Of a DNA stretch of 64,000 nt, positions 1-64,000 are shown piece after piece. Location of the stretch: assembly GCA_003993805.1 (NCBI GenBank), contig RSEF01000012.1, positions 3,311,239 through 3,375,238 of the forward strand, in the 5' to 3' direction. How positions within the stretch are numbered: the first letter of the stretch is position 1; each line of letters begins with the position of its first letter. Source of the stretch: Himantopus leucocephalus (taxonomy: Eukaryota; Chordata; Aves; Charadriiformes; Recurvirostridae). The position numbers were made by a program, and so were the translations under genes. Under the pieces are notes generated by a model that worked only from the letters and a program-made list of their open reading frames with translations, was not told the DNA's origin and ran no database searches.

Positions 1-3000
1 TTTCTGTATTCATTGTTTTTTCGATATTTTATGGGTCTGTGTTTTACCTGTGCAACTGACACTTCTGAAAAAGAAGAGGAAACTCATTGTTTACATTTGC
101 ATGAGTTTACATATACAAGAACAAATCTTGGTAGACAAAGCTAGTCAATTTAACAATGACTTAGTAATTTATGTTGATGTTGGGTGGTTATTTAATGGAC
201 TGGTGTTTGTTTATTTGGCCAGATTTAAAGCAGTGGAGGGTGCTTGGTTTGCCCATAGTTGACATCATCTTTATAACACTGGAACCATTTAAGTAAGGGT
301 GGCGGTCATAACGCTGGGTTTCTTTGTTAAAAAAAAAAAACCCAACTAAACATTTGTATTCCTCCTAATTGTCTAATGCTTCCTATTTGGTGGATACTAA
401 ACAAATCTCTAAGGAGGGGATCTTTCTGTAGGTGTCTTCCCTTTGTGGACCATTTGTCTTCCTGACTCAGTGATTTCAGTTCATCAGGCTGGAAGCCTTT
501 TACTGAATGTTGTGATACGGTGCTTCCCATAGTCAAATTTCGGACCTTTCAGGCTTTGAGCGTGATATTTAATGACACTGTTAGTGTTTACAGTATTGTA
601 TTAAAAATTTGCAAACACTGCCATTGTACAGCAAAAACTTTCACATAAAGAACGTCAACTTAAGCACATGACAAACTCTCAGCATCTGCAGACAATGGGT
701 TTGTCTTCTCTTTGTGTATTCTAAAGCTTCCAGACTTCTGTTGGTTTTTAGTTCAAAAGAAGTCTCAAAAAAAGATGCAACTTTGAGACAAAAGCCTTCT
801 CAAACCCATAACTATCTAATACATCTTCCTCCAGCTACATTACAGGTTTTTCTTTCATCCGTGTATTCAGATTTTGGGTGTACATCGATTTATACAGCGC
901 TGCTCTTGCCCAGTCAAGCAGTGGAGAGGAAGGAAAGAACAAGAACTAGGATGTCTTTCTTTTTAGATACAGTGCTACCCATTTCTCGATTACATTGTCT
1001 TGGCAGACTGTTTTGTCTTATCTGTTGAAGTCTGAGAGGTGCATGTTGGTACCAGGAGAGTTAAATTGCTTGGAGAAATTTTTCATTGACTTAAGGCTTG
1101 CCACTGTGCTTTAAAAATACGGGAAAAAATAAATCCTTGTTAGATATTTGTGTTGGTGACAGCTGTCTTGCAGGATAAAATATTTTAGTTAACGGAAATG
1201 CATTAACAAATGTATTGTCCAATATCTAAAAATGGAACTCAACAAAGCAACTTAAATTACATTTTTAGAAAGATAATTGATTGAAAACGTATATACGATG
1301 TTCAGTTTATGACAGATTAACATAGTTTGTGACTTGAGGATAGCAGTTTTTGGTGAACTTAGCACCAAATATTTTAGCAATGTGCATTAAGGACAGACAA
1401 ATTATAAGACCAGATCTCATAAATGGAACTGTAGTTACCTGGGCTTAGCAGGAGGGTTAGGAAAAGTAGAAATATGAACTAATTTCCAAAAATCTAATTG
1501 CTGCACTTACTTTCATTTTGTAGCTTGGGGATTGGTGGTTTTAAGTGTCTGTAGGACTTGGTCATGGTAATAGTAAAATTATTCCTTGTGTTATTATCTG
1601 AGTTAGGCTACTGTGACTTAAAAATCAGACTGCTGCTGAAGCCAGAGAATGAGGCTGCGGGAGAGCACAGAATTCCGACCATCTCAGGAGGAGCGCGTGG
1701 GGCTGTGCACTGGGATTCCTCCCTGCTCGGTGGCTGCTTGGGGGATTGACTGCAGGGTTTGCAGTGGGCAGCAGACTGGTGGGCAGGGGGGGTGATTGTT
1801 TAATGCTTCTGGAATTTAATCATGTCGTTACTGGCATTCTACAGTATCTAGAATTGTCATCATTTTTGCAAATAATTTGTATTTGAATTACTGAAGTTAC
1901 ATTGATGGTGTTATTTAAGGCCTTGAGGCTACCACCACATGTATGGCTTCAGTGGATGAGAATGTGACCTTAGCTGGGCAAAGCGTATCTATAAATCACC
2001 CCGAATCAGAGCCTTAATGGAGCATCTCTGGTACGTTTAGAAGTAGCTTACAGCTACGGAGGGACTCCGGAGTAGCATGACTTGCTTAGCACTCGTTATA
2101 TAGAGTCCTTCTTACAGAAGTTCAAAATTAGTAGTAAGTGTGAACTATTGTTCCACCTAAGAGCAGAGTAGCATATTTTCTTGGTGAGTGGATTAGAAGC
2201 AAATTTGTCTGCATTTATTACAGTTTCTGCCTTGCCAATTTTCCTTTGCATTCGTAGTCATGGCTCTTAGGCTGAATAACTTAAAACATTTTCCTTAGAA
2301 GAGTTTTAGTATGCAGAAAATTGCAACGCAATTGTAAACAGCTGAAGAATAATATATTTTGTTTAAAAATAGATACTACAAGTACATTCTCTCAGATGGC
2401 TCTGTGTGTGTGTGTAAAAACTGTCATGGGAGAAAGGGAAGACTGTGTATTCCATCACAATGGTCGTCCCTTTGTGATTTGAGACTGTTTTAGACAAAAG
2501 TTCCCATAAGATTCCCTGCTTGGACTCCTGAAGGAGCTGGAAAAACGATTTCCGTCCAGCAGTAATAATAGCATGGGCTTTTGGTTTTGATCATGAACTG
2601 ACATTTAAAAGTCATGTGAGGAAAGATATTTCTTGATTAAAGTCAGGTTTTGCTTAATGCAGTGGTAGCTGATCTTTCCCATCTGGTACCACACTGCTCA
2701 GTGTGCGATCTTGCCGTTGCCCGGCGCCCAGTTTACAAGTTCTCATAGGAGTTACTGACTTTCCCAAGGGACCTTTCAGTGGATCGGGTCGTTCCGTTAC
2801 CCTGCTTATTGCTCGGCTTTTCTTTTCCCTGGGAAAAGTTGCACAGCAGAGGGGTGATAATCCAGTACCCACAAAGCGTATTTGGAATTGTAGTTCTGTC
2901 AGGACTTTTGCAGCTTGTGCGTACTGCGTGCCTGGTTTTTCATTTACGTGCCAGATCCCCGCGTTTTACCTGTGGGATACAGACGTTGCGTTTTATATGT

Positions 3001-5435
3001 GGAATATGAAAGGATTGTGTGATGGCATTTCCTGGGGTTTATTCCCTAAAATGTCAGTGCTTAAGATTGCTCGCTCAGTCCTGGGTGCAGTTTTGCCTCC
3101 TGCTCCTTCCGCGTGGTCATTGGAAGGAGTCACCCTTAGGTGGGATGGGGCAGCCATCCATCCTTGCGTGCGTCTCGGCGAGGTGCTGCCGCGTGCCACC
3201 ATTAGGACTTCAGTTCTAGCGTGTATTCCGCGTGGAGACAGATGTAGGTATTTGTGTTTTGGCTTTTGGGGTACTTTGTGGATTGCTAAGATATGATCTT
3301 TCCTGCTAAAAAGCTGGATTTCATCCCAAATCCTGTGAATTTCACACAAGATCAGGTTCTCACAGCATTCAGATTAATTGCCAAAACCCCAGCATTTATT
3401 GAAGGCGCAGAATAACCACTTGCAGTGTGTAGAACTCGCCAGTGCACTGCCTCCCAGGTACAGGGAAGCTTTTAAACAACAGAAAATTATACATTTTGAG
3501 ATTTTCTTGAGTTACCTCTGGTTTCTGTACAGCATAACCCACCACCCACTAGCTGGGGGTAAATGCATTGATTATAGCAGCTACACAGGAACTCCCAAAC
3601 AAGCCATGGGTGCATTTTCCAGCGGTTTGAAAATTGGAACTTTGACGTAGTTCCTCTGATCTGTTTTCTCTGGTGATTCCCACAGGTCTCAGTATGGGCG
3701 GATGAAGATAAAACATGACTCAGTGTTTAGCTATGGTATACTTGGGGTCTCTTGTGAAAGAGGAACTTGAGAGTTGAGTTCACCAGTTACGAGCTAATCC
3801 TAAATTTCTCATATTTGCAACCTGGAGCGAAAGAGATCGCTACGTTCTCTGAGACCTATGATAGCAGACAAATGAAGGCACATAATGAATATCAAAAGAC
3901 GTGGGTTTTTGGGAAGGAAAGCCTTGAAAAACTTGGGTTTTTTTGTCATCAGAGGAGCATCGTTCCACAGGGACCAAAGCTGAAAGAAGACCAGTGTTGT
4001 GCTAGGCGAGTGACCTTAGATCAGCCACGTTTTCACGCTGTAACTACTGTTGCGCTTTGTTGCCCCGATGGGTCTTTGTTCCCAGGACAGATCGTGGGCT
4101 TTATCCCCATGGTAAATACAGAGCTAGACACTTTGTAGAAATTAAAACTGGCAAATTCCATGTGTTCTATGTCATTTGGCATTCTGCACAACCCCCTTGA
4201 GTTTGTCATAAATTCCTAAACCAGAGCAAGGTCACATCTGGTAGCAATTTCAGTCTGCCAGATGAGGCGTAATCCTATAAAACCCAACTCATTTTCTCCA
4301 GTGCTTTTCAGAGACGAGCTCTCCTGCCCCGTTTCCGTACGACAGACCGCTTGCCCTGCAAGCGTTGTACAGTGATTCAGGCTGACAGACTTTTCACACT
4401 TTATAAACTGCAAGTTTTGGAACACAGCTCTGTGTCCAGTACATGAGACAGTACAAGCAAGTAACAGTGTTGATGTCTTCACGGTAACAGGCTGCGCCTG
4501 GATTTTGCTTTGGCATTCAATAGCGTGTCCCTGCAGGATGCAGTAACCCCGTTCTTGCTCAGTATGTTGATGTCTGTGCGTCTCCTCATACTCCGAGTAA
4601 CCTGTCACCTTACGTACTGCCTAACTTCTAAGGAATCCGTACACAGCCACTGTTCTGCTTTTCTTTTGCAGGCTTTTAAAATAGTTACAGCAACAGTCCT
4701 GAGTTTTAGGTAATTCAAGATACGCACGTTCGAGACTGTAAAATATTCATGCACTAACAAAGTAATGGAACGATGATTGTTCTTTGCACATTGTAGTAAC
4801 TGAAAATAGCTCTGATCCCCAGTAACATGGAAGTTTAATAGTAGTCCATAGTTTTATGTGTTTTATCATGTTTCTATCGCCCCATAATATTTTGATACTA
4901 GTGGTTATTTTGGTATCTCTCTGCCTTTATTGCTTTATGCTTTCAAAGCACTGTATGGAGCTTGGTGATCCAGTTTCTCCAAAGCAGTATCAAAACAGAG
5001 TGTACTAGCGAGGTTATTGAAATCACAGAAGGGGTGAAATGGTGATAAATGTGTTATTAAATCAAATTAATAGAACTTTATTAAAAATTATTCTTCCAAG
5101 GTTTCCTAGGTCTTGCAGAAGGACCTCTAAGGCCTGTTTGTACAACTGCATGATACGGTATTCTCCTCTGAGGTGACCAAATTTAAGTATCTCTTGATAC
5201 TAAAACAAACAAACAAAAAAAACAACAAAACCCCCCACAAAAAAAAACTCCAAGCCATCAAAACTTTAAAAATTCCATGCCAGAATTTTGAACAGTTGGT
5301 ATTGTTACTCTTAATTATTACAAATGCAAGCTAATAAAATCCATTGCAACTAGAAAGCACCAGCTAGAAACCACCTTGTCTACTATGATTTTTGTCACCT
5401 AATTTATACCTGTTTTTGTACCTGTTTATTCACAG
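1..5435 (+). other. CENPP: Intron of CENPP (upstream part, runs off the window)
   Basis: No exon was recognised here on either strand. I looked for the piece that should precede the 5436 exon (in human it contains a FVEWFEYRKR-like stretch) and did not see it, so it probably lies left of the window. The stretch is AT-rich, with a short TG repeat near 2405-2417, an A/CAAA-rich tract near 5199-5250, and a relatively CpG-rich block at about 2700-4700 that is reported separately. Confidence 0.6.
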
Positions 5436-5515
5436 ACCAAATATCCTGATGTGGTGACCCTTCCGGAAGGACTACTGGGAGATTACATCATTCTGAGGAA
5501 CCCCAAACTTTCTGG
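5436..5515 (+). CDS. CENPP: CENPP coding exon (third from last)
   Basis: Preceded by a pyrimidine-rich stretch ending TTCACAG and followed by GTAAGC. It is 80 nt, starts in phase 0 and leaves 2 nt of a Gly codon, which the first base of the next exon completes. It encodes 26 residues starting TKYPDVV. Its second half matches human CENPP poorly, as expected for the variable linker before the conserved C-terminal block. Confidence 0.85.
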
Positions 5516-8111
5516 GTAAGCCAATAAATACATTTCTTGATTTATGCAGATAAAGAATTGTGAAATGCATAGTGACAATCTATAGATAACCAGTCTGCTT
5601 GAACATTGGCACTCTTTGCTTCGTAATGCCTCTAAACATAGGGATCAGCTGTGTGTTACTTTTGAGGGCCATAACTACGCATTGAAAACAGGAGGAGAAA
5701 ACCCCCCAAAAAGTTTTTTGAAAGTCAGAAAAAATTCAGTGTGATAGGGTGAGCCACTGGCAACTGTCCCTGCTGAGAGAAAGCAGCGTTTTCCACCCTG
5801 GGGCCTGAGCGAAGGCGCCGCTCCCTTCTCGCAGCCCGTCAGTTACAGCTCATACATCTTCTGCGGTAGGAGGTGCCACGCTCACACCTCGCTGAAGCAG
5901 CGCACGGCTCTTTGGTCATCTTGCTGTTAGACAATGGAAAGAAAATTCAGTTACCATGTTACTGAAAGCAACTGTAGCTATGTTTTTCCATTGTTTTAGA
6001 AGGAAATCAGGTGAGGGAGGGCGTCATTGCACTGCCATTTGTTATTGTTACTCCACCACACATGCTGGAGGTGTCTGGGCTCCCTGCTGGACATGTTCTG
6101 GCTGGTCTGGGATTTTAAATAGAAAAAAAAAAATCCTTAAAGTTGCATGTAAGACAATATAATTTTCACTGTCAGGAACTCTGCAAGGGCCAAGAAAAGT
6201 AACTATTTTGTGAAGGGACTGGACCATTCCCTTCTCCCATTACATCTTTGCTATAACATGCATTAATTTATATGGAAACAACTGGAAATAAAGCATAGCT
6301 CCCTCCATCATATGTGTTTATGGAACTAGCAAATAAACCATAATAGATAGTGCTGTCTTGGTTTAGCCAAATCTGCCATTTAAAACTAAATTGTTTAACT
6401 GTGGATTGCTGACATGAATTGTTGTTAGACCACCACAGTTAGAAAATAAGCTGCTTTATTTTAGTTTCTCTTCACGTTGACAGATGCCAAGTTCTGTTAC
6501 ACATTCCCTCTCACCCAAATCGTTAAATGTAAGAATTTAAAATCATTTCAGTGGGTTGGTAGAAAATACACTTGCATATTAATTTGTTTGCTAAATCCCA
6601 GAACAATCTGTGCACTAATTCTCAAAGGACTTTTAACAATGAAGTGGCAAAAGGCTGACAAAGTGTATTTAAAGGAAACTTTTATAGTCATGATCTTTCA
6701 AGCATCACTGAGAAAGGGAACTTCCTCCTCGCAATGACTCATTCTTGTGCAGATCAGCTTTGGATTAGGAAAGCCTTACTTTTAATAAGGAATTCTCCCC
6801 AACAGCAGGTATTGGAGGGGAATACGAAAGGCAGCAAAGCAGCTGAGATGTGGTAAAGCAGCAAAATAGTATGAATATTGTTCTAGAGTAATCCCTGTGT
6901 GCTTGAGTAGGAAAACTCCCCCTGCCAACTACGTAACTGTTCACTTGGTATGGTGTAGCCACCTTGTCCCACTGCAAAAGCTGGAAACAACAATTAGCCT
7001 TGCAAAAACAACAAAAACACTCTTGAAGGAGTAATGCTGGTTGAGAGTTGTTTGTTTTTTTTTTTTTTAATTAAAAGCAAACAAACGCAGGCATCCAGGC
7101 CTTGGATGTATTTATCCTTGGGCATTATTCTGAAAAGGCCATGAACAATACGAGGGTGGACCTTACTCCAAAGCCAGGGCATCACTATTCATGCAAACGC
7201 TCCTTCTGAAACTCTTTCCCCCCATTTTCATGCTGTATCCAGCACAATTCCTGACTCCAGGGTGCAGATGGTATGTAAGGGGAAGGGGGGAGGGAAATGC
7301 GATCCCGTTTTCTTTCATATCGTACTTACCATTTGTGAGACAAAGACAAGAACCAGGGGAAAAAATCCTTGCGGCTGAAAATTTGAATGTACCTGGAAAT
7401 GCTGCAGTAACTTCTCCTGGGCAATAGATTAGCAGTGCCCCTTGGGTTCAAAACATGAGTATTTCTCAGTCTCAGAGATGGGCAAGTTGCATTACCCGAG
7501 GTGAATTTTGTTTAAGAGCATAATGAGTGTGAACTGCCTGAATACTAATTAACACTTAACTAATGTTTGTGTGCACGTGACACAGGTTTGAATTAATGAT
7601 TGTTTGGAAGATACACATAGATGAAGAAGGGACAATTACGCCTGTTCTGGACCTTCTGACGAAAGTACCGGAGCAAGGTAACGTCATTCACTCCAGAGAC
7701 CCCTTCTGGGCTTTCCAGTAGAACAGCTGTCCCCTTTTTTGGTCAGCATCTCTTTAGATAAAATGGAAATACATCCTGCAGAGCCCAACCAGGCACACAA
7801 ATCCCAATTTAGCCAGTGGCAAAGCTTCACCTCCTGTATAATTTATAAGGACTTACAAGAAACAACTGTCTTCCTCTTCTAGACAGCAGGTAGCCTGTTT
7901 TATCTGAAAACACACTGCTGACAGTTAACTACTTTCAGTCATCACGCAACTGTGTGAAAATAAGGCTCATTGTTACGTTTTTCTTGCAGTCCTGGAGCAG
8001 AGGATGGCAACCGTTGAAAATGCACCCGCCCGCTTCCGAAGCTTGCTGCTTCTGCTTGGGATCGAGGCAGCTATCGAGAATCTGATCAAAGTGGTTTGCT
8101 TGGAGAAATGA
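5436..8111 (+). CDS. CENPP: Centromere protein P, C-terminal part (3 exons; gene is 5'-truncated by the window)
   Basis: CENP-P is a subunit of the constitutive centromere-associated network (CCAN). It pairs with CENP-O in the CENP-O/P/Q/U/R complex at the inner kinetochore, in the nucleus. Seen here: exons 5436-5515, 7586-7677 and 7990-8111, with phases that fit, joining to 97 codons plus TGA. The product begins TKYPDVVTLPEG, continues FELMIVWKIHIDEEG and VLDLLTKVPE, and ends LLGIEAAIENLIKVVCLEK. From memory, human CENPP (about 288 aa) has the corresponding KYPDAV, FELVIVWRIQIDEDG, LDLLTKVPQ and LLGIEAALESLIKSLC, so this is roughly the last third (RWD-like C-terminal domain). The gene converges on IPPK as it does in human. 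The N-terminal exons are not in the window. Exon assignment rests on splice sites, frame continuity and remembered homology. Confidence 0.9.
5516..7585 (+). other. CENPP: CENPP intron
   Basis: Bounded by GTAAGC at the donor and GACACAG at the acceptor. A GC-richer patch lies around 5750-5900. Short T-run and A-run tracts occur near 6121 and 7052. No RNA gene or conserved coding block was recognised. Confidence 0.8.
7586..7677 (+). CDS. CENPP: CENPP coding exon (second from last)
   Basis: Exon of 92 nt between CACAG and GTAACG. The first base closes a split Gly codon and the last base opens a Val codon. It encodes FELMIVWKIHIDEEG then VLDLLTKVPEQ, the most strongly conserved stretch of the CENPP C-terminus seen here. 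Confidence 0.92.
7678..7989 (+). other. CENPP: Last CENPP intron
   Basis: A 312-nt intron with GTAACG donor and TTTTTCTTGCAG acceptor. Nothing else was seen in it. Confidence 0.85.
7990..8111 (+). CDS. CENPP: CENPP last coding exon, with stop
   Basis: Follows the acceptor TTCTTGCAG. It opens by closing a Val codon, encodes VLEQRMATVENAPARF, then the hydrophobic LLLLLGIEAAIENLI, and ends KVVCLEK-TGA at 8109-8111. It corresponds to the human C-terminus ending SLIKSLCAEENN. Confidence 0.92.
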
Positions 8112-8187
8112 ATAGCAGCATGACTTACAACAGGTAGCAATTTCAAAAGTAGTTTTAATTAAGATATTGTGTTACACAGTCTATAAT

Positions 8188-8193
8188 TTTATT
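8188..8193 (-). terminator. IPPK: Poly(A) signal AATAAA (minus strand), candidate distal IPPK end
   Basis: The plus strand reads TTTATT. An ATTAAA variant lies further on at 8154-8159. If used, the IPPK 3' end would overlap the CENPP 3' UTR on the opposite strand. Confidence 0.4.
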
Positions 8194-8294
8194 GAATATA
8201 AACATTAAGTTATTTTTCCATTTAGAAACCATACTCATAAAACATGCTATCTGTACAATTATGGCACGTTATATATAAATTGTCATGACATGAA

Positions 8295-8300
8295 AATAAA
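8295..8300 (+). terminator. CENPP: Poly(A) signal AATAAA, candidate for CENPP
   Basis: Canonical hexamer 184 nt after the CENPP stop codon, in AT-rich context. A second hexamer follows at 8328-8333. Use is inferred. Confidence 0.6.
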
Positions 8301-8327
8301 TACAGCCATTTAAATACAAAAATGCCA

Positions 8328-8333
8328 AATAAA
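8328..8333 (+). terminator. CENPP: Second poly(A) signal AATAAA, candidate for CENPP
   Basis: Canonical hexamer 28 nt after the first one. Either or both could set the CENPP 3' end. Confidence 0.5.
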
Positions 8334-9533
8334 ATAGTTACATGTACAGAGTGATTTCATTATAAATTTATCTTTCTGAATCATTAATGTACCAGAGTGG
8401 TTTACCTTAACATTTTCTAGACACCTGGAAAGTGTTAAAAGATCATGCACTGTCAAAATCAAGTCCGTAAAAATCCATTTCATTTCACAGCTCTGTAAAA
8501 GTACAGTGATTTTAAAATTACAAGAGAACAGTAAGAGACTCCTAGAACAAAGAGTTAAATAGCTTTCTCATTAAATTAGGGTGGAAGTAGACAATTTGAA
8601 GATTTCAAAGACATATTATGCTAACAAAACAAAAAAAGAAAAGAGAGGGTAACTGTATGAAGTAACTTTTTTCCACAATGTAAGTGTCGAGTGGAGACAA
8701 CATTAAACTGAACAAGAAAGGACCACTGAACTTCTCTAAAGAGAGATGGACGAGTTAACTGCTGCTCACTGCAGTACTTCGTTTTGATTTCCTACTTCTA
8801 GGGGGAATTTCTAGTAGGTAATACATGACGAAAGCATCACATTTCATACATTCATCCCTGAAGAAACAAAACAGATTGAGACATCTGTATAATCTTCCTT
8901 CGCTTCCATCAGATGTACCATTAGCTCATTTGTGAACTCTCAGCATTTTCCAAGGGAGTTCCTGCTCCGCAGTAGCTATCACAACCAAACGACCGTACCA
9001 AAGCCAAACTGATACAACTGTAAGTCACATCCTTCTCAGGTAGGGAGCAAAACTATTGTTGTTCCTGGAATCAAGGGGCCAAAACTACAAACTGTGGACT
9101 CTCGAGTAATATTAAGAGAGTTCCATTTCCAAGTCCATAGCTGCTCTAACCATGCAAGCTGTACAACTGCCTGCTCTGTTTATAAGTTATGACAAAATAT
9201 TATCGAACAATAGCAGAACAGGTGGAGAAACCAAGAACTAAAGCAACAGTATGTTTATAATGCCATAACTTTAATAATCTGCTATTTGATCACTGAAATA
9301 GTCTCCTACTGTTCTGGTAGGCTGGGAAAAACTGACAGACCAGATTGGTTTCTGTCAGAATCTTCAGCTGAGCAATGCCAGAGATTAAGTTTTGATGAAC
9401 AGCAACTCTATCGTAAAATATCATTAGATACAAGGCAGACTAGTTTCAAGTTTGGAATCCAGTAGGACAGGCAAAATTCATTACTTTATGCACAGACATG
9501 TTACTGGTTTAGCTAGTTTTGTGTAACCTTTAG

Positions 9534-9539
9534 TTTATT
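9534..9539 (-). terminator. IPPK: Poly(A) signal AATAAA (minus strand), candidate proximal IPPK end
   Basis: The plus strand reads TTTATT. Use here would give a 3' UTR of about 1.8 kb. Not proven. Confidence 0.35.
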
Positions 9540-11302
9540 TCATCTTTAGCTCCTTATTGCATGAAAATGAAACTGTTTGATCAGCACATACACTTCTATT
9601 TGCATATGAAATGTGTGTAAAGTTACAGCATAAAAATCTGAAAACTTCCTGGCTGTGGATAGTCCGTCCTTCCTCCTCTTGCCTAACAGTTGGAGGATTT
9701 CTGGATTTAAAAGTAGCTCTTTCTCCCCCCAGGCTTTCTTTGGAAAGGAGGGGTCATCACCACTGCCACCTGCCAGCTTATTGCACTGTTGTAGTATCCC
9801 ATTTCAGGACCCTGTCCCAGGAAGGCGCACGCCCTCAGTGGGAGCTGGAGTACCGGAGACTGCTTACCCGGGTCACTGCCTGTGGCAAAGCTCTGCTGTC
9901 TAGATCCCATATTTCTTCCTTGAGTTGTGCCAATATATACAGCGTTTTCTGGGTTTGCTTTTTGACTTTCAGGTAAAACAGAACAATGCAAACATTACAT
10001 TGAGATCCCAATGCAAATTTTTTTTTTTAAATGTTAAACTACATTATTTTGAAAAACATTACCAGTTCCCTGGAGCCTGAATTCACAGCATCTCTCCGCA
10101 CATTTCAGGGTGTGTGGTCCCCAAGTATAGGGGAAAAGCATCTGTAGATTTTATCATACTACCCTTCATTTCAAGTATATCCTCAGTCTCCAACTCAAGG
10201 CTCTTCCTTGAGGATGGCATTTACTGCAACATCTCACAAGACTTCAGCTGCACATACCACTGTTTACAAAGTAAAGCTGCCATTGAATTGCTGAAGCAGC
10301 GATACAAGCTTAGCTCCAGTACTCATCATAAGAAAGTGACTCCCTGCAGCTCCAGAAAATCAGATACTGTCAACAAGTGTCTGTGTCACTTACTTAAAAA
10401 GAAAAAGCCTGAAAGCAGCTGGTCACGCTATGCAGCGTGGGGGATTATCAGTGAAATAATGCCGCTGTTTGACACAATCTGAAAGAGCCAAAATAACCTA
10501 TAAAACTCAGAATATACTATTCTTATAGCTCAATTTAAATTAGGTAAGAACAAGCTGTTGTTTCACCTTCAATAGCAGCACGTAATGGATAGAAACTAAA
10601 AGACCAGTATGTCAGATGAGTTAAGCCCAGCTATCACATAAAATTCAAAGATGCTTACCTCTAACCCTTTTCACTTAGTTTCAGAAGCTTTAGGTAGATA
10701 CAAGGTGATCACAAAACTTCTGGAGGCAGTCTGGTGTTCTTAATCGTCTCATGCATTAGTATTTAAAAGTGTTCTGCAGTAACACAGTAGTTCCAGAGAT
10801 CAGTAACACTTGAGTAGCCATTTCAGCTGTGTTTTCAGTGGACTTAATGCTAAAGTTTTGTACAAGGCTTTGTCAGAGCATTCCCTCTTCCTAGTAGGTA
10901 CGAGTGAGACTCACGCACAAGCTCCAAGGCAATTCTCTTGTTAGTAATTAGGCTTTCTATGTTAGTGCAATACTTCAGGAAAACCTTTAATTCTGTGCTC
11001 TTTCAATTCTAAGGAAGTAGACTTTTAGTATTAATTTGATCTGTCCTCTAGTTCCAAGGTATGGCACATTACCTGTTCTGTCATATTAAATACATTCATT
11101 AAGGTTATATAGCAAACGTGTGTTTTAGTGCTATTCCATGTCTTTGAAAAGGCATACCAATTAGAAATCATGTCTTAAAGCAAAAACATTCACAGCTGAA
11201 AAATGCACTGAACACAACAGGAAAAAGAAAATCACCATAATTGTATTCCATTAATCTTCCACTTTCTAGTGTGTTCAAATAAAAATAACCTTAAGGAAAC
11301 AG

Positions 11303-11528
11303 TTACACTTTATGGAGAACTAACGTGCAGTCTTCGTTCTCCTTGAAGAGATTGGACATAACTGGGTCATCTTTGGCCTGTACATTCTTCAAATAATAGT
11401 TTACTATCTTGCCGTCAAGTTTGTACTGATGAGGAATGCTGTCATATGGTTTTAGATCGAGGTCCAGGACAGAAACAGAAAAGGTGAATCTTGATTTGGA
11501 CGTTAGTACCACAGGTCTCTGCTCAGAG
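11303..11528 (-). CDS. IPPK: IPPK exon 13, with stop
   Basis: 226 nt, residues 417-491 and TAA (11305-11303). It encodes SEQRPVV, the motif LDLDLKPYDSIPHQYKLDGK and the terminal CTLVLHKV, identical to the human last residues. Acceptor GTTTTCCAG. Confidence 0.97.
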
Positions 11529-14500
11529 CTGGAAAACAAAACCATATTGCACATTAGAGTCACTAAATCCAATGTTTTCCATTTGTGTATCCAGTCCCCT
11601 TGCACAAGTAACTCTCGTGTTTATCTTGTAACTTTCATGAGAGCATGAGAAAATAAACTTCAGCTATTGGAGCCTTTAGAAAACTACAGCTCCAGCTTAA
11701 CCAGTCTTACAGTGAACTTGCTGATGCCTCTCCCAGTGCTTTTCCTTTCAGTTTCCACCCAGCTTAAGTCAAAACATTACTCTCCATTACTGTATCTTTG
11801 TGTTTAGTAAATCTAAGCTGGATGTAGGTGGTATGCATACAAAGCAACAGCCTGATTAACTTGCAGATGCAGAAAGAATCACTGCAACTCTGACTTTAGG
11901 TTCAAGGTAATACAAATTAAGTATCAGAACTAGTAGTGTCTGAGCATAGTGAAGGATGGAGGATGTTATACTCTGTCAACCATTGCACAAGTCGTCCCCA
12001 TCATCAATATTTCATCCAAGAACTGCAGGGCAAACACAGAAAATAATATCCTCTACAAATAAGGCTTTGGTAAAGTCCGCTCCATAAAAGCAGGCTATTA
12101 CTGCTGACACAAGTCAAAACGGGTACTATTGTGGGAAAGCCTCCTGCCTTACAGTGAAAGATGTCACCTCTTGATTATTGCCTTGTTTGTATTGAAGTGC
12201 TTAGTAAAGACTTTTAATTAGGCTGTTAAAGGCAACTCATCTTGAAAAACCTTTCATATGAGGACACCAAGGCAGAAAAAACGTACCTAGTTAAAACCAT
12301 GTATATCTACTATGAACAGCCAATCCAAATTTCAAGGAAGGAATAAATACAAAACCTTAACACTTTTTATCATCAACTTAAAATTTTTTAGAAACAGACG
12401 TTTGTCCTAAATGTCTTAAATCAGAACTCTATGTTATTAATATGCTCACAGCCAAATACCTGGACACACCTTCTCCCCCCCAGAAGCCTACTTTTTTTTA
12501 ACAGTTACTTGAATTGCCTGAGCTGTGCAAACGCATCTTCAGCTTCTAAATGCGCGGGAGTCATTCACAAGCACATATCTCTTACCATTCGTCTTGCAGA
12601 CAGGGAGAAAGGGCAATCATGATGGAGCAGTCTTTAGCAGTCATTGCTATTCTGTACTGTTGCACCTATACAACATAAAAATAACAGGCATTTTCTATTA
12701 TATTTGTATTTGCCTTTAGTAAAGCATACTGTTCTTTATAAAAGGCACTAGTATACTCAATATATTAGTATGTTGGTACTTTAAGAGCTGGAAATTATCT
12801 CTGTAACAGATGGTTTGCCAGAGCAAGTGGTTTTACAGCATCCTGTACAAGACTCATGTTTATTTCCTACAGATACTTTTCTTGAAGGCCAAAACAGCAC
12901 CAATTCATGCAAATGCTTCCTCAGTCTAGAAAGGAAATAACCAGCTTTACTTTTCTCTCAAGAACTTGTGCTAAACATGTTTGGTTTTAACTGCTTCTGC
13001 TATAAGGATACACCCTGGCACAATTAAGAACTTTAAGCGCACAGCCCTGTGAGAAGCCAGCGGTGATGCTAACACGCTAACCCTCCCTTCCTGTTAGACA
13101 GAGATTCATTAAAACTGACAGACTAAAGAAGCTTCAACAACATGCACAGGAAAAGTACCTTTGTTAACGCAAATGCTACTGTCCCATCATCTTCAGTTGA
13201 AAGATCTAGCAGCTTCTCGTAAAATGCTTCATTGTAAGGGCCATCTATCTGTAATGTACTTCTAAATAAATTTTAAAAAGAAGATTTACAGACAGCCAAG
13301 ATGATTTTCAGTGAGATCTTTCTTCAGCAGCCCAGATGAACAGTGACACCAATAAACACAGCAACAGGTCAATACTCAAAGATCTAACGCTATACCCAGT
13401 ACCCATTCTTCTCACATCACTTAAGATACCCTATCTAGGGTTTGGTGTTTATTGGTTTTTTTTAAAGATAAATCGTTCTTAATCAATCTACCTGTGTATC
13501 ACTACAAGAACAGAGTTTTTTTGCATAATGGGTTAAGTTTCAAAATTTGTAACAGTTTGCAGGAGCTCCCAGAAGCCTTGCTGAAAATATTGGGGGTATA
13601 CTCTTATCTGACAAGGCCCTGCTCTGTCCCCAGCTTCCTAATGTGTGCTAACAAGGAGATAGCTTAATCGGCCTCCTTAAATACCTGAACTCCTGCTGAA
13701 AAGCTGATCCCATAAAAGCAGGGTTTGCAGCACACAAACATCGCACAGATGAAAGAATATATTTTCAAAATATTTAATGTATAAATATACAAGGAAGCCA
13801 CACTGCAAGTGGTTTACACAGAAGCTAAGGCAAACCCATCGCCCGTAAGATACCCCCATCAGATAACTCCAGCGGGAGCCCCATGGAGCTGGGGGAGTGC
13901 AAGGAGCAGCGTCTGGCAAGTGAAGCCAGAGTGCCCTCGTGTGAGCAACGGCGGAATTACAGGCAAGTTACAGCCCGGGAATGTCAGACACATCCAAATC
14001 AAGCCTTTTTAGAGCAATTACTACACTTTATTTGGGAACAAACGTAGCAAGCTTGCAATGCCAGGTATTTCTTCACCAGGCAAGAAACACCGTAAGATAA
14101 AGATTCTTGTGCCTCAAGTACCATTTGATAACTTGTGATGTGGGTTAGAATCACACAACGGGCGGGCTTGGCAGCACCGGATACTGGGCCATTATCCACT
14201 CACACCTTCCCTAAGATCTTGCAGGCGCACAGGCTGGATCACTGCCGAATACCAAATTCAGGGTTTTAAAGGGCAGGTTGTAGGTAGGCCAATATACTCT
14301 CGAGAACGACTGTAAAAATGTCACCATTACTGCAGACATAGTCCGAGCTCTGCAGGTACTGAAGGCAGGAGAAACCAACCATCCATTTTATGGGATCTTT
14401 CCTCAAATACATAACCTCCACTACTAAGGAACAGGGCATTTTCTCTCTTACGCTGTTGTGAACTTCCCATACTCATTATTTAAAAATTCAGGTCAAAGTG

Positions 14501-17500
14501 ACTGACATCAAAACTTTTAACAATAAAATTCATCTTTCATTTTATCTGGCATTTCAAGTTAGAAATGCAGAATATGCAATACCGTGAAGGAAGGCTGTAT
14601 ACAACATAACAAGAGAGCAAGCGGGTGGGGCTGCACGGAGCCAATCTTGGCTGCATACCTACTTAATCAGAACTGAAAAGAAAAGCCATCAAATCTTACC
14701 TCTCTTCAGGAAATTCCTCCAAGTACTGTTCAACTCTACTGTACAAAGGATAGAGTCCTTCAATATCCAGCATGTCAAGCATCTGAGCCTGAAGGGTTTT
14801 ATAAAGGAGACAACCCCTCGGTAAGCCAGAGCTTTCCAATTTATGTTTACCTAGAAGAAAATGTATTTTCAAATAAGGCAGACATAAGTGTCTCTTTGCT
14901 TCATTTTGCCATTACACATGCTTGTTCACAAAGCAAATCCAACTACTCCTTCTTAGGCCAATCACAGGGGAAAAAATGAACCAAAACACTTCTGTTTCCA
15001 AACACTTGTCTGCCAGGTGCATGTACTTACCTGCACATTTAAACAGCACATATTTGACTGCAGAATAAAACACCTGATCTACAATTCTACTCAAAAAAAC
15101 CCCAAACCCAAACCCCACACACTTCCATCGCAATCTATTTGTTTAAGTCTCCAAGAGAAATTTTTCACAAGTTTGAACCGAACCACTTTCAACAGTATGA
15201 ACTGTTGGCAGAAAGTAATTTAGCATTTCAGATACGGGGTCTTTTTAATGTAGTATAAACGGATTTGTATTGCTATCATTGCTGTAAGATGGCTCTTTCT
15301 CCACACAATACAAAAAAGCCAACCAGCCATGAAAAAGATCTTCCTCAAAAGCAGAGTGAGAAGCATGCTATTTGTATAATTAGGGTAACTAGCAGCATCT
15401 TGAATAATTAGAGCTTTACAAAACTTATGCGCTGAGGAATTAGCATGATGTACAGTTTTCCAGCTCTCACTTCCCATTTCTCTTCCCTCCAGTATTCATA
15501 CCTGTCTCTTTACCAGGAGTGGAGACATAGAAGAAAAGAAAACAAGCTACACCCTCGCTGGTGAGGGCTGACAGGAGCAGGCAAGAAACCAACCAAAGCA
15601 GCCAGACTTCATCACATACAACATAAAAATTCCCCTCTCATTTGAAGTACCTATGACAGTTATCAGCTCAAACCGGTATTTTTTTCTATTCTTCCTCCAC
15701 TACCTTCTGAATTTATTTTTATCCCTGTCATTAGGGACAAAAGTGCTCACTACAGCCATATTAAAAACAATTATCTAACCGTTACGCAGCTCAGAACTCA
15801 TTTTTAAAACATCCCTAAGACTCCCGTTTCCCTTCTCATATCGGTATTACACAGCAAACGAGAGGCAAGGATCTGAAGCGTTACGTGGTAACAGTTAATT
15901 ATTGACAGTGCTTGAGAAATTACCTCTTACCATTTCTTACTAGCTCCTTATTAAAAGCACTTGCTTCACAGTAGCTTCTTCCTTGTGAAATGGGAACTGT
16001 CTTCATATCACCTGCCCTGCAGGCATCAGTACTACTTAGTAGCGTCATAGTTATAACGTGGATTAGTTCTTTAACAATTGTCCTTGTACAGTGTGGTCCA
16101 CTGACCAACCCATTGGAAGGAAAAAAGAAAGGTTTTAAGTGACGAGCTAGTTCGTTCCAGTCAGAGACACAGTCCTGGTCATCTTTACAGCCATAAATTA
16201 GTTCCCCATTCTGCAAATGAGAAAAAAAGATTTAGGCACTTCACAAAATCCAGTTATTCGTACTTAGTTAATCAAAGCATCAGATTTAAAGACACATAGC
16301 ACAGAAGAGTGTATAACAGTCTCCATACAAATACACACACTCCCAATCTCTTACAAATTTGCCCTCAAGTTTAATCAGATACCACAGGTGACAAACTTTG
16401 AGTTGAGACCAAAAAGCCCATTTAAGTCAAGTGCTTCTTTCCTTTAAGTGATCAGAATAACAGAAGTGAAGTGATACTGAGCATATTTTCCTATCGCTTC
16501 TTTCTGAATAATGTCTGTAGGGAACAAGCACCATGTGAAACAACCTTCTTTTAAAAGCCAAATTGGAAAACGGAAGGCTATAAAAAGGGACAGAAAAGGT
16601 GTGATAGTTACCTGTACTAATAGAAAAAAAAAATAGAGGACAGCTCATGCAAGTTTTAAGTAATTCAAATAGTTCCTTTAATACTAGAAATAAGTTGTAA
16701 AGAATCTTACTTCCTAGAATTACTCTGAAAACCTGCATAAGCCAAGTTACTGCTTTGTATTTTTCCTACGTTACTTCCATAGAAAAGGTAACTTTAGTTC
16801 CTCAGTGAGGCATGCTGTGCATTTGGCTTGCACGAATGCTCTAACAGTAATTTCTAGAAATATCTGCAGCAACATGCAAAGCTCTATCTTCTTCCTCCTG
16901 AAGAAGCACATAAAGTTTTAAAACTTTGGTCATCTTTAAAAGGCCTTTTCTATTACTTGTTTCTTGGCGATTCTTTCTGACTACATAGTTCTGGGAAACT
17001 ATGACTTACCTGTCCTAACTTGAAATCTAACTAAGAATTTTCCCATTTTCTTTTGGTGGGGTCCAATAGTGATGGTGCTGATTAGGTAGGTTTGAAGTAG
17101 GGTCTTGACTGTTCAGATGCTGAAGTCAAATTGTTTAAAAGCCAAGGCAAAAAAGCAAGCAGAGAGATTTGATTGTTTACCTTAAATATTTTCAAGTTGT
17201 TCTGTGCCTCCTGTAATAAGCTCTTCAAAGCAAAGTGCATTCTCTGTTTATTTCTAGGGGAAAAAAAATAAATCCAAGAATGTTTTATCACAGCCTTAAG
17301 ATGTTTACAGCCCTGCCTGGAGAGCTCTACAGAATCAGAATTGGGCACCTGAAGTGAACACACCTGTTAAAAGCACATTACTCATGCTGAAGTCACTGCA
17401 AAGACAAAGTGACTATTTGCAATTAGAACTTCCAATCTGAGTAAACTAAGCAGCTCATAGGTTTAATGTTACATAGCAAAAGGCGCTGGTACATTATTAA

Positions 17501-20500
17501 GCAACTCTGATTCCTGAAATAGTTGTAAAGAGGTATATAGCACCAAAAATATTCCCTGTAAAATGTCAGGCAAGCAGGCATTGATTATCCTTAATACTAC
17601 AGTGAAAGTCAAAGAAATCTGAGAAAGAAATCTGTAATGCAGGTTTTTTTTGGGAGGAAAAACACAGAATCAAGTCACACACTTCCTTACCCTGAGAAGA
17701 GATCCAATGGGCAATATTTACTTGGTCGCTTCCATTTTCCGTTCGCTACCTGTTGAAAACCCACACCACTGCTGTTAATAACTTTCTGGAATAACTACTC
17801 TCAGTTATTGTAACAGTCAGGTGTGTGGCACTGACAGCCTGTTTTAAATGTCAGAGGACTTCTGAAGACCCTTTGAACGTACAATTTGTGACTACTAGGG
17901 GTCTCCCCCCTCGTGTTTAGCTCAAGTCACTCAAATTGCACTCACAAATGGAAAGCACAGAGAAAGGTCACATTAAATTACAGTAAGGCACAGCGATACG
18001 ATTTCAGATGCATAACAGACATTAGTCAAATGAATTCCGTGTGTGTTACATGCTGTTATAGTTTACGGAATGCCACCGTGCATTTGGTGAGCTGTACTTA
18101 AAAGGAAATTTGACGCTGGAGTTTACCCCGTCATCAGTGTTAATCATCCTGAAAGACTAATCTTGTATTTCTTTGCTTTTGGCTTCCCACAGAGCTTGTT
18201 CCATCTCTCACTAAACAGATCCACACCCAGCAACTCAGATGTGTATCCCCCTATTATCTTTAGTCATATCAGAGATTTAAGCAACAACATGCAAGTTTCA
18301 GTGGGAAAGCAAGACCGGAATAGCAAATAAAGCACAGTGCAGTCAAAGGAAAGCAGGATGACTACTGAAAAAAACCATAAATTACCTTTAGATGCTGATG
18401 CATACAGTAACGACACACCTTGTGCTTTATCTCCTGTGAAACATGGCTGGAAAAAGGAATGAAGCCACACTTTGGCTAAAACAAACAAACAAAAGAGTAT
18501 AAATGTATTTCTTTATAGAAATGTAAGAGCACACAACATGCAAATCTTTCCAGTTAAAGGAAAATAAAAAATAAATTTTTAAAAAAGTCAACATCCAACA
18601 CTTAAAAGCTTCATGTATCACTATATATTATTCCCAATCATTTTAGTCCTTACTTAAGAAATAAGGATGCACAAAACTGCTGTGGCCTACAAAAGGCCTA
18701 GTTATACCTGGCAATTTCCCAAGTTTTGAAAGATCAGGAATTGGAAGAGGGAGGGGGCTATTTCATCCTACGGGTCACAGTGAAAGCAGTGAGCTCTCCC
18801 TTATCCCACTGCTGCACTCCTTTGAAACTGTTCTGGTCAATATGTGCTTCAAAAATGCAAACAAAACCCCCAAGCAGGACCTTCTCCTATTCAATACCTT
18901 AATCTCTATGCAGAGGATTGGCCGGTGTTCCACAAAACGATAGGTCTGCAGCCTGGTAAGATTAGGAAGGCACATTGCATAACCGCTAAGAGTGTCCATA
19001 TCTTTATCACAGCGAGACTCTGGGGAAAATGAAAAAAAAAAAACAACCACAAACAAGAAAATTAGATGCATGGGTGTTTACTCTGTAGTTACCTTGTTCA
19101 CCAGGTGGGGGAGCGGGAACAGACTTGGACAGGACACAGCTTAGCAGGCTTTAATCAATTATGCACCTGCATAAAGTTGCCCCCTGCCCCCCCACCTCCC
19201 CCCCGCCCCCCATTAACACCTATTTTTAGTTTCCTCAAAACTGTCATAGGCAAATAGAGTGCCTCAAGAGCTGCTTTAACGGCTGGTTTCCAGTTCATCT
19301 CAAGAAAGACATCAGTGGGAGGCCTGAAACAGCAAAGGGGTGCGTTCAATTGGCTGACAGCAGATAAGACACTACCGTATTCGAAGAGGTGATCTCACGT
19401 TTGCTTACTAAAACTGCATGAACTGCCATCCCTCAGTCTAGTCAAGAGGAATCTGTGAAAACTGGCAGGAATATCATAAACTGTTCAAAAGAAAGTATAA
19501 ATCTAAACAGAACCTGCAAGTGGCTTCGCTGAACTCCTTATCTGTACGTAGTACTTTTCCAAGGTTTAAAGCATTCACCCGAGATTTGAGATCAAGATGC
19601 TCGGTATTAAAAAACAAAACAGGTAAGAAGCAATCAACTGAAGAACCACTTTCTCAATGAGAAATAGTCTCTTCCCAGCCGTTCCAGTGTTTACATCAAA
19701 ATAATAAATAGGTGAAAATGAACGTTGAAGGAACAAAAGTTAGCTTCCCCATCCTCACAAGCTCGCAACTTAGAACAAGAATTTTCTCTGCTATGACCAC
19801 CCTTTTAAAAAGAGCATTTTTGAATGTAGTCCAGATTAACAGTCCTGAGCAGAAACGAAGTAGCAAAATGGTCTCATACTAAGATTAAGAGGCATTACAT
19901 AGATAAACGCCTTTAAATAACCTCCCTCCCACATGCATCCTTTGGGGAAAGGTAACAGGACAGAGAAAGGTCTGAAAGATTTTAATTTAGTAAGAACATA
20001 CGCTCCTGGATTTTCAGATACCTGTGTTACAAAAGAGACATACAGAATACATGTGTTCAGTTACAGCTTCCACTGCTAAGAAAAATGTCTGTTCTGAAAA
20101 ATATATTGCAATAGGAAAACAAAAATCATCTCAGAAACAGAAGCCGTATTAGGCATGAGCCTACAATTACATGCTGTACTTCACTAGGATGAGAAAGAAG
20201 AAACCTGCTTTCTCCAACAAAATTCTGGGGTTTGTTTTCTTTTTCTGAACTTAAGCAAAAGTACATCCATGCTCAGCTGAAAGCCACACCCAGAAACCTG
20301 AACTATTGGAGAAGCTGCTTCCTAAGGTAGACAGGATTATTGTGAAGGGTAATATTAAAGGAAATTCTTTCATGGAGGTTTAAAAAAATTCCTGTTAAAA
20401 ATGAACAATGAGATTTGCTGTTGTAAAGCAAGAAATACCACTTGGACAGCTCCTCACAACTGTATTTCTTCTCTAAAGAAATCCCCACGAGCTGCAGACA

Positions 20501-23500
20501 CACAAAATTTAATTTTAAGAAATACAATTAAATTCTATCATTCACTTCTACCAGAGCATCATTGATGTTGTGGCTTTTATTAGACACTATTTACTTTCCT
20601 TGCTAGTTCCAAAGTGCTAGAAACCGTTTCTCAAAAAGGTGAGGACAAGTCAGCAATAGCGAGTGTCCTGTGCTCACTATACGTAACTTAATTTATTTTT
20701 TTCCTGGATCAAAGGCATCAAAGTACTGGCTACAGTTACCAAATAATCTAATATGACATTTTTCTTCAATGAGTTCTGCTAAAGCAGGAGTTTCTGGCCA
20801 TTCTCAAGAACATTTGAGAACAGAAGATGAACACACCATGAAGGACATCTTCTCTTTGCCCATTTTAGAGCTGACATCTTACTGTGCTCTTCAGCCATAC
20901 ACGAAGAACAATGCACCCAAGTGTTGCTGACGAAGAATGACGACACCAAATTCTGTAGCGCTTCACTTCACACTGAATGCGTCAGAGATTGCCAAACTTC
21001 GAGTCTTGCAGCATGTTCCAAAAGGTTTCACAAGGTCAGCACACGCTTACCTCACACACTTGTCCCCTTCACTCCCCACCCCACCCCATCCAGGGGACTA
21101 GAAAAGCGTACTTGCACTTCCCTGCCAGGCAGGGACCCCAGAGTACCACGGCAGAGTCGCACAGCCCCATATCCCAGAGGTGCTCACTGAACTCCAAAGG
21201 CAGCACAGCCTGTAGCGCTGCAGCCCCTTGCAACAAGACACGCCAGCTATCAGGAACAGAGACATGAAAAGCTGGAACATGAAGTTGCACACTGCTCGAG
21301 CGCGATGACCCAGATGCTGCAAGATACTAAGCCCAAGTGAAATACTAACATCGGAAACAAGACAGTTTAGTGGGGAGTTACTGAAACTATCTTCCTTCCA
21401 ACGCTCTGCTGCACAGTCCTGGAGAAAAAACTTGATGGAATCAGAACAATTCTTTCAGGACACATCTTCCACCTCCCTCACTGACCGTTATAAAGGTCTT
21501 CACGGCAAGGTAAAAGCTTGCTCAAGAACTAACTAACACAGGCTTACAGAGGATCCCTTTCCCCAATTTGATCAAACTAGTATCAGATGCAACTTTCAAT
21601 TCTAGAACACACCCATTTTTTCACAACGAATTTTCAACTTTTCATTGTCTAAATATCGAAAAAAAGTTTCCTCATATTCTGAGGTATGATGCTTTTTGAC
21701 TTTATAATAAAGCAAAATGCTTTACAGTTTGAGGAAGGCCCCCATTTTAATGCTATCCCTGGCACTTACCTGGCCTCTCTGGCTGAATTTTTAAACAGAG
21801 CTGTCTTACGAAGTCCAAAGGCAGTTGAATAATTTCCTATTAAAAAAAAAATATATATATTTCAACACAAAAATTAGTATCTAGTTGGGGAGTCTTAAAA
21901 TGGAATACCGAAGTTCAGTGAATGTTAACAGCAGTATACGGAGACAGTCAACAGCTTCTCCCTCTGATTAACCATCTATATGGAGACCTGTACCTGCAAT
22001 CACATGCAATACTTACTCCACCATGAAAACCAAAAACTAATGTAAATAAATGCATGAAAAGGAGCATTTTCAGTGAAACATTAACGTGCATGAAGAAACC
22101 TGCATCATTTTGTCTTTTTCACAAATTAAAAAGTCCCCTTTCATCCCCTCCCGCGGCTCACATCCCACCCTTCCAAGGCAGAATTGTGTAACTCAAGTTC
22201 CAGGAGAAGGTGTGACTTTTCCACTCAGGTATCTGATGTTCCTTAACTGGATCTGGCCACCCTGAAGAACAGAGTGAGTGGCAAGGAAAAAGGTTGCCTC
22301 TGACTGCACAGAAACCAAGACAATTCACATGAACCAGACCTCTCCCCTTGTTTTGCAGGTAGTCTAAAAAATCTCTCTCTCACACGCCTCTTGCCTTATG
22401 CAGGGCAAAGAAATCTCATGAGTAGCTTGAAATAGCTCAAACCACAGAATACAATCCAATCACCTCATCAGCACTGAGCAGGGTCTTTCTTCTGATCCAA
22501 ATGCCCCTTGTGTATCTTGCTCGAGAATATCTGCAAACCCTATTAATTCCTTTTACTGGCATTCACTGCTCCCCAAAACACTTCAGTGTTTACAATGCAT
22601 AAGCCATTTATTTTAAGAATATTTACCCCATGGTGAACGTAGTTCTCCCCAAAAAACTGCTTCATGACATGTTTTCCAAAGTCTACGATGTTTTGCAGAT
22701 GGTGTAGTATTTCCTCTGAAGTCTGGAAGACAGAAACATGGCAATTTAACTAGGAAATAATGATAAACCACTCAAGAATACATACACATACTAGTCAATG
22801 ATTTAGCAAAGTAGCTTAATTGCTCTACTGAGTTTGGTAGGTCAGTGCTGATTGAAATTTAACAGACACATGAAATGTGTGCTATATTTGTTTCCCTAAT
22901 GCTGCCCGAGAGGCTGGGATAACCAGGAAAACGGTCAGAAGAGATGATTCTTCTTAAGTTTCAGGGGAAAAAGGACAGAGAAAATGAAAAAGGTGGAAAA
23001 GGGGGAGACCACTCAAGATCTACTCTGTCTTTGACCGTTATTCTTAAAACGGCTCAAAAACACTGTAATAGTCAAAAGAGACGCACAGCATGCCTTCTTA
23101 CCAATGGGTGAAGCACAGGAGCGGCTTTCAGTGCTGTACTATACTTCACCTGGAGATTTGGAAGAGAATGGCCGCAAAGACTGAGCCACATGACAAACCT
23201 CTGCATGAACGGTACAGCATTTGCTTATTCCTGCCCCAGAAAATGAGAAATCTGACTACAATGTCATTTTCCATTAATTTTATGTGATGTGTCTACAAGG
23301 AAACACAAAAGTTCTTCTACAAGACCAAATTGCCAAGCTAGATAGAAGCGAAGCTGAACGAGTACTGGAAGCAGGACAGCAACATTAGCGCAGCCTGACT
23401 TTGACAGATTTCTGCTCATTGAAGAGGTAGCAGAGCAACCTGACAACAACTTCATCCAATTCTCAGCACTCCAGCGTACTCAGGTTCTCTGCACAGTATT

Positions 23501-26500
23501 GTATTGTTACAACAGACAATCTCCAAGCTCCTGTATCCTTTTTGCAACACAACGCTTTTCTGGAAAAACACTACTTTGCCTATCACTGTACACTATAAAG
23601 CACTGAACCATACAGATTTACTCTTGGGACTGAGTAACAGTGGAGGAAGAGAAAGTGCAACACTCAGGTCCAGGTTAGAAAATCAGAGAGAGAAAAAAAA
23701 ATAAACAGCAGGAAGAAAAAAAAAATAAACAGAGTAAGGTAAGAGAAAATAAAATGCTAGGAAGACAACACTCACATACTGAAAAAGCGTAGAGAAAGAA
23801 GGAAAGACCACACCCAACACAAATTGAAAATGTTTATAGGTAAAGGAGATTGTCACCAACTGAGCAATCTTACCAACTTTGTTTTAGAATAGCTACATAG
23901 TAGGTAGATTTTCCCCCCACACACCAGAAAGGTTGGTTATCTAACAAACTTACATAAGTTGTGTCAGACTAAGAAAGATCAGTTTATTCCTGTAACACAG
24001 GTCTGCTAAGACTACGTACCAAGTCTAATATTCTTCCTCTAGCAGGATTCATTTTCCAGACTGAAGCGGCAATACAAAATACTGCAATATGCAGTAACAC
24101 TTTAAGAAAGAAAAGTCACTACAATGAACATACATTACTACACACTTATTTCAGTAACATACAGTATGACATACTGTTACTCCAGTATGCAAAGCACTAA
24201 CCAAAAAAATACAATCCTTTGGAGCAAGTAGGAAAAGTACAGTTTTTCCAAAGCACTTACACAGCATTTCCATCACTCTATAAAGGCCAGGACAGCACTA
24301 ATTCTTTAAAATGCTTGGCGTATTGTATGGAGTTGTTCCTCTGCATCCTTTTAAGAGAGCCAAAATAAGCTTGGAGTCTCTTCACAACAGGCAATCTTCC
24401 ATTGCTTGAGTCTTACAACAAAACACACACTATGATGCCTGAATAACTTTCCCAATTGCAGTCACTTAGTCTAAACAAGTGTATTTAAGAAAAAATAATT
24501 AATAGGCAAAAAGATATGTGAGCAGGGCACCCACACAGGTTTGCAAAAGGATATTTTGCAGCAGCGTTGGCTCAGTCTCTGCTTCCCAGGAAGGCCAATG
24601 CCCCCATCACCAGTGCTGAACACACCGAGGTCCCTGGGAGAGCACTGCCGGCAGCCCGAGCTCCTTCACCCCTCGAGAGCAGAGGTCAGGGGAGAGCACC
24701 GCTGGGGAAACCCCTGTACCCCTCTACTCTCACCCTGAGCAGACCGCAAACACACTGACTCCATCTTCTCTTACATTTCATCTGTTCCCGGCTGACGAAG
24801 AAGTTTCTTTGCAGATGGGTAACCCCCCACAGCAATTTAAAGCAGTTATAGTATCTGCCTCACCTGGTGAAGTGGGCAACAGCAATTCTGAGCACATACG
24901 ATAGCAAAAACTTCCATCTATATACAGACTTCTGCCCTTTTAATGACAAAACCTTTTCTTTAACCTATACAAATTCTGAATGGTGACAACAAATGTTACA
25001 CCATCTCATACTGTAACAGAAATCTCAACTAATTCCCACTTACAGATCATTCTGACCCTATTTGTGGATGTACACAGTACCCCGGGGCTTTTCTGGTTTT
25101 TGTTTTGTTTTTTCAGTACGTATGTATACACACACAGATATTGGGAAATAAACATTTTGGAAAATCAGGACATTCACTGCTGCTACTACTACAAGGAAAG
25201 ACTCACTAGTGAAAGAGATCAATACAACTTTAAAATTACAAATCAAGCTTATGAGGTGTGCTCACCTCCTTTTAAGAGCAAGTATATTTGATACACTCCA
25301 AACAAGAAACAAAAAGCCGCTAACATGCTACTGGAGCATCACTTTTCAACACTAAAAACCACTAAGATGCTTTTGAAGCACCTGTCATAACTGGCAGTTC
25401 ATTTAGCAAAACACTAACACTCATCAAATCAGTTCTATACAATAAAAAGGCAAAAATTTCATTCATGCGGAAGACTCGCCTACTAAAATCAGCAATATGC
25501 AATTAAAATCATTCCTTGAGTCCTGACACTGGACTTTCTACTCAAGAAATGCAAGCCCCAGAGTTACGCTATTGATTATGACTATTCTTCATTAAAACCC
25601 TTAATTGTAACAATAACATTACAATTTGCAATAACACGACCTCGTTTAACTACTAGATTATCTAGTCCCAAATTCATAACCAAACACCATAAATACAAAG
25701 CAGCGTCCAGACTTCTTTGCCTTTCCAAAGAAGTTAAGCAGGAGAGACCAAGACGCTTTTGTCCACATCTGAATTTCTGTATGCATCTTACTAGTAAATA
25801 TTGTGCTTCAACTGTTTCTTTCAGAGTTGTTTATGTTGGATGAGCTACCATGTCATGCACAGATATCTAACACTTTATATCCTAACTCATCTTGCACTAG
25901 TCAGAACTACAGATTACACCTAATAAACGTTTTCTCCTCTGCAGCTGTCATGTTGCTACATCCAAGTTTGTCCCAACACTCTGATTCTCCAGGAGTTATT
26001 TACAGATCTGAAGATAAAATATTTAGTCTTCCATTCTGCTCCAAGAAAAACTCATCCTTTAAAAAAAAAATCAATCACCAGAATAATTAAATATATTCAA
26101 ATTACATAATCTTCTATTTAGAGAGCAACACCAAAAGGAATTGTATATCATAAAGTCCACACAATCATAATACAAGGCAAATGAAGAACGTTAGAGCTGG
26201 CCACAAGCCAATTCTCCCCAAAACGTAACACTTCCACACTTAACAGGGGAGTTTGCTCTGGTAGTGTGCATTTATCAATCCCGAGTGTGAATTTAGAGAG
26301 ACGCTGTTTAAAACGCTTTCAGAGGTATGCTCCACCACTGCCTGCATCCACAGACTGCCTTTTTGCTGTTACAGCATTAAGAAGAGAAGCGCGTCTGTCT
26401 GGGGCAACTCTGAATGGAATTTTTGCTAATAGTTTCTGAAAAGCAAACTCTTGGTCCTTGATCAGCTACAGCCCACGGGAATACCTACTGCGATCTATCG

Positions 26501-29500
26501 CTATGTTGGGTAGGATTCTCAGCAGTTTTACTAATCTGATTACACAGGGGAAAAAAACATTGAAGAACCTGACCAGTGTTCAAATAGTAACAGAACACCA
26601 TGCCCAGGAGATTTTTCTCCTTGCGTTTCGCTATCCTAATCCAAAAAACTATATGTGTGCCAAAGCAGTCCACAGAGGTATTATCAACTTCAATGCTGTG
26701 GTGGGTAACTGTGAAAAGTCACTTCCTGGCTTCCTTTGCGACTTCATCATACTTTGTCAAATTTTTAAAAACAATTACCGTGCAACAATCTCTTTGGACT
26801 TTAAAGAAAAAAAAGAAGCTGGTACTCAGTATTTTGTTTTCTTAAATGAATGGCAATAGACTGCCTTTTTACTTAAACTTGTGGTTTAATTCTCCCCTGC
26901 TGTATTGAAAAGGGAGATAGGCACTGTTTTCCCTTCTTCCGATCCACTGGGTTTTTCCCTCTTCTCATGAGAATTCTAAACATCATTATCTTGGACTATT
27001 ACAGAAGCACAGGATACATTTTTGAAATCCTGCGACTGTAAGCAGATCAAAACCTTACTTTAATCACACTTTAAAAAAAAAAAGTCTGGTAAAACTAAAG
27101 TAAAATAATAGCAGAAAGGTCATCAAATAACTCGTACGCACACTGTGTTCATGGGTTTTACCGTCCTCTGCTTTCCTCTGATCTACTTTAGATACTTCTC
27201 TTTTATCCCTCATAAACTGGATGCATTTTGCATTCATCTTCCCAATTTAAAGCAAAACACCCTTCCTATACATTTACTTTACATTCATCCTTATTTCTTT
27301 TTTCCTAAAATTAAGCACTTGCCCCAGCTTTCAGTATAGCCATAATGTTTTTTATATTTCTTTCTCATCAGAACTGTCTGCCACTGTACCTTACAAAGCC
27401 ATGGCTCAGAAGCTGCCGTAACTCAAAGCCATGCCCTCTCTCGCAGGTAACACACCCTAAAGACTACTCACGAGGGTGAGGAAATGGCAGGATTTGAACC
27501 TCCTGTCTCTTGTGCTCTCTTCCCCNNNNNNNNNNNNNNNNNNNNNCCCCCCCCCCCCCCCCCCCGCCCCAGCACTGTGTTTATACTTTACTTTTACCCT
27601 TCCACCTTTGATTCTTAATAATTTTTTATCCCTGTCAAAACAAATCTAAGGTAACTCGCTTCAGTTCCTTCTTGAGCAGAAAAACCTTCTGCCACAGAGT
27701 CCAAGAAACTGGTAGACTGTGTCCCACCATGTTCTTTTGGCAACAGACAGGACACTAAAATCACTCACTGCCAAAGGCTATTCTGTGAATATTTCACATC
27801 TCTGTCCAAATTCCATGGCTTTTTAGCTGCTGAATTGGTAGTCAACAGCAGACCTTTATCATGACGCCAGTGCTGTGCTGTTTCTCTGCTGTCCCACCTA
27901 GCAACAGTCAGTAGAACTGTCATTTCTTCCTCAGCATCACTGCACTCTCCTATGTTGATATGCGACATTAATGCTTTCTCCGTTGCCGCAGCTATCCTTA
28001 CACAAAGCCGTACCTTCTACACGCTGCAGCCTTACAGTCTGTCCCGCACAAAGGCCTTCATATCAGCAGCCACTAAGAAGACCTCAAATTTCCTCCTGTT
28101 GCCAAAACTCCTGGAATACAGGCACATTTCAAAGCAACCCCTTGTTCTTACTCCTGTCAGTCACAGTTCTTTCACAGGTTTCCTGTTTCTCCTCAGACTG
28201 GTTTTTATTAGCTTACCTGGGGGCTTTTATCAACAGTACGCGTTGAATCTTACCTTATTCTGGTTTGGGGGGGACTTCAAAAACCGCAGCACCACGCAGC
28301 GCTGAAGAAAGATAGGAAAGAATATGGTTTCATTAGCATTTAAGTATATCATCATTTCTGAACAGCACAGTTGTCTGATTCCCCAATCTACCTCATTTGA
28401 GAAATTCGGGGGTGGGGGGGGTGGGGGGGGGTGTGGCAAAGCAAAATAGCCATTTTAGATGGTTATTTCACTCAACTTAAAATCAAATACATCAATGTCT
28501 GTTCACAGATTTGCCAGCCACTTTAACAAGGCAGCTGCTCTGTGCTTCCACAGTCCCCAAGTGTAACAGGGGAAATACTCCCTTTGCTTATTGCACTGCT
28601 CTGAAAATCTAGTAAAACACACTACCAAACAAACTGAAAAACACCCTATCATTTTTGCGCCAAAGATCTTGAGGAGGGGGGAAGACCCACTTAGATACCA
28701 TCTGCTTACAATATCAGCACAGCATTACAAAGTATTAAGGAGACACTTACCAGTTACCAGCAGTAGCTACACAACTCTACTTATAAACACTAAAGCCTAC
28801 TACTTCTAAACTTCCAAACAGTAAACATATAACTCAGGGACAAAGGCAGCAGGATTCCAAATATTTCACCTTAAAACGACCAAACAAAAACAACAAAAAA
28901 ATCACTAGTTTTTGTCATTTTTACAATTTCCATCAAATTTCGTATCAATTCAAAAACCTTCGTATTTTCAAAGTATACACACTCTAAAAACATTCTCAGC
29001 CTTTATTTTTAAGAGTTCAGATAAAAATATTTTGTAGATGTCCTATGTAAATTAGGCTTTTCTCCTTAAGCCTATTAAGAGAGTGTCTTCCATCACAGAA
29101 GTCACCTGAAGTATCTTTCTCTCAATAAAGTCTTGCTGAAATTAACCATTACACTTGGTAAATAGACTTTGACATTAAAATCAAATTTTGACACAGTATT
29201 AAGGAACCTGCAGCCTCACTAGGCGAGGCAGCACATAGCCCTGCCTCAGATTAGTCAGACTAAATATTTGATCCTCAAGATATTTACTCCCACTGATGTA
29301 CTTCAGCCTGTTCAGGTAAGACATGGATAAAAACAATTGGGCACCGCAGTACATAGAGGCAAACAGCTGTTTTCTGGAGTTATCTCTTAGTCACTCAACG
29401 TCTCCATTTGAACCTTTCCTAGACACACCAAAAAGGACTACTTTCTGTTTAAAGCACTAGCAAAAAAGGACTAACACTCGCTGACAAAGATGATGCAGAC

Positions 29501-32500
29501 AAAATGTCATAGTTACACTTCAGGTTTATAGATTTGAAGCTTTTTCCCTACCAAATGACTTGCCATTAAAAAGCCTCCCATAGCATGACAGCACCAGATA
29601 TATTCCATATTTCAGGGTTGAAAGCTATCTCTGGACAGTGCTGAGTGGGAGAGAGCTGCAGTTATCTTTAATTACTAACATGTAGAGAAAGAGCAGGAGG
29701 AGAAAAGCAAAACAGATGACAATATGTAATCCAAACTACTAACAAAACAAGATCCGGATTCAGGCATTCCTAGTGAAACCCAGAAACAGCCCCTTCAGTA
29801 TCTAAAAAATCTCAAGCCAGCATAAATCTCATAGTTCACCTATGTCTGAAAAACTCTCTCAGGGAAAAGGGTAGTTTGCTGAATTTTGATTCATCTCATC
29901 TTGCAAGATCTAAACAGCATGAGTGTTACAACAACAAACTAGATAAATTGAACACTAATTATAATCACCTGGATTTGACAAGATTGCTGCTTGACATGTA
30001 ACTCTTACTCCCAGTATGACCTAATAGAGCTCAGGTCTGATGAGCCTGTACGCTCTGTGTATGCGCTACATTATCTTTACAGGGTTTCAACTGTTTGGAT
30101 CCCTTGCTTTACATATTCATAAACAAGTGGATCAGCAGTGAAGTAATCTGATCATCCCTCCTCATCAATTCAGTAACTTGATTCTGTAGTATTTCAAGGG
30201 TGTTGTAGATGTTTATCTATTAATCAGTTCCCAGTCAACAAGCTTACAACTACTCTGGAAAATCCAATTGCTCTCACAGGACTCACTACAGTATTTGTTC
30301 ATTACCAAATCATTTCTGAAAAGGCATGCCAGGATAAAATGACCAAAACTATATATGGCAAAAGAAGAAAACACTGCTTCTCTCTTAAAGATGTCAAAAG
30401 GAAATAGAGCAAAGTTCAAACAAAACTTTTCAGTCACAGATGCACTTCAACCAGTCAGCCTGCACTATTAGATGATTGGAGTTAAAAAACAAAACAAAAC
30501 AAAACCAACCCCGCTTTTTTCTTTATTTTTTTTTTATTGGGGGGGGGGGAGTTTTCATCTATATCTGTTCTTTAGTGCTGAATTGCATACAGTTACACAA
30601 ATACACTGCCACATTACAAAGGTTAACCCATCAGATGTCAAAGATGCCACCTGCTTCAGAACTATTACTACTGAAAATATTGGTCTGCATTTTTCATGCT
30701 ATTGCATTACTGATTCATTTGACTGATTCTTTACTTGGAAATACTGTGGGTGGTTGTTACCATCAGGGTTTTTGTCAGTTATCTTAAATGCCTTAGATTT
30801 TTTTATATTTACAGATTGAACATCAAAGATGTAACATGCTTATCTGCATGCAAATGAATGGCCCAAATCCAGAACAGATTTCTTAAGAGGTTGTTGTTGC
30901 TCCTTAGCTCTTTGAGAATCAGATCAACTAGATCCTAACGCTCCATAAATTCCATTCTCTACATGCACCTCTGTAAACCCTTCCACTGCTTAACACCGCT
31001 TCCATACACGCACTATTACCATAAGACTGTTTAGTTAATTGGACAATAGTCCCATACAGACAAAAAAATGGGGGGAAAAAAAGTCCGGCTGCAAAATCAA
31101 GCAGAGAAAAAAAAAAGAAACTATGCATGGAGGTAGGCAAAATGTAACACGTGAAACATTAAGAGGCTTCACATCTTTTGAAGAAGCCAGACAAGCTAGA
31201 AGAACAGTGAATTCAAAGGAAGAATTTTATTTTTTTTTAAAAATCCGGCAGCCCTGTCTCTGCAAGTACGTTCAGTATCCAGTTAGTGACAACAAACAAA
31301 AAAGTCATCAGAATATCAAACATAACTGCTCTTACTCTCCAAATAGAGAACAATTCTCACATGAGAGCACAGCAGTTTGGTAACAGGTAACAAACAACGT
31401 TCTTACTGGCATGCAGGGCCATACTAGGGCTACAACAATTTCCAGTTGTTACAGAAAACTCAAAACAACTTCTAGCAACAAGGACAGCGAAACTTGTGTC
31501 TCTCAAAACACATTCACAGTCACTGGGCTGCTGAGATGATGTAATCGGGAGCCTATGTTCCAGAGAAGCACTATCTCGAGCCACAGCACTTTGAGGCTCC
31601 AGCCTTGAGGTCCCACCAAGAAAGACAAACGCTTCTTTAGCACCCTATTATGCAACAATTGTTTGGGTTAAATCATAGCTGAAAGTCAATGGTTGCCAAT
31701 AAGGAGATAAGAAGCTGTGAGAGGGGCTGCAAAAACGTACTCAAAGAAGTCACTGGCATCACAGAAACACAGGGATGCCTACACATAACTCTTGTCCTAA
31801 CATATCTTGGGAAAAAAATAGTTTGCTGGTCTTAGTCCCCAAGAAGGTTATCTGGAAGAATTTTTTCTTCTCCAAAGCAGTTACTACAGCTATTATTTTA
31901 ATCTTACCCAGTGAAATCCAAAAACAAAGTAATCCTTGGTAGTTAGGCCAAAATATGACTGGCATCAATCCAGGTACTTTGGATTAGGCAGTAGCATTAT
32001 GAAACCAGGATAAATGCTTACATTTATTTCTTTACAGCTTGGTGTTTGATATTAGCCTTATATTTTTCCAAAATGTCTTCTACACTTCATTGTCATAAGA
32101 TAGAGCTACCATGCAGGCCTCCTGAACTCGAGAGTCTTCACAAATTAAACACACTTGGGGCAAATCTATAATTCTTGATAGAATTTCTTCAGAGAAAAAC
32201 CTCATTTGCATCACTGAGGGTTTTTTCAGGTTTCTGTCTCTTGCTGCGTTATTAACAAAATCTGCTTAAGAGCTGATGCCAGTGAAAGAAATAGGAAAGT
32301 TTGTATAAAAACAAGCTCAAATGCTAGTAAAATTATTCAGAAGTACAGAAAGATGTGTATTTTCCTTCTGCTGTTACCACCTCAGCTCACATGGTTTTAA
32401 AATAAGCGTCTGTACGAAAACATGAAGAATTAGCCTGTCCAAACAAAAAGCCTGGGAAACATCACTTCAGCTTCTGCTTTTCCAAATAAGCAGGTTCACA

Positions 32501-35500
32501 TCCTTTGTTATTACTCTATTATTATTAAACAGCATGTGTTAAGTGTTTTTGTCTAGAGGCAAAGCATTACTTTAATATCTAGTTCTGCAACTGCCCAGTA
32601 TAACTAGAAAAGATCCTTATCTAGTTGATTACCAACTTGTGTTCACATATGCAAGATCTACTTGTAGAAACCAAGGCACTTTGGGAAGCAACTTTTTAAG
32701 TCCCAAAAGGAAATCCACCCCTCTTTCCCACCTCCCTCATCTCTCTCACTCCACACCATCTCATAAATTGTGGTATCTGAAAACCCACCAGTATTTTTGT
32801 AAGCACTATACACAATTTTACATCACAAAGCTACCCACCTGTCTACTATACTCTGTGGTCAATATATTTATTTTGAAAAGGCATGCAATATACAAACAGA
32901 ACAACAAAACCCACATTTGTTTTAAAGTTGTCCATATAAATGTCACAACTTTCCAATTGTAAACAGCATGAGGGAAAACACTCTAAAAGACTGTAACAAA
33001 TCCTTCCCTGCAATTATTACTATACTATTTCTTGCAACCAGTTACACACACCACCATGAACTACTGCCTAAGGAGACAAAGATACAAAGTCAACTACTTT
33101 TAGACAGAATGGTGCCTGAAAAGGCTCTTGAATTTCTTTATACAGTATAATTCACTGTGTTTTGCTGAATCTAAAGATGTATCAAGAACTTACCAAACAC
33201 AGCTCTAAGTATGCCAAACCTTCTATCACTATTGGAGTTATTCAAAGCCACCTCATCGTAGTAGATTTATGACAGCATATAGCAATGACACCTACAAAAA
33301 GTGCACTCTATCTAGACTTCAATTAAAGGGAAAGGGGTTAAATTACACCAAACTGCTATTCAAGCCCTACTTCAATGTAGTGACATGCAAATACTAACTA
33401 ACACTAGTTTCAATGGTACTAAATATGAACTACGAAACTCTTTTGCTATTAAGTTATTTCTGCAGTAGCACATTGAAGCTGCACACAGTATATGCCAACA
33501 AAAAAAAATTAGTTTGACATTTTTTATTCCAAATTTACATTCCACAATCCCTTCAATTCCCACTCTAGTTTGAGGGGTTTTAACAGAAAACAATGGTTTC
33601 TATTCAGAAAATACATTTTTTGGGAAGGAGGCAAATGGACGTCTCAGAAAAGACAGCTGCACAGTTCTCAGAAGGAACTCCCCTCTAATAAAATTCAGTA
33701 AAAACATGCCCACCACACTATCCGGGCACTTCAATCAAAGCTTACCTTTACAATATTCAACATTTTTACAGGTCTCCTCATCCAGGGCATCAGTGTGCTG
33801 TGCAATATGGAGGGATGTGGGAGATGAAAACAAGCTAAGCACTAGAAAATTTTGCAGCTTTTGAATGAAGCACACATAGTAATATTGTATACAAATGTTT
33901 TCCAACCCAGTTTTGTTCTGTATAAGGTGGATAAGATCACACAAAACAAAGTGAGGAAAGCTCCATTTCCTGCCAGCGGAGAGGAAGTTTAGCAATTGCT
34001 CACACAAAGTGCAAGGAAGCATTCAAAAATCGAAACAATACTCTTATTTAGCACAGAAGTCCCTTAAGAACAATCTTTTTATTTCTTTACATGAATAAAG
34101 AATTTCTGGCACAGCACCTGGCTTGACACCATTCAAGTATCTTAAACCATTATTTGGAAGCAAACACCACCACGATACTTATTTTCTTTAGCATAGAGCT
34201 TACAGCTTGCATCAGATTTCAGGTACTCATGCCGCATTTTTTCCTGCTTGGTTATGATCTAGATTCCCATGACAGTTAAGTTTCACTTTACAGTGAAGCT
34301 TTGCATAACCTTGCAATATGCAGATGGTACCAATTCCAAGCGAGTTTTATGATCGCACTAGCCATGAGTGAGAAGGAAATGTTTGCCCTTCAGCTAAGCC
34401 ACCTACTCACAGTACCTGAAACGATATCAACCGATACACCCACAGGTGCTAGGTGGAAACACATACCAGAGAGAGAACAGAATGAATAAACCTATTGACG
34501 CCTGGCCCTCAGCATACATTACTACAGTCTGCGTAACACGGTAGATGTCCCTGACATCCTAGCTGGTAAAAACAAGCAAGAAAAAAAACCCAGTCCTTAA
34601 CACTGAAGAGTGTATCAAATACCTCATCCATCTGTCAAACAGGTGAGTTATACCAACAAGAACACGAAAACATGCACTAAGCTTCCTTCCTTTAAACTGC
34701 TTTAAACCTCCGCCTATCAGCAACATACACTTCCCAGCATTAAGCTGCCCAGTCAGCTTCTGGTATGTTGGGGAAACAAGGCGTTTCAAGAAAATATTAA
34801 TAGGGAGGGGAGGAAATAAAAAGTCAAAGCCGTAAGAGGGATTAGAATAAAGCCAAGTAATAAAATGGGAGAGTCAGAACAAGTTAATATTTCCAAGCGT
34901 GCTAAACACCTCAGCTAGAAGAAACCTAAGCAAGTCTTGGGCAACTGTCTGCAATCGAATGCTGTGTCTCTGTTCCTTCCCAAGCAAAACCAGGAGGCCA
35001 GAACGTGGCTATTGTATATCTCAGAAATAGTACACTGAGGCAAAGAAAAGAGCCACTGAAAGACTGGAAGGGAGGAAAGAACACCTAAGGAGTGAATGAT
35101 ATAGGCTATCAAGACTGACCACTCCTATATAGCTCACAAGTCAGCCAGCTTACTTCCACCAAAGCAACCAACCCACTACTGCTGTTGACTGAGGGACGGT
35201 AACCCATGCACAGCACAGACAAGGCAAAATGTACTCTTATGAACTCCACCATCACTGCATTTACCAAACACTTATAACAGACCCAAAAAAAAAAGCTTTT
35301 TCAATAACAACTTGATCTCATCAACTGCAAAAAGTAACTCAGTTGAGTCTGAGCTAGCACAGAACCTAAACAGAAAAAGCAAGACCGTTTTTAATCAAGG
35401 CTAGCTACCTCATGAGCTTGTCCGAAAAAGTGGGATTTGTTTTACATTTTCACTGCCTATAGCCTTCAGCATTCTCAAAAATCACTCAAAAAAAAGAAAG

Positions 35501-38500
35501 AAACCCCAGGCATAAAGCAGAGTGAACTTCCAAAGAAAGTTACCAGAAGACAAGTCTGCTCCAACACTCTTCTATTAGCAAAATAAGAAGACATCTCTGA
35601 AAAAAGTATTCTGGGGTGAAAAAGGAGAGTGGTGGTGCTGCTGCTATAGTGAAAGTATTGCTCTCGCATTACATTTGAGTGTTAGACCTAAGATTCGCAG
35701 TGTTTTTGTCTCCCATCTCCTTCCACACGTATGCTACGTTTTTCCATCTGCATCTACAGAACCTAAGGCACTAACACAGTAAGAAAAGTTTTAATTGCTG
35801 CCTTTCTGTTCTTTCTCCTCTCTACGTTCAGCCCTGCTACCCAATACCACCGTCCCCTTCATTTTATGAAAGATATTACTACACTGTACTGCATTCAGAG
35901 CATCCTTTCAGTGCAGAAACCTGGCAAAGCCAAGGAAAAAGTAAATTTAACTACACTTGTGTAATATGGAATTGAAATCCCAATATAGAATTAAGATTCT
36001 ATGTAGATGTAGATGTTGACTCAAGCTGTTGACCTTTTTTTCGGGTCAAAAAAACCCCAAAGGCTTTGCAGCTAATCCATAGAACTGGAAGTGCTTCCAA
36101 CTTTTAATTCTTCATTTATAGTAAAAGCTTTGTAAATTGTACTCAAGTAGACTTAGGCCAACTAGTTATGACATCTACAATCGCAGTTGTACCAGTTTAG
36201 CCAAAGAACCAAATACAAACAAATACAAAACTGTCTTTCTTTTTCTCCAGTGAACATAGTTGTGTATTTAAATATCAGTTAAGCAAGGTTAACACAAGGA
36301 AACGTACAGTTTCACACAGGTGCCACAAAGGGTCCCAAATTCCAACTCAAAGTGGTGACTGCCTCCTGTTCCTAAAAATTTAATTGTTCTTTACAGCAAG
36401 GCAGACGTCTCTTCATTTCTTTTCTGCTGATGACACCACCCTGGTCACATATTTGGCTTTTCAACTGTTTTTTCAACTGCCTGCTTCAGTAAATTTGGGA
36501 AGAAGCTCCTCTACTTGCTTACAATAAATAAATTTTTTAAAAAAGCAAAAAAATCAATAGACTTAGGAAAGAAGGAGCAAAGCAATATGTTGTTTAGTCA
36601 TCAGTCTGTTTTCTTGTCCTTTTTCTAAGTAGGCAAAGGGTGTGTAGCTGCGGGTTCTTTGCTAGACAATGTTTAGATATGCATACCCCCAACAGAACAC
36701 AATGCTGAAGAGACCAGGTCAAAGAAATGCCCTACAAACTAGCAAAAAAGCAGAAGAGGTTTTAATGGCCCTTAATCCCCAAAGTTCACGCTGGAATCTT
36801 GGTCCAACTCATTCACATGTTAAGTTTTGCTTCCTCCAGAAAATTCTACAAAACCAGATGCAAAACCCCTCCCCATATTACAACACATAGCCTTGGTGAA
36901 TCTTTCCGATACATCCAGAGCCTGAAATGCATCAGAAATAAGAATTAGCATAGGTTTGGAATTTAAATAGAATAATCTCCTCAAGGATACAAAAATGTTA
37001 AGTCTTACCAAAACTATGTTCTTCCTGTTAGTTAAATAAAATTCAATAAATATAAGTTGCATTTTCCCTTTTCTGATAATTTCTTACTGTGAAAGAACCA
37101 AGACACCATAACTCAGACATATTTTAAATCAGAGCAATATTCAGAGAAGGCCATTGTTAATAAGCTGTTGTATTTATACCCACAAGGAACAGCAGCTAGG
37201 TTTTCAGTATGTCTCCCCTACCTGAAGACTTTAATATAGGAATCTGCAGTCTGTTCTATATTTCCTGGAAATTGAGACATTCATAGACGTTAATTCACTA
37301 TTCCACAGATGTTAAGAAAAAAAAAATGAACAGAACACAACTGAACAAAATCTGCTTTACAGTCCGGGATCTGGAATTTTTCAGGAATGACTTAGTTTTG
37401 GGGGCAATGCTTTTCTTAACACTAATTTCAATAGGTGACAGATTCAGCCAACTCCATATAGAACAGCAATGGAAGAAGAAACAGGACACACAGGTTTTTG
37501 AACTTGTACGAAATAACATCATCAGAAAAAGCACCTTAAGAAGATTCTCTCAACAAGACAGCAATTAATAATCAGCATCCCTCCTGTTCTGCCAAACAAG
37601 ACCAAATAGGAAAGCTGCAGCTAGCTAGTAATTCTGACAATACGCTTTTCACTCTTTCAGCAAAAACCCCTGCATCTAAACAGAATCTTGTTAGTGGTCC
37701 TCTCTCAAAGTAAGTTCATTACAACAAAATTTTGAGTAAGGACAATTTGTCGTTATTCTTAAAAACGAACGAACCAACCACAGGAAAACTATTTCATATT
37801 GCAAAAGCACTATTAGGAATAATTATCTAACCTGATTTGACACAAAGCGGCCCCTCATAAGTAGAATTATTTTATTTCACAAACCAAAACCAAATCCATT
37901 CAAATATTCAGACGTATTTTAAAATGAAGCATTTGGTTACAATATCCCAACATGCAAAAAATGAAAAAAGGTAGAAATAAACTGCAGTAACGCACAGGAG
38001 GAATGGGCATACTTCATCTCATAAAGCAAAAACTAGAGATTGCAAGCATATGTTTCAAGAGTGAAAGGAAACATAAGTCTCTATTTCTAGAGTTGCTTAC
38101 ACTACTTTCTACAACTATTTCCTGATACCTTTTGAAATTGTTAAGTGCCTCTGTAAGACCAAACAGCTGATTAAAATGCTGAACTACAAATGAGGATTTC
38201 CAGCGCACTTCTGAAAAACTAGGTATCTCCACCATAAAAAGAATCATCAGCTCACAGGAAGGTAACTGTTCTACAGCAGTTCCTCTGAACCCTCTCTACT
38301 GCTCAAGAGTAGAGAGGAGGAGGGAAAGCGTGGTTTAGCCTTCTTTTTAAATCAGAAGCCAGATTTGATTCAGAAGGAGCGACAGTCCAATAAAAATGCA
38401 GGGATTAAGAAGCATCCTTTCTAAACAACCTGGCTGCCTGCAATAGGGCTTGGTTTGGGTTTTGTAGAGCTGTACCTGTACTGAAACACTTCATGCATCT

Positions 38501-41500
38501 CTGAGATGGCAACTAGAACAAGTAACCAGACAATCACAGTATAATGTGAAGGGTGGCAAGTAAGTTATTTGAAGAGGATGCTATGATTCAATCAAATATT
38601 CAAAATTGCAACCAATGGACAAGGGTCATAGAGACACTGCCTGAATGAACCTCCAATTTTTGTATACTTCAGAGTGATCTTTCCAAATGTCTCAAGCACT
38701 GTCTTCAGGAACGGAACTGAGTTGCCAGTTGTATTTCTCACAGAAATCAATGAGGTAGGAAAGCTGTCTTTGTTCCTTATCACTAGAAGCCACTTCAGCA
38801 GGCTGCAAGACTATACAAAGGCTTTTTAACTGTAATTCAGCTTCAATTTGGATTAACTTAATCACAGCTACAATAAAAAACCAACAGGAAAAATTTTATC
38901 AACTGAGAAATTTGTACCATAATATTGTATGTCTTCCAGAATTTTAGATTCACCAGAACTGAGAAAAAAAAANNNNNNNNNNNNNNNNNNNNNNNNNNNN
39001 NNNNNNNNNNNNNNNNNNNNNNNNNNNNNNNNNNNNNNNNNNNNNNNNNNNNNNNNNNNNNNNNNNNNNNNNAAAAAAAAAGCCATGAAAGCAGAAGTTT
39101 GAGTATGCACCAAGCAAGCAAGTGGGCAGCTCCAGAGATAACAATGGTAACTGGAAGTGCTCAGCAGGCATTCCATCTTTATTCATCAGCTCACTTTCTA
39201 AATACTGGAGAACTAATTAAAGTAACTCTGTAAAACTATCACTGTAAGAAGAGATGTGCTGAGTAGACCATGCCCTGCCTAAGTCCTCTCTTCTTCACTG
39301 CGCGAATAAGGAACAGAGATGCACTTGCAGTGATTTCAGACACTCATTTCAGTGCGGACTTCCACAGGCTGTAGGAGCACAGGCACACCGGGAGACTCTC
39401 GTCACTGCTGCATTCTGCAGGATTAATAACTGGCAAGAAGAAAGAGCACGTCAAGCAGTACTTTACAATACTTTCACTGAAACAGAGCATGTTCCACAGA
39501 ACGCAAACCTTTGTCTATATGCCACCATTCAAAGGCACAGGAAAAAACGCTTGCATGTTGCCTGCGTCTACGGCTTATCAGCTCATCACTAGCAGAGCTA
39601 TTTGTTGGGCATGTGACTTTTCTATGACCAAGTTTTTAATTTTGATGCTGTGCTAACTCTGGATTAACAGTGCATTACAGTCATATCTTAAAGGGCAAGA
39701 TACAGGGAATGGAGCAAACCAAAGAAATAAGAGCACCGTGACCTGATGACGCACATTTTGTTCCTCTGACTCTCCAGCCTCAATCCAGCCACACTCCACA
39801 CAACCATGAACAAGAGCGTCCACCCAAGCTGCCCGCTCACCCCAGCCCACACACCCTGTGCTTGATACATGAACTTGCACAGTATGTTATCGGTGCTTCG
39901 CAAGCAGCCCAAAAGGCAGGAGTTGAAACAAAACTCCCTGGATCTTACTTCATAAAGGGCAAGGAAGCTCATGCCCTCTTCTCCAGAAGGACAGAGATTA
40001 TTTTTTTATGTTGCCATTTTGTTGTTTAAAACTTCTCAGATCTTCCAGAAGAAGCAAGGAAGAGAGGTTCACACCTAGAGAGGTAGGCACCCACTTCCAC
40101 CCCACATTCCAAAATACCACTACGCACCAAAGGGAGAACATAGAAACAACGGCACACACGCAGTTCTGCCCCAGCCTCTCTTCTCACAACCCCGACACTT
40201 GTGTCTGAGCATCCATTCATGTCTCCCTTGACACAACCAAATCACTGTCCCTCCCACTAGTATTTATACACAAAAACCATGAACTGAAGAGATACAGCAT
40301 GAAGCAAGAACAGTAAAACAAAATTCACTTAGTTATGCTGTTCTGTTCACACAAACCTGAGAATGACTGACATCAGATCACAAGAACAATGACTAATCAT
40401 ACAAGTATGTCCTGTTTGTAAGAGGCACAAAGTAACAATTAGCATCTAAACAGTATTTTATACGCTCCAATTTTACAAGAGTTCGACATCAGTAGACACA
40501 ATTCTAAGACATAAGTTTTGCTGTTTCAAAGCTGTCCATAAAGGAAAAATCGCATCTATTTCACTTTCACTTGATCTTGAAGTTTTAGCATCTTGGTAAA
40601 AAGAGAACTGACGCACTCAGCAACTATTCTGAATCTCTGGCAAACTTCCTCACTTTCCATGTATTTAAAGATATCACAATTACATTGTTATTAATCCATT
40701 ACGCATTCTGATCCCTATCAAACAGTGACTGAAATTTTTTCAAACTGTCTTTTTCAAAGCTAAAATTTAGACAGGAAACAAAATCATACACTTTCTTCTC
40801 GTAGCAAAAATATCTTTTAAAAATATTCTATATAAAGAACGAAGAAACAAGAGCCATAGAAGTTCCCCCCCCTAAAGCCTAGAGATTTCCAGCATTTTCT
40901 CAGCCTTGCTAACATTTTTTTACAGCTAGCTAATGTTTACGATCCAGAAAAGAGACATTAAAAGAATATAGTATTTCCAGTCATTCACTTAGACATTATT
41001 AAAAAAGAAGAATAAGGTTTTCAGAATTCAACTCTTATTGCAGACAAAGCCTACATTTTATCATTTTAGCTTTACTAGTTTTAGATCTACAAAGCATCAA
41101 GAATGTTCTGAGGCAAATCCATGCTAGAATTTAAACTGAAATACAAATAAATTCACACAAGTACTGTTTAGAAGACAAATAATCTCACTCAAGGGACGCA
41201 TACAGTTAAAATCTAGATCCCAATCTACTAAGTAAATAACATACATACAAGTGGGGCAAGAATAGTGTGACAGCAGTCACATGAACACATGCCTTTTTAA
41301 CTGATATAGAATATACCGAATCTATTTTACTATTTTTTTTTCTTAATTTAAAATAAAACCAAAAAAAATCCAACCAAAAAAACGCCCAGCGGGTAAATTG
41401 AGGCAGGGAGGTTGGCGCAGAGCCTGCGGCCGGGCCGGGAACCGGGACTGCCCCGGAGCCCCAGTCCAGCACTGCAGCAAGGGCTTAAACTCTCCCATGG

Positions 41501-42132
41501 ACAGACTGTCAGTGACAAAAGGGAAAAATATTCCTTCGCCAGATTTCCTTTTTCTGTCACAGAAACACACGCGTTACGATAGGAAAGGGAAATCTTCAGT
41601 GCTTCTCCTCACAACTCCCGCTTCCAGACGGTAGCTGTCTGCTCATCAGCTTCCACCACCCCTGCGGCCCAACCCGCACCAGCCGTGAGGGAGAACCACG
41701 GAGAACGCCCGCTCATCTCTCCCCGGGGACGGGCACGGTTTCCCCGCACGCTCCCGTCGGCTCCACGGCTCCGGGAGAGCGAGCGGCGGGGCCGTGAGGC
41801 CGCTCCCGCCGCGGGCGAGGCCCCAGCACCTGGAGGCCCCGCCGGGGGCGGCACCGCGCCGGGCCGTGCCGCGCCGCCGGGGACCCCCCGCCCGCCGGTA
41901 CGGTCCGGCCCGTGGAGACCCCGGCGCCGCCCCCGGCCCTGAGGGAGCGCGGGGGCGGCGCGCGGCGCCCCCTCACGCGGGCCCGGCGGGGCGGGGGAGG
42001 GGCGGCCGCGCGCCGCCGGCCGTTCCCCGCCGCAGCCCGCCCCACACACACCTGGCAGTGGGAGACGACGAGGCTCTGATTGCCTTCCCCGTGGTACTTC
42101 CATTCATTCTCATCCATCTTCTCCACTTCCAT
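11303..42132 (-). CDS. IPPK: Inositol-pentakisphosphate 2-kinase (IPPK/IPK1), complete, 13 coding exons
   Basis: IPPK phosphorylates the 2-position of Ins(1,3,4,5,6)P5 to make InsP6 (phytate), in cytosol and nucleus. InsP6 serves mRNA export, endocytosis and pyrophosphate synthesis. Seen: 13 exons with GT-AG borders and matching phases give 1476 nt, which is 491 codons plus TAA, the length I recall for human IPPK. Landmarks: MDENEWKYHGEGN (residues 6-18, glycine-rich nucleotide-binding loop), GENYVHHG (68-75), SRCDKDMDTLSGYAMCLPN (99-117), EIKPKCGFIPF (136-146, family signature), the Cys/His cluster KVCRYCMHQH (157-166, equivalent to the zinc site of plant IPK1), NKQRMHFALKSLLQEAQNN (189-207), LKPFFFPSNG, LDLDLKPY (438-445) and C-terminal CTLVLHKV. 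The start MEVEKMDENEW matches human MEEGKMDENEW. The least conserved part is residues about 275-312. No frameshift or missing motif was found. Confidence 0.97.
12586..12665 (-). CDS. IPPK: IPPK exon 12
   Basis: 80 nt, residues 391-416 plus 2 nt, VQQYRIAMTAKDCSIMIAL then SPCLQDE. Acceptor TGTTGTATAG, donor ATG|GTAAGA. Confidence 0.95.
13159..13261 (-). CDS. IPPK: IPPK exon 11
   Basis: 103 nt, residues 356-390, STLQIDGPYNEAFYEKLLDL then STEDDGTVAFALTK. Acceptor AATTTATTTAG, donor AAG|GTACTT. Confidence 0.95.
14700..14850 (-). CDS. IPPK: IPPK exon 10
   Basis: 151 nt, residues 306-355 plus 2 nt, LPRGCLLYKTLQAQMLDMLD through VEQYLEEFPEE. Acceptor TTCTTCTAG, donor GAG|GTAAGA. Confidence 0.95.
15931..16210 (-). 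CDS. IPPK: IPPK exon 9 (largest, with variable linker)
   Basis: 280 nt, residues 213-305 plus 1 nt. It begins NGELIYGCKD, contains LKPFFFPSNGLVSGPHCTR, and ends in the poorly conserved linker FNKELVRN. Acceptor TCATTTGCAG. The donor is ATG|GTAAGA. A second GT 7 nt further on (GAG|GTAATT) would break the frame with exon 10. Confidence 0.94.
17181..17253 (-). CDS. IPPK: IPPK exon 8
   Basis: 73 nt, residues 188-212, NKQRMHFALKSLLQEAQNN then LKIFK, essentially identical to human. Acceptor TTCCCCTAG, donor AAG|GTAAAC. Confidence 0.96.
17691..17749 (-). CDS. IPPK: IPPK exon 7
   Basis: 59 nt, residues 169-187 plus 2 nt, VANGKWKRPSKYCPLDLFS. Acceptor TTCAACAG, donor AGG|GTAAGG. Human has VATGKWKQISKYCPLDLYS. 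Confidence 0.94.
18386..18475 (-). CDS. IPPK: IPPK exon 6 (EIKPKCG signature and Cys/His cluster)
   Basis: 90 nt, residues 139-168, PKCGFIPFSSHV through KVCRYCMHQHLK. Acceptor TTTGTTTTAG, donor AAG|GTAATT. The C-x2-C-x-H-x-H spacing fits the zinc-binding site known in plant IPK1. Zinc binding in this protein is inferred. Confidence 0.96.
18898..19019 (-). CDS. IPPK: IPPK exon 5
   Basis: 122 nt, residues 98-138, SRCDKDMDTLSGYAMCLPN through RPILCIEIK. Acceptor TTTCCCCAG, donor AAG|GTATTG. A strong G-run tract lies about 160 nt upstream in the pre-mRNA. Confidence 0.97.
19020..21769 (-). other. IPPK: IPPK intron 4
   Basis: 2.75 kb. It contains a GC-richer patch around 20900-21320, whose overlapping open frames resemble nothing known, and a tract of G runs on the sense strand at 19180-19211. 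No gene recognised. Confidence 0.75.
19180..19211 (-). repeat. IPPK: G-run tract with G-quadruplex potential in IPPK intron 4
   Basis: The plus strand shows C runs of 5 to 7, so the IPPK pre-mRNA carries at least four G tracts within about 32 nt. This fits the usual G-quadruplex pattern. It ends about 160 nt upstream of the exon 5 acceptor. Confidence 0.7.
21770..21836 (-). CDS. IPPK: IPPK exon 4
   Basis: 67 nt, residues 76-97 plus 1 nt, EIIQLPLDFVRQLCLKIQ then PERP. Acceptor TTAATAG, donor CAG|GTAAGT. Human has EVVQLPLEFVKQLCLKIQ. Confidence 0.94.
22627..22722 (-). CDS. IPPK: IPPK exon 3
   Basis: 96 nt, residues 44-75, TSEEILHHLQNIVDFG to GENYVHHG. Acceptor TGTCTTCCAG, donor GGG|GTAAAT. 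Phase 0 at both ends. Confidence 0.95.
27470..27525 (-). mobile_element. Possible MIR-like (tRNA-derived) SINE fragment
   Basis: The run GGCAGGATTTGAACCTCCTG, with a following TCTTGTGCTCTCTTCC, resembles the tRNA-related part of MIR SINEs (box-B-like GGTTCAAATCC on the minus strand). It does not fold as a full tRNA: the T stem has a mismatch and no matching acceptor stem was found. Only a short piece remains before the gap. Confidence 0.35.
27526..27546. other. Assembly gap of 21 N inside a C homopolymer
   Basis: CCCC precedes the gap, and 19 C (27547-27565) then GCCCC follow it. The true tract length is unknown. Confidence 0.98.
28254..28301 (-). CDS. IPPK: IPPK exon 2 (48 nt)
   Basis: Very short in-frame exon (16 codons, residues 28-43) encoding RCVVLRFLKSPPNQNK, against human RCVVLRFLKFPPNRKK. 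Acceptor TTTCTTCAG, donor AAG|GTAAGA. Skipping it would keep the frame but remove a strand of the kinase core. Confidence 0.95.
28408..28436 (+). repeat. G-tract cluster (C-rich in IPPK pre-mRNA) near exon 2
   Basis: G runs of 5, 8 and 9 separated by single T, then TGTGG. It lies 107 nt upstream of the exon 2 acceptor in transcription order. On the IPPK sense strand it reads as C tracts. Confidence 0.75.
30485..30551 (+). repeat. Low-complexity A-rich, T-rich and G-run patch
   Basis: Repeated CAAAA units, a 10-T run and then 11 G (30540-30550), all within 70 nt of IPPK intron 1. Confidence 0.75.
38973..39072. other. Assembly gap of 100 N inside a poly-A context
   Basis: Exactly 100 N, the usual placeholder for a gap of unknown size. 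It is flanked by A runs on both sides within IPPK intron 1. Confidence 0.98.
42052..42132 (-). CDS. IPPK: IPPK coding exon 1
   Basis: 81 nt, residues 1-27, from the ATG at 42132 to SHCQ. The donor reads CAG|GTGTGT. It carries the GEGN loop. The ATG sits in GGGCATGG, an acceptable Kozak context with G at +4. A second in-frame Met at codon 6 also exists in human. Confidence 0.93.
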
Positions 42133-42283
42133 GCCCAGCCCGGCCCGCCGCCGCGCCCCGTGGGGACGGTGCCTGCCGCCGGCCCGCCGCGCTCACGCCT
42201 CCACCATCGCGGCTGCGCGCCGCCCCGCCGCAGGAAGTCCCGCCCTCCGCCCGGAGGGGCAGGCCCGCCGCGCGCGCCCCCGG

Positions 42284-42294
42284 CCGCCATCTTA
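42284..42294 (-). promoter_or_regulatory. IPPK: YY1-type initiator element AAGATGGCGGC
   Basis: On the minus strand the sequence reads AAGATGGCGGC, the consensus of the YY1 element that sits just downstream of many TATA-less vertebrate start sites in the same orientation as transcription. It lies about 155 nt upstream of the IPPK ATG, so a start site near 42290-42310 is inferred. Confidence 0.6.
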
Positions 42295-45200
42295 GAGACG
42301 GGCAACGCCGCCCGCGGCCATCATTGAGCGGGGCAGAACGTGAGGGAGACAGAGGAGGGGGCGGGAAGCGCCGCGTTCTGCCGAGGCTGGGGTGAAGGTT
42401 ACATTATATATTATAAAAATATAAACAACAGAGCTGCAGCTCTCGTGTTTGCTCCTGTAGTCAGTGTGTTTCTGAATAACTTTGTGCTTCAATAGCCCAG
42501 GTCTTCAGAATACCCAATAGAGATGTTAAAGCATAAATATGGAAAAAAAAAAGAAATCCTTGAATTACCATTTTAAAATGATCATTAAGAGCCCCCTGAA
42601 ATCCCCCTTTTTCCCCCCCCTCTTTTCTTCCTCACACACCACCCCATCGCAGCAGCCACACCGACACATCAAGTTTTCCTCTGTGTAATGAACATTTGTA
42701 TAATTCGGACAGCAGCCAAGTTTCACTCTTACAGCCTTTTAAAAAAGCCAAAGCAAAGAAGATGATGCCTTTTTATTTTTAAAGGAGAGACAAGATGCAC
42801 CTAGGAGGCTAGAAATAAAACCTGTGTAAATCTGCAATGAGTCATTGATCCATTTTTTTAAACATGTGTGGTGCTGTAACTTAAATCATTTACAATCTAA
42901 TTTCACTAGAACTTTTCAGAAAAATGGGGGTTAAACAATTTATAGTTTCTTTTTGCCACAATACTGATTGATAAGCACTTCACTTTTCTTTTTGATTTAA
43001 CATACACTACTACATGAAAAAGGAAAACTGAATCCCTGCTCCTTTGGCCATTTAATAAAGACAAAAATAATGACAGAGGGACATTTAAAGTATGCTTCTG
43101 TCACCTCCTTTGTTTGCAAAGTTTCTTTATGTTGTATAACACCAAATGTGTATATAAAACACAAGAACTTACCATACTACCCTGACTTATCGGAACGGCT
43201 ATAAAGAAGTTCCACGCAGGACTCTGCGTAAGATTGTGCTATTTGTGATACTTGCTTTAGAAATCAACTGTACTTCAGAGAAATGGTATGTGGACACTTA
43301 CATCGATAAATAGAAGAGCAAATCACATCAATATGTTGTCTTGCAAGGGCAGAACTAATCTGTCTCAATTGCAAAATGAACTCTAGTGTAGCCAGTTGAT
43401 TCATTTTCTATTCCTCCGTACTTCTGAAAAACGTACATCCACAGAGGAAAAAAATAAAGTATAGGTTCTAAGCGCCAGGGCAAACACACTGAGAGCACCT
43501 TGGGTTTCAACGTGGCCCCTCTCTAGCGGGTCACTGCCCCTCTTCACCTGTTCCTCTGGCGTTCCATGGTACAGAACTGCCACCTGGGCACGCTGCAGCG
43601 CTGCTCTCAACACACACTGGTTAAGACTTGGAAACGGGAGGGACAAAAGCCTATTAATGTATTATTTCTCTCTGCATTCTCAGTTTTTCAAATATTACTC
43701 CTTTCAGGTGTTATCTACAGCGCGCTAGAACTGAAACGTCATAAGCTTTTGGGCCATTAATGACACTGAAGTGTTGCTTAGCTGGAATTCCACCAACGTG
43801 GCTACGTCTTGTGGTGTAACTACAGCTTGTGCAGACATACCTGGATTGGTTTTAATTAGCTACCTGGAGGGCTGCTAGCACAGAGCTCAGCGACCTTCAA
43901 ATTCCATCCGAGGATCTCAGCAGACGACCAGGTGTACTATGGTATTTTAGTATGTAAATAAGCTAGTTTAAAACTGCATGAGGAACACGTAGGGTAATGC
44001 TACCTTCAGTTCTACAGCTCACACTTCCTCCCCTCGCCATTTCTTTGTTGATGTCACGTGAAGGAGTCAGGAGAGCACCACAGACCTGATACACATTTCT
44101 GTTTCTCTGCATCCCGTAACTGCACCAGATGGCTATGCGCTATGTCACAATTCCTGTTTCTTGGGACTCTTTAGTGTCAGGGATAAAAAAGAAGGAAAAG
44201 AAAGGTAAATAATCTATATATTTTAAATCAGTAGGTACGCTATACCTGACTGTGCAGATATTCTTAAATACAAGATAAAGTGGCCTAAGATCACAGATCA
44301 TAGGACATTAAGAATAAGCTAGTAAAATACTGACACATAAGGCTATTATCAAACAGATTTGCAACTAAAAATGAGAAAATAGCCATCCTGTCTCTTTACA
44401 TGAAGAAGACAGACAACAATACATTAACTAATATAAAATTTCTTCCCACCCCATCTTCTATCATCCCACGTCTGTAGTTTTTTGCTTGTTTTAAAATGGC
44501 ATTTAAACTATGATGTAAACTGAGTCCACATGTTCAGTTTATCCACCCCAGCCCCCCCAGGTCACAGCTGCTATACAGATCATTACTCTGTCAAAGCCCA
44601 CCAAAACATGGTTCCCCTTCCCAGCTTCCACTCTAAACCTTTGCTGTGTCCTTTTCCCAGGCATGCCCCAGAGCTATCAAACACTGGACTCTCACATATG
44701 CCATCTTTTACAGCTCATAAGTTTACCAGGGAATGAGGCTGAAATGGTAAAAACAGTTCACTTTGAGCAGGGGGAGAAATCAGGCAAGTGACGGCTAGAA
44801 GAAGTTCATTAAATCCAGATCTAAGGAAAAAATAGCCTTGAGACTCATGATAAAATTGGGTGCCAATAATACAAAGGCCTTGTAAGCTTATGAGAAGGAG
44901 TTTCATGATAATAGCTACATCTTTGTTGTCCGGGTTCCTAAAAAGAAAGGCTTCTATAAAAGAAAGGATATTTTGTTCTTTATGAAAAGAGTAAGCATGA
45001 CACAAAACAACCTATCCTGGGACCTAGAAATGTCTGCCTGGAGAAATTAGGTTTAAAAATCACAAATTCAAGGCAGTGAGTCCAAGAATATTGAAAGGAC
45101 ATGACAGTACTACAATATAATTGTGCTACAAAGTGCTATTACTAAACTACTGCACCATTTTCAGTTTTCAATAGATGCAATTCTCATGTTTAAATAAGAC

Positions 45201-45946
45201 TGACAGTATTATATTTTCGTAGTACTCAGACCATCAGAAGTGGAGTATACTTACGTAACTCGCACTTCATTAAAATTTTAAGGGTTTTTCTTTTTCCCCA
45301 CTTCCCCCCGCCCCCGTTATCAGGATGATACCCACTGCTCCATGCCATAGGGTTTTTTTCTTGAATCCATGCTTTATCTATGTAATTTCATACACACACT
45401 AGAAATGCAGGAAGTCTCATGCTCCAACTATGATTTCACCATCTCAGACTGACTGAGAAATACTGACCCAACGAAGGAAAAAAGATTAGGATAGGACCAG
45501 AGTGTGTCATTCGATGGCTCTGTAAGAAAGCCTGTGTAGTACTTTGAACCACAACAGAGTATGGTAGAAACTAAGCAAGTCGGTGGCTTCAGGAACAGGA
45601 CTGGAAGTACCCAGAAAGGTGACTTAAGGTCAATCAAGATAAAGCCACGTACACTTTGTTAACAGACAAGAGCTTGCACAAACACACCCAACCATCAATA
45701 ACCACGGATGTGAATAAACAGACATTATAACTACTAAAAGGTTTAATTGCTACATACAGTCTGAGGGAGGAAATGATGTTATAGACACAGAGCATAAATA
45801 ACAACTTTTCTATACAGTATATGTAACTCCAACGAACTGCCAAGACAGACAATATTTTTTGTCAAGATAGAAAAGATAATTAAATACTATCTTCCATGCA
45901 CAGGACTCCTGAACATTTATTGAGAAAAAAAATACAACTAATTACT

Positions 45947-45956
45947 GGGGGGGGGG
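45947..45956 (+). repeat. Run of 10 G
   Basis: Homopolymer directly seen, followed by AGG. Confidence 0.9.
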
Positions 45957-47354
45957 AGGCATGACCCAAACCCAACCGACCGACAGCATTTTAGTGAATT
46001 TTTAGGATCAGTAAGAAAAAAAAAATACATGATAAAGAAGATCTAGTTAGAAACTGTAGGTGGTCTTTAAAGCAGAATGTTATGGTGAAATCCTAGTAGC
46101 TTTGACAGGGTATTAAAGCAGAATGGAACAAGACCAACCCCATCTAAGCACCTCCTTAAAGCCTGTTCTTACAGCCTTTAATCCTGTGGGCAAGGAAGGA
46201 AAGATGAAGAAGGGATAAAGTGCTTTTAGGTCTGGCCTTGTATTAAATGACATACCAGCAACTGGAAACCAAAATGCTCTTTACATAAAGAGGTGAAAGC
46301 AAACTACCGGAGCAGACTCAGTAGCCTGGTCAGGAGTCACGTAGAAGCAATATTTTTTGCTGCTTTCAGGACAGGCTAACAATTCTTATTGCATATACTT
46401 TGCTGTTAATGTTATACTATTCGCTCATGATCAAACACCCTCTTGCAACATATAACTGCCCCTGGGAAAAGACCTTATTGTCTGGTATCACAAACATACC
46501 CTAACCCTGTGTTCAGTCCTTGGACCTGTTAATGGTTAAAGGAGAGCACATCTTAAACTTCTTTTTACACAAGCCCTGTGTGACCATCTTTAAACAGGGA
46601 AGAGAATACGTGTATTAATCTGGCTCTTTCAGCTAAACTGCCATCGTTTGGCAATACACTTCTGAAAAACCTTGAAACATTCTCAGTTAAAACTTTTAGT
46701 CCCCCGAGTGCAAGGTCTCCAGAGGATAAATTACAAATTGACGTAAACTGGTCACACGTTACATTTCAGTTTATACACAGAAACACCAAACTGCCTAACA
46801 AACTACCTGGGGATGGTACAGAAGGACCGAGCAGCAGTTTCTTTTGCACACTTAATGATAAATGCATATTTATGTTCCCAACACAGCTACCAAATACTTT
46901 AAAAATTGCAATTCCTCAAATTCATACATACCACATTTTATTGACTGCAGTGCTAATAATTTTGGAGTGATGTCTGAATTCAAATGGCAGCATGCAAAAT
47001 TAATGCTCCCTGGACCAACTGCCTTTACGAACCCAGTTTACTGGAGCCGTCACGATTGAAATCAATAAACAGAACCTGTATTTTTCAAGAGACCTTTTCT
47101 CAAATTTTAAACCTGAAATTATCTGTCATCTCCAATACATAAACACAGACATAACAGTTTTACAAGCAAAGAAGCTAATATAAATACTATCTTATCTCAA
47201 AAGGGCAATCTTATTCTCCTTTCCAAATCTGGCCATAAACTCCTGTGCCCTCTATTCGCATTGCCCTTAGCATGTTTACACTCATGTGTCACGTTAAAGG
47301 AGATTATTCATCAAGCAAATGGTCAGGTTTTCTCGGGTGGGATTTTTTGCCTTC

Positions 47355-47355
<1 letters not shown>

Positions 47356-47389
<34 letters not shown>
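47356..47389 (+). repeat. Run of 34 C
   Basis: An uninterrupted C homopolymer in the intergenic region, with an ambiguous base (N) 29 nt later at 47418. The length is likely to be unreliable or polymorphic. Confidence 0.85.
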
Positions 47390-47391
<2 letters not shown>

Positions 47392-47758
47392 AACAAAGGC
47401 AGAAAAAAGTTAACTAGNACCAGTATGACACGTTGCACGGCCACACTAGTCCTCCAACCATCATTAAAGGAGGAATGGGAACAAAACCAAAACCGGTGGG
47501 GAGTGCAGGATTAGCCATTTTGTTGCTAGCTCATTCTCAGACCAGATTAAGCCGATTATGAAACTGCACTTCTCACAGCACTGCAGAACCTCCTAGCAGG
47601 ATGAACGTGTGGGGGCCCTTTCAAGGGAAGAAGAAAAAGCACAGAATGAACAGATATTTCTGGGTGTGCTCTGAAAAAAAAAAAATAAAAAAATCAGCAG
47701 AGAGCATATCACCGAAGAAATGTTTTGGGAGAGAGAACTGTATCATTCATTGAGCAGG

Positions 47759-47821
47759 TCATGAGCTGCCACTTACAGCTTGTTGGGTNTTCATGAGCTG
47801 CCACTTACAGCTTTGTTGGGT
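47759..47821 (+). repeat. Near-exact 30-bp direct repeat around a single N
   Basis: The unit TCATGAGCTGCCACTTACAG... occurs at 47759-47788 and 47791-47821, differing only by one T in a T run. An N at 47789 sits between the copies. This looks like two contig ends joined without merging their overlap. Confidence 0.85.
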
Positions 47822-47943
47822 TTGGGTGTTTTTTTTCCCCTCCACCAGAAAAAAACAACATATTAGATTTCTGCCATCCCTTTACTGCTAGATCTACCCA
47901 TGTTAAGAGAGTTGAAATGATGCACATTATCAGAGTATCAGTG

Positions 47944-47971
47944 ATAAAGCATATCATAAAATATGCTTTAT
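47944..47971. repeat. Perfect 11-bp inverted repeat (hairpin)
   Basis: Arms ATAAAGCATAT (47944-47954) and ATATGCTTTAT (47961-47971) are perfect complements with a 6-nt loop, CATAAA. It is AT-rich. Function unknown. Confidence 0.8.
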
Positions 47972-49817
47972 TGATTTAAAACAGCTATTTCAAAGATGAC
48001 AATCTACAATTCTCTTAAGGTGGAATGAAGTGGATATTTAACAAGTGATTATGAGATCTTCCTGATTGAATGTTTGCCAAAACCAAATGTAAAGCAATAT
48101 CCATTGCAATAAAAGTCTTTATGAAAGTATCTCACGTGGAGCAAAGCATATAAACATGAATGACAAGTATACATCTCACACCTTTCCAATAGATTTCTAG
48201 AAAAAAAAAAATCCAGTTTCTTGGAAAAGAAAACCTATTCCTAACAGTGACAGAAAAATAAATATACTAAAATATAGATATGTTCTAGGTCTCTCAAGTC
48301 AAGCTTATTGAAGAATTTGATTTAAGATGACTGAGAAAGCATAAATTCTAGATCAAATTCTACAGTTCTTAGAACAGAAACAGGCCCAAAGAGCAGTGAA
48401 GCCCCTTCTAACACAAGGCTTGGCACCTTGGAAGGTACAAATCCATGCAGCATGAATGTAGAGATTCCAAAAATACACCTTGATGTTCTACTTGATGGCT
48501 GGTTTTGAACCTATTTGTGAATCTGTAATAAGTTAGAGTGCAAAAAAAAAAAAAAAGATGTTTACAAAAATCATACCTGGACATAGACATTTAATTACAA
48601 TTAAAGATCAATGACAAAAGATATACTTATAGCTACTAGAAACATTACTGTAAAATCCATTAGAACAATACTGCTACACAACACAAAACAAAGATAGCAG
48701 ACAGACCAAAAATAATTTAAATGATCGTATTTGTCCCCCAGCTAGAAAGAAGTATCTGGAAAGAGAAGATAATCTGACAAAAGCAGGAAAAGTAATGGAT
48801 ACAAGTGTTTGTGGGTTTGTTTGTTTTGGTTTTTTTTTTAAATATGATACAGTTCATGAGGCTCCAGGAACAGTATGTTTTACAAAGCAAATCAATATTA
48901 GACAGAGACCAAGAGAAAGAAAGAGACTAGTAAATCTCAAAACTACTGACTACAAGGCAGATATATTTTTGATAAACAAAATGGGCTACTGTTTTTCCAT
49001 TTTCTCACCCTGCACTGCAAAAAGGAAGTTAAATGCCGTTCACATAATTGCTTTATCTACTTGACTACTGGGTGTGTCTGAAAAGCAGCACTGATGATAA
49101 AAATTCTAAATTGCTCTTCTGCAAGAACCCAACTGATCAACATTAATACTTAGTCACACAGTGAGAGAGGTTTAGAATGTTGCCAACTAGATGCAATGGA
49201 AAACAGCCTCACCTGCTGGTTCGAGGAGATACTATCAGGTGTCTACACATAGTTTAATACTACTTCCCCCCCCTTACATCTCCCATACCTCACACAGTAA
49301 GATCTACAGGATTGGGGTTTTTTTTTGCTGTTGCAAAAAACAGCTCATTAACAGAGACAGACATGTCTGAAGAGATTGCTCAAAGACTTCCCATTTAGTT
49401 TTAAGTTTCTTGTAATTTAGCTGAAACTTCGTGACGTTTCTGATCAGATATTCCATGGGCCTACTTGTTTCAAACAGAAGTGTTTTGATGGAGATTTTTG
49501 CTGTTCTTTTTTGTTTAAAAAGTTAATTTTAAAAAACTTCTGAAAGAAGATTATTTAAAATATGCTGGTTTATCTCACTAAAGGTTGAAAGTTTTACTTA
49601 CTGAACAATCATGGGGAATTTAGTGGAAAACTGTATGGGATAATGAGTCACCCTGAAGTTAAGGATCTATCTTTTGCTGCCTCTTTAGTCTCAATAAAAT
49701 TAAAAAAAATTAAAAACCCTAAACTTCTGCTAACGTACACATGTAATATTAACGGTGACATGAGCTAACTTCTGAGCGACTGACTTCGCAGTCCCAGTAG
49801 TCTTACAACATTCATTT

Positions 49818-49905
49818 AAAAAAAGAAAAAAACAAACCACCAAGTACAACAAGAAAAGAAACAAACTCAAACAAACAAAAAAACCCCAAACAAAACACAA
49901 AACTC
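49818..49905 (+). repeat. A-rich low-complexity tract
   Basis: Repeated AAAC/AAAG/CAAAC units over about 90 nt. It could be the tail of an old retroelement or simple low complexity. Confidence 0.6.
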
Positions 49906-49949
49906 CCAGATAACTACATATATTCTTAAAATGTCCCCTCTTCCTTATG

Positions 49950-50450
49950 TGCTCTTACAGATAAACTGCACTCAGGGCCCTGGGTGTATTGACCAACTGT
50001 AACAGCTCTGAGCAGCCTCCATCCATCTTTCTCTGTAACCCTCCCCAGTCCCCCAGAAGTTTAGGTGCAGCTCTGACCCAGCACAGCTGTGTGGCCAGTG
50101 CATAAGCATGATGAGGTACAGCTGTGAGAAAGGCACGTTGGGACCTCTGCTGCTCTCTCAGGTCCTTGCCCCTGCCCCAGCGTGCTGCAGCAGCCAGGGA
50201 GCAAGGCAGACCGGCAGCACCCCAGCAGGGCACAGCATTAAGGGGTGCAGTGCTACGGTACCAGAGGAAGAAAAGAAGAGCAGGTCTGGTGACAGTGACC
50301 AGGATGGCCCAGGCTGGTGATTGCCAGGCCACCTGTAGTGAGACAGCAGTCCAAGGTCAAGCCACAGATCCAAGTCACCAATGCGAGGTACGAGGCCAGG
50401 CACAAGTGTACCTACAACCAAACCCATCATGTCTCTTCCCACCCGCAGAC
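49950..50450 (+). other. GC-rich block, possible old repeat
   Basis: About 500 bp clearly richer in GC than its surroundings, with open frames on both strands that resemble no protein I know. Phrases such as CCAAGGTCAAGCCACAGATC and CCAGGCACAAGTG recall GGTCAAG/CCAGG-rich 5' parts of avian CR1 elements. The match is only impressionistic. Confidence 0.3.
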
Positions 50451-53400
50451 TGTCCCTCTTCTACCCTTCCAAACAACTGGTCATTACCTTTACTGGTGCT
50501 ACGTGTTTTACGCACATGTTTTCATACTTGCCAAGGGATCCCATGCATAATTATTTTCCATATCCTGGTGTGATCTGTTGGCCTCACGTTCCCTCAGGAT
50601 ACTGGTCTAAAGTTAATATACTTTCCAAACAAACTGTCTGGTTTTGCCGAAGTTAAAGCTATAATGACTCTGTCATTATTCCATTATCTTGATTGCAGAA
50701 AGTGTTTTAAAGAACATGGGTCACTCTGGTTACTTAAATTACCTCGGCTTCATAATTCCATACTTCCTTTAGACAAGACTGATGTCATTCATTTTCAAAG
50801 GGCTGATCGGTTCCAGTTCCCATTCTGATCAGAAGGCTCTGCATTCACTCGGAAGTCAGGCCACTATTTCAATGTCTATGCTCAGATGGGATACCTTAGA
50901 CGCTCAGGAAGAGGTTAAAAGTAGATGGAAACAAACAAAAGGAAAAACTTAAAATAGGAATAAGCATACAGATGGCAGTTATAAAGATGCACTTTAAAAC
51001 TGGAAGAATGGAAAACAGAAGCAAATAAAACAAGAAATGTTCAGAATATCAAAGGCCTGAACTGTTATTTTTTGCATGCAAATTTTTGCATAGTTTATTA
51101 TGATGTGAAAATCATACCATGACTAATTCTTTCTCAAGGGCAGTACGCTATTAAACACAATTGTGTAAAGATGCTTTACAGGAGACTCTTCAGGATACTC
51201 GACCCACATTGATTCAAAGGGAAAAATGCCATTTCAGGAATCCCCTACATTACCTGCCAAAATCTGACTTGCCAGAAGTTGCTCACAGCAATTATTCAGA
51301 AAAGGAACACAGCCTAACCTGAACCTATCTGTACTCTCTATAGCTATACAAGCTACACATATATTAACCTTATTGGAAAAGCCAGAATCCCCAAGAGGTG
51401 TAAAAATTATTTATCATAAGATCCTTGCATAAGGATTACTCCATGATCATTTGAAGTAAAAGGACAAACGTGGATCTTACCCTCAAAGCTTTTTTAGCTT
51501 TCCCCCAAATGTATTCCTTCCAGGTCATGAAGGGCCCTTTTGAGTTCTGAGAAGAGTCTGAATTTCCTGGTCACTTTTATTCCCTATCACCTCTAGCTCT
51601 CTTCCCCACCATCTGCCTACAAGTATCATTTTGCCACATTTGGCACCTTCTGTAGGGAATACTTTGCAAGACTGACCACACCATGTTTCAGCTGAATGCC
51701 AAGTAACCCTGCTTATGTGTTATCACCGTACAGAAACAAGAGATGACTGGAACACAATGACAGAGCAGAGAGGTAACTGGAAAAAAAAAAAAAGAAAAAT
51801 ACATACACATATATAGATTGATCTATCAGGAATTTCCTCTAACTAACAGTAGATTTTAGAAGTGATGCTTTATTTCATAACCAGAGATGCTGTACTTAAT
51901 GAGATACATTTTCCTTTCTGCTTGAGTATTCTTGCTTTATCATACTCTAGAAGGACACCATAGTGTGGCTTTGTTATGTTTTGTTATCTGTGTACATAGA
52001 TAAGCTTTACAAGATGTTGAGGATACTCACAAGATCTTAACAAGACAGGCATGTCCATGTACATACTAGGAATAACGTGAAATTACAGCAAACTTTCTCA
52101 AGCATCATACTGTTCTTAAGACTGGGATGCACCATATCAAGTTAATCGTCCTATCTTGCTATCAAATTTTCAGGCCCACTTTTCCTTATTAGTGCCAACT
52201 TAAAATACCCATTTGATTTCACAGATATTTTAACTCCAGCAGCAATGAAGAACTAGACTCTCTGATTCTAACAAACAATTACCTTTACCAAAAGTAACCA
52301 TTCTTCTGTCACCAATTTCCTAAAGCAGTCATTCCAAGCATGAGGTCTAAAGTAAAAGAAGCATTACTGATAAGTCATTTAAATTAAAACAAACACACAG
52401 GAATGCTTTTATATGAATGGGGAGTTTATATAATAGGTGGGAGAAAGAACACAGACATACTGCTTTATTTGTTTTCATATGGAGACATCCACAAAGGCAC
52501 CAGGTGGATTACATAAAAATACTAAAAACAGTCCCTCTTCCAAAAAGTATAAACAAAGATGCAAACAATAGCTCCGTAAGTAAAGCACGAAGGTTGAGAA
52601 AAAAAAATCCCCCAAGACTCTTAATCAGTAAAAAGTAAACTCAGCTTTGTCTCCCTATAAAAGGGCCAACTACCCATAGATTTTGCATACAAGTTTTGCA
52701 GTTCCTCCATTTTCCTGCAGCACAGCGAGATGTTTGTCAGAACACAGGATTACAGCCTGTAAGGGTTCATCCTTTACACATTGTATAAAACAAACACCAT
52801 CTTTCTAGGTGATGGGCCTCTTATTCCTCTGAAACAGGGAAAACATTCAACGACTACTGAAAAATGTCGGTGGGACAACGTAAGAGCCATCACTGATGGG
52901 ACACACATAGGAAAGAACACCACTGGAAAACCCAGAACACAGTTTGATTACAACCACATGAATTCAGATACGAAAACAGCACTTACAAGTTTTGGTGGGA
53001 TAGAGGGAGAGATAACAGAAACTCAATCAATTTCACACAAAAAGATAATCAAATGCTAATTAAAGTCTTCAGCATATACTTGTAGAAAAAGAGATTAAAA
53101 ATTATAAACTAAGCATGAAACAGGAGACAGCTGTATTACAAATGAGAAAGACATACTGGGAAAGAGACCAAAGGATATATTTTAGGCCTACTAATTCACT
53201 GGCAGTTTTAAGCAAGAATAAAACTAACTGTAGATACAGGCATAAAGCTTAGATGCTGTTGCTCAAAATGGAGTTCCAGCTTAAATTTTTTAGCTAGGTG
53301 TCTGAAGCAATGGAAATAATATGCAGTTTATCACAGCAACATGTTAAATGTAATTAGTTTATAGGCAATGAGCCACACCAGGAAATATATTACGAGAAGA

Positions 53401-53956
53401 ACAATAACCCAGCACTACTACCCCAAAATACTTCAGTATTTCCAAGCACTAAGTTATCACTAAAGGAAACAACTGCTGTAAAAAATGCAAGTATGCTAAA
53501 ACATATTAGCAGAGGGTATAGAAAAAAACGTATATGGCTTTTTTAGGATGCTGTCCGATATGTTTCACCCCCCTTCCTTAGTTAACAATGCTGATACCAG
53601 ATCTCAGTATGCTCAACTATGGATCCTTGTGAAGTGATACTGGAACAGGATTTTTTGCAAAAGTAACTTCCAGGTAATTTAAAATACTATTGCCGCTAAT
53701 AACAGAATACAAAAGGTACATTGCAGTATAGTGTTACACTCGCCAATCTGCTTCGAAAACAAAAGAGCTGTAATAGGCTGGGGAAAAAATGCCTCATAAA
53801 AGCTCTGGATTAATCTTCCCTTTTTAATCCAGTGCTGGTTACCACTCCAATTCTTACGTTCATTGTCAAGACATGGTGTCTGCCAATAAACAAGCATTAA
53901 TCTCTTCTCATTTCGTGTCAATACAAAGGTTTAGCAAATCAGCAAATTTAATGGGG

Positions 53957-54282
53957 AAAGATTATTTGAAGAATATTCTTTGAAGAGGAACCACAGAAAG
54001 GTAAGAAGGGAGGAGTAGAGAGCAACAAGAAGTTGTCTTGTATGTGCTTTTCTTCCAGTTTCTAGTCACATAAACTGAGATAGATACACAGTCTACCCAG
54101 GATCACAGCTAAAAAGNTGAAAGGTTATTTGAAGAGAAGATTTCTTTGAAGAGAAAGCACAGAAAGGTAAGAAGGGAGGAGGAGAGAGCAACAAGAAGTT
54201 GACTTGTACGTGCTTTTCTTCCAGTTTCTAGTCACATGAACTGAGATAGATACACAGTCTACCCAGGATCACAGCTAAAAAG
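53957..54282 (+). repeat. About 160-bp direct duplication joined by a single N
   Basis: Copy one (53957-54116) and copy two (54120-54282) share long identical runs (for example GTGCTTTTCTTCCAGTTTCT and GATACACAGTCTACCCAGGA). About eight or nine base changes and small indels separate them, mostly near the left end. An N at 54117 marks the junction. It is either an assembly overlap left unmerged or a true recent tandem duplication. Confidence 0.85.
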
Positions 54283-57200
54283 CAGCACAGTTTAACAGTG
54301 CAAGTGCTCAAAACGTTCATCAAGGTCTGAGCCAAAAGGCTCACATTAAACACAGGAGTAATTCTACTGAATTCTATAGAAGCAACAACTTTCTTGTACT
54401 TAGAATGTGTAGCATTGAGTCATTGAAAAAAAAAAAATCTGAAGCCTGTCAGTGATATCAGATAAACACCATTTAGTGAAAAGAGTAATGATAAAATCAA
54501 GTGTTCCATAAATACTACTGTTCGTGATTCTGAATTAATTTTGTTCAGCAAACCCTCCATCCATCGAAATACCTAATTCCACATTAAACGTTCAGCACTA
54601 CTACTAAACACAAGTACATATTTAATTACGTTTGACTGAGGTCTCAGCATGCATACTTCAATCACTTGAGAAAAAAAAAAAATCGCTCACAATCCACATC
54701 AAAATATGCAATGCATTTGGTTTCAGTATCAGCCCATCACACTGTGGGGCAAAAAGAACAAGACAACCCTCTCCCAACACATTTGTACATCTTTTTTTCC
54801 TCTCCCAGAGGAAAAAGCCTTTGCCATAACTCTTGCATCAACCTTTCACGTGCAGTCAAGTGAGACACGCATTCGACAACCTCTGGTATATCCAGAAAAA
54901 AACACCATACTTACCAGAATAAAAGATCTGGATGAGTAATACATTATTTTGAGCACTAGATAAAATGTTATGTCATCATACATGTTAGAAGAATTCTGTT
55001 TTCACTCCTGCAACCTAAGAAATACAATCTCTTCCTAACAACACATGATAACCCCAACTCACAGAGTAAGAGAAGGCAAGTCTAAGGGGTCAGCTTTTGT
55101 TGTAATCCATTCCAAGAATATATATAAGTGTAGACCAGTATAATTTATATTCTTTTCCATCACTCCTACATGTGCCTTTACACAAATTTAACTCTCAGGT
55201 TGCACATTTGATACAGAAACATCACATAACACTGTTACAATGCTAATGATGCTGTATAAATCGTATGTAGGGGACTAGTGCAAAGGGTCAATTGCATATT
55301 CATATTATAAATATATTATTAAAATAGAATTGCATGTAAAGATGTTGTACAGTAAGAATGCTCATTAGTATTTTACTCACCATACGCAGCATGCAAAATA
55401 AAGCAAATACCGTAATTTCTTATTATTTGAGAATATTCATAAATATTTATAAATAGCAGGCAAGGTCCTTTCCTCCTGAAAGCCCCAGTGGGAGAAAGCG
55501 AGTTCCACATTGGCGCTCAGTGTAAAACGAAGTAAGTTTAGTAGTCTGAGGATGTGACCTCTGTCCTTCTGTGCAGCATTCTCTTCCAACTACCTAGGGC
55601 TAACGGAACAACCGGGGCTCAATGCTCAGACAGTTTAAGTAGTATTTTCTGGTACAATTTACCTTTCTCCTCCATTTTCTTGCGTGTTTGTTCATTCTTC
55701 AATCATATAGTAGACAATCCTGGGAATGGTACACAGAAGTAATACCAGTCATCTGAGACCAAAGTCACTGATGTCAGCTGTGTTAGATGATCAATTTAAC
55801 AACAGTTTGCATGACTGGGCTGTACGCAGCACCGTCCCAAACATCATACTGCAGCCACGAAAACTCTATAGTAAAAATTGCTTTATGAAGTTGATTGTAC
55901 TTGTTACTACTGAACTACAAATAAAGTTTGTAAGGGTTTATGCTCTAGAAAGTTCATATTTGAAGCTGCTGCATCACAGCATCTACAACGACTGTATTTA
56001 TACATGCATTTTTCTTTTAAAGATGTGTTCCATTTCAAAGATGAACTTCCATGCTTGGCATATCTCCAGGATTACAAACTTATTTTTCTAGGCTGGGTAT
56101 TTATTTAGCATGAGAGGTTTGCTTGAAACATTATAGAACCATTTTGTGATGTAATTTTTCTTCTTCCTATTAAAGCACAGTAGAATTATTTTATCAGGAG
56201 AGATATTTGCACTTCTCTCTTTCAGCAACTCCAGACTGATTTGCTGTTTAATTTAACTGAGTAGATGTTTATCTTCTTTTACAGTTTTTGTTTCTTTGGA
56301 TTTTTAAGAACCACTGGGGAGAGTAACTGATACTATATAGTTTCTTCTGCTAATGAGGCTATGCAACTACTACCATCAGTAATCTGGGGGCAAATAGTTT
56401 AAAATAATGATAAAGCCAAGTTTGTCACAAATCACAGTTTAATTTGCATTCTCATTGCTTCCTGACACTTTTTAGAGATCTATTAGTTATACTGATTGCA
56501 ATCGAGGGGCAGCTGAATCTCACAGTGCAGTGTGACTCTCCCAAGCAGATGAAAGATTCTTTCATGCAATTCCATTTCAATTAAAGTATATTGCCCCCCC
56601 AAGCAGTTACCCAAATTACAAGCTAAAATCAGTAGTTTACTTCTCAATGAAAATTTTACATAGCCTTATAATGGAAAGCAAAATATCACTTGTTATTACC
56701 AGAATAAATTCAGTCCCCAGGAAGAAAACAATGAAAATAGATGGGCCTATTACTCTTATAGCATAAAAGCTACCAAGAGCAATTCTGGCACCACAAGAAA
56801 AAATAATCTATAAAAAGCAAGTGTGGCAGCAGTAAAAAGTATCAGCCTTACTACTAAAGAACCAGAATGCCCCATCAACCCAACAATACAAGTCCTCCCA
56901 CTCTGCCATGAAAACACACATCAGCCTGGAGGAATTGCACAAAGCCAAACTGATGACTGATGCGATGCTACACTGATACAAGATAAGGCAGAAATTAAGA
57001 TGAGATCAAAGTTCTGAGTCATACTCCTTACTACACAAGAAAGGAGGAAAAAAAAAAGGAAGGTGAAACAAAAAAAAGCCAGCATGCATGGATTATTGTG
57101 AAATAAAAAATCTGAAGGAAGCTAAGAACATGAAAGGAAAACATGAAAGCAATGACCTTTTAAGATACATCAGCACATAAATGAATTCTAGTACTAAAAA

Positions 57201-57499
57201 GATGAAGGTGGTAAAATTGCTAAAGTGAGGCAAAACGCTGTATGTGTTCAATAAATATCACCTATTGGTATTTGATAAAGCAGGTAACTTTGTGCTACAT
57301 GAGAATAAATACTTCCAATACATTTACGACTAAAACAGATACAATCAAGATAATTTTTAGAATTTCATAATGAGAAACATAACCGCAAGGTCTAGCAAAA
57401 CGCCCAAGAGAACTGCCTTAGGCTATCTGCAGGACCCTGATGTCTGTTTCAGATGCACATGGGAACAACTAGAAAATCTCTCCAGAGTAGGTGTCCCAA

Positions 57500-58000
57500 T
57501 ATATTAAAAAAACAGTAACAACTGATAATTGCAGGAGAGTTAGAACACTTTTAATCACGGATTAAATGTAAAGAGGAGGTTAATTAATGAAGTATTAACT
57601 CATTTCATAATAAGAAGTATAATTAAAAGGAGAACGGTATCATTAATGCCAGTCAACACAGTTTTATGGAAGAGCCATCCTGTTAAACTCAGGTTTTGTC
57701 CTTTGTGTGAGTAATTGCAGTACTACTATTTAGGCTTTTATAAGGCACTTCACCTAAAACATGTGGCATTCTAAACAAAATAAAAACGCAGTGAAGAATG
57801 CATTAAGTAAATTAAAAATGAGTTAAGTAAAAGACCTCATATTTAGCAATTATGTCAGTACTAGAGCTGAAGTAATTTTACATTGTTCTCTGTGAAGTGA
57901 GAATCACAGTACCATCAGTGCCAGTGGAATAGCAAATAATGGCGAGAACGGTGTGATCCAGACCAGTTGGTTCACTGCTCTCATTTCTTGAGAACACATT
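57500..58000 (+). mobile_element. Probable relic of a CR1-type LINE (reverse transcriptase region)
   Basis: The stretch around 57651-57765 (AACACAGTTTTATGGAAGAG, then ATCCTGTTAAACTC, TTAGGCTTTTATAAGGCACTTCACC and ACATGTGGCATTCTAAAC) follows the order I recall for amniote CR1 ORF2 near the conserved YLDFxKAFD region. The reading frame is destroyed and both ends are diffuse, so it is an old, dead, 5'- and 3'-truncated copy. Boundaries are approximate. Confidence 0.5.
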
Positions 58001-58920
58001 CTCATGCACATAATAAAAAAAATGGAATGAGTGTTTGCAAGAAGCATACATGTAATTCCTAATTAAGAGAAAGTTATTTACGCTCAGACTTAAAAGGCTT
58101 AATCTTTTTAATCCTTTAAATAAAGAACAGACTTAATTTGATTGCAGTATAAAGTACATACAAGAGGCCATACTGAAAGGCTCTTTCATCTTAAGGATAA
58201 AAAAAGGACGACACCAACATTTAGAAGTTAAACTTAAAAAACATACCAAATTTCCTATATGAACCTACCTAACACTTAACATAATAGAATCTGAAACAAA
58301 TACAGATGGTACCCTTATCTTTTGAAGTTTTCAGATGAAATCTAGACACCTCTGTATTCTTTAATTACAAATAATAAGATAGGGGTGCGATATATAGGAA
58401 TTGCAGTACATAAGTGGTCAGGCTATATAAACTAACAGGACCTTCTGTCTTATTTGGATTTTACAACTCAGAAAGACAAAGATCTTCTCAGCAAGGCAAC
58501 GTTTTGGAGAGACGGGCAAACACGTATTTTTTCCTCTACCTATTTTTCTACCTTCAGCTTTACTTAGCCAACAGTTAACCCATCCTCATACAAACAGGCA
58601 TAAGAATAAACAAATACACCCTTCCTCTACCTGTTTTTACTTCTTCAAGGAGGCTGGCATGCAAGAATTCTTCCTACAGAACCCAAGCCATTCCGTTCTA
58701 AATCATGACGCATCAAATGCGGTCAGTCTTGTGTGACAAGTACATAATTTTAAATAAGATCAGTTTTGCATTCTGCCATTACAACAAACAAGCCAAACTC
58801 TTACTACCTTCCAGTGAAAATGCAAAGTTAATTTTATCTACTTCCTCCAAATAACAGCCTTCCTGGCTTACTACCAAGAGCTTTGTTCCCTCAGAACAGC
58901 CTTTGTGCTGGTAGTAGGTC

Positions 58921-58945
58921 TTTTTTTTTTTTTTAAAAAAAAAAA
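58921..58945. repeat. T14/A11 homopolymer palindrome
   Basis: Fourteen T directly followed by eleven A. It can fold back on itself and is prone to length error. Confidence 0.85.
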
Positions 58946-60831
58946 GCAATGGAATGTAGTTCTAGACGTCACAGACATATTACAGTGTATTTACTTGCAG
59001 CCCAAGTATTTGCTTCAGTGGGTTTTCTTCAAGCTCCCCAGTCTCCTCCACCTGCTTGTCTGCAGAGCAGCTTCAACTCTATGCCTGAAGCTTAAGTATA
59101 TGAAATAGAATTTGAATTATGCTAACAAAAACGTCCCCTTCAGTGGTAAGCATCAAAGTTGCAGAGAGCATAGGATACTCGAGACAAGGTATAACATATG
59201 AAATAAACTACTGAATACAGTAGGATTAATACATAAGCAGCAACAGAATTCACCACGGCTGGGATCAATCCAGGCTCTACTCTTACACAGAGAGACACCA
59301 GGTAAGAAAAAAACATCTGAAAAGCCTTCTGTATCCTGCTTCTTATCCCTGTGTTAAACCACACCCAGTAGCTGAAAAATCATACCCTGTGTCCCAAGTC
59401 ATCTTTAATTCCACTTTAAGAGTTTACTGCTATGTAAAATCCACTGTTAAACCAAGAACTTCGTATGACATCTTTTCAGGGAGGCTGTTAATGTAACATG
59501 CAGCCTGGCCAATTAGCTTTCAAATGAAATTTATCAAAGAGGGCATCTCACCCCTAGCAGATTTAAAGTTATTCTATTCAATTACTGACAAAAGTGTCAA
59601 ATATGTCCCTTAGAGGTCCTACGGAAATAAATATTCAGTGCAGGTAATTCTATCAGAGAAAAAAAAAAAGCACTATCTTCCTAAGAGAATAAAACATGAA
59701 CTGATTTTCAATCTTGTACAATAAAAAGGTTAGTTTGCCACAAGACCTTTAACACCCATCTATTAAAGTAACCCAGAAACTTGTTTATTGGAGTGATAGA
59801 CTAGAAACAGACAATCATTATTTACAAAGGTTTAATTACCAGGAAAATTGTACTATGCATTTTATTCAGATTAAACAAATACTACTAGACAAGCCCACCT
59901 CCATGATAATAAGGCAAACAGCAAGAAGTAAGGCACAGCTTTTTCCAGTGCAAACAAAGAAAAAAACCTCTTTATGCCAGCTGGAGTTCTCCCCTTTCCA
60001 GTTTGCCCGCTGTATGTTTTACCATGTTATTGACATAGTGCAAGATTTTTTATTTTTTTTTTTTGCTGACATACTAACACTAGACAAAGATCTCTTTCAT
60101 CAAGCATTCAGCTGTGCATGAACACCAGGCTACCAAAAAACCAGCAGTGCTAGACACCATGCAGTCTTCCACAGCGAGATTACAGACCCCTGCTTCTTAG
60201 AATAGGAATCACAGTATCTGTAATTGAATCCTTTACTGGAACATCAATACTAAGAGTCTCCACGTAAACCAGCAACAAACTTTTGCTATTACATCAAATC
60301 CACTGTATTTGACACTTTTTGCTAAACTTGTACCCACAACTGGTATTTGAGACACTGACAAAACAGGAAGGACCTCAGTGTCAGAAACAGCAGTTTCTTA
60401 CCTTCCAGAGAAGTCAAGGTAGTGACACAGTATTGATGATCGGTGCTTCACTCTAGCTTCCTGGATAGTTGCAGTTTTAAACACAAACTCCATTTCGCAA
60501 TAAGCTCAAGCATTTTTTGCAATAGATCAAAATGTTAGAAGAGTACTTTTGCTACCATTCAGTTTGACACAGCACTCATTAAAAAAATAAAACCACAAGC
60601 AAAACCCACAAAACATGATCTCTACACAGACTATTCATCTCTCCTCAAACGCACCGCCAGCAAGCTTTACTGAAACTAAGCATTTTGCAGAGCTACACCT
60701 TTCCAACTGTGAAGCTACCTGTGATCATGAAAAATAGCTAGAGCGCCTTGAGAGCGATGGAAAAGCCAGGGAGGAGACGATTGACACACACAAACAAAAA
60801 GCCAAAAACTCAAAAGCAGTTTGAGCAAGTC

Positions 60832-60837
60832 TTTATT
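60832..60837 (-). terminator. Poly(A) signal AATAAA (minus strand), candidate distal end of the BTG-like gene
   Basis: The plus strand reads TTTATT, about 600 nt after the BTG-like stop. Use is inferred. Confidence 0.35.
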
Positions 60838-61164
60838 CTACTCCAATAACTAGAAATAACAAGACAAACTAATTCCCCAATTCTTTTTGTCAAAGTGTTG
60901 GTGCACGATGAAATCCAGCCCTCGAATAAACGCATGCTTTGAAAAAGGAAAAATAGGAGTTATTTTTGTGATTTGTGCCTCGCAGCCAAACTTGAATGAC
61001 CCTGAGAGAAGTCTGTGCAGACAAGTCACTGGAAAGATTTATGTGCAGCTTGTTAGATCTGTTTCCCCACCCCTTTTCGTGTTATTGCTCTGCAAATTCA
61101 GGAATGTTTTAGCAAGTGCTAATCTTGACTAAAATCCATCATAAAGAGTGCTACAATATTGCTT

Positions 61165-61170
61165 TTTATT
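61165..61170 (-). terminator. Poly(A) signal AATAAA (minus strand), candidate proximal end of the BTG-like gene
   Basis: The plus strand reads TTTATT, about 270 nt after the stop, in AT-rich context. BTG1 and BTG2 mRNAs usually have longer 3' UTRs, so the distal site may matter too. Confidence 0.45.
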
Positions 61171-61438
61171 ACAAATAGCCAAAACTTCTTTGAAAATATA
61201 AATGTGTAAAAGAATCAGCTGACTGTACAGTGCATTTACAGTACACGATCCAGAAAGAAACATGCAGTGTAAAGAACTGCTTTATACATTAGCCCTTGGC
61301 CACAGAGATCTTGGCAGTACTACTACACCTTCAATGATTATAGGGTGAAAAAAAATATTAAAGAACAAAAATCTCAGTTACATCTAAGTTTACTACGAGA
61401 TTGGGATACATACATCATTGTACAAGGAATAGCGATTT

Positions 61439-61791
61439 TTAACTAGAAACTGTCATCATGTTGTAATTCTTAGAAGGGCTGGATCTGCCAGTTCTCCACT
61501 CCTCCTTGCAGCTGGCCCTGCTCTCCAGCGGTTTGGTCGTCTTCCCACCAGGCTGGGGACTTTCATAAAGGACACAGATGGACCCATCTTCACCTATGCG
61601 ATAGGACACTTCGAAAGGGTCGACCCAAAGAGTTAATTCGCTGGGTAAGAGCTGGAAGAGTCTCTCGTGGCTCAGTCCAATCATCCCCGCTGCCTTTCCT
61701 ATCAAGGGGTCCATCTTATGGTTGATCCTAATGCAGCGGTACCCGGAGCCTTTGGAGGGCACCAGGGGGAACCAGTGGTGCTTGTAGTGCT
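61439..61791 (-). CDS. BTG1/2-like exon 2, with stop
   Basis: 353 nt, residues 40-156 and TAA (61441-61439). It carries box A, box B and the BTG1/2-type C-terminal box. Confidence 0.95.
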
Positions 61792-62033
61792 CTGCGGGAG
61801 GGAACAAAGAGGAGCTTTACCGCGGCCCCGCAGCCCTCCAGCCTCGCCGAGGCTGCGCTCCGCCGGGCCGGACCGGGAAGGGGAGGGGAGCCCCCCCCCC
61901 CGCCGCCCCGCTCACCGCGCAGCGCCTCCTGCAGGCACTCCCGGAAGCACCGCAGCTGCTCCTCGCCGATACCGCCGGCGGCCCGCAGGAGGCGGGTGAC
62001 GAACGCCGCCGCCGTGGAGATCTCGGTCCTCAT
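61439..62033 (-). CDS. BTG1/BTG2-like antiproliferative protein (BTG/TOB family), complete, 2 exons
   Basis: BTG/TOB proteins bind the CAF1 (CNOT7/8) deadenylase of CCR4-NOT, promote mRNA decay and restrain cell division. BTG1 and BTG2 also bind PRMT1. Seen: exons 62033-61916 and 61791-61439 give 156 codons plus TAA. The N-terminal helix region [17 protein letters not shown] is followed by [19 protein letters not shown]. Box A is at 42-62 (YKHHWFP...[11 protein letters not shown]), and [16 protein letters not shown] leads to box B ([20 protein letters not shown], 88-107). An LxxLL (LFQLL) lies at 84-88. The tail SCKEEW...[16 protein letters not shown] matches box C of BTG1/BTG2 and excludes BTG3, BTG4 and TOB. 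It is neither canonical BTG1 nor BTG2: the N-terminus differs from both, box B has DPFE where both have DPYE, and W138 replaces the L of BTG1. I judge it a third BTG1/2-class paralogue and assign no symbol. Confidence 0.93.
61792..61915 (-). other. Very short intron of the BTG1/2-like gene (124 nt)
   Basis: GTGAGC donor and CTCCCGCAG acceptor, at the conserved BTG-family position just before EHYKHHW. The sense strand is G-rich near the donor, including an 11-G run (61891-61901 on the plus strand reads C). Confidence 0.9.
61916..62033 (-). CDS. BTG1/2-like exon 1
   Basis: 118 nt, residues 1-39 plus 1 nt. The ATG at 62033 lies in GGCCATGAGG (G at -3). The frame stays open upstream to 62369, but that extension is proline/arginine-rich CpG-island translation without family similarity. 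MRTEIS lines up with BTG-family starts, so this Met is chosen. Donor CGCG|GTGAGC. Confidence 0.92.
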
Positions 62034-62149
62034 GGCCGCCCCGGCCGGCGCGCACCTCCCCGCCGCCGCCGCCCCGGCCCGCTGCCAGCGCCGCCGCGCC
62101 CGCCCCGGCCTCCGCCGCCTCCGGCCAATGGCGGCGCCGCGCCACAACA

Positions 62150-62155
62150 ACGTCA
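62150..62155 (-). promoter_or_regulatory. CRE-like site TGACGT
   Basis: The minus strand reads GTGACGTT, one strong CRE half-site, about 120 nt upstream of the BTG-like ATG. Binding by CREB/ATF is inferred. Confidence 0.4.
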
Positions 62156-62303
62156 CACGGCGGCGCCCCGCCCCAGTCCCCCGCAGAGGCGGGCGGGCCG
62201 AGACCCCATTGGCGGCGGCGGGCGCGGGGCGGGGCGAGCTCGGCGACTGCGGGCGGCCATTGGGCCGCCGGACGGGCCGGGCCGTGTTTGTTTTGTTGGC
62301 GGA

Positions 62304-62333
62304 GGGGCGGGGCCTGCCCGCGAGGGGCGGGGC
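62304..62333 (+). promoter_or_regulatory. Two GC boxes (Sp1-type) spaced 20 bp apart
   Basis: GGGGCGGGGC occurs at 62304-62313 and again at 62324-62333, inside a short imperfect repeat. Confidence 0.55.
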
Positions 62334-62450
62334 CACCGAGGGACTCCCTCCGTGAGTAACGGCGCCCACGGGGACACCTTGGCTCGTCCCCTTCCCGCTC
62401 CGCAGCCTGAGCGGGACCTGTGAAGACCTCGCCGTCTGATTTTAGACGCG

Positions 62451-64000
62451 CGGCGCCAGGGCCAAGACACGGCAAAGCAGCGGAGAGGCTTTAAGGACAT
62501 CCCCCTCCCTGTTCAGCCACGCGCAAAAACAGCTTTCAGGACGAGCGAGGCAAGAAACTACATGTCATCTTTGGGAAAAGAGGTGGTGCAGAAAGCATCG
62601 GTTTTCTTCCAAAAGCCTGTTGACCTGCAAGTGTTTGGAATTCGGCACACTTGGAAACAGGCGGAGGAACTGGGTAAACCGAGTTCTGCCCAGTGCGTGA
62701 ACCTCTCCGTTAAATGTTGCGAGATGTCCTACGGCCAAAGGACACCCCTTTGGCCTGTATTTAGAGGACTGCATTGCATCTTTTAAGCGTGGTACCAGCC
62801 TGGAAAGATTTTTTTGTTTGAAATAAGTACAAGCGTAACGCTTATGCGAGCGCAAACCGAGCGGTACGCACACTGCCCAGGCACCCCACGGGTCACACCG
62901 AGGGAACGCGAGCAGCTGGGCTCAGAGCGGCACTCCTGTGGGGCAGAAAGGTTGGAGCTGTGGAAACGTTGGGTTGAACAGTCTGTGCCAGCACAAACTT
63001 CGTATTATTCTGATGAATAGAGTACATGGCTTGTTTGAGACAAAGAACTTTGCTGATGACTCGTTAGCATCATCACTGCTGTACCTCCGAGTTTGAGGAA
63101 TAACCACAATTCATCTCTTTACAATAAAAATTTTGTCTTGACAACAGTTGTCCTGGCAAGGCAGTTTGCCCCAGAGCTCCAAACCAATAGTTCTGTCCCT
63201 AAACCAACAGACTCACTTCCTCCACACCACTGCCAAGTGTCAGCTGAGTTTCACAACAGGGGCAGCGACACAGATGCTGACACAGCTGTGACCCCCCCAT
63301 CCTCAGCATAGTGACAAGATTCTTCAGCTGTTTTAAAGCTTTTAAAAGAGCAGCTGTGTTCAGTATAGCCAGGATTCCTGGAGTTAACAAAAAAGCTTTG
63401 TCTCTAGTTCAAAGACTAAGGTCAGGACTTTATCACCAGACTGCCTGCAGCCGTAACTGAACGCACTTCCCAAAAAGCAGTCTTCTTTCAGAAGTTCATG
63501 CAATACCCCAACCATTTTTTCCCTCCTTGTCTTATTTAAATACATCCTCTTGCTTCACTGGTTGTGTCTCTTAAACCCACTTTAGGAAAATTATGATTAG
63601 AATTATGTTGATTTCTTGACACTGTTAGTTAGGTTCTAAGACCTTATATTCTCCTTTGTTAAAACAGAGCTAACCACTCCTTTATTCTTCTCCAAGGCCT
63701 GCCATGTGCCAGAGAAGCTCTTCAGAGAGACCTCACCTTTGAAGAAACTAAATAATATCTTTGTTTTCCCAACCGCACATCTTAATCCTTTTCCCCTTTC
63801 TTGCCTGTCAGCTGTAAGAACCTGACATCACCTCTAGTTCACCAGCTGCAAAAGCCATACCCAGGGAGTTAAGAGGAGGAAAAAACTTTGTCTGCAGACC
63901 TTTAAAAATTAAATCCAGTTTTACTGCTATTTAGAGATTACCAGCTAACATCCATTCAACAACAGAAGTGTGAAGAAGAGACTCAGTCAGGCTAGTGTTT
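62451..64000. other. Upstream flank of the BTG1/2-like gene, nothing recognised
   Basis: CpG content falls off after about 62500. Open frames up to about 100 codons on either strand show no known motif. No tRNA, snoRNA or repeat was recognised. A divergent non-coding transcript from the CpG island is possible but nothing in the sequence proves it. Confidence 0.6.

Follow-up and report, generated by a model that had tools for sequence, protein, structure and literature searches.

The window examined here, a stretch of 64,000 nucleotides of the Himantopus leucocephalus genome, carries a third gene of the BTG1/BTG2 class. Very probably this gene is a third ohnologue of BTG1 and BTG2 that has been kept from shark to birds but, among the proteins listed, not in mammals, and which, judging by its motifs, would act as BTG1 and BTG2 do. 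The case for its origin is built on a protein tree and on the position of the gene in this genome, while 2R as the cause is taken from the published history of the SLRP clusters. The window corresponds to C46:3311239-3375238 in an assembly that comprises 316 contigs and totals 1.1085 Gb.

An earlier, sequence-only reading had placed a 156-codon gene at 61439..62033, next to IPPK and CENPP. Its coordinates proved exact, its frame is intact and both neighbours were found, CENPP by its last exon. The features of the locus, in window coordinates, are the following.

62033-61439, minus strand: third BTG gene, two exons, 156 codons, intact, with the ATG at 62033
61916..62033, minus strand: coding part of exon 1, 39 codons and one base
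61792..61915, minus strand: phase-1 GT-AG intron of 124 bases
61439..61791, minus strand: exon 2, which encodes boxes A to C and the SPSKNYNMM tail, with TAA at 61441-61439
61750..62499, unstranded: CpG island across the 5' end and promoter (G+C 0.70-0.84 and CpG observed/expected 0.75-1.12 over three 250-base steps)
60832..60837, minus strand: AATAAA, candidate distal poly(A) signal (signal sequence alone)
starting at 61170, minus strand: second AATAAA, candidate signal (signal sequence alone)
11306..42132, minus strand: IPPK, 13 exon matches, the next gene found and on the same strand as the third BTG gene
7929..8108, plus strand: open frame containing the final exon of CENPP, a gene tail to tail with IPPK (Pfam CENP-P at E 2e-07, covering positions 144-177 of the 177 in the profile)

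IPPK was located with the human sequence as a probe; 13 of the 16 rows obtained were plausible and the other three had E values of at least 2.5. One of the four open frames offered from this stretch matched Pfam (Ins_P5_2-kin, E 7.4e-06) and corresponds to the last IPPK exon. The adjacency of IPPK and the third BTG gene is described for this one bird. An Rfam search of the 64,000-nucleotide window yielded no match, and positions 53956-54282 hold two tandem copies of a 166-base unit that are 93% matching.

Five GT-AG pairs would keep the frame of the third BTG gene, and the one chosen is alone in using the single GTGAG donor present; it is also the splice used by BTG1 and BTG2. In all three genes of this genome the intron splits the same Glu codon before HYKHHWF in phase 1, as expected for the class. 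The Pfam BTG profile (PF07742) matches residues 1-115 of the protein with an E value of 2.4e-42, and this N-terminal APRO domain makes the protein a member of the BTG/Tob family. The boxes keep their LWVD and GSGYRC stretches, and boxC, as defined in the account of BTG2 given in PMC4773420, is present as DGSIC, which assigns the protein to the BTG1/BTG2 class.

Relatives were collected by searching 5.8 billion proteins with the window protein (best 120 of 1362 matches listed), with human BTG2 (best 120 of 1453) and with a 25-row profile of the third clade described below (best 120 of 2050). Among the matches listed, the closest is a penguin protein named BTG1, 98% identical to the window protein, and the others come from birds, turtles, squamates, caecilian, frogs, newt, coelacanth, bowfin, gar, teleosts, sturgeon and catshark. 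Of those with a name, the majority are called BTG1 or BTG1-like and one BTG2; several bear only a domain name or the label "hypothetical". In a FastTree phylogeny of the 265 distinct listed proteins and the window protein, every row fell into one of three clades: a third clade of 95 rows (support 0.99), BTG1 with 51 (0.85) and BTG2 with 120 (0.96). A set of 86 rows, hand-picked from the 265 so as to spread over lineages, gave IQ-TREE supports of 100/99 for the third clade, 100/98 for BTG2 and 97/80 for BTG1, and among 200 bootstrap trees a single branch separated each of these groups from all other rows in 100, 100 and 96% of cases, respectively. Such a tree had been proposed in the sequence-only reading as its own check, and the window protein lies within the third clade, alongside proteins from birds, reptiles, amphibians and fish, and outside both BTG1 and BTG2.

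The names of most listed orthologues, and a BTG1-like tail, would favour the view that the window gene is simply the BTG1, or else the BTG2, of this bird. A BTG family search of the genome argues strongly against this. It gave seven places, read as six genes, namely Tob1, Tob2, BTG1 and a BTG3/BTG4-like gene (both on contig C1), BTG2 (C151) and the third gene (C46). The BTG1 exons on C1 are 96 and 98% identical to bird BTG1 (98% for exon 2) and exon 2 of the gene on C151 is 95% identical to bird BTG2, so that both names are already taken by other genes and the BTG1 or BTG2 identity of the window gene is refuted. Moreover, AU tests on the 86-row set rejected trees in which the third-clade bird rows were joined to bird BTG1 (p 9.9e-11) or to bird BTG2 (p 6.2e-42). 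We consider this identity to be practically out of the question.

A duplicate of BTG1 or BTG2 specific to birds or sauropsids, arising by transposition or segmental copying, deserves separate consideration, since the shared intron phase and the similar protein would be expected of a recent segmental copy too. The intron argues against retroposition, however, and the third clade includes orthologues from frogs, newt, caecilian, coelacanth, gar, sturgeon, teleosts and catshark. Within its own clade it shares 76% identity even with the coelacanth protein, but 68 and 66% with bird BTG1 and BTG2, respectively. A recent local origin of this kind is therefore highly improbable. The catshark member branches first within the third clade, and shark or ray rows also occur in BTG1 and BTG2, such that the split predates living jawed vertebrates. 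The third gene has diverged over time to the same order as its sister genes, as judged by protein identities: for the third gene, BTG1 and BTG2, respectively, these are 76, 78 and 81% between bird and coelacanth, 73, 76 and 70% between bird and gar, and 71, 76 and 76% between bird and shark.

Compared with BTG1, the third protein has the same APRO domain, boxes A to C, a similar tail and the same intron site and phase, but it starts with MRTEI, whereas BTG1 has a longer leader beginning MHP, and its gene lies in a separate clade, on another contig and beside a different SLRP cluster. With BTG2 (TIS21/PC3) it shares the APRO domain, the DGSIC boxC, the intron and the closest solved structures; it differs in its clade, in its SLRP cluster and in a tail that exceeds that of most BTG2 rows by one residue. 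The SPSKNYNMM tail had been regarded as a mark of BTG1 and BTG2 together; it is indeed common to BTG1, but the five commonest BTG2 forms, accounting for 99 of the 120 rows, are one residue shorter. Box B had also been thought to distinguish the gene by DPFE in place of the DPYE of BTG1 and BTG2, and this did not survive the comparison. DPFE occurs in 67 of the 95 third-clade rows (26 have DPYE) but also in 8 of 51 BTG1 rows, 10 of 120 BTG2 rows and Tob1, and was discarded as a diagnostic mark. T3, T13 and R139 serve better, occurring in 85, 81 and 94%, respectively, of the third-clade rows with a residue at that position, and each in less than 20% of BTG1 rows and less than 20% of BTG2 rows.

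BoxC is intact as DGSIC in 78 of the 95 third-clade rows. The other 17 comprise three frame-disturbed "low quality" models, five rows from quail and waterfowl, six from characin, knifefish and catfish, and three from other birds. The galloanserine rows (P0032, P0037, P0039, P0048, P0066 and P0072, from quail and waterfowl) are more divergent, with NGSIC or NGFIC as boxC in five of the six and altered C-terminal tails in several, and the gene may be under relaxed constraint in these birds.

The position of the three genes in this genome carries the argument for their common origin. A decorin probe matched 102 places, of which many belong to leucine-rich-repeat proteins of other kinds; OGN, DCN and FMOD were named by direct identity, and ASPN, OMD, ECM2, PRELP and KERA by match class and order, with no place assigned to EPYC or OPTC. 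C46 carries, in this order, OGN (3205632), OMD-like (3228218), ASPN-like exons (3249013-3259686), ECM2-like exons (3281691-3284732), CENPP, IPPK and the third BTG gene (3372677-3373271), which is 88 kb from ECM2. DCN exons (59-80% identity) occur at C1:54159735-54194940, with BTG1 358 kb away, and FMOD (67% identical to human FMOD) at C151:2302820, with BTG2 17 kb away and a PRELP-like gene further on. In its BTG2, FMOD and PRELP-like genes the C151 arrangement agrees with the published human order BTG2, FMOD, PRELP, OPTC, ATP2B4 (PMC11250378). Thus, three BTG genes lie in paralogous blocks beside three different SLRP clusters, and each is transcribed toward its own cluster, the nearest SLRP genes being ECM2 for the third gene, DCN for BTG1 and FMOD for BTG2.

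A 2025 study, in its account of these clusters, presents cluster A (ecm2, aspn, omd, ogn), B (ecmX, bgn), C (dcn1, lum, kera, epyc) and D (fmod, prelp, optc) as products of 2R (PMC11917481). Since the three BTG genes adjoin different clusters of this set, the third gene is best read as an ohnologue. A single ancestral BTG gene would have stood beside an ancestral SLRP cluster, and the whole block would have been copied in 2R to leave BTG1 by the DCN cluster (C), BTG2 by the FMOD cluster (D) and the third gene by the ECM2/ASPN/OMD/OGN cluster (A). Among the best candidates listed in the BTG family search of the genome, no further BTG1/2-class place fitted cluster B. The proposal in the sequence-only reading of an old paralogue from a vertebrate duplication is upheld by the tree and by the separate SLRP block, with the amendment that the gene has been kept widely in jawed vertebrates. 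Tob1 (C122:12046914) has a leucine-rich-repeat gene about 0.4 Mb away (C122:12456527). In human, CHAD lies near TOB1, and the linkage of BTG/Tob genes to SLRP-like genes may be older than 2R.

The relationships among the three clades were examined with Tob1, Tob2 and one BTG3/BTG4-like row as outgroups, and again in a second set from which six long or odd rows were dropped (P0024, P0041, P0062, P0092, P0232 and P0239). The best rooted trees pair BTG2 with the third clade (98/82 in the first set and 99/79 in the second), but AU tests did not reject, at 0.05, either a pairing of BTG1 with BTG2 (p 0.289 and 0.30) or one of BTG1 with the third clade (p 0.075 and 0.361), and the BTG1 rows do not hold together once the long-branch Tob and BTG3 outgroups are added. 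The SLRP cluster scheme [(A,B),(C,D)], which predicts that BTG1 groups with BTG2, is thus neither recovered nor rejected in the BTG trees. That the published cluster order is not recovered, and that the AU tests leave more than one root standing, would be compatible with an old tandem or segmental duplicate which arose before jawed vertebrates and not by 2R. A piecemeal origin, however, would hardly set three genes beside three different SLRP clusters with each facing its own, and we regard it as improbable relative to the ohnologue reading.

The fate of the third gene in mammals and fish was considered from the same listed proteins. No mammal occurs among the named third-clade rows (best 120 per search, the rows being 90% clusters named after one member), although a much faster-evolving mammal copy could rank below the best 120 listed. 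The six unnamed "lgn" rows of the clade lie nearest to newt (P0040), birds (P0042), frog (P0053), snake (P0059 and P0112) and coelacanth (P0062). Mammals are well represented in the database: eleven named mammal rows fall in BTG1, and the BTG2 rows among the listed matches include echidna, wombat and possum. The published gene table for human 9q22 gives NOL8, CENPP, OGN, OMD, ASPN, ECM2, IPPK, BICD2 and ANKRD19P and no BTG gene (PMC4657880), in agreement with the earlier statement that BICD2 follows IPPK there and that a BTG gene is absent. A loss in placental mammals, as had been suggested, fits this human list but appears too narrow; because all the echidna and marsupial BTG rows listed lie in BTG1 or BTG2, the loss seems to be mammal-wide and, on the listed proteins, the third gene was probably lost in mammals as a whole.

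In the bird, a partial BICD2 probe gave no match at E 1e-3 in the 100 kb past the right end of the window (C46:3375239-3475238, including 24,044 bases of N), and none of ten long open frames beyond the third BTG gene matched Pfam at E 0.01. A difficulty for a simple 2R account is that the ATP2B quartet is reported on human 1, 3, 12 and X (PMC8851675), whereas cluster A maps to 9q22, which would require the human 9q22 block to have been relocated. Fish ogn genes are described as linked to kctd6, slmap and abhd6 (PMC6293640). In human these three are genes of 3p, so the 9q22 block may have moved. One tentative scenario, which we hold to be possible yet rather unlikely, is a single loss, in the stem lineage of mammals, of a working third deadenylation adaptor, in the course of a chromosome break next to IPPK that separated the IPPK-SLRP block from its former neighbour. 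Were this single stem loss correct, mammals would run on two BTG1/2-class adaptors and many other jawed vertebrates on three.

Ray-finned names in the third clade include bowfin, gar, sturgeon, tarpon, herring-like, carp, characin, knifefish, catfish, pike-like, salmon and bonytongue types. Acanthomorph (spiny-rayed) fish are absent from the listed third-clade rows (best 120 per search), and a second, independent loss in this group is possible. Two third-clade rows occur in one species for Astyanax (P0078/P0079) and Brachyhypopomus (P0243/P0247), one Brachyhypopomus row having DGSTC in boxC, and these pairs may be copies that survive from the genome duplication of teleosts. The third gene and BTG2 are on contigs of equal length in tarpon, milkfish and Hoplias (P0071/P0214, P0056/P0238 and P0087/P0098), and probably on one chromosome; in gar the two contigs differ in length.

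Some indication of function comes from work on BTG2, whose APRO domain is described as binding CAF1 and whose DGSIC boxC is needed both for binding the first RRM of PABPC1 and for stimulated deadenylation, the contact with PABPC1 being required for proliferation control (PMC4773420). In the same account, PABPC1 binding and stimulation of deadenylation are properties of the BTG1 APRO domain as well but not of the Tob1 one, and boxC is absent from Tob (PMC4773420). By its conserved motifs the third BTG protein probably bridges PABPC1 and CAF1 in the manner of BTG1 and BTG2: the APRO domain would bind the CAF1 (CNOT7/8) deadenylase, boxC would bind the first RRM of PABPC1, and the bridge so formed would shorten poly(A) tails and restrain proliferation. 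A first AlphaFold model, from 25 rows, was too poor (mean pLDDT 55.3) and was not used. A second, of the penguin protein, was of moderate quality (mean pLDDT 68.5, with the C-terminal 38 residues below 50); its best match was solved BTG2 (E 1.9e-12, TM 0.80 by target length and 0.61 by query), followed by Tob1, and all ten matches at E <= 0.001 were BTG2, Tob1 or FOG-3 chains.

The third gene is already catalogued, mostly under the misleading name BTG1 or BTG1-like among the listed records. The catalogue names si:dkey-42i9.4 and MGC80563 ("novel protein of BTG family") belong to third-clade rows from coelacanth (P0036) and Xenopus laevis (P0045), and are catalogue names only. Xenopus xBtg-x, a BTG-family frog gene, may be the same gene. 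In the open-licence literature we found no paper on BTG1 and BTG2 as ohnologues or on the phylogeny of BTG1-4 in relation to genome duplication, and the BTG family goes unmentioned in the main text of the SLRP-evolution and paralogon papers checked.

BTG1 and BTG2 restrain proliferation, and work on mouse and human assumes two such genes. As most listed records label the third gene BTG1 or BTG1-like, expression and knockout studies in birds, reptiles, frogs and fish can confuse two genes. With the present reading, the SLRP paralogon gains the BTG family, and the third gene becomes an example of an ohnologue that mammals have apparently lost.
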